A stretch of DNA of 64,000 nucleotides from assembly GCA_011800155.1 (NCBI GenBank), contig CM022369.1:3286001-3350000 (forward strand). The letters run 5' to 3'. Below the pieces are notes generated by a model, which saw nothing but the letters and a program-made list of their open reading frames with translations, was not told where the DNA came from and made no database searches. Shown here piece after piece: positions 1 through 64,000 of the stretch (position 1 is the stretch's first letter; every line of letters starts with the position of its first letter). Source of the stretch: Flammulina velutipes (lineage: Eukaryota; Basidiomycota; Agaricomycetes; Agaricales; Physalacriaceae). The position numbers and the translations under genes were made by a program.

Positions 1-1095
1 ACTTCACCCGCCACTTTCTCCAGAGCCCGGGACATCTTGACTTCGTCCTCTGTGCGTTCCCAAGACATGAAGGTTGAGCGACCCAGCTCGCCTGTCTTCC
101 TCCTTTCTTCGTCTTCAGCATCAGTGCGGAATCTTCCAGCACGAAGGACGTCCCAGGGAGCCAGCGCGAGTCCTGCGGATAAATTACTATAAATATCGCG
201 ACCTAATAGAGGACACCGAACGGAAGCGTACCGAGGGTGCGTGCCATGGGGATGATATCCCGCTCGAAGGAGCGTTCCATAACGTTCCAATGACCTTGGT
301 AGATGACGAAAGGAGTCAATCCCTGCAACTGAGCGTACATGTTCGCTCTGGAAACGATCCAAGCCGGCGTGTCTGATATGCCCTAGATTACCAACGACGT
401 TGAGAATTGGTGCTTTAGCGAACGATGATGAAGGACGAACCAAGTACAAGACTTTGCCTTGCAAGACGAGGTGGTGGAGTCCATGCATGATCTCTTCAAT
501 CGGGGTCTCATAGTCCCACCAGTGAACATAGAAGATATCGATGTAGTCAGTTCGAAGCTTCCTCAAGCTGTCTTTGACTGAGACGTGCATGGCTTTGACG
601 CTGTTGCCAATGTAGCTCGTTTGCTGCTTGATCTTCTCATCGCGGAACTTGTAGTTGCTCGTGTACTGTAGATTACAATGTCAGAACGGGATTCGCAAGC
701 ATTCAACAAGAAAGCTTACTTTGGTAGCAATGACAAGCTGGTCTCGAATACCACGCGCCTCTTGCCATTCTCCGATGAACTCCTCCGACGACTCATCTTG
801 GCTGTGGTGTTATGATCAGCGAGATCAAAGACCAACAGGCGGAGCAGAAAGCATACTAGTTATTGGCGGTGTCGATAAAGTTTCCGCCGTTGTCGAAGAA
901 CGCATCCAAAAGTGCGAAGCTCGACGCTTTGTCCATGGCTCCCATCCCCGCTTTGGCCCACTTGTCGCCAATGCTCATCGCACCCAAGGCGAGAGGTGAG
1001 ACACGGAGGCCCGCCAAAGGCGACAGCGTGCGATAGACCGAAAGCCCGTTCTTGGGAGGAGGGAGAGGTTTGAAGAGTTGTTCTTGTTCTGGCAT
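1..1095 (-). CDS. Aldo-keto reductase (aryl-alcohol dehydrogenase / norsolorinic-acid-reductase type), 3' part outside window
   Basis: NADPH-dependent aldo-keto reductase, expected to reduce aldehydes or ketones in the cytosol. Exons read on the minus strand: 1095-857, 801-720, 665-441, 382-232 and 172 to beyond base 1. The start is the first ATG and begins [15 protein letters not shown]. Family marks are the [10 protein letters not shown] segment (catalytic Asp and Tyr), LVIATK (catalytic Lys) and the YVHWWD strand (catalytic His). Exon lengths and phases match the complete copy at 3221-4696 almost exactly (225-nt third exon, 82-nt second exon), so the two are tandem duplicates. A TATAAAAC lies about 40 bp before the ATG near 1132-1139. 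The C-terminal exons are cut off by the window edge. Confidence 0.9.
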
Positions 1096-1849
1096 GGCTG
1101 GATACTGATAGACCAGATGTGAACTCCCAGCGTTTTATACCAGTGTCGTCGGCTAGGTATTGCGTTGTGTGCTGCCGACTAGGAATTTGTCCTGAGTGAT
1201 AGTTGAGTACGATAGAGTCTTGCCGAGACACGCAAGCCTGGACAGCCATTGAGCGCCCACCGTCAATGATGCTTTTGAATGGGGTGTTTAGGAGATAGAG
1301 GGTCCACATGTCCTAGTAAGTCGAGTAACCTCCTGTATTGTCGATGGTGAGACAGGACCGAGATTGCCAGAAGGTAGCGTGCGAAAATTTTGCGTATGGC
1401 GCCGGCGCCAACACGTGGTGGCCCATCTGGCGCCACATTTTCTTGTCCGCCCTTGTAGGACGCCAAGGGAACGCGTGAACGATATCGGTACGACGACTGG
1501 TAAATTGATCAATCTATCAACAAACAAGGTAAGTAAGCATTATACAGAGCGTGGAGACAATTTTTTTGTAAATGACTGTAAAAGAATGAGGGTCAGAGCA
1601 TGGGGAGAAGATAGAGGCAGGAGGGTCCGAGAAGATCATACACAGTAGAGATATATACTATCATGGAGGAATTAGGCGGTGAGAAACGATATGTATACGA
1701 AAGGGGACGGACCAGTCCGGTAGGTATTTGGATATGAAAGCAGCATGGAGAAGGATAAATACACAGAATAGATAGGTAGTGCATTAGGCGTGGCGTTGTG
1801 GGGGACATGAGATGGATAACGGGTTCGGTAAAATGGGAAAAGTTCTGCT
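1096..1849. other. Intergenic, promoter of the aldo-keto reductase and 3' flank of the next gene
   Basis: No convincing coding region. ORFs here are short and lack splice-supported continuation. Apart from the TATA-like box before the reductase start I see no element. Confidence 0.5.
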
Positions 1850-2491
1850 CTAGTTCTCCTTCATCTCCTCGTCGATGGAGTTGTTCGGGAAGCGAAAGGC
1901 TGGCATGCCGTTCTGTTCCGAGCCCTTTCCTTGCAGCAGCGGTTGACGGGAGCAAGACGCGAACTTGGCGAATTTGGCCGGAAGCTCTGGCAGCGGAACC
2001 GCTGGTGCTGGGAGGGACGGCGCGGTAGTATGGGCACGGCGCATGGGCTTACGGGATGCGGGACGGAGCGCTGTGCCAACGCTGCCGCTCCGCATACGCC
2101 CGACGAGGCTCGTTCCCTGGGACGCCACGTTGTTGAAGCCTGTCACGCTGGTGAGGCTACCGCTTCTAGAGCGGGACGGCGACGTGGATATTGAGAGGTG
2201 ACGCTGGACGGTGAACGCGTTGCCAGCGTTACGAGAGGGAGACTTGATGATGTTCATCGCGGACTGGTTGATACTGAGGCTGGAGCGCCGTTTGCGCAGA
2301 CGAGGTGCGGCCATGGACTGCGCCTGCGTAGTTCCTCTGCCGTCGATGTCGATATCAATGTCGCTGGCATCGTCAAATGCTGGCGACGGGGACGGCGTCG
2401 ACGGTGTTCTGTCCAGAGACGAAAGGTCCACCTTGAGGGAAAGAGGGGGAGCAAGGAGACCAGAAGAAAAGAAAGCAGAATATGTCGCCAT
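1850..2491 (-). CDS. Ser/Arg-rich conserved-looking unknown protein
   Basis: Single-exon ORF of 213 codons from the ATG at 2491 (MATYSAFFSSGLLAPP) to the stop at 1850. The frame stays open further upstream, but that part looks like untranslated leader. The protein opens with a hydrophobic stretch and then becomes Ser/Pro/Arg-rich, with an Asp-Ile-Asp run and repeated RSRSGS/RMRSGS-type basic-serine motifs, suggesting a phosphorylated, disordered protein. No catalytic domain is visible and I do not recognise the family. It lies between the two aldo-keto reductases on the same strand. Confidence 0.6.
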   Translation of the reverse strand: MATYSAFFSSGLLAPPLSLKVDLSSLDRTPSTPSPSPAFDDASDIDIDIDGRGTTQAQSMAAPRLRKRRSSLSINQSAMNIIKSPSRNAGNAFTVQRHLSISTSPSRSRSGSLTSVTGFNNVASQGTSLVGRMRSGSVGTALRPASRKPMRRAHTTAPSLPAPAVPLPELPAKFAKFASCSRQPLLQGKGSEQNGMPAFRFPNNSIDEEMKEN

Positions 2492-3220
2492 GGATGAAGG
2501 CAAGGTGGTACACGGTGAGCAAGGGCTTAAGAGAATGTGAGAAATGTTCGTAGGCGTCGTTGTCGGCGTCGTCAAGCAAGTTTGCAGGTCGTCGTCGTGG
2601 GATGAAAAACCCAACTCAGGGTCACGGGAGTATGTACCGCGACGCGTACATAGAGCCAAATACCGATTGTGCCGATCTTTCGGGACAGAAAATGTACCGA
2701 TTGACACGAGTAATCTCCGAGTCGGAGTAGCAATGCATAGAACAATAAGTGAGATACTGTAACTACAATTACAGCTAGTTTCCACGAACGATGGCTGTTG
2801 TAAGCTAACCAGAACTGAGTGCATGAATTTGGGACCCTCCGAACAGGCATATCAGACGCGCTTATGATAGAAAATCAGTATACCCTATACCCTCAAGGAC
2901 TAATGCTCGAGTTTCTCTTGACCCTTCAAGTAAGGTCATAGTAGTGTAGACTTAAATGGTCACTTAGATCCGTTGTGGGCAACACAGGACGTTGGGGATG
3001 ATAGTGATGCAGCGCCAATAATGTCTGACGGTGGAGATAGTGATGATTTGAATGCTTTCTATGTAGTCTTCTGTCTAAGTAAATTGCACAGCCTGACTTT
3101 TAGTACGTACATTGCGCCACGATCCGATCAGGTCGCATTTTGCACCAACAAAAGCTTTTTGGATCGTCTATTCTACATGTATCGTACGAAAAATTATCAT
3201 TGACCTCTCACTCCAAGCAC
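2492..3220. other. Intergenic between the unknown protein and the second reductase
   Basis: About 730 bp holding the promoter of the gene at 1850-2491 and the 3' flank of the reductase ending at 3221. No supported ORF, RNA gene or repeat seen. Confidence 0.5.
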
Positions 3221-4696
3221 CTAAGCCGTAGGTCGAATGGCTTGAACGGGAGTTGGATGAGCAGTATGAATGGTCGTCGACAAGACAAAGTTAGGTTTCG
3301 ATGCATCATCCTAAGAAGCGCGTTAATATCAATACATTCAATAACTTGAAATAACTGACCCCAAAGATATTGTTCGGGAATCCGACATCGAATGGCAAGA
3401 CGCCCTCAAGATAAGCAATCTGTTCCGGGGAGAGCGAAATATCTAGAGCTTCGATATTGGCCAACAAGTGTTCCACCTTCCGACCGCCAACAACCGGGAA
3501 TACGTAGGGTGTCTTTTGCATGACATAGGCGAGAGCGACTGGAACAACATTATGATCATCAGGCTTCCCCAGGTCGGAGGTCACTCACCAGCACGAATAT
3601 TCTTCGTTCCCACCTCCCCAGCCACTTTCTCCAGTGCACGAGAGATTATGACTTCCTTCTCCGTGCGCTCCCATGCAGGACTAAAGAGCGTGCGCCCTTG
3701 CTCGCCGGATTTATTCCTCTCTTCCTCTTCTGCGTCAGTGCGGAATTTGCCTGCACCGAGGACGTCCCAGGGTGCCAGTGCGAGACCTATGTGCGAGTCA
3801 ATCGTCAAACCTCCTCCGGGAGATACACTATGCAAGTTCATACCTAGATGGCGCGCCATAGGAATGATATCCCGCTCAAACGAACGCTCCATGATATTCC
3901 ATTGACCTTGATAGATGACGAATGGTGTCTTTCCATGGATCTGAGCGTAAGTATTCGCTTTAGCGACGACCCAGGCCGACGTGTCTGAGATTCCCTGTGT
4001 ACCAGACGTCAGATAAACAGAGCGAAAGAAGTCTTAGGACGTACCAGATACAAGACTTTCCCCTGAACGACGAGGTTATGGAGACTATTCATCATCTCTT
4101 CGATGGGAGTTTCAAAATCCCACCAGTGAACGTAGAGGATGTCGATGTAGTCGGTTCGAAGCTTCTTTAAGCTGTCCTTGACGGAGACGTGCATAGACTT
4201 GGTACTGCTGCCGACGATGGAAGCCTTCTGCTTGTAAGACGCGTCGTACATTTTGTAACAGTTCGTATACTGTCACACAACAACGACATTAGAGAAGAAC
4301 AAAATGGCGGGAGAATTTCATCGCACCTTGGTCGCGATGACAAGCTGGTCACGTATCCCACGCGATTCTTGCCATTCACCAATGAACTCCTCAGACGATT
4401 CGTCTTGACTGTGAGACCATGCCAATCAGCGAGCGAACAGCCGAACATCCAGAAGAAACGTACTAATTATTAGCAGTATCGATGAAATTCCCGCCATTCT
4501 CGAAATACGTATCAAGTAACTGGAAGCTCGATTGCTTATCCATAGATCCAAAGCCGTATTTTGATCCTTTGTCGCCAATGCTCATCGCGCCTAGGATGAG
4601 AGGCGAGACGCGCAGACCTGCGAGAGGGGACAAGGTGCGATAGACCGAGAGCTTAGTTTTTGGGGGAGCAAGAGGTTTGTAGAGCGCTTCCGACAT
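3221..4696 (-). CDS. Aldo-keto reductase, complete tandem copy
   Basis: NADPH-dependent reductase of about 385 residues. Exons on the minus strand: 4696-4464, 4408-4327, 4269-4045, 3994-3844, 3786-3589, 3538-3360, 3310-3221; all junctions keep frame. The start [13 protein letters not shown] parallels the first copy. The catalytic tetrad is visible: Asp and Tyr in NFIDTANNY, Lys in LVIATK and His in ILYVHWWD. The C-terminal part contains [18 protein letters not shown], the usual nucleotide-binding end of the barrel. This subfamily is common in wood-decay and secondary-metabolite settings, but nothing nearby says what the substrate is. An unrelated gene lies between it and its duplicate. Confidence 0.93.
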
Positions 4697-5283
4697 GGTG
4701 AGGTAGAGGGGAGGATAAGTTCGTCTGGAAAGTCAGAACTTGAAGGAGCCTTAAGTGAATCTTGAGCGGCGTCGGCGAAGCCGCTAAGTGCCTCAACACG
4801 TCGCCTGTAGGGGTTTGACCGATTGAGTTGCTGTGGATGTCGATTATATTTATAAGTACGGGCGGTGTTGGCGCGCCATTGGCCATTTGAATAGTTTTAT
4901 GAAGGTATGCAATTAGATCGTGTCCTGGAAGATGTGAGAAACGTTGAGGGCAAACGCTAACAGAGTTGCCGATGTCATGGCGTGTTTGTTTATCGTTTAC
5001 TTCTCCCGGAAACTCCCGGCTTACATCGTGAGCGAAGAGCGTCTTTGGTGCGCCACATTTCATGCACGACTCAAATCAGATCACAGAATTTCAAGCAGTG
5101 AGTTTAGCGGCAAGAGCATACTTGGCATTGATATTGAATATTGAACAACTGCAAAAAACAAATAATAAACAACGATGACAACGATATAAAAAAGATGCTG
5201 GAAATGCATATAGTACATTGAGGGGATGAGAGATGCTGGTATTCGTATCGTCATAATCATATAGCATAACACATACTTCAAGT
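4697..5283. other. Intergenic: reductase promoter and CYC8 3' flank
   Basis: Contains a TATA-like TTATAAATATA on the minus strand near 4845-4856 that could serve the reductase, and an AT-rich stretch around 5155-5195 that probably belongs to the 3' untranslated region and polyadenylation zone of CYC8. No gene seen. Confidence 0.5.
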
Positions 5284-8200
5284 TCAAGATTCATGCTTCT
5301 CAACAGCAGGTGGCGTCGGCGTCTTCTTAGGTGGAGTCCGTACACTCCCAGACCTCGGCGAATCCTCAACCTGCATCCTCTCCTCGCGCTCAGGCTCCGG
5401 ACTAGACGCTAGCGTTGCGATAGGAGGAAGTGCAATCCCGCCACCGTTGGAATTGCCGACACCCAGTGGACGAGGGTGTGGAGGAAGCGCGACGGACGCA
5501 AGAGGAGGCGGAGTGGCCTGTGGGCTCCTCGGTGGTTGCGTTCGGAAAGGAATGGGAGAAGGTCGGGAAGAAGGAATAGGTGCGCGCATCTCGATGCGTG
5601 AGCGTTTCGGTTCGGAGAGCTCATCCAAGCCTGGACTGGCGGGACGCTTGTTGGAAGAGGAGAGAGGCGGAGAAACTTGGCTTCGCGTCGAAGAGACAGA
5701 GTCCCGGTGAGACTGAGGGTGTCGAGGGGAAGGGGCACTACGAGGAGAGCGCTCAGCAGGAGCACGGTATCCACTAGCGGAACCACTAGCAGCCAGAGTC
5801 ATCAGCGTATCGGCGACGCCCTCGTCGTAATCCTCATCCACAACACGACGCGGAGCTGCCCCACTCGGAGATGGTCGACTCGACCCAGAACCGTTCGAAC
5901 TAACGGGTCCTGGCGAACCAGCCTTGGAGTGAACGCTTCGGTATGAAGAATTCGACGGCATCCCAGGCCTTCCAGACGACTCGCCCGTATCCTCTCTGGA
6001 ACGAGCTGTTGAAGTCCGTTTCCTTTTCTGCTGTGGCTCAGGAGCACCTCCCTTCTTGCGCCTCTCCCGGTCTTTGTTGTCCCCAGGGCGAGGACTCTCT
6101 GAGCTACGACTGCTAGGTGGAGCAGCAGCAGACGGACCAGCATCAAATCGCCTCTCATCGATCGCACGCTCTATGCCCCTACGCTCCTCGTAGCTGAACT
6201 CCGCAGGCTGCAATCCCGGACGCACAGGCTCCCTCATCTGGCGCATGCTTTCCGGAGACGCACGCTCGAACGGCGGATAGTCAGGCCTGGGTTCTCTGAA
6301 TCTTCGCATGTCCTCGGGAGCACGATCATCATGACGAGGATCGTACCTGGACATCGACGCAGGAGGAGGCGAGATACGACCGTTAGGCGGTATTGAAGGC
6401 AACCTCTCTCCACGATACCTAGACGGCGGTGGATGCGCTGATCTCGGAGACGTCTCAGGTGGAGTAGGCCCACGAATCGAACCAGGAGCAGGCGAACGCG
6501 TCGGGTAAGGCGGTGGATATCCTCCAGGATAATCCCCATTACTATGCCTCGGACCTCTAGAGTTCCTCTCGCGATCCCATTCCCGTACATGGTCCGGGTT
6601 AGGTCGCCGATCCCAAGCCCCTTCGCTCTCCACAGGACGTGGCGTGGACTCGTGAACAGGGTACGCTCTCGGACTCCGCTGAATCGTTGGTTGGCCGGGT
6701 CCACCGATCGGGGTACGCGAACTCGGGAACGGAGGGAAGGGCGGTGGCGGTGAACGTGCTCTGGCAGGTGAAATCGATCGGGCAGTGCTATGGGGACGAG
6801 GAGGTCCTCGCGGAAAGTAGCTTTCCTGGTGTCCATTCCTAGCCTCCTCTGGGATGGGGTGATGCAACAGAAGGCCCCGGGGTCCATCTCTAGAGAAATC
6901 CCTAACGTGACTAGGCCGTTCTACCTCCATCGGTGCAAGTGGCGTATGCGAGGGCATGTGCCGCGTTTCGTCGAGGATGACGGGTGGTGGCGGTCCGCCT
7001 CTAAACGGACCCGGAGAAGAACGTCCGGCGCCAACTTGAGATGGTGGCGGTAGGGAAATGTCACCAGGACCGCGAGGCTCGGTTAAGAAGGTAGGACGAG
7101 AGGATCCAGGTTGCAAAAGAAGAGGAGCACCGCCTAACCCGGCAGGTGGCATAACAGCAGTTGCATATGCCGTAGGGTGCACATCCTGGGGTCCAGGCGC
7201 AGCAGGCAGCTGTCCACCAGTTGCTTGGGCATTCTTCAACAGCTGCAAACGCTGTGAAATAAGAGTGTTCGAAGGATCCAACTCGCTGGCGCGGTGATAC
7301 GCGTCAATTGCGTCCGATATCTGATTGTTGCAGCTTTCGTAGAGGCTGCCAAGATCAAACCACACCTCAGAGATGTAGGGGTTGATTCGAATAGCGCGGG
7401 AGTAGGCGTCCAAAGCATCGCGGAACTGGTTGATCTGAAAATAAAGCACACCGATAGAGCACCAGAACGTGGGATTACGTCCGTCTCGGTATACAGCTTG
7501 TTGATATGCCTCGTAGGCCTTGTTGTACTTTTGACCAGCCATGTAGGCACGGCCCAAAAGGTACCAACTTTGCGCATCCGAAGAATCTAACAATGCAAAT
7601 AAGAACGGGGTCGTGACGAGAGGTAGGCATATCACGTACCAGCTTCCAGGCTCTTGGTGAGATACTGGATGGCGAGTTCTTGGTTTTGGAAAGATGATCC
7701 ATCTTGATGGTATAGCCACCCGAGTTGTTGTAGAACTTTCGCGTGGCTTGGGTTGTCAGCGACGACGCGTTCATACGCGTCTTTCGCTCGGACATGCTAG
7801 ACGTCGTCATCAGTACCGCTTAACGAACACGATTTGAGATATCCCTTACATCTTTCTGTTGTTCGTACACGTGTCCGATCTGGAACCATATGTCGGCGTG
7901 GGCGAGCGGGTTTGGGGGATTGCGGAGGATGCGATCAAAACACTTGAGACTCTCCTCGAATTTGCCCTGCTGCTTGTAAATGATGCCGAGACGAAAGAGA
8001 ATCTCGTTTGCTTTATCGAACTCTAGATCTTTCACAATCAATTTTAATCCCACATCCGGGGTACGATAGCGAGGTAGTGAACACACCTTGATCCATACGC
8101 AAGACCGAAGAGAAGGCTTCCTCGGCGTGGTCGAGGGATCCGTATCGGTCATAGAGTATTCCGATGCCGTACCAGAGTTTGGGATCCTCCTAGTAGAAGG

Positions 8201-8988
8201 AAAGAAGGAACGTCAGTATTAGCTGTGTATCTGACAGGGAAGACGGCTACCTTTGGGTTTGGCAACAGGTACAGCGCCTGCTGATAGGCGGAATACGCCT
8301 TTTGAAGGTCGTCCTGCATCAAATAGCAGTGACCTTCGAGAGTGTCAGTAAGAAGCGAGACTAGAAGCGCGCGGTACGGATACGAACCGAGTGCAGACCA
8401 TACTTCTCCGTTCTCTTCTTGAATATTGAGAACACGTTGAAAGAACTCGACAGCCTGTCCAAAGAAGGGCATTAGAACGTCATGCTGATGGTACATGCGG
8501 CACGGATGTTTTGGTGAACTGACCTTGGGATAATTCTCTTTGATCCGGGCTATTCCTGCGACTTGAGTAAGTCCGGACAGGGAAGTCGGATTGTGCCGCA
8601 AAGCGTTCTCGTATGCCGAAAGCGCGTGTTCTAGGTCTCCCATTTGCTCAGCAACTCTCCCTGGAAATAGGCGGTGAATTCAGCCGGGTAAATCAGCAGC
8701 ATGGGGTTCAAACATACCGATCAGAAGCCAAGTAGATTCGTTGGCGGTGTTGAGCTTTTGGACGATGCTCGTGGGTCCTGCTGTAGCGCCGTTCGAAGAC
8801 GCTGTAGGTGAGACGAGGGTGTTGTTGGAGGGTGGAGGGGGCACGGCGACGGGGCCGTTACCGTTCAAATGCGGCGTATGTGAATGGAGAGCATGGGGAT
8901 GACCGTGGCCGTGGCTAGCAGGCAGCGGCGACGGGTCGTGCATACGGACATCTCTGTCCTGCGGTCGCGACAAGTGGCGCAGAGACAT
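5284..8988 (-). CDS. CYC8: General transcriptional co-repressor CYC8/SSN6, TPR protein
   Basis: Nuclear co-repressor that in yeasts works with Tup1 in glucose and other repression. Eight exons on the minus strand: 8988-8718, 8660-8524, 8454-8388, 8333-8251, 8189-8087, 8028-7850, 7796-7640, 7586-5284. All phases agree and give about 1099 residues, near the length of fission-yeast ssn6. Roughly residues 75-430 are tandem TPR repeats, including LWYGIGILYDRYGSLDHA, VLYFQINQFRDALDAYSRAI and SEVWFDLGSLYESCNNQI, segments typical of Cyc8. The remaining C-terminal part is Pro/Ser/Arg-rich and looks disordered. The N-terminus is His/Pro-rich. Introns are 51-69 nt. Confidence 0.95.
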
Positions 8989-10712
8989 GGCTGGACGTCG
9001 GAGACGACAGCGAGCAACGAGCTAACAACGACGACGAACACGAGCGATAAAGAGGGAGAAGAGGGGCAAAAGGGTACACAGACTGGCGGTGTTCTGATAT
9101 ATATACCGGCCCCTCGCACGATCACTGGCGATCAATAGAAGCCCCCGATGAATCTGAGATCGGTTGTTCCAGTCTTAGGGTCAGGGAAACTTTGCCTGAT
9201 GCCAATCTAGTGGAATCAATTCATTCGCCCTATTCAAATCCCGTATTCGCACGACCAGCTCGTATGCGTTCTATCAGGTTCTATCTCGCCCTTTGCCGTT
9301 CGACCTGGGCTTCGCCACCATCTTACTAGTTTACAGCTAGGATCATCCACAGAAGCCCGGCCATTGGAATCATCCTTTCCAAGCTAATCCTTCTCCAGAA
9401 GGCTCGATGTTCTCCCTCGCCGCGCATTGCCGCCACATACCAACGGATATATGACACGTCAATGCTCTCATTATTCGTCTCGGAAGGTATACAGCGTTTC
9501 GGATGATAAAGTAAGCGCACCCAATATAGCCAGGTACACACTATTTTATCTTATCTCCCCGATCCCATCTAAGCATCAATATTGATCGATCACTTTGATG
9601 ACCACCCAAACGTGGAAACGTCCATTTGTGGCGGTCCCGTTGCCAAGGACCCTTCTTATCCATTTTCGAAGCTTCGATCAACGCTGACGTTCAGCCAAAC
9701 GCTGTTTGCCTTGTCGCCGGTCGTACTCCGTCCATATTGCTCATCCCCACCCTACTCGCGGCCCTAGTCCTTTCAGCGTCTTTGAGAAACTTCAACTCGC
9801 TTGCTTTCGATGAGGACAAACACCTCCTTTTTTAGTCTTTCACCATGCCCCTCACCATTGAAGGTCTCACGGAGAATTAGTGGAACCCCACTACTCCGCC
9901 TCCAACCTTATGTCGTGAATTAAATATATTGGATATCGCTTGACATCCTCGACGTTCCTATGCAGGGCACTGCTTGTGTCATCGGGCCTTTTAGTGAAAT
10001 AATTACCTTCCTCCGTGGTGTTATACACACAGATAGATATGAAGATCACACATCAGCGCTACGTTCGAGAGCCTATTCTATACATACACCTCGCCTCAGT
10101 CCCGAGTACGCCCTCTAACCGACTATTTGCAGTCTCCGAGGTGCAGCCGCAGCCGTCATATTTCCCCTATATTGAGGAATGACATAACTTGCCGGAATGG
10201 AAGCAAAAACAGCCTACGCTCGCTCCGAGAGGAAAGGATGCCATCAGCCAAATTCTGTGTACATACGGTCACCAACGTAGATGTCTCGACCCGCGCCGCA
10301 TAGAGTTACTTCCGACCCAGGTTCACTTGGCCTTGGCCACAACAGTGACACATTTCAACATTGAAGAACTTTGACAAATATATATCGTAGACAGCATCTG
10401 GTATGCATGATAGATAGATGGATAGATATAGTTCTTGAACCGCTCAAAGAACACCCTCTGGTCCGTCCCATCCGTTTTTGAGCCGCTATGAATGACCGCT
10501 GTCATTTGAGCCTGATACTCAACAAACGGGGCGCGCGTCTGAAAGTAATTTCATTTGGAGTATCTTTGAGGAACCAAAGGGGCCTGTCGTGTGCTCTTGT
10601 GCGTCGTTTACAGGGGAGAGATCTGGGGCGATATGCACCCGGGTCCCAGCCGCCGCCGCGTCAATTGCCAGACATGTCACACACGTGACGCGTGACACAC
10701 CCAACCACCACG
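8989..10712. other. Long gene-free stretch between CYC8 and the SERF-like gene
   Basis: About 1.7 kb. The left end has a TATATATA on the minus strand near 9096-9104 that suits the CYC8 promoter. The remainder shows only short, poorly composed ORFs and no tRNA-like box. It probably holds long untranslated leaders and promoters of the flanking divergent genes. I see nothing else. Confidence 0.45.
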
Positions 10713-11085
10713 ATGACTCGTGAGTGCGCCTCCTGGCTCTTCCTCCTGCGCTTTACATTTACAGTAGTCAGGCGGAAACCAGCGCGACCAGGACAGAGCT
10801 AAGGCTCAGAAAAAGGCCGCAGCTAACGCGAAGAAACCCAAGGAATCCGCGAGCTCTCTGGCGAAGAGAAAAGAGGCGTACGTGCTGCATACCTCGTCTG
10901 TTGTTGTCTAACCTGATCGCGACCATCGCAGTGATGCGGAAATCCTGAGACAGAAGCAGAAGGTAAATTTTGCATCGTACGATCGTGAACGGAATTTATG
11001 CTCATCCTTTATTCAGAAGAAGGAGGAGGACGCGTTGAAGGCTGCGGCGGCAGGTGGCGGAGGAGGAGGGGGTACGAGTAAATGA
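10713..11085 (+). CDS. SERF-like (4F5 family) small basic protein
   Basis: Four exons, 10713-10719, 10772-10877, 10932-10962 and 11017-11085, give a 70-residue protein. The first coding exon is only 7 nt. The protein begins MTRGNQRDQDRAKAQKK, the hallmark N-terminus of SERF/4F5 proteins (M-[TA]-R-G-N-Q-R), continues with a Lys/Ala/Glu-rich helix and ends in a Gly7 run. Family members in animals modulate amyloid aggregation and bind nucleic acids; the fungal role is unclear. All three introns are GT-AG and 31-54 nt. The gene was missed as an ORF because of the tiny first exon. Confidence 0.88.
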
Positions 11086-11958
11086 CAGTGTTGACTATTT
11101 CTTCGGGACTTGCTCGGTGTTCAAAAACTATTCTAGATGCTCTGTTTCTCCGATTCTGCGGAACTTCGTTCTTGACGGATGTTCTAATATCTGCGCCACG
11201 TTGGTGCCCGATGGGATGGCATCAGATCAATTATCGCAATCACTGTGTAATTCCACAACAACAAAGACATGATCAGAGGTGTTCAAACGAGTTGCCGAGT
11301 CTGGGTTAGACAAGGGGCGGTATCGGGAAATCACCTACTGAACACGAGTGCATTCCACCAAGAAGGGGAGACATTCAAAGGCTAATCACCATCCCATCCC
11401 GTTCGGAGTTCTAAACATGATTCATTCTTTGACCGGCACGAGGTACGGTCGTGGCGCCGTGATAATAAGAGAAGGTGCTATAAAGCCCCGAACCTGCGTA
11501 GGCATGGAGAATCAGAGGCAAAGGCAATTGAATCCAGGACCAGATCCCCAAGGAGCTGAGGAAGCTGAGGAGGTCTTAACCTTCGACCTGATGTATGTAT
11601 ATAAAGTTAACAGCCCCGTGCACTGAGCTGTACTGAGCGGGATCCTTAAGGGCGGTTACCAGCCCACCATACCATGATGATCTTCCTCGCACTCGGAGAT
11701 GTCGGTGGTGCGGACGTCGGTGTTCGATAAAGATGTCATCGCATGGAACGGAAGCAACACCACTGTTCACGTTAGATGACAACACTCCCCGCGTTACTGG
11801 ATGTCAACAAACACCGACCTTGTGTCCACGAACCTTACGCTCAATCATTCATCATCAAGGTTAGATGCCCATCTGGCGTAGCCTCATATATAAGCCATAG
11901 ATTGTAGCGTGTAGCGTAACCCATATGCCCGTGACCCATAAGAATAGAGTGAACGTCC
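11086..11958. other. Convergent intergenic region
   Basis: Lies between the 3' ends of the SERF-like gene (plus) and BRR6/BRL1 (minus). Only short ORFs are present; nothing further recognised. Confidence 0.45.
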
Positions 11959-13416
11959 TTATTTAATCTTGATAGCGCCGCCGCCTTCCAGCCGCCTGCG
12001 TCGTGTGGGAGTTTGAACGTCTGCTTCGTCTTCGATAGGCTTCCATGACTTTCCCCAGGCAGGTGTAGGTGCAGGGGAAAGGTAACCGCCGAACTGATGC
12101 GGGGGAAACGGAGTGGGTGGATGTAACGGATATTGTTGAGCGTGAGAGGGCGGCGCGGTAGAATGATGCTGTCGAGATCGATATAAAGAGAGAAGCGCGT
12201 TGATGAAGACCGTCAAAAACGACAAGGATGTCAGAGTGAAAATCTAAGCAACGGGCTGGGTTTCAGTGACGGTATTAATATTTAGGTCATTCATACCAAG
12301 GTTTTCCAGCTGATGGGTTCGACGAACCCATTGACGACTTCTGCAATAAGCTCGGCTCCGACGCGTGCTCGTCCGAGAGTCGCAGGATCTCGGTTCATAC
12401 AAGTTTCCCAGGTAGCACATTGCTGGGTCATGGCCGGGAGGGGGGAGGTGCAAAGGTTGTTTTTGTATTGTAGAGCACACATTGAAATCTCCTGAACGAT
12501 ATCTGCGGGTAAGAGGATCCGAGGTCAAGTGAATTGCATAGCTCTCGTGAGCTGTACGGACATACCCTGAGAATACTCCGATACTCTATGTTCGACGTCG
12601 CGTTGCACGGTCAGAATGAACTGAACCACGAGGTACAGAAAGACGAGTATAAGCGACAGATTAAAGAAGAATTGGAGGTATCTAATTCAGATGGGAATAT
12701 TAGCGCGATAAAAGGAACGGCCGAGGAGAATGTACCCTAGAAGGATGTAGGGCGTGTCCGATTGCGGCGCAGGGGCAGAAGGCATGTTGAGCGTATAATG
12801 ATTGGATGTAGTCTGAGTGACTGCACGATCCTCCTCGGCATCGCTGTCGTCAAAAACATTATCGTCGTCGTGGTCGTCGGAATCGTCGCGGCTGCTAGTC
12901 CTAGAGAGTTGGCTCCTGCCGGTTCGTTGGCGCGCGCGATAGACTCTTCGTAAAGCGCCTGTGGCGATGGGCCTCCCAGTGTCGCTCTTCTTTCTTGTTG
13001 GACTTTCGTCTGGCCTTTGGGGACTTACTTCGGACATATCGACGTCTGTGATATCCTCCGGAGGTGCTGGAGAGGGAAAGGCCTTGGTCGGAGAGAAATT
13101 GGGTGGGGGTGGGGGTGTCCATGCGTAAGGCTCAGCGAGCTTGCGTGTAGGCGTTTGAAAGAGAAACGGAGAATTTTGGTGCTGTCCAAATGTCGGTATA
13201 GACGGTGCAGCCGTGCTCGAGTCATCATGCGTACCTATAGCACAATGAGTGCCAAAGTAAAGAATACGTGATTTTTGGAAACGTACGCTTTTTGGGCGTG
13301 TTTTGGTCGTCTTCCGCTGCCCAGACCGGCTTCATGTTGCTCGTAGGTCGATTAGTAAACTGAAAATCCATCGGCGCCTCCGTCGAGCGCTGCGGCCTGA
13401 AGATACCCGAGTTCAT
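11959..13416 (-). CDS. Brr6/Brl1-family nuclear-envelope membrane protein
   Basis: Integral nuclear-envelope/ER protein family needed for nuclear pore assembly and membrane homeostasis. Five exons on the minus strand: 13416-13287, 13234-12736, 12681-12566, 12502-12297, 12243-11959, giving 411 residues. The N-terminal half is disordered and rich in Pro, Asp and Arg. Then come a membrane segment (FFFNLSLILVFLYLVVQFIL, about residues 213-232), the diagnostic four-cysteine lumenal stretch starting SMCALQYKNNLC and ending WETCMNR, and a second membrane segment (LSFLTVFINALLSLY). The start could instead be the in-frame ATG at 13371. Its start lies only 95 bp from that of clpP on the other strand. 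Confidence 0.88.
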
Positions 13417-13511
13417 CGCGGGCGATGGTGGTGGTCGCGTCGAGGTCACGCGTGGCACAGCCACCCAAATTCTTTTGGTTCTTGACGTCGACTTGGCCAA
13501 CGCGCTCGATA
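13417..13511. promoter_or_regulatory. 95-bp divergent promoter shared by BRR6/BRL1 and clpP
   Basis: Only 95 bp separate the two start codons (13416 minus, 13512 plus), so the two genes must share or overlap promoter DNA. If BRR6/BRL1 starts at 13371 the gap is 140 bp. Confidence 0.6.
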
Positions 13512-14601
13512 ATGTTTTGCGCTGCGCTCAGACAAAATATTCGGCGCGCCAACAATGCACGGCACTTTCATCCGTTAGCAGGCCGCTGGGCAGGAGACGC
13601 GCCGCCCCAGTCGAATCTCGTGCCCATTGTCATTGAGCAGACGGTACGCATCCTTCAGAGTTGCAACATTCCCTAACAGATGGACGTACACAGGGAAGGG
13701 GAGAACGCTCATACGACATCTTCTCGCGTCTCCTCCGGGAACGTGTTATCATGCTCTACGGCCCAGCAAGTCTTCCTGCATTTTATACTCTTCGCTCTAA
13801 CTTGCACTCAGATTCGCGACACCGACTCTACGCTGACTGTTGCCCAACTTCTGTTCCTCGAGGCCGAGGACACGACCAAGCCTATCCACTTGTACATTAA
13901 CTCGCCTGGCGGAAGTGTAACGGCTGGTCTAGCTATATACGATACCGTATGTCGCCACGCCACCGAATCAGCCGCCCACTAAACACCGTCACAGATGCAG
14001 GTCGGCCCCCACGCCCTCACTCGTCGGACTGCTAACTGACATCGTCGCTGACAGTATGTGTCCGCACCAATCCACACCTACTGCATCGGACAAGCAGCAA
14101 GCATGGGCTCCTTCCTGCTTTCCGCGGGCGAGAAGGGCAAACGCCACTGTCTCCCAAACGCAAGCGTCATGATTCACCGTACGTCTTCCACTGACTTCCC
14201 TTACCTTCTCACCCTAACTCTTACTCTTAATAAACAGAACCTTCCGGCGGCGCCTCAGGCCAAGCATCCGATATCGCGATACACGCAAAGGAAATTCTCC
14301 GGATACGCCAGCTTCTGACGGGCATCTACGCGAAGCACTGCGCAAAATCGGGAGAAGATATCGCGGACGTTATGCAGCGTTTTGGTAAGTTCTGACTCTT
14401 GCTTTACGAGAATGAGCGGGCTCATCCGTTTCTGCAGAGACTGCTCTGGAACGCGACTATTTCATGACCGGTCTGTCCTTCTTTACTTCTTCGCCTTTTT
14501 CGGGTAGCTGACGCGCTCTTGCAGCTCAGGAAGCATTGGAATTTGGCATTGTCGATGCAATATTAGACAAGAGTCCCAAAGCAGAAGAGGACTCTCCATA
14601 G
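13512..14601 (+). CDS. clpP: Mitochondrial ATP-dependent Clp protease, proteolytic subunit ClpP
   Basis: Serine peptidase subunit that forms a two-ring barrel with ClpX in the mitochondrial matrix. Seven exons: 13512-13643, 13694-13765, 13812-13946, 14055-14178, 14238-14384, 14438-14470, 14525-14601, giving 239 residues. The N-terminus is rich in Arg/Ala and fits a mitochondrial presequence. Core motifs include [38 protein letters not shown] and [18 protein letters not shown]. The catalytic triad can be placed at Ser129 (AASMGS), His154 (VMIHQ) and Asp210 (ERDYF). The second intron begins with GC (GCAAGT), not GT. Frame and conservation leave no other junction. Confidence 0.95.
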
Positions 14602-15059
14602 ATCAAGTAGTTCGTCACCTAGCAATGCTCACCGTGATTGTGCTTTTTTGCTTGGCTAAAAATTGTCGCCAAACTTGAACACAATGTTCGCCTGCAATAC
14701 TTGGGATATTGATTCAACAAGTGCCAGAGATGGCCAATGAACCGCCTTCGACAATCATGGCCATTTCTCAATGTGTTCGATGACAAGGCTGCCCCAACCT
14801 TTGACGGCGTTGACAGTCGCTAATATGTCTGCAACATTGACTTCGACGCGATTAGTGAAAACAATGTGTTGTCCATTGGGCCGTCGTTCTTGGCTTTGAT
14901 CATCGTCTCCTCAATGTAGGCTTCAACATCTCCCTCATTTCATGCACAACTATCTCTTCAGGCGTTTGTAATCAAAGCAAGCTCATTGAGCAGACAGCTA
15001 TAAAATGGGCCGCCCTCAACTGCTATCTTTCACTTCTCACCTACCATCCCATCTTCAGC
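14602..15059. promoter_or_regulatory. Intergenic with a TATA box for the next gene
   Basis: A TATAAAA at 14999-15005 lies about 55 bp before the ATG at 15060. The rest is the 3' flank of clpP with no gene visible. Confidence 0.5.
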
Positions 15060-15424
15060 ATGTCAATGTCTGACGCAATGCAGCAATTCCTCGCTAGCTT
15101 GGAGCTCCCGACTGGGGAATCCTTGCCAGTCCAAGATCTCCCTTCGGTCCCCGACACCATCACCCCAACACAACGCATCGTCATGGACCCTCAGTCTCTC
15201 CAGGCATTCGGAAACTCCGTCCGCGACATGAAGAAGGATTCATGGGGACCTGATCAGATGAAAGAGTGGGATAGGTTCATTTCGGTGAGTGATGCCTGTT
15301 CCCTCTACAATACTAGTGCCAAATCTCGTCGTATCGTACATAGGCGGGAAGCCTGGAAGAACGCGTTGGTATTATCCTGATTAATACCCTCGATGTCAAA
15401 GAGCTGCTTGGTTGCACCGATTGA
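15060..15424 (+). CDS. Small unknown protein, about 101 residues
   Basis: Two exons, 15060-15284 and 15344-15424, joined in phase 0 by a 59-nt GT-AG intron. The protein starts MSMSDAMQQFLASLELPTG and ends LINTLDVKELLGCTD. It is acidic, soluble in character, and has no signal peptide or membrane segment. A good TATA box 55 bp upstream and a clean splice support a real gene. I do not recognise the family. Confidence 0.6.
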
Positions 15425-15926
15425 AGGTGAGCTCCGATACCTATTAATGGGTTAGACTGACACTGACACTGTCTTAGGCCATGAGTACCATCACACCGAG
15501 TATGTAGAGAACAAAGAATGTGTACATACTGTATATCAAGTACTGCGATATATTTTCTGAACATGTACGAGCACCAGTATTCTCATGATCGAATCAAAGA
15601 AGGAGTGGTGTCCAAATGCGGAGAGGTATGATCATGTGTGGCGCGACTCTCCAACCTCATAGAGGAGGTCTAAGAACATCTACTAAGAATAATTGACGTT
15701 ATCTCTACCCGAGCCCCACCCCTCTTTGCAGGTACCTACTTATCCCATTCTTCTTTCAAGTATCCAGAGCCACCCTCCATTCATGTACCTTGAGTATCTA
15801 CAATTTTTCTCCACCTTGTTTTTGTTCGCCTACGGCGATGCAATTATCATATGCTAGATTTTATACGTATACAGTCCATTCGAAAACAAAACAAGTCCGT
15901 GGTTGAGATCAGCAACAAGCAACTAC
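15425..15926. other. Intergenic, nothing recognised
   Basis: About 500 bp between the small unknown gene and the convergent ADAM gene. No ORF, repeat or RNA gene seen. Confidence 0.45.
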
Positions 15927-18900
15927 TTAAGATCTATATCCTCCCCCGCCATTATACGCTGCGTCATCCACCCAGGCAGAGCGAGAGGCTTGTCGACCGT
16001 GACCGCCTCCACTCACTTGAGCACCAGGCTGCACCCAGGCAGCTGGTGGCTGCGTGCTAGCGTACGGCCCGACGTCGTTCCTAAAACGCAAAACATCATC
16101 AGCCAGTCACCCACAAAAAAGTTGGGGGGAGTCCTCACGTCATATACGTCGGAATAGCTCGAATATCACGGCTGCCAAGTCGTTCATGGCGAAGCCGCGA
16201 GTACGAAGGGTTAACAGGCGTGACGATAGTGCCACTCGCACTCCGCCGTCCACCAGACATGCAGCCCCAGCATGACCGCAGGCAATAGTACAAAATCGCC
16301 AACACGATGAGCCCAGCCACCACAGTGACCGGGATGGCAATCTGGAGATTTTGGGTGTACCACGCCTATAACAAGAGCACTGTCAACGACTCTGCGCAGA
16401 GAGCGAAAAAGGTTGACTGACCTTGACGGTGCTCAAAGCGCCACCACTTTGACAGTCGCCGCTGTAACAGCGTCCGCCGTAACCGCAAGGCGACCCATCA
16501 ACGAGAAGCGACGAAAGCAATATGCATTGGTTTGAAGCAGAAGGGTCCTGGCAAGATATCTGGCAGGTGTTGTCGTTGCGACCAGAGCACGCCCTGGTGA
16601 GGTTCATCGATGCACCGACGGATTGACATTGACCTAGCGCAGTGTCAGTGTTCGCTCATGGAAGAACGTTATCAATGAGACTCACGAGCAACAGATGTAC
16701 AAAGCCCACTTGCACAGGCCAAATCGTCAGAACCGCAGGATTCGCCTATACAACCATGAATACCCCAAGCCTAAAAACACGACGAGCCCAAGATCACATA
16801 CCATCAGGCGAGTGGACATCCGTAGGACAATCCGCCGAGTTACCAGAGCACATCTCCGCAGAGTCACAACGGTCATCCTTGGCGGCTCGACAGGTTTGTG
16901 TAGCAGGAGCAAAGCCACACTGGTCGCTACAACACGGACTGCTCATCGGGTCGCAAACAGCGCCGTTCGTGAACTTGCAAGTGGCTGCATCGCAGCACGA
17001 CGAAGTGACACCGGAACCTGGATCACAGTCTTCACCGTCTTCGACGATACCGTTGCCGCACATCTGTAAGGAGATGGTGTCTTGCGCTTGCGACGCATCG
17101 ACGAGACATGCGGTGTCAACATTGCCTGCGAGACCGCCTAGGACGGAGCCTAACAAGAAACGGTTAGTAGATATCAGGGAGAGGAGAAAGAGTGCGCACA
17201 GATGTTACCCAGAGTGCAAGGAGAGAATCTCTCCTCGGATGCTTGAGAGACGGGGCTCATGAGGAACTGCGAGTCAGCATTGCACGTTGTTCCGCTCAGA
17301 GGACAGCAGCTGGAGCTCATGGTACATCCGTCAGAACACTGTAAACAAAAACGTTAGATGTCAGCCCAGGCACAGAGAGAGTCATATTCGTACATCGTGC
17401 TAGAAGTTAACCCATGAGCAACATTAATAGACTCGTATGTTCAAGTACTCACAATAGCACCAAAGTTATGTCCGATTTCATGAGCAACAACTTGCCACTC
17501 TGTGCGCCCATTGGTGGAAACACCAGTCCCGGAGACGAACTGCCCTTCACTACCAGACGTATCCTTTTGACAGCTGTGGTCGGTAGGTAAGACACCGCCT
17601 CCCAGTTTCGGAAAAAGTCTACTCACATAACACCCAGCCAAGCGATGCCGACCTCAGAACCAGTAGGGCACCCACTCATCAGATGCCACAAACCTGCGCT
17701 GTCTTCCGATTTGCTACCACGCCATTGCGAAAACATCGAAAGGCGATCATTCAACGTGATGGTGTCCGAGCACGCAGTGTTCCATGCCATAGTCTCGTTG
17801 GTTGACGTCGGGCATCTAAACAGTCGTCAGAACACAGGGTGGATCATCACCATCTCGCTTACTGTGCTTCTTGAACTTGGAGTTCCACGATTCCTAAACT
17901 GACATTGAAAGTAGACTGCGGGAGGAGATCAGTGTTTGAGAAAGATGAAGTGAATGCGGAGCAGACCTTGTATAAACTGCTGGCCGTGTTCCAATTGTTT
18001 AGGATCTGTGTTGTCGCGTTCTCCTTGGAGCTGTATGAAGATACGTATTCACAGTCGGCGGCGACGCCCATATAAAGCTGGGAGATCATCAACATCCTGA
18101 TGGAGCGTGGTATATAGCAGAGATCACGTACCACTTTCTGTTCAGTTGGACATCCGGAACTGTCACCGATGTTGTTGACATAGCTGTGAAGAGTCAGGAT
18201 ATGGCCTAAACGATGACACGAGGAAGCCGTACTTTGTGCCCATGTCGCCACCAGCAACATCATCACGTCTGTACAGCGATGAATTGGGAGGCAATCCAAA
18301 CGTAGGCCAGGGTGTCATAGGCTGAGGCCGCCTCAGCGCCGGGTTGCGATAAACATCTGTGTTGTAATCCAAGTTGTCATGTGCGCAGCTTGCAGGCAAG
18401 ACAGGCAGTGCCGTGCGGTCGAACTGGCCGGTGCGGGCCAGCTGCTCTTCTTCGGAAGACATGATATCCGAGTCGCGCCAGATGATGAGCTTGGAATCCA
18501 TGTCGTCTAGCGGGACAGCGATTTCTGGATCGAGTGGATGTTTATTGCGGAGGTAGTTGTCTTTTGTCATGATATGGTGCACGACGCCGTCGACTGTGAA
18601 AGCGCCTTCAAAGACAGGCGCGCGCCCTTGGCTTGGATCTCCTTGATCATGGACCATGATGCGTGCCCAGCCTAATTCCGATTCGGGATACGCAGAGTAC
18701 ACAACGCGCGCGGCGTCCTCGCGCAGACGTTCTTCGGTAAATTGTGGGTCAATGACATGGCCAAGGTAAGCCTTGACCGATTCACGGAGAAGAGGTTCCG
18801 TGTGTGACTCTCGTGAAACACCGTCAGCACCAACGGTGTAGTAGACGATGCGGGCGGCGGGATGTATTAGGTCGTCGTTGGGTCGTAAATGGAGATAGAA

Positions 18901-19210
18901 TACGTCGTCAAAGGCAGAGACGACAAGTCGGAATGTATCGTCGTGGCGCAGAGACGTCGAGTGTGGATCTAGCGGTGTGCGTTTGGAAATAGTAGATGCT
19001 TTGTCTCCTTGTCGAGGTAGAATCTCAAGTGAACGGGTCGCGGGGTGGACTAGGGACCGTACGGGTCGGGCTGGTGAGCTTAGCGCTGTGCAGAGCTGTG
19101 AGCGCTGGCAACAACTGGGCGACGGGCTACTCACCGTTCACGACATTGACGCTCGCTGCGAGAAGGAGGACGGCCAGCGTGCGTATCCGCCAGCATTGCA
19201 GAATGGACAT
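15927..19210 (-). CDS. ADAM-type membrane metalloprotease (adamalysin with disintegrin domain)
   Basis: Zinc endopeptidase of the secretory pathway. Fourteen exons on the minus strand: 19210-19135, 19070-18233, 18183-18132, 18077-17967, 17915-17863, 17815-17627, 17573-17453, 17399-17394, 17338-17200, 17149-16802, 16745-16686, 16633-16422, 16365-16139, 16080-15927; all phases agree, 861 residues. Order of parts: signal peptide (TLAVLLLAASVNVV), prodomain, reprolysin catalytic domain with HEIGHNFGAIHD (zinc ligands His471, His475, His481), a Cys-rich disintegrin domain (CGNGIVEDGEDCDPG, DRCDSAEMCSGNSADCP), a membrane segment near residues 742-764 and a short cytosolic tail. His481 and Asp482 are encoded alone on a 6-nt exon. 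The donor after the CTLGNIC segment is a choice between two in-phase sites. Confidence 0.93.
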
Positions 19211-21043
19211 TACAGAAAGCCTGAAATTTGGAGGGCGGCCTTGAAGCTTGATCAGCGTTCCCTAACGATGGCCGTTGCGAGCTTCTTTCTGTGAATGCCG
19301 TTTGTTTAATTGAAGCGTCTGAAGGCGGAAAAAGCAAAAAGATGAAAGCTGGAATGAAAGTGAAAGCTAGGATGAAGGAGAAAGACAAAAGACAAGGGTG
19401 AACTGCCTGCGATTCACCGAGGTTCAAGTAATCACTAAAAAGGCCTCAAATCATCCCCTGAGAAACTAGCACGGCATCGTCGGCATCTCCACACCTCCAG
19501 TGCCAAGCTATTGTATGTTGGCCTTGAACATTTACGCTCTGCTCCGTCCCTCCTCCTAGTATTCCAAGTCACTCGCTTACCTTTCAAACCGTCTCAGCTT
19601 GCGTCTGCGGTCTCTGTCTTTCTTCTCTATATTTTTCGACAAGTTTCCAAGGACACAGCCTTCGCACTGGCTGCTTATACACTTACTGCGCATTTCGGAA
19701 GCCAAGCGCGATTCGGACGTCCTCACCTGGTCCTCACCTATCGTTGAACTCGTCACTTCGCTTTAGTAAACCAAGGTCAACTGCAGTACAGCCTCTATTC
19801 GCAGTAATCCATCTGCGTCTTTTGTCCTCGTGGTCCTCTGGGCGGTCTTGCCGATGTTACCACATACGATCGATAACGGTTACTGTCAATTCTTCTCTCG
19901 CGGAAATAACAAAAGACCGTTCGTTGTGCGGTCTTTTATCCGTCTGACCTCTACAAATTCCACTAGGGCTCAGTACTCTCAGTCTCCACAGGTGGATAAT
20001 CTACTTCATCTTCAAATAGCCCAATAAAGTAATGTGGTGTTCCTCTGGAGTGCTGTACATTTATGCCTACGCCACGTTGAGACAGCCGAAATGACGTCTA
20101 TCATTTCGCTTTTCCTCCTTCGCGATGCCGCCGGGACATAAGTAATTCAAACACCTCAAGGTGGCAGGACCTTGATACGCCCGCTTACTGCCGTCCAGCA
20201 TTCAAGTTGATATGAATTCATCGTCCTCGCGCGACAACAGCTCAGCCACATATCTCTCTCTTCCAAAGCGACATTTGAGCTGCACTGAAATTATGTCTGC
20301 AAACAATGTCCGTGGTTCATACTCAACCTGGTTTCTTCTCCCCTACCCGACCTTTCGACGAATCCTCAATGTTTACGCCACATAGTTCCCACCGATGCAA
20401 TGCCATACTGTTCCGGCACATCGATGTTCTTCGTCTCTCCCTCCTCAGATTCTATCCAGGTCCTTCACACGTGCCTTTTTTGGACTGGCCTTCGGTCAAG
20501 TTCGTTCCTGTGTGGCGTAATTGTATGTGTCTTCCAGAAACAGTACGCCGAAGGTCCCTTGAGATGCACGAGGCTGAGGATCCACCCCAGATTTCTTACC
20601 GCATTAATATCTCAGGCCCTCATTTCAGAGGTTCGATATCATAATCAAAGGATTTCTGGGAGTCGGCGAGAGAACCAGAATGGAGAATTAGAATCCATTC
20701 ATTACGTGGATCGAATTCATGGTCATGTTCCCATCTTCAGTTCAGCTTTAGCGTCCATATCAAGTTTTCCAAGATCCTCCTCGAGATAAGCTACCCCAGC
20801 GCTGAGAATGTCTTCCTCGGTGGTCGAACAAGCACGTCTCTATAAACGTCGACGAACGAATCAGAAAGATCCGATCGTTTATAAATATGGCGTCACGCGA
20901 GCAATTCATTTCGCAGGAATGACCGTCACTTCGTAATGACTCTCGTTCGCAGGGTTTTGCTCTCTCCACCATCACGACGGCGGCGACAACAGCGACAAGG
21001 ACTGTGCGCAGGATCTTTGTGAGCGAAGCGACTGGCCTGCTGG
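19211..21043. other. Long gene-free stretch
   Basis: About 1.8 kb between divergent genes. Plus-strand ORFs of up to 129 codons exist, but their composition is poor, they overlap each other in different frames and they have no splice-supported continuation. I read this as promoter and leader DNA. Confidence 0.4.
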
Positions 21044-22026
21044 ATGGACGACACAGTCCCGCGCCAATTTGAATGCACAAATGCTAGATGGGACGTCACC
21101 CTCGACGTCGACGCGAGCAATAAGCCAGAGGTCGTCATCTTCCGTCGTCTAGGTGAGTGCCGAGCCAGCTGGCCCACCAATCGATTGTCTCACCCCGCTC
21201 CAGACAACGTCAGCGACTCGGACGATGATCTGCTGGGGCACGAGCATACTATCTTGAAGGACAACATGGATCCAGATTCCATTGCGAGCATCCACCAAGT
21301 CCCCTGCGACGTTAGCTTTCACCTCCCCAACCAACCCCCTCTCACGAGACCGGCTATCGTATCTGAAATGGAAGACGGAATCCAGGTCCATATGGACGAT
21401 ATTCCTCCTTCCCTTTTGAGTAGCGTCCAGAGCTCGTTGACCGACTGTTCAGACGACGCTCTTAGGACTCCTCCCATTCCCATACAGCGAAGTGTGCGCT
21501 TTCGCTCGCGAGTCCGTATCACATCGGGACTCCCTAGGCACGTCCATAGATCTAGAAGCAATCTATCGCTCCCAAACGACGGCTCCCTCTCCAGCTCCCC
21601 GTCTTCCTCGATCTCTGCTCCCCTGCGCACCCCCGCTGACGAACTCTCGTCCCCATGGGGTCCTCTCGGCCAGCGGGTGAAGATACTCTCAAAACGACGT
21701 CGGAGACAGCAACCGCCCGTTTCTGAACGCACACCGCTGATGTATACGCCCAAAAAGCCGTTGCAGTTTGACGACGACGATGATATTGATATGTATGCTT
21801 CTTCTCAAAATGACGATGACGATGACTATGTGAGGTACAACCGCGAGGTCGATGCAGTCTTTGGCCCGTGGCCGGGACGACTTCTCAACCGACATGTACG
21901 TCTTGCCTTTTGGTTCTCCGCCGCCTTTTACTCACACTTCGACGCTAGTGGTGGTGGTGGCGCATGGAGCCCATCCTCTGCTGTATATGTATCGAACTAG
22001 ATTCCGATTTGGAGGACTTTGATTGA
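21044..22026 (+). CDS. Acidic unknown protein with C-terminal Trp/Cys motif
   Basis: Three exons, 21044-21152, 21204-21895 and 21949-22026, give 292 residues with both junctions in frame (intron 1 has GTGAGT, intron 2 GTACGT). The protein begins MDDTVPRQFECTNARWDV. It has an Asp-rich segment (VSDSDDDLLGHE) and a Ser/Arg-rich middle with basic clusters (KRRRRQQ), and a second acidic run near the end. The last exon encodes four consecutive Trp and MEPILCCICIELDSDLEDFD. The pattern suggests a regulatory nuclear protein, but no known domain is visible. Confidence 0.65.
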
Positions 22027-22233
22027 ACGGATGATTGTCATATTCACGCAGACAATCTCCTACGACGTTTACGCCTTTTTATAACTTATTTCCTTTGGTT
22101 TTTTCCTTTGCAGTAGTTTATACCGTATACATGACCCGGGATGTATTGACTGACAGCTGTATTCATTGTATTTGACTGATAGTATAGAAGTGGTGGATTT
22201 TGAAACTGAGCCAACGAATCACTCGCTGTGGTT

Positions 22234-22448
22234 TTAGGAGCGTTTGGCAATGTGTGGCGCTGGAGGTTACGATGAGCGGGCCGTTTGAGTACTATGCGAA
22301 CTATACACATACCAGTTGCGTCAAAGAGACTTCGTGGTGGGTTGGGAGGGAGACCTCGCTTCAATAGGTCTGCATTAGTGGCTACCCGAGCGAAGGCGCC
22401 AGTGGATAACACGCCGAGGAGGAGGAGAGAGGATAGTTGGAACTTCAT
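22234..22448 (-). CDS. Small secreted protein with TNADLLKRGLPP motif, apparently short
   Basis: Two exons on the minus strand, 22448-22313 and 22259-22234, give 53 residues. A signal peptide is clear (MKFQLSSLLLLGVLSTGAFA). It is followed by TNADLLKRGLPPNPP, resembling a motif I know from many Agaricomycete small secreted proteins, and the chain ends AKRS. Lys-Arg pairs could be Kex2 sites. Known relatives as I recall them continue for another 50 or more residues, so this one may be truncated by the TAA, or a further intron is missed. A TATA-like TTAAATA lies about 45 bp upstream of the ATG. Confidence 0.5.
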
Positions 22449-23716
22449 GGCGATGGGATGAGGTGAACTGACATCCAATACTGGACGCTATTTAAGTAGG
22501 TGACCCGCCGCCCTTGTCTAAGACACTGAGTGTAGTTTCTCCGAACCGGACGAGGAGCTCTATCAGCACTTCATGGGCTATTAATAACTTGGGGTGCAAG
22601 ATTGAGACAATGCTAAAAATAAGAGGTGATGCTGTAAATGGAGACCTTGGAGGTGACTTTGAACGAGTCAGCTGGGACCACATTCATCGTCGCAATCCAT
22701 CTTGTCGTGAAAGGGGCCACTGGTCGCCGTGAAGTCCGATACAGTAGATAGTAGCCTACCTCCAGCAATCGTGGAAGGATTCTCGAGCGCAGGACGGTAT
22801 GGAACGCAGTTGGTCCATGTAGCGGCGGAGTTGATCGGTGATTCTAAGTCAGTCATCCAGATGCACAGAAAATTACGCCAGGAATTCGATCCATCGTTTC
22901 CAGAGGAAGCACATTTGGAAATACAGGTACTTATATTGTGGCGCAAATGAAATATAATAAACGACTCGTCGTAAAATCGCTGAAGCCTTCTTGAAATGAT
23001 ATCAATTATGTATACCCATCACTGGAACTAGGGAAATGATGCTGGGGCAAGGCGCCTACGGTTCCAGATGTAGGATACAATGTCCTCAAAACGGTGGAGG
23101 AATGAATGCCAGCGCAAGTATAGTCGGCTTACTTTGATATCGATGTGCGCGGTAGCCGTATACGATAGACGGTCTGTCGGTTCATCGTCGTAGGAGACGA
23201 GCAAGTTTGACGAGGACCCCGGCATATGCGGTATGAGGTCCGGTGTTTAGTATTACATTTTCGGCCATTTTGAAGGGTACGGGGCAAAACTCGTACACAA
23301 TAGAGCCGCCGGTACTGATGTTCGATGCAAATTGTACATCTTTCGATTGCCAAAGTCATCATGCCGGGGTGGCGCACTAACTTTACGGCCATTACAGGAC
23401 GACAACCCTGGTCAAAACGAAGGTTCGATACAAACGACCAACTAAGTTCCCATTGACACAGGTAAAGCAACAAGTGTGGTCACGCCTGAGGTCCGATACA
23501 ACAATAGTACTTTTTTGGCGTAAAAACACCATCCCCGAGGTCAAACTCGTACATATTTCATCAACTTCCACGGACAGAACTCGCTCTAAAACAGATTTTT
23601 GTATTGGACCTCTTACCGTATATGCCGGGTCCTTAATTCTCAAACCACTTCCCGGTTAGTCGGACCGATCCCTCCCACGCTCACCCCGGGTGGCACGAAG
23701 AACCATTCCTTCCACC
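22449..23716. other. Intergenic region with one ORF fragment and a degenerate inverted repeat
   Basis: A plus-strand ORF at 22729-22950 (73 codons, with VHVAAELIGDSKSVIQMHRK) has coding-like composition, but I find no continuation and no family. From about 23020 to 23660 the DNA is filled with an imperfect foldback listed separately. Confidence 0.35.
23211..23640. repeat. Imperfect inverted repeat, possible degenerate foldback element
   Basis: The stretch at about 23211-23245 (core CCCCGGCATATGCGGTATGA) is the near reverse complement of about 23606-23640 (core TTACCGTATATGCCGGGTCC). The DNA in between and around it repeats related CGTACA/GGTCCGATAC-like words on both strands. No transposase ORF and no clear target duplication. 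It may be an old MITE. Confidence 0.4.
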
Positions 23717-25464
23717 ATGGATCGTGTCGGGAGAGAAGAATTTACACCGTCCCTTCTGGTATACACATCAACATTTTCGGTTTCTGTTGATACTATAGAT
23801 GCAGCGGATGGCTTAACAAGCGATCGATGCGGCCTTGGTTGGTCCTTTGAGCTTCGGAGAGATCCTCCTCCAGTGAGCCTACAACAATGTTGCACTTCGT
23901 GTCTTATCTATCCACTAGCTTGGGCGCCTAATTTCAAGAAACAGACCAGTAGGCTCAGTGGGAAATGCGTTTCTCAAACTTCAGATAGATCCATGGACGG
24001 TTACGCTTGGGAAACGATTATCCATCGATCGAATCTGTTGTACAGTCATTGTGGATGTTAGCTTTGGGCCACCCAACAATCTATTCACAGTACCAGATCG
24101 GCAAACATTCAACAAGACTATGCGGTTGTCGTTGTCATCGCTCGTCTCAACTATCGGTGATCTTTCTTTTCCGATGTCATCACCCTCTCATGGACGAAAC
24201 CTTTCCTCGAGTCCTACTCTCACACTTCGAATGACGGTTGAACTTTTGACGGACCCAGAGGCGGCCACATCCGAGTTGCTCAAACATGCGCTATCTGACA
24301 GCATCATTTCTGGAGATCTACTCGACATCAAGTTCTATCTCTACTCAAAGCGCTATGGCGATCGAGGAGCCCATTGCCCTAGGCCTCTTTTCTCTAGTTC
24401 CCACATCTTACGCAAACTCGGGGATCTCGACGTGTTTTGTGAGTGGTGACGAGATTAAATCTATATAAAGTTGAATGGTACCCATCAGTCGCGTCAGAAG
24501 GATTCAAAGGTTCAGAGGATGTCGCTATCGATCTTTATCATGTCGGGCATGACGACCTGGAAACCGCCATGTATGAGTACGACTCGGATAGCGATCTCGA
24601 AGACGAAGAATGGTAAAGTTTATGTCTAGTGTGCTGACATCTTGTGACGAATTTTACGGTAGTCTTGAGAAAGAGGAAGAACGACAAGCCATCGAAGCAA
24701 GTGAGGACGACCAGGGTGATTTGCGAAACGACCTTGAGTACGTTTCTTGGACGTGTCTTCCTACCCTTGAAGTTGTATGACTTTGTTTAGGCAGCTACAG
24801 GCAGGAAGTAACGTTGACTTCTTGAGAACCGGTCGCGTGATATTCATGAAGGACATTGCGTTCCGGACGTGAGTGACGATCACTCTTTGCATATGATCTG
24901 TTAGATCTCTATTCTGAAATAGGTGGAATGCATTCATCAATCATGTCTATTTCGACGAGATCAAGTTCTCGAAGCTTCAGTCGACCTACCCGGACGTGTC
25001 ACAAGCATCCACTCGATTTGCTGACCAGAAACAATGCTCACCCAAGTCGATGTACCGACTTGCCGACAAGGTTCGTGGGGTCAACGGTGCTCCGATTTAC
25101 CTAGGATTGATGTACGCGAAATCTACCATTTAGTTCGGCATCGACGCCTTGAAAAAGCTTGCACTCGACAATATCAGATCACAACTAACAAAGGAGAACA
25201 TTTTCAAGGAGGTTTTTTCTCGCTTTACTTCCAAGTGAGGTCTACTTTGCGGTATAGCCGCTCGCATTGGTGGCAGGCTGACAAAACAGCAGATACCCTG
25301 AAGTCCTGAGCGCCGAAGTAGCATTCCTCATGAAGAATTGCTCGAACACTGTGATCCAGTCCAGTTTAAGTCAAGCATTGGATAGATTCGGCTCGCCTGG
25401 CGATCAGCACCTTCGATATGCCTTGCAAAAAATTGTGGCGGGGCTGAGTAAACCTCGAAAATAA
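23717..25464 (+). CDS. BTB/POZ-type protein, copy A
   Basis: Basidiomycete-expanded family with a BTB-like domain, expected to act as a substrate adaptor for cullin-3 ligases or a scaffold. Exons: 23717 to about 23871-23907 (donor unresolved), 23959-24438, 24489-24612, 24663-24737, 24791-24868, 24923-25070, 25134-25234, 25293-25464. Key segments are SGDLLDIKFYLYSKRYGDRG, AFRTWNAFINHVYFDEIKFS and CSPKSMYRLADKFGIDALKK, the latter typical of the region after the BTB fold. Exons 3 to 8 match the paralog at 30148-31870 in size (124, 75/66, 78, 148/142, 101 and 172/199 nt). The uncertain first junction may mean the gene is damaged. Confidence 0.72.
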
Positions 25465-25750
25465 TAACCCTTGGAATTTGCAAGGGGAACGGGTATGGTG
25501 ATATGGGAACGAAATAGGCGTCGCAATGGATATTATGCGACGAAAGAGAATACGGCTAATGTATGTAGGGAACAAGTAATATAAATTCGAGTGTTAAGAG
25601 GAAACTGTCTCGCAATCCCGGATCGACTCACTCAAGTTCAAATCTTCGCACGATCAGACGAGTTACTGGCACACTTTGCTATATCCAATACATATGTATA
25701 ACTAGTAACATCGAATCATTATATGAATACAAGTATATGTAGCAAGTCTT
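25465..25750. other. Convergent spacer
   Basis: Lies between the 3' ends of BTB copy A (plus) and the F-box gene (minus). Nothing recognised. Confidence 0.4.
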
Positions 25751-27328
25751 TTACCAAATTTCTGTGGGCCTCAAGACACTTCCGGAAAATACCAAACCAG
25801 AAATACATATCTCCTGAACCCCGGCGGAGATCACTTTCAAGGCTTCTGTCGCCCTCTCCCACGAGAACGAAGGTGATGGGACCCAACCTAGCTCTAAGCG
25901 ATGCAGTGGACGCACTTGCCATCGGGCAAGAAGTATCTTAAGAAACAGATGCGGATCGAACTGAAGACAGCCGGTGAGTGTAACCTCATCCAAGCAGTAC
26001 TTCACGTTGAAAACCTCCCGCACTATCTCGTCATCGACATCCTCCACTCTGTGCAGGGCGAATGTCCGAAGTGTTGGCGCCGCCGCACGCAGTAGTCGAG
26101 CCACGTCAACCGAGAGGATATACCCATTATGATAGATGAAACGGGTGAGGGGAGAACGTGAACGCTCAATGAGACGTGCGATGGAGGTGAAGACCTCGGG
26201 TTCCTTCATCCGTGTGCCGACTTTCGGATGAAGGTGTATGGCAAAATCGGATAGCTTGGGGAGGGTAAGCCTGTTGAACAGCTCCTCAAAGTCCGGACGC
26301 TCTCGCAGATCTGCGTCAGATAGAGAAAGGCATCGTAACTTGGGGCATTCCACAGCATACGAGCTTCCACCACGAAGTGAGATCAAGCGGAAGGTCACTT
26401 TGACCATGTTCGGAGCCTGCGACAGAATGTAGAGTGCGCTGTCCACCGACGTCCCGAGGAATATGTAGGTTCCAATATATCCTATATAGTGCGTGATAGT
26501 GTTCCACGGCATCGTGAGGATATCGTCAGGGTCTGGAGCTGCAGAGGTGACCAGGTCGAGGAGCTTCGGGCATTTGTCGAAGACGGCGAAGGGCGCGTCT
26601 GGGAGCGTACCCGCCTCGTTGATGATGTCAAGGTGCGTCAGAGAATCGAGATGTCCTCTAAGCGGTAAGAGGATACCCATTACCGCGGGTGGAAGATCCA
26701 ATACCATCCAACGGATACGCTGAGCGTATTCCAAAAGAAGTGTCACCGCCTTCCTACCCAAACGATTTCCAGCCACTGAGTCGGTAAGGGATACTGATAC
26801 GACAAGTGGTTCTCGTCGTGACAACTTGAGCTGTGTCGCCATTCGAGCGACTCGCATATTGAAGTAATCGGCATGAGAGGAATCATCGAAAATCCTGACA
26901 AAAGACCAGAGACGAGGCAATCCTAAAGCACACGCGCGCCACATCCTGCAAACTCGTGAAATGGACCATTTCGTGTTATCCTCTGGCTCAGAAGCGCCAG
27001 GGAAAACGGTGGTGTACAGGAAGATGATTCCTAGAATTTCGGCGGGCAGGCGTCGAACGGCGCTGAGGATGATCTCGCGACGCTGAATAGCTTGGAGTAC
27101 CTTTCTTTTCTCGGCTTGGAGAGCACGCCGCCGGGCTGTGGCGATATCTTTCTGCCCGTGCGTGGAAAGAAGGGAATTGTCGGCTTGGACTATTTTTGAC
27201 TTTAGGTCCTTAATCGTCTGGAGAAGGATTGCTTCTTCAGCAGGATGGGGTGGTTCGTTCGTCCGCGTGATATGGAAGAAGGCGGGGTTGTCGAATAGCG
27301 GGTCTCTTTCGTCTGAGGGGGATGACAT
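25751..27328 (-). CDS. F-box protein with degenerate leucine-rich C-terminal part
   Basis: Probable substrate receptor of an SCF (Skp1-cullin-1) ubiquitin ligase. Single exon, 525 residues from the ATG at 27328 (MSSPSDERDPLFDNPAF); an upstream start codon in frame at 27379 is less likely. An N-terminal coiled-coil-like segment (KDLKSKIVQADNSLLSTHGQ) is followed by the F-box at about residues 93-140, with RRLPAEILGIIFLYTTVFP and ISRVCRMWRACALGLPRLW. The remainder has irregular hydrophobic repeats (LTHLDIINEAG, KLRCLSLSDADL) like other Agaricomycete F-box proteins. A further F-box gene lies upstream on the same strand. Confidence 0.85.
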   Translation of the reverse strand: MSSPSDERDPLFDNPAFFHITRTNEPPHPAEEAILLQTIKDLKSKIVQADNSLLSTHGQKDIATARRRALQAEKRKVLQAIQRREIILSAVRRLPAEILGIIFLYTTVFPGASEPEDNTKWSISRVCRMWRACALGLPRLWSFVRIFDDSSHADYFNMRVARMATQLKLSRREPLVVSVSLTDSVAGNRLGRKAVTLLLEYAQRIRWMVLDLPPAVMGILLPLRGHLDSLTHLDIINEAGTLPDAPFAVFDKCPKLLDLVTSAAPDPDDILTMPWNTITHYIGYIGTYIFLGTSVDSALYILSQAPNMVKVTFRLISLRGGSSYAVECPKLRCLSLSDADLRERPDFEELFNRLTLPKLSDFAIHLHPKVGTRMKEPEVFTSIARLIERSRSPLTRFIYHNGYILSVDVARLLRAAAPTLRTFALHRVEDVDDEIVREVFNVKYCLDEVTLTGCLQFDPHLFLKILLARWQVRPLHRLELGWVPSPSFSWERATEALKVISAGVQEICISGLVFSGSVLRPTEIW

Positions 27329-27505
27329 GGTGGTTATAGACGAAGGTAGGAGGAGGGGACTTATATAATGGGCAAGCAAACGAACAATGATGGTTGTCGC
27401 GGCTCTTTGTTCTCCTCAAAATCCATTGTAGTCTTCTCTAAACTGAAGTCGATCGATTTGGGGTTCGAATAAGTAGGATAGGGAAGGACTCACACAACTC
27501 CAATG

Positions 27506-29814
27506 CTAAGGAATATTCACAACTAAGCCTAGACTCTCCAATTGCTCCAGCTTGGCAGTATCCAACCATACCGGATGAATATCCCAGAGAGCGTAGGTAC
27601 CCCGGAGAATTTGCAACTCCTTCAGCACTCCCATCCTCGGTTGGACAACCTCATATATCAAATCGAAGGACGACAAGAGGTGTTCCCCTTCAATGGCGAT
27701 CTTCCTCAAGAACGGTAGATACTCCCCATCTCTCAATCCACGCAGGAGCGCCACGGTCATACTGTGCCTTCTCATAGTCAGCGTCTCCAAGGAGTTGACC
27801 ATCCTCAAGAAACGCAGCATGTCTCTGGTGTCGGCCACTAGTTCATTTGCACGATAGAAGCGGATGATATCCAGGTGCACCAATAGCGGACTTCCTGGAA
27901 GGAATTGTGGTAGCGCGATCGAACTATTGGTGTTGCGGGCGAACGACATCTTCAGCGTGTGCAGCCTAGGAATCCTGACGTGCTCCAAGAATTCCTTGAT
28001 ACATCCAGCCCCACCCGAAGTATTCCAAGCGCACCCCTCCGAGAGCTCCAGTCGCTCAAGCAACGGAAGGGTGCAGAAGGGAGTCTTGGTAAACAAAGTA
28101 GACGCAGCCATGACTCCGAAATCCAACCGCAAGTTAAAGATATTTTGCATGCATTGTATGTCCAGGCCGACTTTGAGATCCCCGTAGAAATGCGATAGCT
28201 GGGCCCAAGGGAAATCTTCTAATTCTGGCAGTGTGTTGTACACGATACGAAGACGCGGTGCTGATCGAAAGACGAGGATTTTCGGTGAATGACGAGGGAG
28301 TGTATAGTAGGCAGAAGGAGGCATGCACAGTCGGACTGCGAAGATCCTCCCAATAGACCCTTCAACCATATCCTTGAGTAAGGAAGATGCGGCTTGAAAA
28401 TATAATGTTCGCCATCGCCCGGAATGGGCCTTGAGCAAGAAGAAGAGGTCAGCGGCTGGTGTGCCCTCTGATTTCTCAGTGTCATCCACGAACCAGATGT
28501 CCAGGTCGCGGGACTTTGAGCGTTGAAGTAGGAGTGTTAATCTCTTTTCGAGCCATGGAAGGTCTCTTGTATTGGGAATGCTGATGTACACAGACGACCA
28601 CAAATCGGAGGATGATAAGGCAAGTGTTCGCCAGCGACAACACACTTGAGAGATATTCCAATGTGGCGCACAACGATGAAGGGAGTCCTGGATGGCGGGC
28701 GCGTCATCTTCATTCGAAAACCAATCACAAGTCGGGATGGGCGGGTCGTACAGCGTGCAGCGGAATATCTCAAGGAGAATGTCGTCTGGGAGGCAACGAA
28801 TGGGATGGAGAAGGCTTTGATACCGCGTGACACATCGCACTAAGGCATTTCGAGTAACGAGAACCCTGAACCAAACGGAACGGACATTCATTACGTCCTC
28901 ATCCAGCGCAGATGCCAGACGTTCAAGTGTGTCCAAATCCCGTCGAAGGGCGGTCATGTCCTCCGGATCGACAGGCGCGTTCTGTAGCCACGCACGACGA
29001 ATGGCCTCGCCGAATGCTTTGGGCGCTATGTCGACCTTCTGTCGAACCGCGAAGGAGCAGCATGGACAATTAGGGTCGCCTCGCTGCTGCACATCAATTC
29101 TGAAAATTGGTCAGTCTCAAAATGTATCCTCATTGAACGACGTACAGAACTTGCTGGTCGCCGAGCAATTGTTCGGAGTGGATCGGATTCCGAGGTGGAC
29201 AATAAAGGACAGATGGAGGAGTTTCCAAGTCACTTGGGCAAGCCTGTATTGGGGATACGGCGAGTGTTCGCCAACGACGACATACTTGAGGAATGGTCAA
29301 ATGCGACGGGAGAGCCTCGGTGGAGTTCGGGATGGTAAGATTGTAATCCTCATCTGAGGACCGACGATTGGTGGGAAGATCTGAGTCACAAACATAGCGA
29401 AATATTTGGAGAAGGATATCGTCCGGGAGATTACGAATGGGATTGAGAAGACTGCGGTATTGCGAACTGGAGCGCAGAAGGAACTCTCGAGTGGTATCCA
29501 TCTTGAACAAGAAGGCCCCAACGTTTGACAGGTCCTCGTTGTATGCCCGTATCAGGTGTTCGGTTGTGTTTAAATCTTGTCGGATTATAGCTCTGTCCTC
29601 TGGGTCTACAGTAGCGTTCTGCGACCATATGTGATAATGCAGGCTGATACCGTCGAATGTCGTTGGCGTCTGGTCAGCTTTCTGGCGAGCTTCGAATGTG
29701 CAACAAGGACAGGCATTGCCTACTAGAGTAGTCGTATGAATTCTGAAATTCCGTTTAAAAGTTACTAGAGAAAAGGAAAGGTGTGGTGAACACGTACGAA
29801 GCCTGGTCATCCAT
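27506..29814 (-). CDS. Tandem fusion of two F-box units read as one gene
   Basis: Three exons on the minus strand, 29814-29798, 29742-29146 and 29099-27506, keep one open frame of 735 residues. The first unit starts MDDQAS, has NACPCCTFEARQK and an F-box (NLPDDILLQIFRYV, VCRRWRTLAVSP), and then stops resembling the family. The second unit is complete, with NCPCCSFAVRQK, CLPDDILLEIFRCTLYD and a long leucine-rich end. The second unit has no ATG of its own near its N-terminus: the position matching the first unit's first exon reads GDQQVL without a Met and runs in frame from the first unit through a GTACGT donor. Separate genes would require a missed start. Confidence 0.75.
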
Positions 29815-30147
29815 CTAGTTGATGTCGATGGTGATGGTAAGTACACAAGGACCAGCACTTCGACGTGACTTCATACAGTTGGCGTACAGGCATGATGGTT
29901 GGTTGGACAGACGGATCACATCATGTTTCGATCATTTTAGTACCCTTCAAGGTCGCGCAATGTCCCTCTCGTCTGTTCTGGGCGTAAATTTGAGTAGTTA
30001 CGCTCTCAGATATTAGTTTATAGTGTACCTAATACGCGTCGTGCTGCACTACGTCGAATGGTTCGGTATGGTATTACAAGGAAAATATTAATGCAGATGA
30101 CCGACGTGCTCTACAGTACGTCCAGTAGCAATTTGTTTCACCTGGGT
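29815..30147. other. Intergenic, promoter of the F-box fusion gene and 3' flank of BTB copy B
   Basis: About 330 bp with no ORF of note. Nothing recognised apart from its position before the F-box start. Confidence 0.4.
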
Positions 30148-31870
30148 CTACGCACTAGCCGCCTTCTTGACAAAGGGACCTTGAGCAGCCATAGTCTCCG
30201 CCATAATCTTCTGTAGCGCATATCGCAGGTACTGATCCTCAGGCGAACCAAACTTTGCCAACGCTTGACTGACGCTCGATTCAATCTCCCCTGTCGGGCA
30301 GTTATCAATGAGAAATCCTACCTCTGCGTCTAATACTTCGGGATACCTACACTCAAAGTTGTCAGCCTGGTGGCACGACAGAATCAAGAGAGGCCACACT
30401 TGGAAGTAAAGCGGGAAAAAACCTCTTTTGAGATATTGTGCCTCGTCAGTTGTGACTTGATAGCTTCTAGTGCAATTTTCTTCAAAGGGTCGATGCCGAG
30501 CTAGTTTATGACATGCATTAAGTATTACTCAGTTTGCTTCAAGTTTGCTTGTCGAAGCGCGGAGCCAACATACCTTGTCAGCAAGGCGGTACATCGACTT
30601 GGGTGAACATTGTTCGATAGATCGAACAGATGTTTCTATCGCATCCGGGTAGGTCGACTGTAGCTTTGAGAACTCGATCTCGCTGAAGTATACATATTTG
30701 ATGAATGCATTCCATCTATGCTGCGTCAGGTATCTGACCGATAGATTCAAGTGCATGACGCTCACGTCCGAAACGCGATATCTTTCAAGAAAATTACGCG
30801 GCCGGTTCTCAAGAATGCAACGCGACTCTGTTCCTGTAATTGCCTATCGTAGAATGAGGCAACAAGTGGAAAGAACAATTTGAGAGACGCACACAACCTC
30901 ATTCCGCAAATGAGGTTCAAGACTGTCTTCTGCGGCTTGGTCCATTTCTTCCTTCGAACTGTCGTAAATCGTTCAGACACGCGAATTATGACATATTTAT
31001 AGACCTCACTGTTCATCGTCCTCGAGATCGCTATCCGAATCATATTCATACGTCTCAATCTTGAAGTCGTCAGGAGAAGCAGAATGCAGGTCGATGGCGA
31101 CATCCTCCGAATTCTTGAAGTCATCAGAAGAGACTTAATACGAAATATAAGTGAATAAGGCAAACTGTTACCAAAACCACTCACGAAACACTTCGAGATC
31201 CCCACACCCGAGTTTGGTTAGGATGGAAGAATTGGCAAAAAGTGGTTTGGGATGGCTCGCACCGCGATCCCCACAATGTCTTGAGTATAGGTAGAACTTG
31301 GTATTGATTATGTCCCCAGAACGAATGCTGTCAGTCAAAACATTGGCAATGCGGCGTCCAAATTCAGCTGGCGCGTCACCATTTGACAGAAGTTCTACAA
31401 CGAATCGTAGCGTGAGGGACGACAGGGGGAGAGCCCGCGTAGTGAGTGGCTGTTTGATCCATAAGTATTGGCCTAGGACGGATGTAGACGATTTCAGCGT
31501 TGTGGTCATGGTAGAGGGTTGACGACAATGTAAGGGATCACTACAGTCGACAGTGACTGTACATCGCATGCGATTGAAGGGAAAACTTTCAGATAGCGCC
31601 ACGGTCCACGGTTCGAGGTGAAGAACTAGTTGCGTCTAATCATAGAACATAAGCTTGGATGTGGTACAGTCGAGAGCTCTTTACCTTGATAAGGCTACCA
31701 AAAGAGAAGTGACTGGGAACCTCTGGTATGAGCTTGAAGCACCAGCCGAGCCCGCACCGCTCGCTTACGATAGCCTCCCCTAGATCACCAGTAGACACTG
31801 AGAATATTGATGTGAACACTGGAGGAGAAGGCGAGAATTGTTCTTCTCCAATGCGGTTCATGATGGACAA
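30148..31870 (-). CDS. BTB/POZ-type protein, copy B
   Basis: Paralog of the gene at 23717-25464. Eight exons on the minus strand: 31870-31685, 31635-31185, 31133-31010, 30958-30893, 30843-30766, 30715-30574, 30500-30400, 30346-30148; frame is kept throughout, 448 residues. The start could be the ATG at 31870 or the one at 31861 (MNRIGEEQFSP). The BTB-like part has SGDIINTKFYLYSRHCGDRG and GRVIFLKDIAFRT, followed by an acidic linker (YEYDSDSDLEDDE) and CSPKSMYRLADKLGIDPLKK. Copies A and B lie in opposite orientation on the two sides of the F-box genes. Confidence 0.82.
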
Positions 31871-32090
31871 AAGATGAAAGGCGGACTACGAATCTCCCTC
31901 GTGCGGCGTAGCTTTGTTCGTTGATGATGATGTCCGTGTTAGATAATCTTCGAAAGGGAGGACGGGTTTAGTGGCCCAAATTCCCTTTGTCTTTGTAAAA
32001 CAGACAGTACTCCGAATACTCAGAACATATTCTTGTCAGAACTGGATAGACTTCAGTACACACGAATCAAAGTCAAAATTAAGCTCACCA

Positions 32091-32414
32091 TCATGTATAC
32101 TCCGTCTCCTCGTAGCCCATATCCCACGTTACATCTCCAACGTCTACCTCGATTTTTGCGACCATCTTCCACGGTATAAGCACCTGGCCAACGAAGCGTC
32201 CGTCTGGTGTCTCAATCCTCAGCGCGTCTGTTTCTTCTCCAATTGAGTACAGGCCAGTCGTTGACTGCGCTGGAACCAAGCAATATTCTTCGGTATTCAC
32301 TAGGACAATGTTGAGAGGCTGGTCCGTTCCCGCAAATGTACCAAGAAAGATGCGATTATCAGTCGTGCATACGCGTAAGGTACGTCGCAGAAGAGGTCGT
32401 AGTCGATCTGCCAT
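32091..32414 (-). CDS. LSM-fold protein, probable NatC auxiliary subunit NAA38/LSMD1
   Basis: Single exon, 107 residues from the ATG at 32414 (MADRLRPLLRRTLRVCTTDN). The Sm1 motif is seen in LRVCTTDNRIFLGTFAGTDQ followed by NIVLVNTEEY, and the Sm2-like part in GQVLIPWKMVAKIEVDV. The glycine-containing LGTF and the IVLVNTEEY strand fit Sm-like proteins, and the overall pattern is closest to LSMD1/NAA38 of the N-terminal acetyltransferase NatC. A different LSM protein is possible. An upstream in-frame start at 32480 is less likely. Confidence 0.75.
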   Translation of the reverse strand: MADRLRPLLRRTLRVCTTDNRIFLGTFAGTDQPLNIVLVNTEEYCLVPAQSTTGLYSIGEETDALRIETPDGRFVGQVLIPWKMVAKIEVDVGDVTWDMGYEETEYT

Positions 32415-34234
32415 TGTGGTTAAGGTCAAGGAGGAGCGGGCCGGTTCGCCGAACAAGGCCTCAAACCAATATACTGACATCGATACACACCGTTACTTCC
32501 GAGCTACAGGGATACATTTACAGCAAAAGACAATGAATATGTATAGTATATCCCTGTCATAAAGCATCGATTCTACCATGGCGGCGAACGAGGGTATAGC
32601 AATACAAAGGTCGTCGACCTTGACCAGGAGATGCTTCATACTACGTTCTATACTGCATGCTCGGTGTTGGCAAGGACACCTGATTTCATCCCAAATGAGA
32701 GAAAGGCTATGCTTTTGCTCGAGTTGCCGACAATCTTCTTCGTCAAGACTTGGGGATGATACGAAAATGGATAAATTCGGTGCACGAATCGACACGCCGT
32801 ATGGAAAGGACTTGCGGCGCGCACAGTCAAATGACAGTTGCATTTATTCCAAACGGTGTCCCCGTCATTCGTGGTCCGCGAGTGCACGGTGCTCTGCGTG
32901 TTCATTGTATCTGTGAAGAAATGCTGCAAGTAAAGATCCAACTGCGGGAACGATTTCGATCGTCAACGAGCAGTCGTCGGGAGTAGGTGCGGAGGCGGTT
33001 GTGCTAAGTTGGAAAGCCGCAGGTTTGGCTAGATCTGAAAGGCTGCATGCCGACTTGTTGGGGTAGCGGACAAACATAAGGGATGACGTTGTTTCGGAAG
33101 GCGAGGTGATCTATGAGAACCACGGTCCACTTGAATTTCCATGTTCATTGATGTAGTCGGTATTGATAGAAAGCCAGGCGGGAAGAGCAGGAGAAGAAAT
33201 TGACGGGAAGCCTGAGAGCGCATGTTGAAGGTGGTCAAGTTCACGCTGAGTGGCAGCAGATTCGGGACCTTGAGGGCAATCTTCCGATATCCTGAAGTTG
33301 TGTCAAAGTACGAGCCCGAGCGATAGGGTTGTAGATGAGGCAGGGAGGCCAAATCGCTAATGGAATCCGCAGAGGGAGATATCGTAGATTGGAAGACATG
33401 TACTGGAAAGAGATATGGGAAAAACATTCTTGTGGAGTCCAGCTGGACGAGGGAATCCACCAATGGTACTGATAGGAGCGGCCAAAACGACGGTTTCCTG
33501 CTTGCACTAGACGTCAGCTCGTTCTTGGCAATGCCTGTTACCTGTCAAAGGCGGATGCACAGAAAAGACGACTGCTGGAAGGCCAGGAAGACAGTGTCTG
33601 GCACCAGTGAGAGCCAGCTTAATGGTCTCGACGTAAAACGACGGAAGTAGAAACTTTCAAACGACGTCGACCTTGGGTGCTGGTAAGATTTGAGACTGGC
33701 GACTTACGAAATAGGAGGCGACAACATATTGCCGTAGCGTACGAGTCTGAAGTAGTAGTTTAACAAGATTGGCTGGTTACAAGCGACTTGGACTGGTGTC
33801 GACGATGGAGGTTGAGGGCAAAGGTCGAAATATTCCCACGCCAAGATGTGGCGAACAAAGAAATCAGAGAAGTGAATGAAAGATGGAAAAGAACTCGTAC
33901 CTGAGCTTTCTATGACACTACAGAAATTCAGGCAAGGCAGGTATAAAATAATAGAATCAGTGAGACGTTCAATCAATGATAGAAAATAGCTCACCGGAAT
34001 CGTGAAGAAGATGCGCGACGTGAGCTCCTAAGGAGTCACGGTTAGAAATATTAGAGAAATGGTGGTTAAAAGACTTACCGTAGATACTAAAGACAAAGGG
34101 AAGGATGAGAGGGAAGGACCTGTAAAAGTGCTTGTATCAAATACGTAACATTTAGTATCGCAAGCATAGCAGCGGCAGCACATAGAAGCATCCAGATCGT
34201 CGTCTAAGTCCAAGTCGAGCCATCCAGTAAGGAA
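32415..34234. other. Unresolved 1.8-kb stretch with several minus-strand ORF pieces
   Basis: Open minus-strand segments at about 33704-33994 (with ILAWEYFDLCPQPP), 33029-33463, 32865-33077 and 32493-32843 have plausible composition, and some end in good donors such as GTAAGTC near 33706. I could not join them into one convincing protein or match a family. They may be a diverged or decaying multi-exon gene. Confidence 0.3.
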
Positions 34235-34927
34235 TTAAGCCCAGAACAAGTCATCCAAGAGATCGTCTTCAGCCTGTGCCCTAGCCCAGTCAGCCTCAGC
34301 TTTAGCAATGCGAGCCTCGAGTCTTTCCCTAAACGACCAGTGATGAGTCATAGTTCATATACGGAGCCGAAAAAGAGGAGACTCACTGTGCGCGCTCACG
34401 GAACTGGAACGGTCTAATAACAGTGCTCACAATTTTCTTCAAAGCCTTGACTTCCGGAACGGTAACAGCGGAAGGAGCACGACGGGGGGGAAGAAGGGAG
34501 AGGAGACGCTACCTTTAGGGGCTTGACGACGGGACATTCTATGACAACGGGAGGAGGGGAGGGAGCAGAACGGGGGATGGAAGAGAAGGAAGGAAGGGAA
34601 GTGATGGGGGAAGGTAAAGGTAGGGTAGGGGGGAGGGCCGGGAGGAGGAGGGAGTTGGCGGCGTCGCACAGCCTGCTGGGCGACGGCGGTTTTGGGAGCT
34701 TGACTCGGAGCCCTCTGCGCGGCCGGAGAGTACCAACGAGCGTCCTCGTCGATATACCCGAGCCACGACAGAGTATCCATGGAATCTGGAATAGCGTCAG
34801 CTTTTTGGATCTCGAAAGAAATCTTTTGGGGGTTGCTCAGCGTCGACGACGAGACCACATTCTTGATGCCAGAATGTTGGTCAGAGCCGCGGACGGAGAC
34901 GGTGTTGGTGATATCGGTAAAAGGCAT
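34235..34927 (-). CDS. Unknown Pro-rich protein with C-terminal helix
   Basis: Three exons on the minus strand, 34927-34513, 34450-34387 and 34328-34235, give 190 residues. The N-terminus MPFTDITNTVSVRGSD is followed by DTLSWLGYIDEDARWY, a long Pro/Phe/Ser-rich segment encoded by a pyrimidine-rich tract, and a charged C-terminal helix (ERLEARIAKAEADWARAQ) ending DDLLDDLFWA. The intron at 34451-34512 keeps frame but has a weak donor (GTAGCG). No recognised domain. Confidence 0.5.
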
Positions 34928-35930
34928 TGTTAACGGTTTGTGAAATGTGGGGATGATGGTTCGGGGGAGAAGTAGGAAAGGAGCTATGTGGCGACTTTCA
35001 CGCTTTTTCTACGCGGGATAAAAATAGACACCACCGCCACATACCGTCGATCACTAAGAAGCATGTGATTAATCTTGGAGGTGGCTGCCAACCTTTCTAG
35101 TTTCTACAAGTACCATTCAGTACTAGTATTATTAGACTGGTTCCAGTCAGCCTGTGGTCACCACTAGGGGATTGAGTAAATACATCTTCTTTTCCCTTTT
35201 ATTCGACGCGCATTTTGGGCTCATCCCTCTGAGAAATGAACCTACCCAAGTATGACGCGTCTTGAATATTGGTGTTGAAAGACGAGTACAAGGAAGAGTT
35301 CGATGTTGACATTGTTCGGAACCCGGCCCGTCCTAAACCATAGACATATGCGTACCCATTGTGTAACAATAAGTTTCAGTCAGATTCTCTATTGACTTCA
35401 GAAATACGTGTCATTATTGAGTGAGATTCAATGTCCAAAAAATTGAGCCCAAAATTCGCGTCGACGAAAAGGGAAAGGAAGAGACGATAGCCGGAGTTTG
35501 CCGATGAGGTTTCCTTCACGATGCTCACTGTGGAAGTGTGCTGCCTCGTAATTCTCTGGGCCTGCTGGAAACCCCAACAGCTCTAAGAGGTAAGTTATCT
35601 GGACCTCTCCCATCACGCAGGATTGTTTAATCCATATATGGTCAACGCGCGCAGACACACGAGGCAACATCTCCATCCCAGGCAATTCCACCTCACACAG
35701 CCAAACCCCATCAAACACCCACAGCAGTTTCTCGGACCCACACATCAACATCCTTTCCTTTCCCGTCAGCGCTTAGCAAAACCATGACGGAGCCAATTCT
35801 CATCGGATGTCGGATGGACACCCAATTCCAAAATGACCAAATATGGGCAGGATGAGAGGGAGGTTTAAAAGGGCGTTGCAGTAGGTGTTTATTCGCCTGT
35901 TCATTCTTGCGTTAAGAATGGTCTATTACT
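34928..35930. other. Intergenic, with one low-confidence minus-strand ORF at 35428-35751
   Basis: The ORF of 107 codons begins MLMCGSEKLLWVFDGVWLCE and has coding-like composition, but there is no homology I know of and no promoter evidence. The remainder is promoter-like DNA left of the LTR element. The last five bases (35926-35930, TTACT) are the left target-site duplication. Confidence 0.3.
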
Positions 35931-36116
35931 TGTTGAGGGCGGAGAAATCGGAGGCGGGTTGACGGCCTCGACGACGGCAGGTTTGGCTCGGAGGCACAGA
36001 CTGCGGGACGCGACGATAGACGAAGTCGGACGAAGATGATGGTAAAAGATGAAGAAGGGATTGTTTTATGTAATCAACAAGTTGTATCTACGGCCACGGC
36101 CAACCAGATTCCAACA
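35931..36116 (-). repeat. LTR, 3' copy in element orientation
   Basis: 186 bp, identical to 37207-37392. Begins TGTTGAGGGCGG and ends TTCCAACA on the plus strand. Confidence 0.92.
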
Positions 36117-37206
36117 CTCCCACCTGGACGGGGCAGAGAGACAAACAAATCAGCAGAGAAAGATGCTCCCACCGAAGCAAACAAGTATCTGATAGAAGAA
36201 GAAAGTGATCAGGAACTTGCGGAGGAAAATACCAAACGAATGGGTACGTCAGCCAAAATCCTGCACAACAAAGAAGATGGGGAGCCAGTAGTAAGGATAT
36301 GCAAAGGTAAGTACCGGACGAGTGGGTACGTATGGGTAATCACATATGCAAACATGCCTACCATGAAAGAAAATGGGCATGAGCATGCCAGGCATACAAC
36401 AATCCTTGCACAGAGGCAAAGACGGTGGATGGTCAGACAGGCTCCCACCGAATCTGGGAAACCAAATCCAGTCTATAGACCAGAACATGACAACCTGAGG
36501 CAAGTTGAGGCTGGGGGTTGGGTACCCACGGCAACACAAGCTCGGATAGCAGGTGGGAAAAAGGTGTCAATGTCTCGTGGCAAGACGGCCATGAACAAGC
36601 ATGAACAGTGGTCAGATGAGACCACAGTTGCAAGAGCGGTGTTGCGGAGAGAGTGAATGATGCCTTGAACCGGTGAGCCAGACCATGACATTGGTCATGA
36701 CCCCGACGAAGCAGACTGCCGAAGGATGGGACTGGGTACCCAGACGTCGGGAGTATTGTCCTCGTAAGAGGTGACAAGCGATGCAACAGGAGAGGTTGGC
36801 AGCTATCACTCCTGAACACGGTGTGTGGTGTGTGACGGCGCATGCCGTAGATTGGCACTGACGCTGAAGCGAAACGACGGGAGACGACTCCCACCGACTT
36901 GATGGGGACAACGTCCACGGAAAAGTCCAAACTCGCGAGAGAACGAAGAGCTGCAGCGTGGCGTTGAAATGCGGGCCATGATGAAGCGATAGAGCTGATG
37001 TCGCGGCGAAAGGACGAACCAAACACTGTGGGGAGGGGGAAACGAGACAAGTCCAGCAGAGATGGGATGCTAAGATGCATAAAGAAGACAGAGGAGTGCA
37101 CAACTGGGGCTGCCAGGATGTGCCAGAGACGAGGGCAAGGAAATGGAATGGGTATGTGATGCCTTGACAGTCAACGGGATGTGCCTAGAGCGCGGGGCCC
37201 ATAACC

Positions 37207-37392
37207 TGTTGAGGGCGGAGAAATCGGAGGCGGGTTGACGGCCTCGACGACGGCAGGTTTGGCTCGGAGGCACAGACTGCGGGACGCGACGATAGACGAA
37301 GTCGGACGAAGATGATGGTAAAAGATGAAGAAGGGATTGTTTTATGTAATCAACAAGTTGTATCTACGGCCACGGCCAACCAGATTCCAACA
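37207..37392 (-). repeat. LTR, 5' copy in element orientation
   Basis: 186 bp, identical to 35931-36116, directly followed by the TTACT duplication. Its outer end is 91 bp from the forkhead start codon. Confidence 0.92.
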
Positions 37393-37483
37393 TTACTTTG
37401 ATCACTCGGTGGGTGTAAAGTTATCCATGTCCTCATATATGTGTGGCGCTGAGTAAACTAACTAAACACTCCCTTAGTTTATC

Positions 37484-38217
37484 GTGTACACCAATGATAA
37501 TTATGTATCTCCCTACGACGAGAATACATCGCATACAACCTTAGATCGTACCCAAACCGGAGTGAGTGAATACTCCCCCATCATTATTTCTGTCCCTCAC
37601 CAGAACCCAAGGATCAGCCGTCTTTCACTCATGCATCTCCAGAATACCATCAATTCCCACCGCCGCCCACTAACATCTCATGGTACCGCTCCCCCACCCC
37701 AACCTTCCCAGACCCAACCCCCCTACCTCCAAACAACCTACTTGAACACCCCCCCAAACCTCTCAACCCTCCCCGTCCCCCCATCCCCTACAACCCGCCC
37801 CCCCTACACCCTCAACCACCTCGTCCAACTCGCCATCTACGCCCAGCCCAACCACCGCGCCCGGCTCCGCGAGATATTCGACGCCATCGCGCAGCGCTTT
37901 CCTTACTATCGCTTGGCCAGTGGGGATACTTGGAAGGTTCGTCCTTCCTTCCTTCCTTACTCAGTATGGAGAGTTAACCAAGGAATGTCTTGAATAGAAC
38001 TCAATCCGGCACCTCCTCTCCCTAGAGGCCATTTACGTGAACTTGCGAGATAGGAGACATGGGGGGGTATTGGACGTTGGATGTGAGCAAGGCGAACCAG
38101 AAGTCGCGTCCTTTGAGGAGGCGGTCGCGTGTCAAAGAGCGAATTGACAATGAACGCGTGACGGTTGAGTCAACAGGGCGGGAGAAGATGAGGATAGAGT
38201 ATTTGCTCTCCCCGTAA
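37484..38217 (+). pseudogene. Forkhead-type transcription factor with a frameshift in a G7 run
   Basis: Winged-helix DNA-binding protein. Exon 1 is 37484-37936 and exon 2 starts at 37998. The N-terminus is Pro/Thr/Ser-rich, then the forkhead domain begins RPPYTLNHLVQLAIYAQP and continues FDAIAQRFPYYRLASGDTWK and NSIRHLLSLEAIYV, with recognition helix NSIRHLLSL. The expected wing GGYWTLDVSKANQK is present but out of frame by one base after seven consecutive G at 38061-38067. As written the frame ends at 38147 (200 residues); with six G it would run to 38217. This is a true mutation or an assembly error in a homopolymer. A retroelement lies 91 bp upstream. Confidence 0.75.
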
Positions 38218-38536
38218 AGCTAACAGTCAGTCCACGCTGCACTAGTCTTGATGTTCGGTGATTACTAAATCAAATTCGTTATTCCAGAGAGAGAAAGCAA
38301 AGATAAGTGGATGCGAGAGTAGTACGATAAACGGGAGGTGGGATGAAAGAACCTAATGGAAAACGCGCGAACCAAAGAGATGAATGTGGTTTACTAAACG
38401 GAGCATAATGAGTGGGAACTAAAACGATTGCTAATAAAATTCGTTAGTCTTCAACGCTAATGAAAGAGGAGAGGAACGTACCAAGGTGATATGTACAGTG
38501 ATCCAAAAGTCCACCAGATATTCATATTTCTTCCTT
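38218..38536. other. Convergent spacer
   Basis: Lies between the forkhead gene and the minus-strand low-complexity gene. Nothing recognised. Confidence 0.4.
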
Positions 38537-40059
38537 CTATTCCTCGTCGGGTATATCGTTAATCTCGTCCGGGATGCTGACTATGCTGATGGGGCGAGTC
38601 TTGGGCTCGAGGAGCTTGACAAGGTCTTCGAGGTCGGTGTTACCCTGTTGCGGGGAAGGGGATGGCTCGCGGACGGGAGTCTCCTCGTCTTCTTCTTCTG
38701 CAGGAAGAGCCGTCTCTGGAACAAGGGCTGGAGATGAGGAGGCCTCTTCGGTGGTCGAGACAGGCTCTTCCACAACAGATGCTTCTTCAACAGGGAATTC
38801 TTCGACGACAGGGTGGGACTCTTCGACAACTGGAGGAACATCTTCAACAGCGGGTGAAACGTCTTCGACAGCAGGAAGTGCTTCTTCGACTGGTTCTTCA
38901 GCGACAACAGATTGCACTTCAACGATGTCTTCCTGTTCCGCGTGAGGTTCCTCGGCTGTAGATTCTTCGACATGGACCTCTTCTTCGCCGTGTTCGGACG
39001 GTTCAGGAGATGCGATGTGCTCGTCTGGGATGTCCGCAGCTTCGATGACAGCAGCAGCCGCAACAGTCACTGCAGCGCTGGCAGCGGCAACCTTCTTGAC
39101 GGTACTCGCCGCGGGTTTTCCACCTCTAGTAGGCGCAGCACCGCGCCCACGAGCAGGGGCTTTGCCTCTAGGCGAAGACGCGACGATAGGAGGAGCAGCT
39201 CTAGCTTTTTGGAGCGAGGCGGCAGTCGGCTTGGTTAGGCGATCGCTGGTGATAACGACTTTCTTGCTCGGAGTCGGCGCGGCTTCCGGCGCATTTCGCG
39301 AGCGAGCAAGCGATGCGGCTGTTGGCGCGAATAAACCACTGCTGGCCGGGGTCTTTGGACGGGCGGCGGATGATGGGGTCTTGGGGCGGCTGGCTGACGA
39401 TGGGGTCTTGGGACGGCCGGCACCGAGGCTGGGACGAGATGAAGGTGTTTTGGCGCGGACGGGGGTCGATGTCGTGGCCTTTCTTGTATTATTCGTGGAC
39501 GTCGCGTTGGATGTTGTTGACTGGCCGGTATGCTGCGGTTTGAGTGGTGCAGCCGATGGTCTTCCTGAGACTGGTGGCGACTTGGCAGACACCGTCGACG
39601 CCCTCGGGACTTTGGCTGGCGCCCTTCCGGGTGTCGACGTTGCTTTGGCTGCAGGCGGGGACTTTGGGGCTACTGGCGCTCGTTGAGGTTCGGGAGGCGG
39701 CGTTGGCGGTGAAATAGGCGTTGGAGGCTCGACAGTGGGCTCCAGAGGCGTCGTCTGCGTCGGTGGCGAAGCTGGCTTTTTCCACGACGACGGACTGGAC
39801 AGTTTGGGAGGATCCGGCTTGCTCTCGGACGAGCTGGGCTGCCTGGGTGGCCATTCTCTTTTGGCCGGGGGTTCCTCTTCGCCGCCTGTCTGGGAAAGGA
39901 CGCTTGAGCTGCGAGGCGAGCCAGCTGGCGCTTTCTTTGTTTGTTGCTCAAATCTGCCAATCAGATTTGCGACGCTCTGGCGGGGGCGCTCGTCTGGGAG
40001 AGGCCTGGATACGAACGGATGAATGAACTCTGCGCTCGATGCGTATTGACGACTTACAT
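38537..40059 (-). CDS. Pro/Ala/Ser/Glu-rich low-complexity protein with split start codon
   Basis: About 489 residues. The large open frame contains no ATG anywhere. Joining AT at 40059-40058 across a 53-nt intron (GTAAGT...CCAG, 40057-40005) to G at 40004 creates the start and the N-terminus MPLPDERPRQSVANLIGRFE. Exon 2 is 40004-38537. The middle is basic and repetitive (RPKTPSSASRPKTPSSAARP; LFAPTAASLARSR, LTKPTAASLQKAR) and the C-terminus is a Glu/Val-rich run of VEDV/VVEE units. It looks disordered and possibly cytoskeleton- or scaffold-related, but no family is certain. Confidence 0.7.
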
Positions 40060-40704
40060 TATTGCAATAGAAAATCAAGGATGAATCAAGTCGAGAGTGT
40101 AGTCGTGGTCAGTGCATGCCGCGGCATCAGGAAAGTGGATGACGGTCGTCAAGAGCAAGTCGCGTTTCCCAGTCACAGTCACTGGTTTTTTCTTCACTGC
40201 TCTACCAATGCCAGCCTTTGTACGTGTATCTCTGCCTCTCATACATAACTGTCTGATCTAACAGCAACTAAGCGACACTCCTCCTCCTAAAGTTACAACA
40301 AAAAGCTAATCATACAATAATACACTATGCATCTAGTCAATAAAATGCAACACTCAAATTCACACATCCAAACACCACATGCCCACCGGATTCTCCCCAG
40401 CCCTACACCGGATTCTTACAATTCTCGGATGACTCGCCCCAAGCCCGCTCTTTAATTGCTCCAGCGTAGATACATGCTCTTGTTCACAACCTGGCGTCCA
40501 AACAGACAGCAGCTTCCGCCCATGCTCCCTTTTAGGGTCTATCGCTCCTCAAGAAGAGGTGGGAGACGCCACAGCGTCTTTTGGGGGAGGCTGGGGTGAG
40601 TACCTGCGATTGATACAGTCGATCATGAAGCAGGTCACGGCTAAAAAAGCAAAAAGATGTGAGTACGTGGGTACTGAAACGCGCAAGAGACTTACAGCCA
40701 AGGT
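40060..40704. other. Intergenic; minus strand has an ATG-less open stretch
   Basis: On the minus strand about 60 codons stay open near 40350-40535 (with HGRKLLSVWTPGCEQEHVST) without an ATG. It could be a downstream exon of the small gene at 40705-40937, but I could not find a clean junction. Confidence 0.3.
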
Positions 40705-40937
40705 TCACGGGATCAGGTCGACAATGGCTCTAACACCCGGAACAACGTCTACAAGGTGGACGGAGTGAGATGGCCGTGTGTAATGACGAAGCACTGGCCG
40801 CTCACCTTGGCTCAAGAAGTTGAGGGTTCTGAGCTCTTCGTCGCTCAGGTCGACGATCTCTGAGGGAAACACTCAGCACTGATAACGAAGAGGAACGACG
40901 GGCGTCACTCACTCCTGTTCTGATAAAAAGGATCCAT
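40705..40937 (-). CDS. Tentative very small protein
   Basis: Three exons on the minus strand, 40937-40913, 40859-40806 and 40748-40705, joined by GT-AG introns of 53 and 57 nt, give 40 residues beginning MDPFYQNRKIVDLSDEELRT. Splice signals are good and frame is kept. No family is recognised, and the 3' end may continue with another exon. Confidence 0.35.
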
Positions 40938-41485
40938 ATGTAGAGGCAAAAACAGTTCACGAGAGGTGGTAGTATGAAAGTATAAGGAGGGATGGATAAA
41001 CGCGAATAGGGGATCCCTTTACGTAAGTGAGCCAGTCGAGTGAACACAACTGTCCCGGTGAGTATACGGAGTATGGGTCAGTCAGTACTCGATTGGAGCG
41101 ATAAAGCAAAGTGGACGATTTACTTGCGTTACATACTCACCCCGTCCTCAGAGGACCTCCGCCGTCGACATCTCTTTTGCGCGCCATCTTACAATGTGTG
41201 GCGCACGAGGGCGGGACGCCAGAAAAGGTTCGTTGCACCCCGGCAAGTACTTGTAACCACTCACATGGGATCCACATACAGTAAAGCAGGGCAGATCATG
41301 CAACGTCGTTGCAGTTGGGCGTACCACGACGATACGAATGATCGATTAATCGACGAACTTTTCTACATACACGAAAGCAAATCTCACAGACATTATCGAA
41401 TACAGCATCCACAACCAGCAAGTAATATACTACAAAGATCAAACCCTCCCCAGTCAATCAATACCAGTGTCCGCACAAACCCCCC

Positions 41486-44267
41486 TCACTCCTGTCCAAA
41501 CCCTTCCGTCTCCCTAAAGAGTATCAGCCATCATCCCAAAAGTGAAAAACAAATAACTCACTCAATCGCGAAAATCAACTTCGTCTCCAAACTCTCATAA
41601 TCCTGATAAGGCGGCAAGTCCAACCGATTAAAACACGTATGGCTCCTAGGAAGTCCTTGTGGATCCCCACTCTTCTCGATCGTAAACCGCCTCGGGCCAT
41701 CCGAGCCCTGGAGGTCTTTAAAGCCATTCACAGGAACCCGAGACGTCCCAGTCGTAAACTGCAGCAGCCGGAACTTGCGCTCTTGAGGCCACGACCGGAT
41801 ACACTGCCAGAACCACTCGATCACTTGGTCTGTCTTTTCGTACCCCCGGTAGTCGGTGAACTTGGTCCAGTCGTCCCTACAAGAAAAATATCGTTAGAAA
41901 GGAAGATAAAGAGTGCAAGACGAGACGAGACGTACATGTCGATTTCAGCCATACCACCAATGAGGAGCTCTAGCTCCTTTTCGTCGAACACGCTGACGAG
42001 ATCCGAAGGAACGAGCTCGAGTAGTCCTCCCATGAACGCCCCAAACTGGGCCTTCACTCGCGTGGTGATGCGATAGGCTACCACAGCATCGACGTATTCC
42101 TTCTTGTTCTCTTCGGTCACTGGAATCTCTTCCCCTCCAGGTTTCAGGTCAACGGTAACGAATTGCCCAAAGTGGTCTTCAGTGGTGGTGAAAGTCTCTT
42201 CCAGCACGTCCGTGATGTCATTCTCCCTAAAAAAAGAATTAATATCCAAGCGACATGGCAGAGAGAAAAACGTACAGCATCCATACCAATGACCGATGAA
42301 GATCTGCATCCACGGCCTCCAAGTCGGTTAACGACATGTGCTTCCCCAGCATCATTTTGTACAGACTGGGAACGAAATAGGCATCCAGGAACCGTCGATG
42401 GAATATCGCCAGGCCAAGACAGCGCCCAATGAACTTGAAGTAGCTGAGATGATCGGGATTGATATCGGAGCGATGGTTGATTTGGAGAGTATAGTTGTCC
42501 TGAGTGGAATACTCGAACAAACCATAACTGGGGTTGAAGATTTCATGGGATAAAAGGAAGAACCATTCCCTGTCAGAAAGAATCAGAAGCCGTATGAAAA
42601 GAATAAATGAATCTCATACCTGGAGACACCTCCATAATCCAACCCATCTTCACCGTCGAACGTCACTATCAACCTTTTCTTCAAATCCTCCCCACTTTGC
42701 GCCATAACAGCAGCAAAGCTATCCTCCAAAAGCCGCGATCGGCGGACTTTGAGCTCGCATTTCCCTGGCAGTATTCGCATCTTGGGCTGACTCCGGAAGT
42801 ACACGACTTTTCGTCGATAATCGCGCTTATACTGTGGCGCGTTATCATCGACAGTCCCAGGTAGCCGTGGGTCTTCCCAAGTCGTTGTCCGCGTGTTGTG
42901 GTCGACAAAATACACTCTGTTCGTTGATGTCAACCGCATCTCCCAGCCTGAGGGGATAGGCCCGAGCTGCTGCGTATCTGGCACTGGCACCGCAGCAGCA
43001 GAGGGAGGGGGAACAGCACTTCGACGGGGGTCAACCCACGTTGTGGTACGACTCTGGTGGTCAACGAAGTAGGGTCGACCTTCTGGTGTCCGGCGTTCTT
43101 CCCATCCAGAGGGTAGCGGTATGTCTGTGATGCTTGAAGCAGTCCCAGGGGTGGTCGGCGCTGTGGCCGCTACACTTGCACTGCGGGCCTGTGCTGTGGT
43201 GGGTGGCGGAGGCCGAGCCGACGCTGGAGAGCGTTCAGTAGGTCGGTGCCATGTCGTCGTGCGTGTACTGTGGTCAACGTAGTATGCCCGGCCTTGGGGG
43301 TCAACTCGCTGTTCCCAGCCAAGCGGTAGAGAGTCGTCAACAGGCGCAGAAGAGGAAGCGGGACGGGGAGCAACAGAAGATGGAGAAGTAAAAGATCTGG
43401 GGCCCTCGTGGAAATTGGCAGTACTGGCGGGTTGTCGGAGTGGGTGGTTTAGAGGAGCGGGTCTCGCGCCCACGCGGCTGTCGTCGACAGGTCTGGCAGA
43501 GCTGCGCGCACCCTGATTGGTTGCCGCAGCTATTGGGAGATGAGCAGCATCGGCTTCTGACATTGTAAAAATATCGGTGTCTGTTGCCGTCGGTGCGGAG
43601 GGTATGGGTTCCGAAGGGAGGGAGAATCCGAATATAAGTTTACCGTAGACGACGAGGTTGTTGCTTGACATAGTAAGATCCCGGGTTATCATCTCTGTTG
43701 AGCGCAGATGAGTAATTCGCAGTCAGCCCGGCGGTGATTACACACCTTGACGATTCGACGCGAACGAGATGGCATCTGCGCCAGATATACTGACGATACC
43801 AAGAAAGCCTACCACGGCGTCAGCGTGGACAAGGAAAAGGTAAAGAACGCACCTTGGTCGCGTTTCTTGAATTTCTTAAAGTCGAAGACCTGTATCGCTA
43901 TCATGGAGGACTGCTTGATGGTTCTGGCTTAGCGTTAGTTAGACTTCCAATAGCATTCCCAGCAACGTACACTTCGAAGGTTTGGTTCCAGGATGGGCTC
44001 AGCGATTTCTTGGTGACAGCAGTCGAGCTTGTCTGGTTGCCATCGACTGTGAGGACCGCGAACGGGTCTGGGAGACTCAGAAGGTCTCTCTTGGTGAGTC
44101 CATGCGCGCCAAAGACTGGATAGGACGCTGTCAGCTTGAGGAAATGGCATTCGTCGGTGCTGCGTACGAGTAACTCGAATTGGGCGGTCTTGATCACTTA
44201 ATCTGCCCATTGTCAGCCCTGAGTTGGCAGACGACGACAAGGCGGCATACCTGCTCGAGCTCGCCAT
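41486..44267 (-). CDS. RSP5: NEDD4/Rsp5-type HECT E3 ubiquitin ligase (C2-WW3-HECT)
   Basis: Ubiquitin ligase acting on membrane proteins, endocytosis and transcription factors. Nine exons on the minus strand: 44267-44168, 44115-43973 (or 43967), 43910-43853, 43808-43746, 43694-42620, 42569-42276, 42226-41936, 41876-41562, 41513-41486, giving about 788 residues. The C2 domain ([29 protein letters not shown]) is followed by three WW domains ([60 protein letters not shown]) and the HECT domain. The catalytic Cys lies in [13 protein letters not shown] and the chain ends GFGQE. Length and order match yeast Rsp5. One donor in the C2 region is ambiguous. Confidence 0.95.
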
Positions 44268-44665
44268 CGCGAACGATGCTGAGGCGGTTCACGGTCGCTG
44301 TCGTCGTCGTCGACGCTCGCGGGAGGAGGAAGAAGTTGATTTTGAACGACGAGCACGCGGTGAAATAGATTCAGCGCTTGTTTGTCACGGTCACTACATG
44401 TCCGTCACTCGCGGACCGGGTGTTCCGGATCCTATGTAGCTTTACCAACCTAAGCGTTGGATTCTTTATTTTCTACATCTGTCGACAGTATGGCACTATA
44501 TCAATGGGTAGAGCAGGTACTAATTACATGAGAATGGCAAGCAGCCCAATGCGCCACATAGATCAACGTGGCACATAAAATTGACAGTGCGTGCACCTCA
44601 AGTAGTACTTAAAACATGGTCAAATTAGCTTAGTTGAGCTCGATAAGGCATCTGAATTCACCTTT
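44268..44665. other. Intergenic, RSP5 promoter and 3' flank of K1
   Basis: About 400 bp without ORFs of note. Nothing recognised. Confidence 0.4.
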
Positions 44666-46105
44666 TTATATATCCCGGACAAGGAGAGAGATGTATTCCG
44701 GATGATCATCAGGATCTTCTCTTCCAGAGCCTTCGACTTTGGTATACCCCGCCTCGATGAGCAAATCCTGGGGAGGAATAGACCCAACGAGTGAGGTCAG
44801 TGCTTCATGGGCAGACGCTGCCGTCCTCTTGGAGGCCAAGTCACGAAGTAGAGCATCAAGCTGCGGTATAGACGTCTAGAGCGATGAGCGGAACGTCCAA
44901 TACCTGCTTCTAAAAACTTACCTCCACGAAAGAAAAGTAGTAGCACAAAGACCACAAATCAAAGAAGAATGGATTGTAGGGCTTTCGTTCTGCCATGACA
45001 GTGAAGTAGGGTCGTCGGCAGTTTTCGGCCTCGAAAGGTGGTTCATAACACACACAGTCATCGTATGGTGTGTCCTCTGGGAAACATTTGGACACTTCAA
45101 AATCAATCATCCAGACTCGCGGTTTTCTTGACGGAATCTTCCCCAAGAGAGCAGATTCTGGAATCCATTCGAGCATAAAGTTGCTGTAGAAGGCATCCTA
45201 TAATCATTCAGGTTATGAGTTTCGATCCGTCACCGAGCCACTCACTAGATGCGCGACGCGTTTCTCGTGTATGAAGGCCAACGACTGTGAAGATTGTTAT
45301 AGCATATCGCTCGCAGATAGATTGTATGTTTCGCACCTCCAATGCCTGCAGCAATATATCCATCAAGTCTCCCACCGAGTTCTTATTCCAGTATGCAGAA
45401 TCCCCGAAGACTTCGCTCAGGTTTACGCCACTGAGGGGAAACAGACAAAAGGTAATGTCGAGCCATTGAATCTCCTGCAGCATAGGCAGGACACCACTGT
45501 CGGAGAACAACGTCGAAGGAGAAGTAGCCAGTCGGCGGAGCGCTTCAAGAAAATTCTTGCCGTCTTCACCCACGACGACTACGCGACACATTACGTCCTG
45601 GCCGCTGTCAGTGCGTAGCGGTCGATTCACTGGCGTCTGTAAGTATACATCAGTGCTTCTGCTCCACAAGCACCAGCGAGTTTCGTACCGTACAGAAGTA
45701 TTCTCGATGGCGGGAGTGGGAGAGGGTGAGAGTGACCTTGTTATACGACGGTCCCACGAAAATGAATCCATTTGCGTCCCTCTCCTGGCCAGGTTGAAGC
45801 CTGACCTTGACAAATGGTTCACCTGCCCATTTCCAGGATGTTAACCGGTAGCGTGCGAGTACAGGACCAAGGCTATCCCATATCTTTTCTGCACTCCAGA
45901 TTTCATCGTAGTTCGCGTAACGCCAGTCTTCCAACGTTTTAGGGAGCTAGAGGGAGTTTAGATTCGAGACGGCTTAACCAGGTGTGTTCTATGCACTTGC
46001 CCGAGAACGCAGTCGTCGATCCCGTAAACTAGGATATACAATGTAAGAGACTGAAAGTAGAATCAAAGCAGATGCACAGTAAAGGCGCGGTGTCACGGAT
46101 GACAT
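44666..46105 (-). CDS. K1: membrane-anchored kinase-fold protein
   Basis: First of seven paralogs. Exons on the minus strand: 46105-46001, 45946-45689, 45636-45337, 45284-45246, 45197-44922, 44875-44666, all phase 0, 395 residues. A single N-terminal hydrophobic segment (YCASALILLSVSYIVYP) precedes an Arg-rich stop-transfer stretch. Kinase-like marks are a catalytic loop RVAHLDAFYSNF (Asp and Asn spaced as in HRDxxxxN), a DFE in place of DFG (VWMIDFEVSKCF) and FFFDLWSLCYYF like the helix-F Asp motif. The N-lobe is poorly conserved. Intron 1 starts with GC (GCAAGT). It is divergent from L1. A kinase, pseudokinase or other fold remains possible. Confidence 0.85.
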
Positions 46106-46483
46106 TGCCCTCAGTTTGTAAAGCCCAGGTCGTGGTTGGAAACAGAGCTATCGTTTGCTTGTCGGACCGTGATCCGGATCTAACAACCTTGCACGATCTT
46201 CCCACGGACTAGGTTACAAACGAGCAGAATTTATCAAGCCTTTCTGACATGTCTTCCTTGCAGGTACCCCATACCATGTAAATCACTTTCTCGCCAACCT
46301 GAACCATCACAAGTAAGGCGCTTATCCTTCGGAGTTCCAATGTTTGTTGTTGTCATGCGGTCTTTCGTGGGAATTGAGCCACACGTCGCTGTTCGGGTAT
46401 AAAAGACTACACAGCTCTCTGGAATCTCCCTTTCCTCGACTATCATCTCCTTGAATCCCCTCTCCTCAGAACACCCAGTTGCC
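46106..46483. promoter_or_regulatory. Divergent K1-L1 promoter
   Basis: 378 bp between start codons. The K element TCGGACCGTGATCCGGA lies at 46162-46178, 57 bp from the K1 ATG. On the L side GGTCTTTCGTGGGAATTGAG, then CCACACG, then TATAAAAG at 46398-46405 are shared with the other L promoters. Confidence 0.7.
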
Positions 46484-46959
46484 ATGCCTGTGAGTGTTTA
46501 CCTATGACCGTCAATCAAGCTCACGTCACCTCTACCGTTCTCGTGCACAGCTTCAATCGCCCACATACAATGCGAGTACCATTTCAACGAACATTTCCCA
46601 AACACTTCTAACAGCAGATCCAGGGTAATTGGATGATAACTCGGAGCACTGGCGTCTACGTTGGCAATTTTATTGGTTTCATCGAAAGCAGTGGCCATGC
46701 GAGGGGCGGGAGAGCGCCACGCGGTACCACAGCAAGGCGCGCCGTAAGTCTGCATGCATATGGATCGAAAAGAATTGCCCTCACTATGCCTTAGATTATC
46801 TTGCGTCTCCGCTTCGGTAATGGGGGGACAGAGTTGTTCCCGTTGGATTCATTGACGAAGACACAGTGAGTCGCCACCCGTTTATACATAGTCGGCTCAC
46901 TGGTAGTGACTATCATTTTTTCTAGGAATGAGGTGACTTACGACGCTCCACCGAGTTAA
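46484..46959 (+). pseudogene. L1: small L-family gene with one nonsense codon
   Basis: Same four-exon layout as intact L3: 46484-46489, 46551-46571, 46624-46865, 46926-46959, with identical sizes for exons 1 to 3 (6, 21 and 242 nt). It keeps the family core GVYVGNFIGFIESSGHARGG. A TAG at 46792-46794 replaces the AAG (Lys) of L3 within SKRIALTMP. The frame is open before and after it, so the loss is recent. Intron 2 has a GC donor (GCGAGT). Function unknown. Confidence 0.72.
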
Positions 46960-47195
46960 ACTGCGCTATGTCTGTCTGTTCCCCCGCCACATAAATAAAT
47001 CCAAATGTACTACATATATCATATCTCTCCATCGAGACAGTCGTCCCAGCGCTTGCACTATATACATCAAATTCGAACAAATGATGCCATTCAAATTGAA
47101 AATGGAACATCAGAGAACATACAGATATAATATTATAAGACAGCTGTGTTGATGTGGCGGTGGAAATTAAAACACGACTCAGTCTAGATCATGAA

Positions 47196-47340
47196 TCTGG
47201 TGGAGAGGCGTAGGTCACCGGTTCCTAGAAAAGAAGTGTGTGGTCTTAGTAGAATGATGAATGGAAAGGAAAGAAACTGACTCTATGTGAGTCAACAGCG
47301 CTCGACGGTACCGATGATGTCTCCCTATTGCCGGTGCGAA
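47196..47340 (-). pseudogene. L4: 3' fragment of an L-family gene
   Basis: Minus-strand remnants of the last two exons: FRTGNRETSSVPSSAVDSHR aligns with the end of exon 3 of L2, and EPVTYASPPDS with the last exon (stop TGA near 47196). The 5' exons and promoter are missing, and the fragment directly follows the 3' end of K2. Confidence 0.6.
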
Positions 47341-47450
47341 AATGAAGGGAATCCGAGAATCTAAGGCGTGACAAGGGCAAGGGCAATAATTTGTTACAGA
47401 AATTTTCTAGCTCAAGTCGGAGTCTAGGCAGACCTCCTGCAGTGACCTGC

Positions 47451-48869
47451 TCATAGATCCCGGACAAGGAGAGAGATATATTCCGAATAATCATCGGGAT
47501 CTTTTCCAGAATCATGGATTTGGTATATCCTGCCTCGACGAGTAAGTCCTGAGGAGGGATAGAGCCCAAAAGTGAGCTCAGTGCTGAATGGGCGGAAGCA
47601 GCCGTCCGTTTAGAAGCCAGATCGTGAACAAGATCATCAATCTGTGGTATAGATGTCTGTAACGGCGAGATGGAGGATGAGAATAATGTAGAAGAATAGG
47701 TTTGAAAGAACCCTCACATTGATGAAAGAGAAATAGTAGCACAGAGACCATAGGTCAAAAAAGAACGGGTCGTATGGTTTTCGTTCTGCCATGACAGTGA
47801 AGTGAGGTCGCTTGTAGTATTCGACCTCCTCGAAAGGTGGCTCATAACACACGCAATCATCATATGGTGAGTCCTCTGGGAAACATTTGGACACTTCGAA
47901 ATCAATCATCCAGACTCGCGGTTTTCTTGAAGGAATCTTCCCGAGGAGAGCAGATTCCGGAATCCATTCGAGCATAAAGTTGCTGTAGAAGGCATCCTTG
48001 AATCATTCAGGTTATGAGTTTCGTTACGTCGAAGAGTCACTCACTAGATGCGCGACACGTTTATCGTGTATGAATGCCAAGGACTGAAGACACTGTCATT
48101 GGATATCGTGCGTAGAGAGATTATATACTTCGTACCTCTAACGTCTGAAGCAATATATCCATCAAGTTTCCCACCGAGTTCTTGTTCCAGTATGCCGAAG
48201 CTCCGAATACTTCGCTTAGGTTTACGCCACTCAGAGGAAAGAGACAGCATGGGAAGGACGCCATTGTCAGAGAACAATGCCGAAGGAGAAGTAGCCAGTC
48301 GGCGGAGCGCTTCAAGAAAATTCTTGCCGTCTTCACCCACAACGACTACGCGACACATTATGTTCTGCCCGCTCCCAGTGCGTAGCGGTCGGTTCACTGG
48401 CGTCTAGAAGTATACATCAGTGCTTCTGCTCCACCAGCACGCCCAAGCTTTCGTACAGTGCAGAAGTACTCTCGGTGGCGGAAGTGTGAGAGGGTGAGGG
48501 TGACCTTGTTATACGACGGTCCCACGAAGATGAATCCATTTGCATCCCTCTCCTGGCCAGGTTGAAGCTTGACTTTGACGAATGGCTCACCAACCCATTT
48601 CCACGATGTTAACCCGTAGCGTGCGAGCACAGGACCAACGCTATCCCATATCCTCTCTGCACTCCACATTTCATCGTAGTTCGCGCAACGCCAGTCCTCC
48701 AGTGTTTTGGGAAGCTGGGATATTTCTAGGCTTGGTGTCGGATGAATTAAAACATCTACCTTACCCTAGAGCGTAGTCGTCGATCCCGTAATTTGGGGTA
48801 AATGATGTATGAGACTGACAACAGCACTAGTGCGGATGCGTAGTAGAGTCTTGGAGTCACGAATGACAT
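47451..48869 (-). pseudogene. K2: kinase-fold paralog inactivated by deletion
   Basis: Exon layout as in K1: 48869-48765, 48714-48457, 48403-48136, 48083-48045, 47996-47718, 47656-47451. Exon 3 is 268 nt, not 300. A 32-bp segment coding QEIQWLDITF in the other copies is missing, which shifts the frame. A second one-base loss lies in the last exon after GYTK. All splice sites are still intact, and the promoter element is present as TCGGACCGCGATCCGTA at 48926-48942. Intron 1 has a GT donor (GTAAGG). Confidence 0.85.
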
Positions 48870-49440
48870 TGTATTTAGTTTGGAAAGTCCTGGTCGTGGT
48901 TGTAAGAAGAGATTATGTTCGGTTTTCGGACCGCGATCCGTATCCGCAACCGTCTTTCTGTCAGTGTGGGAGTTGACGTTGCATATTGAGCGCTTATTGA
49001 GCCACCCAGGAGTACGAAAGGTCTGAACGATTCTCAGATTTTTTTGCATCCCTCGAATCTCAAGCTGAAGCCTCTAGTCCGCATTAAGTTCCATCAGTCT
49101 CTGAGGCCCCGGGATGTACGCCAACCAAGCTGTAAATCTTTGTACATCTGTCATTTGAAGTTGAGATTGTACGAGAGAGCCTAGAAGATGAGGGTAATTC
49201 TACGCGTATTAGGCATATAAGCAACCTGTCAGCCTGGAGTGGTATGCTTGGATGATAAGGAAGGCTTCTGAATGTGCGTGACAGAATAAACGGAATGATA
49301 TTTAGACCAATAACTTAGGCACGTCAACGTTTGAGAATTCCACATTACTACCTCTATGGCCATCCGCGCCCTTGCGCCACACTTCGTGAGATGGCGCAGA
49401 GATGTCGACGGCCGTCGGCGGTGGTCCTCTGAGGACAGGG
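48870..49440. other. Intergenic, K2 promoter and K3 3' flank
   Basis: The K-type element at 48926-48942 lies 57 bp from the K2 ATG. No L gene is present here. The rest shows nothing recognised. Confidence 0.5.
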
Positions 49441-50942
49441 TCAGTATATGACGTGTGGGCAGATAAACTGTTTGAACTCACATGCTCGTACATCCGGGCG
49501 GACAAGGTGAGAAATATATTCAGGATAGTCATTAGGATCATCTCGTCCAGACTCGTGAACCTTGGTATACCCCGCCTCAACGAGTAAATCGTGGGGAGGA
49601 ATAGACCTTAGCAACGCGCCAAGTGCTTCATGGGCGGCCGCTGCTGTCCGCTTAGAGGCCAAATGGTGTATCAGAGCGTCAAGCTGCGGTATAGACGTCT
49701 AGAATGACAAGATGGATGAGGAGAACATCGCAGTATTGTGGAAGAACCCTCACATTGATAAATGAAAAGTAATAACACAAAGACCAAAGGTCGAAGAAGA
49801 ACGGATCATACGGTTTTTGTTCCACCATGGTATGGAAGTATGGTCGTCGGTAATATTCGATGTCCTCGAAAGGAGGTTGATAACACACGCAGTCGTTGTA
49901 TGGCGCCTCCTCCGGGAAACAAACGGCGACTTCAAAGTCGATCATCCAAACTCGCGGTTTTCTCGACGGAATCTTTCCGAGGAGGGCAGATTCTGGAACC
50001 CATTCAAGCAGAAAATTGTTATAAAACGCGTCCTTGAATGCATCGATCAGTCAGGCCACAGGTCGCCTCCTGGGGTTTCACTTACTCTATGAGTAACGCG
50101 TTTCTCGTGTATAAATGCCAATGACTACAAACCATGTCAATGAATATCGCGCGCGCGCTAGGAAGAGCGTACCTCCAATGCCTGGAGCAATATATCCATC
50201 AAGTCTCCCACCGAGTTCTTGTTCCAGTATGCGGTACCCCCGAACACTTCACTTAGGTTTATGCCGCTCATAGGAAACAGACAAAAGGTGATGTCGAGCC
50301 ATTGAATCTCCTGCAGCATGGGAAGAACGCCACTGTCGGAGAACAATGTTGAAGGAGATGTCGCCAATCGCCGGAGCGCTTTCAGATAGTTGTTGCCGTC
50401 TTTACCAATGACGACTATGCGACACATAACATCTCTGCCGTCATCAGTACGTAGCGGTCGGTTCACTGGGGTCTATAGGCAGATGTCAGTGACTTCGTTC
50501 CCACAAGCATGCGCGACTTAGCGTACCGCACAGTGGTACGTCCGGCGGGAGTCAGAGAGGGTGACCTTATTGTACGACGGTCCGACAAAGATGTATCCGT
50601 TTGCGTCTCTATCTTCGCCAGGTCGAAGCCTCAGCATGGCGAATGGATCGCCTAACCATTTCCATGACGTTAACCTGTGCCGTGCTAGCATAGGACCAAG
50701 AAGATCCCATATCTTTTCTCCATTCCATATTTCATCTTCGTAGTAGTTCGCGCAGCGCCAGTCATTCAATGTTTCTGGAAGCTGGGAATACTTATGTTCA
50801 GACTTCAAGTTGGTATCGGTTAACATTGAAGATCCACCTTAGAGCGTAGCCGCCGATCTCGTATTTTGGGGTATATGAGGTATGAGACTGACAGCAGCAC
50901 TAATGCGGATGCGTAGTAGAGTCGCGGCGTCACGAATGACAT
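49441..50942 (-). CDS. K3: kinase-fold paralog with longer C-terminus
   Basis: Exons on the minus strand: 50942-50838, 50781-50527, 50472-50173, 50124-50086, 50032-49754, 49698-49441, all phase 0, about 411 residues. The catalytic loop reads RVTHRDAFYNNF, nearer the classical HRD than K1. The DFE Asp is kept (VWMIDFEVAVCF). The usual stop after the LVR-D end is absent, so the frame runs on for about 16 residues (CEFKQFICPHVIY); alternatively a splice near 49490-49500 restores a short end. Intron 1 has a GT donor (GTGGAT). The promoter element is 41 bp from the ATG rather than 57. No divergent L partner. Confidence 0.8.
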
Positions 50943-51297
50943 TGGACTCAATCCTAAGTATATGGTGGTTGGAAGATGGTTCTCGGACCGTGATCCGGGC
51001 CCACACGCAGTTATCGTACGCCTTTTTCTTCTTTACTTCTAAGTCACAGTGGCTGTCGTTCGTAGGGCTGGCACGAGTAATTCGCACAGCCCGGGTTGTG
51101 GTTACACAAGATTCCGCGCGAACGAGATAGCATCTGCGAGAGCTGGACAGGATACGTTACAAGTAACTCAGAACACCGAGCTCTTGGGGAATAATGCATT
51201 GCATATGTCGTAAAAGATCCTAAGAGATAATTGTACATTTGACTGGTGCAGATCACACCACCTTAACTGCCAACAATAGAAGAATAAAACATCCACT
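50943..51297. other. Intergenic holding a small degenerate copy of RSP5 sequence
   Basis: The K element lies at 50983-50999. About 51060-51150 resembles RSP5 exon 4 and its flanking introns at about 43700-43785 (shared GAGTAATTCGCA, GCCCGG, GGTTACACA and CGCGAACGAGATAGCATCTG). Confidence 0.5.
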
Positions 51298-52652
51298 TCA
51301 TCCACAGCAACAACTTCTCTTCTCAGTCTCCTCCACCACCGGCTCAGGTATTTTCTCTTCCTCCAGAACAAGTGGTTTTTCCATCGTGTGCTTCTCACAG
51401 CACCCATCACATGCCTTGCCACAACCACATCGACCGCCTGGACAACCACATTGTCCTCCACAGCAGTCAAGCTTCGGCAGATTCACAGGCTCAGTAGCCC
51501 TAGAGGCACCAATCTTGGGTGGTTCAGGAAGGCGAGCAGCGAGCGTATAGAAATCTCGAAGCAGCCCGGTCGACGCTGTAGGAAGCTCGACGCCCATCTG
51601 GTTATCGACACACGACCGGCAGGAACCATCGGTGCAATTCCCATGTTCCGCCGATGCGTGCTCTGGCCCACGATGGTCTACACATCCCGGGCAGCTACAT
51701 TGCAGGCCGCAGGTACATCCTGAGCCCGCGATGGAGGTGATTTCGCTAATGGACGGCATGGTGCCGAAGATCGGTACTTCGTCGACACCTTGGAATTCTG
51801 AGATGTGGATGGGGGGAAGCTCGACGCGGGGCGGCTCGGGGGGAGGGTGCGTGTGTTTGCGACGTTTGCGGTTGGGGCTGTTTGGACGGGCTATTAATCT
51901 TGGTTTGGGAGGGAGTGTTTTGCGCCTGGGAGGTTCTGGTGTTGCTGAGGCCGCTGAAGAGGATGGGGAGCCCCGTTCAAAGAGTTCAGCAGCTTGGGCG
52001 AGCGCTGTTAGACCACTGCAGTTATCGTCGTTCGAGGGAGTTATGTTGTCGTCCTTCATCCCTAATAGGCATTTGCATCGTCGAGAATTCTTGCATTTAC
52101 AAGGGTTCAAAAGCGAGTCGACTGCAGATAATTAGACACACGTTCAGCACCCAAATACCAGACTCACCTAGCTGACGTGTATCTGCAGGCTTTGAGATGT
52201 TCGATGCAGCCTCCAGTATATCCTTGATGCCATTAGGAAGAGCCGGGGTGATGGGAATAAAACGTTTTCCTGGACGTAGATCAGGATTCATCCAGGCGAT
52301 GATACTGAGAAACGCACCTTTTGAAGAGCCCGTCGCAGGCGCTTGGCTTGACGTCCCTTCACCAGAATCGTTGCATGTACATTTTGAATGCACCTTCCGC
52401 GACTGACGCAACTGTCGGCACTTCTCGCACTGCGAGACTGGCCGTCCCTTCTTCTTGATTTCAAATAGAGGCCTCTCGGAGTGGTGACAGGATGATGAAC
52501 GATGGCCTTTAATGCATGATTCGCTGCCAGATGTAAGATAACACGGCAGCGAGGAAGGGGAAATTTACCAGGCGAATTTCTTGCTGTTCACGAAGACCTA
52601 TGACATTGACGTTAGTTCAATACAAGAGAAAGAGCTTTACAAGACATGCCAT
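51298..52652 (-). CDS. Copper-fist transcription factor (Ace1/Mac1/Cuf1 type)
   Basis: Copper-responsive DNA-binding regulator of metal uptake or detoxification genes. Exons on the minus strand: 52652-52650 (ATG only), 52597-52569, 52523-52168, 52121-51298, about 403 residues. The N-terminus MVFVNSKKFACESCIKGHRS followed by RPLFEIKKKGRP is the copper fist with its Zn-binding Cys and the GRP minor-groove motif. Two Cys clusters follow (GCTCGLQCSCPGC; CCGGQCGCPGGRCGCGKACD), suited to Cu(I) binding. The start as given uses a 52-nt intron with a GC donor (GCATGT) right after ATG. A 43-nt GT intron would give MACLVFVN instead. It lies inside the K array. Confidence 0.9.
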
Positions 52653-53064
52653 GGCTCGTCTTGCATAAAAGATGCAGACTCTTGTGGCTAAGACCAAGAG
52701 CGGCTCGGCCCTTTTAGTCCAATTAGGTACGGCCGTATGCCGGTGTGCCGGTGGCGCTCGATTAATTCAAGCTCGAAGTGAGCATTTCTCACGCGAAAAG
52801 GGTAAATGCCTTTCAGGAGCACTTCTCCCAAATGAGGATGGTGTGCATGTCATGTCATTGATCACTAAACTGATGTGGCGTTACACGTTCTCTATTGTTC
52901 TACTTAATCTCCAAGTACAATTTAGTGGATATGTCTGATCAGTAATATATATGTTGGGCACATGAGATGTTAAGCATTAATATCTTAGGATGTCTTTCTT
53001 GGCAGTGAACCAGTATAGTAGTACAGCCGTGTTTATGTGGCGGGGGAAATTGAGACACAACTCT
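52653..53064. other. Intergenic
   Basis: Promoter side of the copper-fist gene and 3' flank of L2. A short plus-strand ORF at 52672-52938 is not supported. The part near 53030-53064 resembles the 3' flank of L4. Confidence 0.4.
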
Positions 53065-53546
53065 CTAGTAGCCAGAGCGTGGCGGAGAGGCGTAGGTCAC
53101 CGGATTCCTGGAAAAGGATTCCATGTCGTCTTAGTGACTTGATGAATGGAAAGAAATGAAACTGACTCTGTCTGGATCAACGACACCAACGGTACCGCTA
53201 ATATCTCCCCATTGCCAAAGCGAAGACGAAGAAGAAGCTAAAGCTCGGTGAGGGAGAGAGTTCTCGCAGAAATATATAAAGAATTACAGCATGGTCCACA
53301 GTGGTATGGCGCGGCGCTTTCCCGCCCCTTGCATGACCACTACTTTCGATGAGACCCATAAACTTGCCAACGTAGACACCGGTGTTGTGGTTAAAAATCC
53401 ACTTACCCTGAATATGGTATGAGAAATGCTTGGAAAAGATACGCTGAACAACACCCACGTTGTACGTAGACGATCGCACCTGTAATATGTAGGAGAGCAG
53501 TAGATGAGACCTTGGTTAGCAGCCAGAGCTGTGCACTCACAGACAT
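53065..53546 (-). pseudogene. L2: L-family gene with a frameshift
   Basis: Exon layout on the minus strand as in L3: exon 1 ATG TCT at 53546-53541, a 21-nt exon 2, exon 3 with NTGVYVGKFMGLIESSGHAR, and the last exon from 53107 to the stop at 53065 (ending YASPPRSGY). Between DHAV and LLLRLRFGNGE the sequence is one base shorter than in L3, which breaks the frame. An unrecognised intron could rescue it, but none fits. Divergent from K4. Confidence 0.65.
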
Positions 53547-53928
53547 GGCTACTTGAACAGAGAGGATCGAGGGAGGTGATGGTCGTGAAATGTAAGTGTA
53601 GACATGGAATTTTTCAAGTGCTGTACAGTCTTTTATACTAACGTGTGGCTCAATGATTCCCACGGAAGACCACAGGGCCATGGTAGATATTTTGAACTCC
53701 GAAGGATAAGCGCCCTACGCGTGAGGCATATTGCGAGAAAGACAAGTTACAGCTCTCGAGTTGGCTTACAAGTCGGAAAATCCAGGGAAAAGCCTCAGAA
53801 CTTGGGCGTATTGTCGCTAGGTCTGTCCGTGGGAAAATGCAAGAGGTTGTGGTTATCCGGATCACGGTCCGACAAACAAACGATAGCTCTGTTTCCAACC
53901 ACGACCTGCACTTTACACACTGAGCGCA
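53547..53928. promoter_or_regulatory. Divergent L2-K4 promoter
   Basis: 382 bp between start codons. The K element TCCGGATCACGGTCCGA is at 53856-53872, 57 bp from the K4 ATG. On the L side TATAAAAG is at 53637-53630, with the shared CCGTGGGAATCATTGAGCC block before it. Confidence 0.7.
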
Positions 53929-55370
53929 ATGTCATTGGTGACACCGCGTCTCTACTACGCCTCCGCTTTGATTCTGCTTTCTGTCTCATACGTCGTATAC
54001 CCAAAACTACGTGACCGACGACTGCGTTCTCGGGCAAGTCCAGAGGATACGTTCGATCACCCCCACGTGATTCTAAATCTTCTCCAGCTGCCTAAAACAT
54101 TGGAGGACTGGCGCTACGCGAACTCGGATGAAATGTGGAGCGGAGAAAAGATATGGGATCTTCTGAGTCCTGTGCTCATGCGCCACCAATTGACATCCTG
54201 GACATGGTTAGGCGAGCCATTCGCCATGCTGGAGCTTCGACCTGGCCAAGAGAGGGACGCCAACGGGTTCAATTTTGTGGGGCCATCGTATAACCAGGTC
54301 ACCATCTCCGAAACCCGACATCGGACATACTTCTGCGCGGTACGCAGCGTGCTTGTGGGAACACAGTCACTCATATATGCCCATAGACACCAGTGAACCG
54401 ACCTCTTCGCACTGGCAGTGGTAAAAGTGTTATGTGTCGCGTAGTCGTCATTGGTAATCACGGCAAGAATTATCTTGAAGCGCTGCACAGACTCGCTACA
54501 TCTCCTTCAACATTGTTCTCCGACAGTGGCGTTCTTCCCATGCTGAAGGAAATCCAATGGCTCGATATTACCTTTTGCTTGTTTCCGCTAGGTGGCGTAA
54601 ATCTGAGCGAAGTGTTCGGGGATACCGCAGATTGGAATAAGAATTCGGTGGGAGACTTGATGGATATCTTGCTCCAAGCATTGGAGGTACGTTCTCCCTA
54701 GTGCGCGCACGATACTCATTGACATGGTTTGTAGTCATTGGCATTTATACACGAGAAACGCGTTACTCATAGAGTAAGCGAAACCCCAGGAGGCGACCTG
54801 TGGCATGACTGATTGATGCATTCAAGGACGCGTTTTATAACAATTTTCTGCTTGAATGGGTTCCAGAATCTGCCCTCCTCGGAAAGATTCCCTCGAGAAA
54901 ACCCCGAGTGTGGCTGATCGACTTTGAAGTCGCCATTTGTTTCCCAGAAGACACCCCATACAATGACTGTGTATGTTATCAACCACCTTTCGAGGACATT
55001 GAATGCTACCGACGACCGTACTTTCATGCCATGGTGGAGCAAAAGCCATACGATCCGTTCTTCTTTGACCTGTGGTCTTTATGCTATTATTTCTCATTCA
55101 TAAATGTGAGGTTTCCTTTGAAACATCCCTGTGACAAGCTCATCCATTTCGTTTTAGACGTCTATACCGCAGCTTGACACTTTGGTTCATGACCTAGCGT
55201 CTAAACGAACAGCAGTAGCTGCCCATGCAGCACTTAGCTCGCTGATAGCGTCTATTCCTCCTCACGATTTACTCGTCCAAGCGGGGTATACTAGGCTCGA
55301 AGATTCTGGAAGAGATGATCCCAACGACTATCCGGACCATATTTCTCACCTTGTTCGACGGGATCTATAA
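53929..55370 (+). CDS. K4: kinase-fold paralog, intact
   Basis: Exons 53929-54033, 54088-54339, 54387-54686, 54735-54773, 54827-55105, 55158-55370, all phase 0, 395 residues. The N-terminal anchor is YYASALILLSVSYVVYP. The catalytic loop reads RVTHRDAFYNNF and is split by intron 4 right after HR. The metal-binding Asp is in VWLIDFEVAICF, and the helix-F motif is DLWSLCYYFSF. Intron 1 has a GC donor (GCAAGT at 54034). L2 lies head-to-head upstream and K5 follows in tandem. Confidence 0.87.
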
Positions 55371-55741
55371 GCGTGTAAGTTCAGATGACCTATCTTCCTA
55401 TACGTGATATGAACCCTCTTCTACTTAGATTACATATGCCGTTAACAGATTTTGTCTGTCATCTTGCACTGCGTGACACAGTGTGGCGTGTAGACAATGG
55501 GGCGCAGGACGTCTCATACTCTTTTCAATATTTGATGTACTATATCTAAGGCTTCTTTGAATACAATTAGCCAAACTGCGGCTATGTGCCAGGAAAAACC
55601 AATAGTCGATGCTCGTTTTCAACTCATTTCCTTCATTCCAAACCGTGGGAAGATCCTGTATTAGTGAATCCGGATCACGGTCCGACAACCAAACCAAATC
55701 CCTCTTTCCAACCACGATCAGTGCTTCGCAAACTAAGCGCA
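55371..55741. promoter_or_regulatory. K5 promoter
   Basis: Element TCCGGATCACGGTCCGA at 55669-55685, exactly 57 bp before the K5 ATG. No L gene is present. Confidence 0.55.
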
Positions 55742-57178
55742 ATGCCATTCGTGACGCCACGACTCTACTATGCATCCGCGCTAGTGCTGCTATCAGTCTC
55801 GTATATCATATACCCTAAATTACGGGATCGACGCCTCCGTTCTCGGGCAAGTACAGAGGACACACCCGGGCGAGTCTAAACATATTCTAGCTTCCTAAAA
55901 CATTGGAGGACTGGCGTTACGCGAACCACGATGAAATATGGCGTGCAGAAAAGATATGGGATAGCCTTGGTCCTGTGCTCGCTCGCTACCAATTAACATC
56001 CTGGAAATGGGTGGGAGCACCATTCGCCGAAGTGAAGCTTCAACCTGACCAGGAGAGGGACGCAAACGGATTCATTTTTGTTGGACCCTCGTATAACAAG
56101 GTCAACCTTACCCTCTCTCACTCCCGCAACCGACAATACTTTTGTGTGGTACGCAGGCCGCATGTACTCGGGAGAATAAAGGCACTCATACATTCATGTG
56201 CTAGACACCAGTGAACCGACCGCTACGCACTGCCAGCGGGCAGAACGTTATGTGTCGCGTAGTCGTCATTGGTAACGACGGCAAGAATTATCTTGAAGCG
56301 CTGCGCAGACTCGCTACTTCTCCTTCAACATTGTTCTCCGATAGTGGTGTTCTTCCCATGCTGCAGGAGATTCAATGGCTCGATATCACCTTTTGTCTCT
56401 TTCCTCTAAGTGGCGTAAATCTGAGCGAAGTCTTCGGGGATTGTGCATACTGGAATAAAAACTCGGTGGGAGACTTGATGGATATCTTGCTCCAGGCATT
56501 GGAGGTACGAAAGATATCTCCTCCGTACCGCACGCGCCTGGCTTACTGATAACGAGTCTAGTCTTTGGCCTTCATACACGAGAAACGCGTCGCGCATCTA
56601 GTGAGTGACTCCCCGACGGAACGAACTCATAACCTGAATGATTCAAGGATGCCTTCTACAGCAACTTTATGCTCGAATGGGTTCCGGAATCTGCTCTCCT
56701 CGGAAAGATTCCGTCAAGAAAACCTCGAGTCTGGATGATTGATTTTGAAGTGTCCAAATGTTTCCCAGAGGACACACCATACGATGAATGTGTGTGTTAT
56801 GAACCACCTTTCGAGGCCGAAAACTGCCGACGACCATACTTCACTGTCATGGCAGAACGAAAGCCGTTCAATCCATTCTTCTTCGACTTGTGGTCTTTAT
56901 GCTACTACTTTTCTTTCGTGGAGGTAAGTTTTAGAAGCAGCTACTGGATGTTCCGCTCAACAATTTAGACATCTATACCGCAGCTTGATGCTCTGGTTCG
57001 TGACTTGGCCTCCAAGAGGACGGCAGCGTCTGCCCATGCAGCATTGAGCTCGCTTGTTGGGTCTATCCCTCCCCTGGAATTGCTCAACGAGGCGGGGTAT
57101 ACCAAAGTCGAAGGCTCTGGCAGAGAAGATCCCGACAATTATCCGGAATACATTTCTCTCCTTGTCCGGGATCCATGA
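55742..57178 (+). CDS. K5: kinase-fold paralog, intact
   Basis: Exons 55742-55846, 55891-56148, 56205-56504, 56562-56600, 56648-56923, 56969-57178, all phase 0, 395 residues. Anchor YYASALVLLSVSYIIYP, catalytic loop RVAHLDAFYSNF, DFE in VWMIDFEVSKCF and helix-F FFFDLWSLCYYF. Intron 1 has a GC donor (GCAAGT at 55847). The 3' flank continues into a lipocalin-like gene, and this whole stretch is mirrored by K6 and a lipocalin fragment on the minus strand. Confidence 0.87.
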
Positions 57179-57526
57179 GCAGGCGAGTGCAGTCTATGTG
57201 TCGAGCTAGATATGTTAAGTAAGCTGACCTTCCTTCATCCAGTCCGCCAGTGCACTGTCGATATGTCAATATGTTATGCTTCATTTCGCTTTGCTTATTT
57301 AATGGGCGCGCTGGACACGAATTGTCCCCAGCGAAGGTCCTACTATTACTATGAAATGTCGCTAAGTCCTTGCTGTCATTTTCAATACCATTCCGCACTA
57401 CTGTCAAGCAAACTCGACGGCCTGTTATTCAAGCAATTTGTGAATGTTGACATGGACATCTTGCTTGCGCTCGTTTTTATACTTAATAAAACAAACGCCC
57501 TCAATATTCTCTCTACCTTTTGCGCC
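57179..57526. other. Spacer between K5 and the lipocalin-like gene, arm of an inverted repeat
   Basis: About 57179-57420 is homologous in inverted orientation to about 58640-58875 (for example GCTGGACACGAATTGTCCC occurs in both). The ORF running through it is a repeat shadow, not a gene. Confidence 0.6.
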
Positions 57527-58244
57527 ATGTCCGTCCCTCAAGAGTTCAACATCTCGAACCTCAGTGGAGTTTTCACCATGGTAGGCATCTCTACCTATGA
57601 CGAACTTGCTTCACCTCATCTCTGTTTCCAGAACAAGTCACTCAGTGACTCTGCCGACGAAATGCTTCGTCTTCAGGGCATCAGCTGGCTCAAGCGACGT
57701 GGTATCGGCCTGGCCACCGTCACGTTGAGCATCAACCACTACAAAGACAAGGACGGCGTTGAACACATCGACATCAACCAGACCCTCACCGGAGGCATCC
57801 CCGGAACGACCGAGCTCCGAACGTTGAATTGGGAAGAGCGACACAGTAAAGACCATATCTTCGGCGCGGTAATCGCGAAGGCAAGAAGGGTCAGAGCAGG
57901 CGAGCTTGACGTGGAATGGCTCAAGAAGGGCTGGACTGAAGATACTTATGAGCATGGATTAATCCAAACGTGCGCTGAGAGCGACACTGGTAAAAGTGGG
58001 ATTGCATGGAAGTCTAATCAGGTCTGTCTGTCCGGGTTGGAGTCAGTTCAATCGATGTTTAATTGGGACGGTAGATATGGGGCATCGAGATGGTCAAAGC
58101 AGAAAGGCGCTACGTCCGACGTGTCAGGTTTATTGGCCCAGGCGGCGAAGACATTCAAGCCAAACTTGTCTATGACTACAGTGTGTGCATATTTCATCCA
58201 GATATCCCGGTCTGACAGTGGTTATAGATGGCCCAAATAAATGA
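57527..58244 (+). CDS. Lipocalin-like unknown protein
   Basis: Four exons, 57527-57580, 57632-58021, 58075-58180 and 58219-58244, give 191 residues starting MSVPQEFNISNLSGVFTM. The pattern (a small N-terminal strand, LQGISWLKRRGIGLATVTLS, HIDINQTLTGGIPGTTE, NWEERHSKDHIFG, YVRRVRFIGPGGED, KLVYDYMVIDG) is that of a beta-barrel protein common in Agaricomycetes, which I recall as lipocalin-like. The uninterrupted ORF here hides three introns: the introns remove VGISTYDELASPHLCFQ and restore IWGIEMVKAERR. Function unknown. Confidence 0.72.
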
Positions 58245-58875
58245 CATAGATAGTATGGTATCTACACGTCTCCTTAAGAATACTCTATCCAAACTTAGTA
58301 TTCGCGCTATTCATTAACGGCTCGTAGAATGTCCTGTAAACTGGATAGCATGAGAATGTGTACGAAGGAATGGTACCGCAGAGTCCTCACCAGTGATGGA
58401 AGACTGAGCATACACATCTCATCGCTTCCCTTTTCCCGCGTTCACGGTAAGCATGTACATGTACATGATGAGCACGTAGCGATCTACAGTAGCACACGGA
58501 GGTGTTCAAGAGCTGGCTGCGCGTCAGCATGCATTCCGAGCAAAGGTCGATACCACGTCGCTTGAGCCAGCTGATGCCCTGAATGCGAAAGATTTCGTCG
58601 GCAGAGTCACTGAGTGACTTGTTCTAGAAACAGAGATGCCAGGCGGTCTTGCAAGTTGACATGAGAGCGGAATGAAGAATGGTATTGAAAGCGATAGCGA
58701 GGAGATGGAGACAATGTAGGACATTCACTGGGACAATTCGTGTCCAGCGCACCCCATAAGTAAGCAAAGCAAAATGAAGCAAAACATATCGACATATCGA
58801 CAGCGCGCCTGCGGACTAGATGAATGAGGGTCAACTTAACGTGTTTACCTCGACAGATGAATAGCACTCGCCTGC
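58245..58875. other. Loop and second arm of the inverted repeat
   Basis: 58245-58544 shows nothing recognised. From 58545 to 58875 the minus strand repeats the lipocalin exon 2 start and the K 3' flank. Confidence 0.6.
58545..58623 (-). pseudogene. Truncated lipocalin-like fragment
   Basis: The minus strand reads NKSLSDSADEIFRIQGISWL and KRRGID after a TAG splice acceptor, nearly identical to exon 2 of the gene at 57527. Exon 1 has been lost by a deletion and the similarity ends after about 26 codons. Confidence 0.8.
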
Positions 58876-61800
58876 TCATAGATCCCGGACAAGAAAAGAA
58901 ATGTATTCCGGATAATTGTCGGGATCATCTCTTCCGGAGCCTTCGACTTTGGTATAACCCGCCTCGATGAGCAAATCCTGAGGAGGAATAGACCCAACGA
59001 GCGAGCTCAATGCTGCATGGGCAGACGCTGCCGTCCTCTTGGAGGCCAAGTCACGAACCAGAGCATCAAGCTGCGGTATAGACGTCTAGAGCGATGAGCG
59101 GAATGTCCAATAACTGCTTCTAAAAACTTACCTTCACAAAGGAAAAGTAGTAGCACAAGGACCACAAGTCAAAGAAGAATGGATTGAACGGCTTTCGTTC
59201 TGCCATGACAGTGAAGTATGGTCGTTTGTAGTATTCGACGTCCTCGAAAGGTGGTTCATAACACACACAGTCATCGTATGGTGTGTCCTCTGGGAAACAT
59301 TTGGACACTTCAAAATCAATCATCCACATCAGGAAGCCCGGAGGTTGTATCCCGAGGCTCCCGGAGGCTCTAGAGCCCTGAGAACCAGGGAGACAACCCC
59401 CCATATCCGGAAAGGTCTGGAATGCTCTGAAGCAAGGGTCCAATATCCGGAGACCTCTGGAGCGCTGGGAGCTCAGGAGTCTCTGGAGACTCTGGTGCTC
59501 TGCCTGCTCCAGCGCTCTCTAGAGACTGCCAGAGGTAGAGACCTGCAATATAGATCCTGTAGCTATACTGTAGCTTTGTTACATTGCACACATTGAATGA
59601 AAGGGAGCACCGAAACGATAGCATTGGTCTAAATACAACAAAGACTACGGTACATTATCATAAGAAAAGGATATGGTGCGTCGCCTGTCCAAATTTCCTC
59701 ACTCGCTCTCTACACATCATCAGACCACCATTCTCAAACGGCCAGCTTTGGACATTCATTTCCCTAGGCGCGCAATGCGCTGCTTGTAGGTGTCCGTCGG
59801 ATGGCTATGACATGCCAGCCTATGGACGAACTCAGCGCTAATAACGTAGGCGTCAATAAAAACTTGCTTTCGGGCCACCGTTCGCGAAACATCCTCGTTA
59901 CGGCCGTCGTTCGTAGGTTTACGCACTGAGTGTGTGTGATTGCAGCGCTCGTCTCCGTGGTGTATAGGGGTTCCCGGATAACAGAAAACTAACCCAACGG
60001 AAACTAAGAAATATCATTAGCTGCGTGGGATATACACAAATGCGAGAATGGACGTACGAAGGATGAAACATACGAGGGACAAGCAAGAGCCGCGGCAGAT
60101 TGGACAGACACATCCTCGCGTCCGTCCGACACACTCTAGAAGATGAACGGGGGACGTCAAGAGGGAGCAGGATTGTATAAAAACGGGAAAACATACCAGG
60201 GGACCAAGAATCATAGAGACTAAACACTTGGGTCATGTCAGTCCAAGGGCAGAGCTGGAGAGCGAGAACAGACTCACCAACGATATCCACTTCGCCCGAG
60301 CAACCTGCAGAGGAAACACCCCATGCCGTGTCGACCGTCCTGCGTCCGCGCCTCTGCTATTCAAGGCAGTCGCGACAGAAATTGAAAAAGGAGGCAAGAA
60401 GGACTCTAAAGGAGCAACCGGAAGGAATGCTCAAGACAGTCAGATAATGGGGAGAAGGCAAGAGAGGTGGCCCAGGTGGCCCAGGCAAGACGTTCCGTTT
60501 TGACGCGACGACCATGTGATCTATCGGAACGGACTTTGAAATGGACTTGCACGATTTTTGTTCACATCAACAGAGCGCCTGACGTCGATAACCATACAGT
60601 AAGTAACTCTAAAGCAATCTGACAGTGTTTGATACATGTAAAGCCTTCTACTATACCAATGACATTGTATTTAACTGTAATTATACAGATTACACTTTGT
60701 ACGACAGGAAATAGTAATCCCGCCAGCTCTGACTCCCAGAGACGAAGGAGACAGAGAGTCTCCAAGAGTCTCCGGATGTCCTGGCGCGAGCTCTGGAGAG
60801 CTCCTGGAGCTCCTGGAGCTTTCTGCCCTTGCTTCGGCGGCTCTAAACTGTTCCGGATCAATGCCCTAGGTTACAGAGCCTCGGGAGCTATCCCGAGCCC
60901 ACAGCCACGATCTGGACCAAAAGAGGGTTTCCTGATGCAGACTCGCGGTTTTCTTGACGGAATCTTCCCCAAGAGAGCAGATTCTGGAATCCATTCGAGC
61001 ATAAAGTTGCTGTAAAAGGCATCCTTGGATCATTCGAGTTATGAGTTTCGTTCCGTTGGTCCGTCGGGGAGTCACTCACTAGATGCGCGACGCGTTTCTC
61101 GTGTATGAAGGCCAAGGACTACGAAGATTGTCATAGTATATCGCATGTAGGGATTGGACGCTTCGTACCTCCAATGCCTGGAGCATGATATCCATCAAGT
61201 CTCCCACCGAGTTTTTAATCCAGTATGCGCAATCCCCGAACACTTCACTCAGGTTTATGCCACTAAGAGGAAACAGACAGAAGGTAATGTCGAACCATTG
61301 AATCTCCTGTAGCATGGGAAGGACGCCATTGTCAGAGAACAATGCCGAAGGAGAAGTAGCCAGTCGGTGAAGCGCTTCAAGAAAATTCTTGCCGTCTTCA
61401 CCAACGACGACTACGCGACACATAACGTTCTTTCCGCTATCAGTGCGTAGTGGTCGATTCACTGGGGTCTACGTGTATGTATGAGTTGTTTCAGTTTTCA
61501 TGAGTACGTCAAATTTGCTTACCGCACAAAGGTATGTCTGATGTCTGAAATTGGATAGGGTCACCTTGTTGTATGACGGTCCCACAAAGATGAATCCGTT
61601 GGCGTCTCTCTCATGGCCATGTCGGAGCTCCAACATGACGAATGGGTCGCCTACCCATTTCCAGGATGTTAACTGGTGGCGTGCGAGCATAGGACCAAGA
61701 CTATCCCATATCTTCTCTCCACCCACTATTCGATCTTCATAGTCGCTCGCGGAGCGCCAGTCGACCAGTGTCTTGGGAAGCTAGAATATGTTCAGACATG

Positions 61801-61930
61801 GTGTTGGTCGAACCCCAGGATCTACCTTAGAACGGAGCCGTCGATCCCGTAATTTGGGGTAAAGGATGTACGAGACTGATAGCAACACTAGCGCGGATGC
61901 ATAGTAGAGTCGTGGCGTCACGAATGGCAT
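58876..61930 (-). pseudogene. K6: kinase-fold paralog split by a DNA transposon
   Basis: Exons on the minus strand: 61930-61826, 61780-61523, 61468-61169, 61118-61080, exon 5 as 61023-60938 plus 59326-59132, and 59085-58876. Removing the insertion (59327-60937) and one copy of the CA duplication restores an open frame of the usual size, so the transposon is the only lesion I see. The break falls in the codon for Trp of VWMIDFE, just before the metal-binding Asp. The loop is RVAHLDAFYSNF. Intron 1 has a GT donor (GTAGAT). Divergent from L3. Confidence 0.88.
59327..60937. mobile_element. Non-autonomous DNA transposon, 1611 bp, inserted in K6
   Basis: Terminal inverted repeats CATCAGGAAGCC (59327-59338) and, on the other strand, CATCAGGAAACC (60937-60926) match at 11 of 12 bases. 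A CA dinucleotide is duplicated at the target (59325-59326 and 60938-60939), judged against the uninterrupted paralogs. Both subterminal 200-300 bp regions are packed with TCTGGAG/CTCCAGA and TCCGGA words and share CTCCCGGAGGCTCT-like blocks. No transposase ORF. A 2-bp duplication and repetitive ends would suit the CACTA/CMC group, but this is not certain. Confidence 0.85.
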
Positions 61931-62336
61931 TGCGCTTAGTTTGCGAAGCCCTGATCGTGGTTGGAAGGAGGGTTTTGGTTCGGTTGTCGGACCGTGATCC
62001 GGATCCACTCAACCATCCATTAATACTGGATTTTCCCACGGGCTGGAATGAAGGAAACGACTTGGAAACGAGTATCAACTATTGGTTCTTCTTAGCACAT
62101 ATCCTCGGTTTGGCTATTGATTATCTCTCCCAAGACTTCGCCACCGCAAGTAAGGCGCTTAACGTTCGGAGTTCCAAATATTTGCTATCGTCATGCGGTC
62201 TTTCGTGGGAAGTGAACCACACGCTGCCACTCACGTATAAAAGGCTGTACAGCTCTCCGTATTCTCCCTTCCTCGACTATCATCATCGTTTCTGACCATC
62301 TCATCCGATCTCTTTTCATCAGAACACCAAAGAGCC
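61931..62336. promoter_or_regulatory. Divergent K6-L3 promoter
   Basis: 406 bp between start codons. The K element is at 61987-62003, 57 bp from the K6 ATG. L side: GGTCTTTCGTGGGAAGTGAA, CCACACG, TATAAAAG at 62236-62243. Confidence 0.7.
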
Positions 62337-62808
62337 ATGCCTGTGAGTGTGTGCATATACTGTGTTTGGACAAAGCCTATACAACGCCTCTGCAACAGCC
62401 TTTATCTTCCACCTATGATGTGAGTACTATGTCAACGTACTTCTGCCTAGCGCATTCAATCATCCATGTAGGGCCGCTGGGCCATAAGACTCAACAATGC
62501 TGTCTATGTTGGCGTTTTTGTCGGTTTCCTCGAAACCAGTGGCCATGCGAGGGGTGGGAAAGCGCCGCGCTACATTACAGCACAAGATGCTGTAAGTCTG
62601 CATACATATGGATGTCATGAGATTGCTCTAACTATTCCTAAGATTCTTCTTCGTCTTCGCTTTGTCGACGGACATACAACGGGGTTCAAGTTGGCGTTGT
62701 TGACCAAGACACAGTAAGTCTCATCTCTCATGACTACAATGATGGGAACTCTTGTCTAGGGATCCTGTGACCGCCTCTCCGTATCAGAGCCCAGTGACTA
62801 GCACATAA
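62337..62808 (+). CDS. L3: small L-family protein, intact
   Basis: Four exons, 62337-62342, 62399-62419, 62472-62713 and 62760-62808, give 105 residues. The first exon codes only Met-Pro and the second seven residues. Core segments are NNAVYVGVFVGFLETSGHAR, GGKAPRYITAQDAVSLHTYG and CHEIALTIPKILLRLRFVDG. There is no signal peptide or membrane helix; the alternation of hydrophobic residues suggests a small beta-rich fold. I do not recognise the family. It is the only L copy here without a lesion. It sits head-to-head with K6 behind a strong TATAAAAG. Confidence 0.75.
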
Positions 62809-63391
62809 ATACACATGTAGTCTCTCCCAAGAAAGTCTTCCTAGCATTTTGCTATGTCATGTATATCAAAGATGTAACACCACCTCCCAGTTTCATGGCG
62901 CGCGCATCATGACTGACTGACATGACTCTATTCAGAAAACCCCCCTGAAAGGTATCTCGGACCTGCGTGAGAAATACCTGTCACTGACTAGGGTAAAGTT
63001 CGAAATGAAATCAATGGAGCGCCACTAGTACTAGACAATTGCTTTAGCGAACTCGGTAACAGTGCCAGTGTCCATCTTGTATAGATTAAAATCGAGGTAA
63101 TAAGACTTCTGGTGCACAACCGCTAGAAACCACTTGTGTAAATAGATCATAGAATGATTACGAGATCATACAACTTCTGAGAGCAGAGGGTAGAAAAGGT
63201 AATCTGAGCATAGAAGTATGGAATCATATTGAAAGTAATAAGTACGTCCGCAGTGGGAACCCCTTGCCACACAACGTAAGATGACGGGCGAAATCTATCA
63301 ACGGAGCGCCACCGTCATACCAGCCTGAGCATATGGTCTAGAAGAAGATTCATATCATGTATAGGCAGATAGGCCATCAGAGCTTACATGC
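62809..63391. other. Convergent spacer between L3 and K7
   Basis: About 580 bp, no ORF or repeat of note. Confidence 0.4.
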
Positions 63392-64000
63392 TCATAGATC
63401 CCTGCGGACAAGATGAGATATATATTCGGGATAGTCGTCAGGATTCTCTCTTCTAGACTCATCAATTTTGGTATACCCCGCCTCGACGAGTAAATGTTGG
63501 GGAGGAATAGACCCAATGAGAGAGCTCAGTGCTGCATGTGCAGATGCTGCTGTCCTCTTGGAAGCCAGGTCGTGGACTAGAGCATCAAGTTGCGGTATAA
63601 ACGTCTAGAATGATGAGCGAAACATCTAATGACTACTTTATAAACTTACCTCTACGAAGGAGAAATAATAACACAAAGACCATAGGTCAAAGAAGAATGG
63701 ATCGTATGGCTTTCGTTCCGCCATGACAGTGAAGTGCGGTCGTTTGTAGTATTCAACGTCCTCGAAAGGTGGTTCATGACACACGCAGTCATCATATGGT
63801 GTGTCCTCCGGGAAACAGTTGGCCACTTCAAAGTCGATCATCCAGACTCGCGGTTTTCTCGATGGAATCTTTCCGAGAAGCGCAGATTCCGGAACCCATT
63901 CGAGGAGAAAGTTGCTGTAGAAAGCATCCTTGAAAAAGTCAGGTTACAGCATGTTCGTCCCGTCGGGACTTCACTCACTCGATGCGCTACGCGTTTCTCG
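63392..64000 (-). CDS. K7: kinase-fold paralog, 5' part outside window
   Basis: Visible exons on the minus strand: exon 4 from beyond 64000 to 63979, exon 5 63928-63650 (279 nt) and exon 6 63604-63392 (213 nt). The frame is open in the visible part. It carries the DFE region (SRKPRVWMIDFEVANCFPED) and the helix-F motif DLWSLCYYFSF. The catalytic His is followed by Arg (KRVAHR), the HRD-like form. It ends LVRRDL. Confidence 0.82.

Follow-up and report, generated by a model that had tools for sequence, protein, structure and literature searches.

Gene content of the K-L cluster

The last 20 kb of the window, i.e. of the whole 64-kb stretch of DNA analyzed here, harbor seven K loci, of which five are intact, one is frameshifted and one is split by an insert, together with three intact L genes. 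All seven K loci are homologous DNA (eight matches, two of which are the halves of K6), which confirms the seven K copies in 20 kb of an earlier sequence-only reading, although not all of them are intact. K1 (44666..46105, minus strand) was modeled by spliced alignment with a phase check and is intact, with six exons and 395 codons, whereas K2 (47451..48869, minus strand) is broken, with two frameshifts and a small deletion when compared with K4, its spliced frame containing 10 stops, the final one included. K3 (49441..50942, minus strand) is intact and has 411 codons, a longer C-terminus and no adjacent L. Both K4 (53929..55370, plus strand) and K5 (55742..57178, plus strand) are intact and comprise 395 codons, K5 again being without L. 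K6 (58876..61930, minus strand) is interrupted in exon 5 by an insert of ~1.6 kb (59327-60937), which is bounded by short terminal inverted repeats. K7 (63392..64000, minus strand) crosses the window end, with its 3' part in the window; read into the neighboring sequence it is intact, with its ATG at 64834 and 397 codons, and no L was found adjoining it. The K length of 395 codons proposed earlier thus holds exactly for K1, K4 and K5, but not for K3 and K7.

L1 (46484..46959, plus strand), L2 (53065..53546, minus strand) and L3 (62337..62808, plus strand) are intact five-exon genes of 83, 86 and 88 codons, respectively, L3 being intact although its partner K6 is split. These spliced lengths replace the 105 codons initially given for L, a figure that, at a guess, arises when the third intron of L3 (51 nt) is left unspliced (88+17). 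Four L copies had been counted, but the fourth, L4 (47140..47347, minus strand), is only a relic of an L 3' end without an intact gene, 77% identical to the 3' end of L2 over 212 columns, and spliced alignment of L at this site yielded no gene model. The gene models confirm that L1, L2 and L3 are positioned head-to-head with K1, K4 and K6, with 378, 382 and 406 bp between the ATGs, and that the pairs occur in both orientations (K1/L1 and K6/L3 versus K4/L2). Owing to the insert in K6, K is interrupted in one of these three pairs.

Age and persistence of the pairing

A fourth intact K-L pair is located on contig C1; it is also divergent and has a similar intron plan, with 396 bp between the ATGs, a spacing that depends on the start codon and first intron of the C1 L, both of which were picked by hand. 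The whole-genome E-values linking this L to the cluster L genes are weak (0.02; 0.007 and 0.03). The homology of the seven K, the intron phases common to the three cluster L and this further pair mark the arrangement as exceeding chance. Between C1 and the cluster, pS amounts to 0.75-0.88 and dS was not correctable in seven of eight comparisons, with a value of 4.39 in the remaining one, and dN is 0.57-0.67 for L and 0.33-0.35 for K; synonymous sites are saturated in the 5' part of K6 versus C1, too. The comparison dates the pairing of the predicted genes to before the C1 and C2 copies diverged, and the same layout in such a very old copy hints at a joint activation, and perhaps a joint action, of K and L.

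Duplication of the module as a unit, as had been proposed, is supported by the upstream DNA of K1, K4 and K6, which is homologous past L (to about -770/-790), and also fits the C1 pair with its identical layout. All four intact L genes found in this genome (searches with three L proteins) stand head-to-head with a K, the only L found outside the cluster, on C1, being divergent to a K as well, an outcome in favor of the sequence-only reading under the refuting condition it had set, and the distances of 378, 382, 406 and 396 bp lie below the 1000 bp that delimits a bidirectional promoter pair. The reverse does not apply: a K can stand without a neighboring L, as none was found beside the intact K3, K5 and K7 or at 11 more remote K loci, of which C7 carries nine and C4 and C1 (C1:2148k) one each.

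Divergent neighbors at a distance of a few hundred bp are common in fungi, and duplication by itself copies neighbors. It is possible, if less probable than the reading given below, that L is an ancestral divergent neighbor of K, which was co-copied in segment duplications without any shared function. The three intact cluster K genes and the 11 distant loci without L are in line with such hitch-hiking, as are the position of L3 next to the split K6 and the upstream DNA of K5, which retains just a truncated intergenic region, aligning with that of K6/L3 to about -174; furthermore, the K tree (midpoint root, long-branch warnings) does not separate K with L from K without L (four changes, with counts no higher in 500 of 500 shuffles). 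However, the C1 pair keeps its layout and a similar spacing past synonymous saturation, and every intact L found is still paired with a K. We prefer, with a probability of roughly 0.6, the reading that K and L constitute an old divergent pair, which would be expressed from a common intergenic stretch of ~380-400 bp, has been amplified and has partly decayed.

The shared intergenic regions

The stretches between the divergent genes of the cluster pairs, K1/L1 (46106..46483), K4/L2 (53547..53928) and K6/L3 (61931..62336), align along their whole length and contain the same blocks, namely an L-side TATAAAAG, a K-side CGGATCACGGTCCG and two inverted CGTGGGAA. A TATA box is conserved 80-95 nt before L in the three cluster pairs, and the K-side dyad (CGGATCACGGTCCG) sits at -71 of K. 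In its exact form the dyad occurs six times in the 38-Mb genome, five times before these K genes, while the reversed control has no occurrence. CGTGGGAA resembles the CSL motif GTGGGAA that is bound by Cbf12 of S. pombe (PMC3516552), a likeness to be taken as a lead only, and [TC]GTGGGAA is found 11 times in the window, seven times upstream of K genes. Both the dyad and the CGTGGGAA motifs are absent from K7 and from the C1 intergenic region. The latter has 11 7-mers in common with the cluster regions versus a shuffle mean of 7.2 (29 of 200 shuffles as high), one 8-mer versus 1.5 in shuffles and no 9-mers, and its word sharing is therefore not above that of shuffled sequence. The conserved promoter blocks on both sides and the K-side dyad indirectly support, and favor, the proposed joint regulation of the predicted K and L genes, although the C1 pair is without these motifs.

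The L protein

The spliced reading frames are open in all four L genes (three cluster copies and C1), with intron phases of 0,0,0,2 in each of the cluster copies and 2,0,0,2 on C1, and a dN/dS of 0.35-0.47 in three of three cluster comparisons shows that the predicted L protein is under purifying selection. Together with the conserved TATA box of L in the three cluster pairs, these features make it very improbable that L is not a gene and that its conserved open frames represent promoter sequence or remnants, an explanation that would account for the absence of an annotated homolog in the protein collection and of Pfam and PDB matches. At E≤10, no Pfam family was matched by any of the four L proteins and no PDB chain by L, and L3 as a single query had no match in the protein collection. 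A profile of four L sequences retrieved, from 73 candidates that had words in common with its rows, one unannotated metagenome ORF, P0021, whose frame runs through introns and which is a sequence without genomic context. Since the profile search of the protein collection covered predicted proteins sharing short words, among which small intron-rich genes are easily missed, L may well be present but overlooked in other fungi. Searches of the open-license PMC literature turned up nothing specific on such a family or gene pair, and an AlphaFold2 model of an L frame has a mean pLDDT of 41. The predicted L protein is small and basic, and its family has not been described to date.

An L-like match beside the K relative C1:2148k (E 0.11) was rejected as chance, as it spans 32 profile positions and runs antisense to another frame, which we take to resemble a P-type ATPase. 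Weaker L-like matches (L032/L038 with E 0.76; L047, L037 and others up to E 10) were dismissed as chance as well.

The K protein

Homologs of K were found in Agaricomycetes (20 at 30-40% identity), with entries from Dentipellis, Termitomyces, Trametes, Daedaleopsis, Dichomitus, Lenzites, Sphagnurus and Tricholoma. The kinase-like nature of K claimed by the sequence-only reading is supported by the match of 20 of 20 homologs to Pkinase (PF00069; E≤10, best 1.1e-11), K4 itself reaching E=4.7e-4, short of the curated cut-off, and by the kinase fold of the homolog P0003, whose AlphaFold2 model (mean pLDDT 81) has several Foldseek matches, PAK4 among them, at a best E of 1e-10 with TM 0.47/0.58. 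HRDAF..NF and DFE are invariant in the 20 homologs. HRD with the Asn is also present in K3, K4 and K7, whereas K1, K2, K5 and the C1 copy differ from the Agaricomycetes homologs in having HLD in the catalytic loop, with the catalytic Asp and Asn retained. In place of a DFG motif, K1-K5, K7 and all homologs carry DFE and the C1 copy DFD. An Arg is located mid-strand (modeled residues 130-138 of P0003) in 17 of the 17 homolog rows with a residue there, as well as in the five intact cluster K and the C1 copy, and was equated with the β3 Lys site of VAIK by position, without superposition; the distant relatives C4:407k and C1:2148k have Lys at this site. Because DFE replaces DFG and Arg presumably occupies the usual Lys site, K is probably catalytically impaired or a pseudo-kinase. 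A dN/dS of 0.11-0.18 in 10 of 10 comparisons shows purifying selection on the predicted protein.

Anchoring of K in a membrane had also been proposed. The N-terminal 15-residue hydropathy amounts to 1.69-2.05 in the four K tested (K1, K3, K4 and C1), but with windows of 19 residues the N-terminus holds the top-scoring stretch in just three of six intact K (K1 1.58, K4 1.35, C1 1.71), and in K3, K5 and K7 this stretch lies elsewhere. Among the 20 homologs, six reach 1.6 within the first 60 residues (one, P0019, is a fragment). A membrane anchor is plausible.

A model for the K-L pair

In the preferred reading, K would be a kinase-fold protein of an Agaricomycetes family, probably catalytically impaired and perhaps equipped with an N-terminal membrane segment, and K and L would be transcribed together from the shared region and serve one process. 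The pair predates the divergence of the C1 and C2 copies and on C2 would have been amplified as a unit, in both orientations, followed by partial decay through L loss, truncation and insertion.

A stronger form of this reading, which we consider rather doubtful, is that L acts as a dedicated regulator or ligand that binds the kinase-like domain of K, e.g. by inhibiting or activating a (pseudo)kinase switch. The sequence-only reading had put forward L as a putative cargo, inhibitor or substrate of K. Kinases with such altered catalytic motifs often act through partners, and the K family retains Asp and Asn in the catalytic loop, together with an invariant DFE and an Arg at the presumed Lys position; the age of the pairing and the purifying selection on both proteins also fit. 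Against this stand the poor AlphaFold2 model of the L frame and the five intact K that face three intact L in the cluster, and binding of L to K is speculative. It is tentatively conceivable that L is the first member of a novel family of small, basic proteins, which serve as dedicated partners of membrane-bound pseudokinases in a lineage-specific two-component signaling or recognition module, consisting of K-L units that undergo birth and death and share one bidirectional promoter.

A birth-and-death locus for self/non-self recognition, or for selfish (killer/rescue) genes with K and L as the two parts, would be in line with the local amplification in either orientation, with the pseudogene, the relic and the insert, and with the HRD/HLD subtypes. 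Such a locus is unlikely, as selection is on average purifying rather than diversifying and an old single pair exists outside the cluster.

Returning to the old, putatively co-expressed pair as the preferred reading, mushroom-forming fungi possess expanded kinase families of obscure role, on which the K-L pair would offer a concrete handle. The maintenance of L beside one kinase-like clade through old duplications names a candidate partner as well as a putative shared promoter, and the cluster illustrates how a divergent pair can be copied as a unit and then decay.

Comparison with known systems

FunK1 / Pkinase_fungal (PF17667) is an expanded fungal kinase-like family. K4 has no match to it at E≤1, and three of 20 K homologs match it at E≤10, with a best E-value of 0.0064 versus 1.1e-11 for Pkinase. 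PK_Tyr_Ser-Thr is also matched by 20 of 20 K homologs at E≤10, and FslK kinases, which are expanded in Agaricomycetes, are likewise related to tyrosine kinases (PMC3937382). Neither HRD nor DFG appears as a word in the text of the FslK paper, according to which the exact functions of these kinases call for experiments (PMC3937382).

Conserved divergent gene pairs of fungi at distances of 100-1000 nt tend to be functionally related, with histone pairs and ribosomal L13/S16 as examples (PMC2871058). Those pairs are conserved across species, whereas the K-L pairing is seen only among paralogs within a single genome, and no family is known for L. Like the bidirectional-promoter pairs described in that study, K and L are arranged head-to-head, a few hundred bp apart, and are conserved in this arrangement (PMC2871058).

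Organization and duplication of the gene pair

The last 20 kb of the window (C2:3286001-3350000) hold a genuine duplicated divergent gene pair, in which a kinase-like gene (K) and a small partner gene (L) lie head-to-head as K1/L1, K4/L2 and K6/L3. The distances between their ATGs, 378, 382 and 406 bp, are identical to the values of the sequence-only reading; L itself proved shorter than the 105 codons assigned there, with spliced L1, L2 and L3 genes of 83, 86 and 88 codons in five exons each (intron phases 0,0,0,2), and L4, which had been counted as a gene copy, is only the 3' relic of an L gene. The count of seven K copies stands as a number of loci, as a DNA search found similarity to K1 at eight places in the window, two of them halves of one interrupted gene, K6, but it does not stand as a number of intact genes. 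K2 carries frameshifts, and exon 5 of K6 is cut by an insert of ~1.6 kb (window 59327-60937), which ends in short inverted repeats (13 nt, 92% complementary) and resembles a non-autonomous DNA transposon. In splice-aware alignment, all six intact models (K1, K3, K4, K5, K7 and a copy on contig C1) have six exons and five introns, all of phase 0. The first intron of K1, K4 and K5 and the second of L1 are GC-AG introns (donors GCAAGT, GCGAGT), and the same first intron has GT in K2, K3, K7 and the C1 K.

The proposal that the module was duplicated as a unit is borne out by upstream homology among K1, K4 and K6 that extends through L, and joint duplication is roughly matched by the synonymous distances (dS: L1-L2 0.75 vs K1-K4 0.89; L1-L3 0.93 vs K1-K6 0.65, from K6 exons 1-3; L2-L3 0.88 vs K4-K6 0.79). 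At K2, K3, K5 and K7, L was lost, truncated or never copied; no L is present at K3, K5 and K7, and K5 retains just ~174 bp of the shared intergenic region. The gene between K5 and K6 (window 57518-58000, plus strand; no Pfam match at E<=0.1), which we take to resemble fungal proteins annotated as LCCL-domain, has a partial inverted copy, found by eye, near 58530-58640, which suggests that this segment grew by inverted duplication.

Two further open frames lie on the minus strand, one with three WW domains (window 42583-43692), presumably the N-terminal part of an Rsp5/NEDD4-type ubiquitin ligase, and one beside K3 that is Cys-rich (window 51298-52059; no Pfam match at E<=0.1) and, to our mind, recalls copper-responsive transcription factors.

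K and L elsewhere in the genome

Whole-genome protein searches, which used three L queries (L2, L3 and the copy on C1) and score best candidates only, so that further L may escape, gave one additional L, on C1, with E-values that are weak at genome scale (0.02 with L3; 0.007 and 0.03 in reverse to L1 and L3). In a search confined to the C1 locus (5.5 kb), L1 as query reached E 9e-12, and the spliced C1 protein is 43% identical to L1. In a gene model whose start codon and whose first intron (phase 2, with GAG as acceptor) were picked by hand, this L lies head-to-head with a K at 396 bp, and that K clusters with the K of the window in the tree (node 100/99). Because synonymous positions between the C1 copies and those of the window are saturated for both genes, the pairing predates the cluster, and this old pair makes the finding more than a simple tandem array. 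All four intact L found by these best-candidate searches have a K partner beside them.

An adjacent L is not obligatory for K. A six-frame profile scan of the surrounding sequence gave no credible L near 11 more distant K loci, namely C4:407k, C1:2148k and nine on C7 (503k, 707k, 731k, 733k, 740k, 742k, 744k, 767k and 1026k, in nine partly overlapping stretches), where at 707k, 733k and 740k the sequence scanned ahead of the K start spanned only ~0.64 kb and an L farther out would be cut off; weak matches at C1:3639k and 3658k lay outside the scan. On C7, at least nine K relatives form a second group (503k-1027k), with no L in the stretches examined.

The shared intergenic region

The intergenic regions of the three cluster pairs align along their whole length. 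They share TATAAAAG, which lies 80-95 nt upstream of the start codon of L, CGTGGGAA in two inverted copies, a block in the centre and, at -71 relative to the ATG of K, the dyad CGGATCACGGTCCG. The pattern CGGA-N6-TCCG occurs six times in the window, once before each of K1-K6, the K2 dyad being a one-base variant of CGGATCACGGTCCG; the exact 14-mer occurs six times in the 38.1 Mb genome, five of them in the cluster, and the dyad is absent from K7 and from the C1 pair. The sole exact copy beyond the cluster lies at C13:183353-183366. These blocks are likely functional, which is short of proof because shared ancestry alone could retain them for a while (cluster dS 0.37-0.96). A proposed joint regulation of K and L is the best-supported claim; a physical partnership of the two proteins is a guess.

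The L and K proteins

The L proteins are small and basic (Lys+Arg 9-12 vs Asp+Glu 4-6), with 21 invariant columns in an alignment of four sequences, and a dN/dS of 0.35-0.47 among the cluster copies speaks for a protein that is translated and under constraint. Database searches matched one metagenome ORF, no Pfam family and no PDB chain, and the strands in a low-quality structure model carry no evidential weight.

K has 20 database homologs at 30-40% identity, 18 of them named, all of which we take to be from Agaricomycetes, and two (P0015, P0019) without a name. On the strength of these K relatives, the genome of the window was itself assigned to the Agaricomycetes. Its N-terminal hydrophobic stretch, followed by arginines, is compatible with a membrane anchor; hydropathy scores are borderline, and just 6/20 homologs reach 1.6 within the first 60 residues. 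Two catalytic-loop subtypes lie side by side in the cluster, HLD in K1, K2 and K5 (also the C1 copy) and HRD in K3, K4 and K7. K has DFE or DFD in place of DFG, and HRDAF..NF and DFE are invariant in all 20 database homologs. At the residue that, by position, would correspond to the usual N-lobe Lys, Arg is found in 17/17 homologs that reach that far, and Lys in two distant K relatives of the same genome. We infer that K is an impaired kinase or a pseudokinase, which may still be active. The Termitomyces homolog P0003, as modelled by AlphaFold2 (mean pLDDT 81, pTM 0.82), matches known kinases, e.g., PAK4 (E 1e-10; TM 0.47 by query length, 0.58 by target length).
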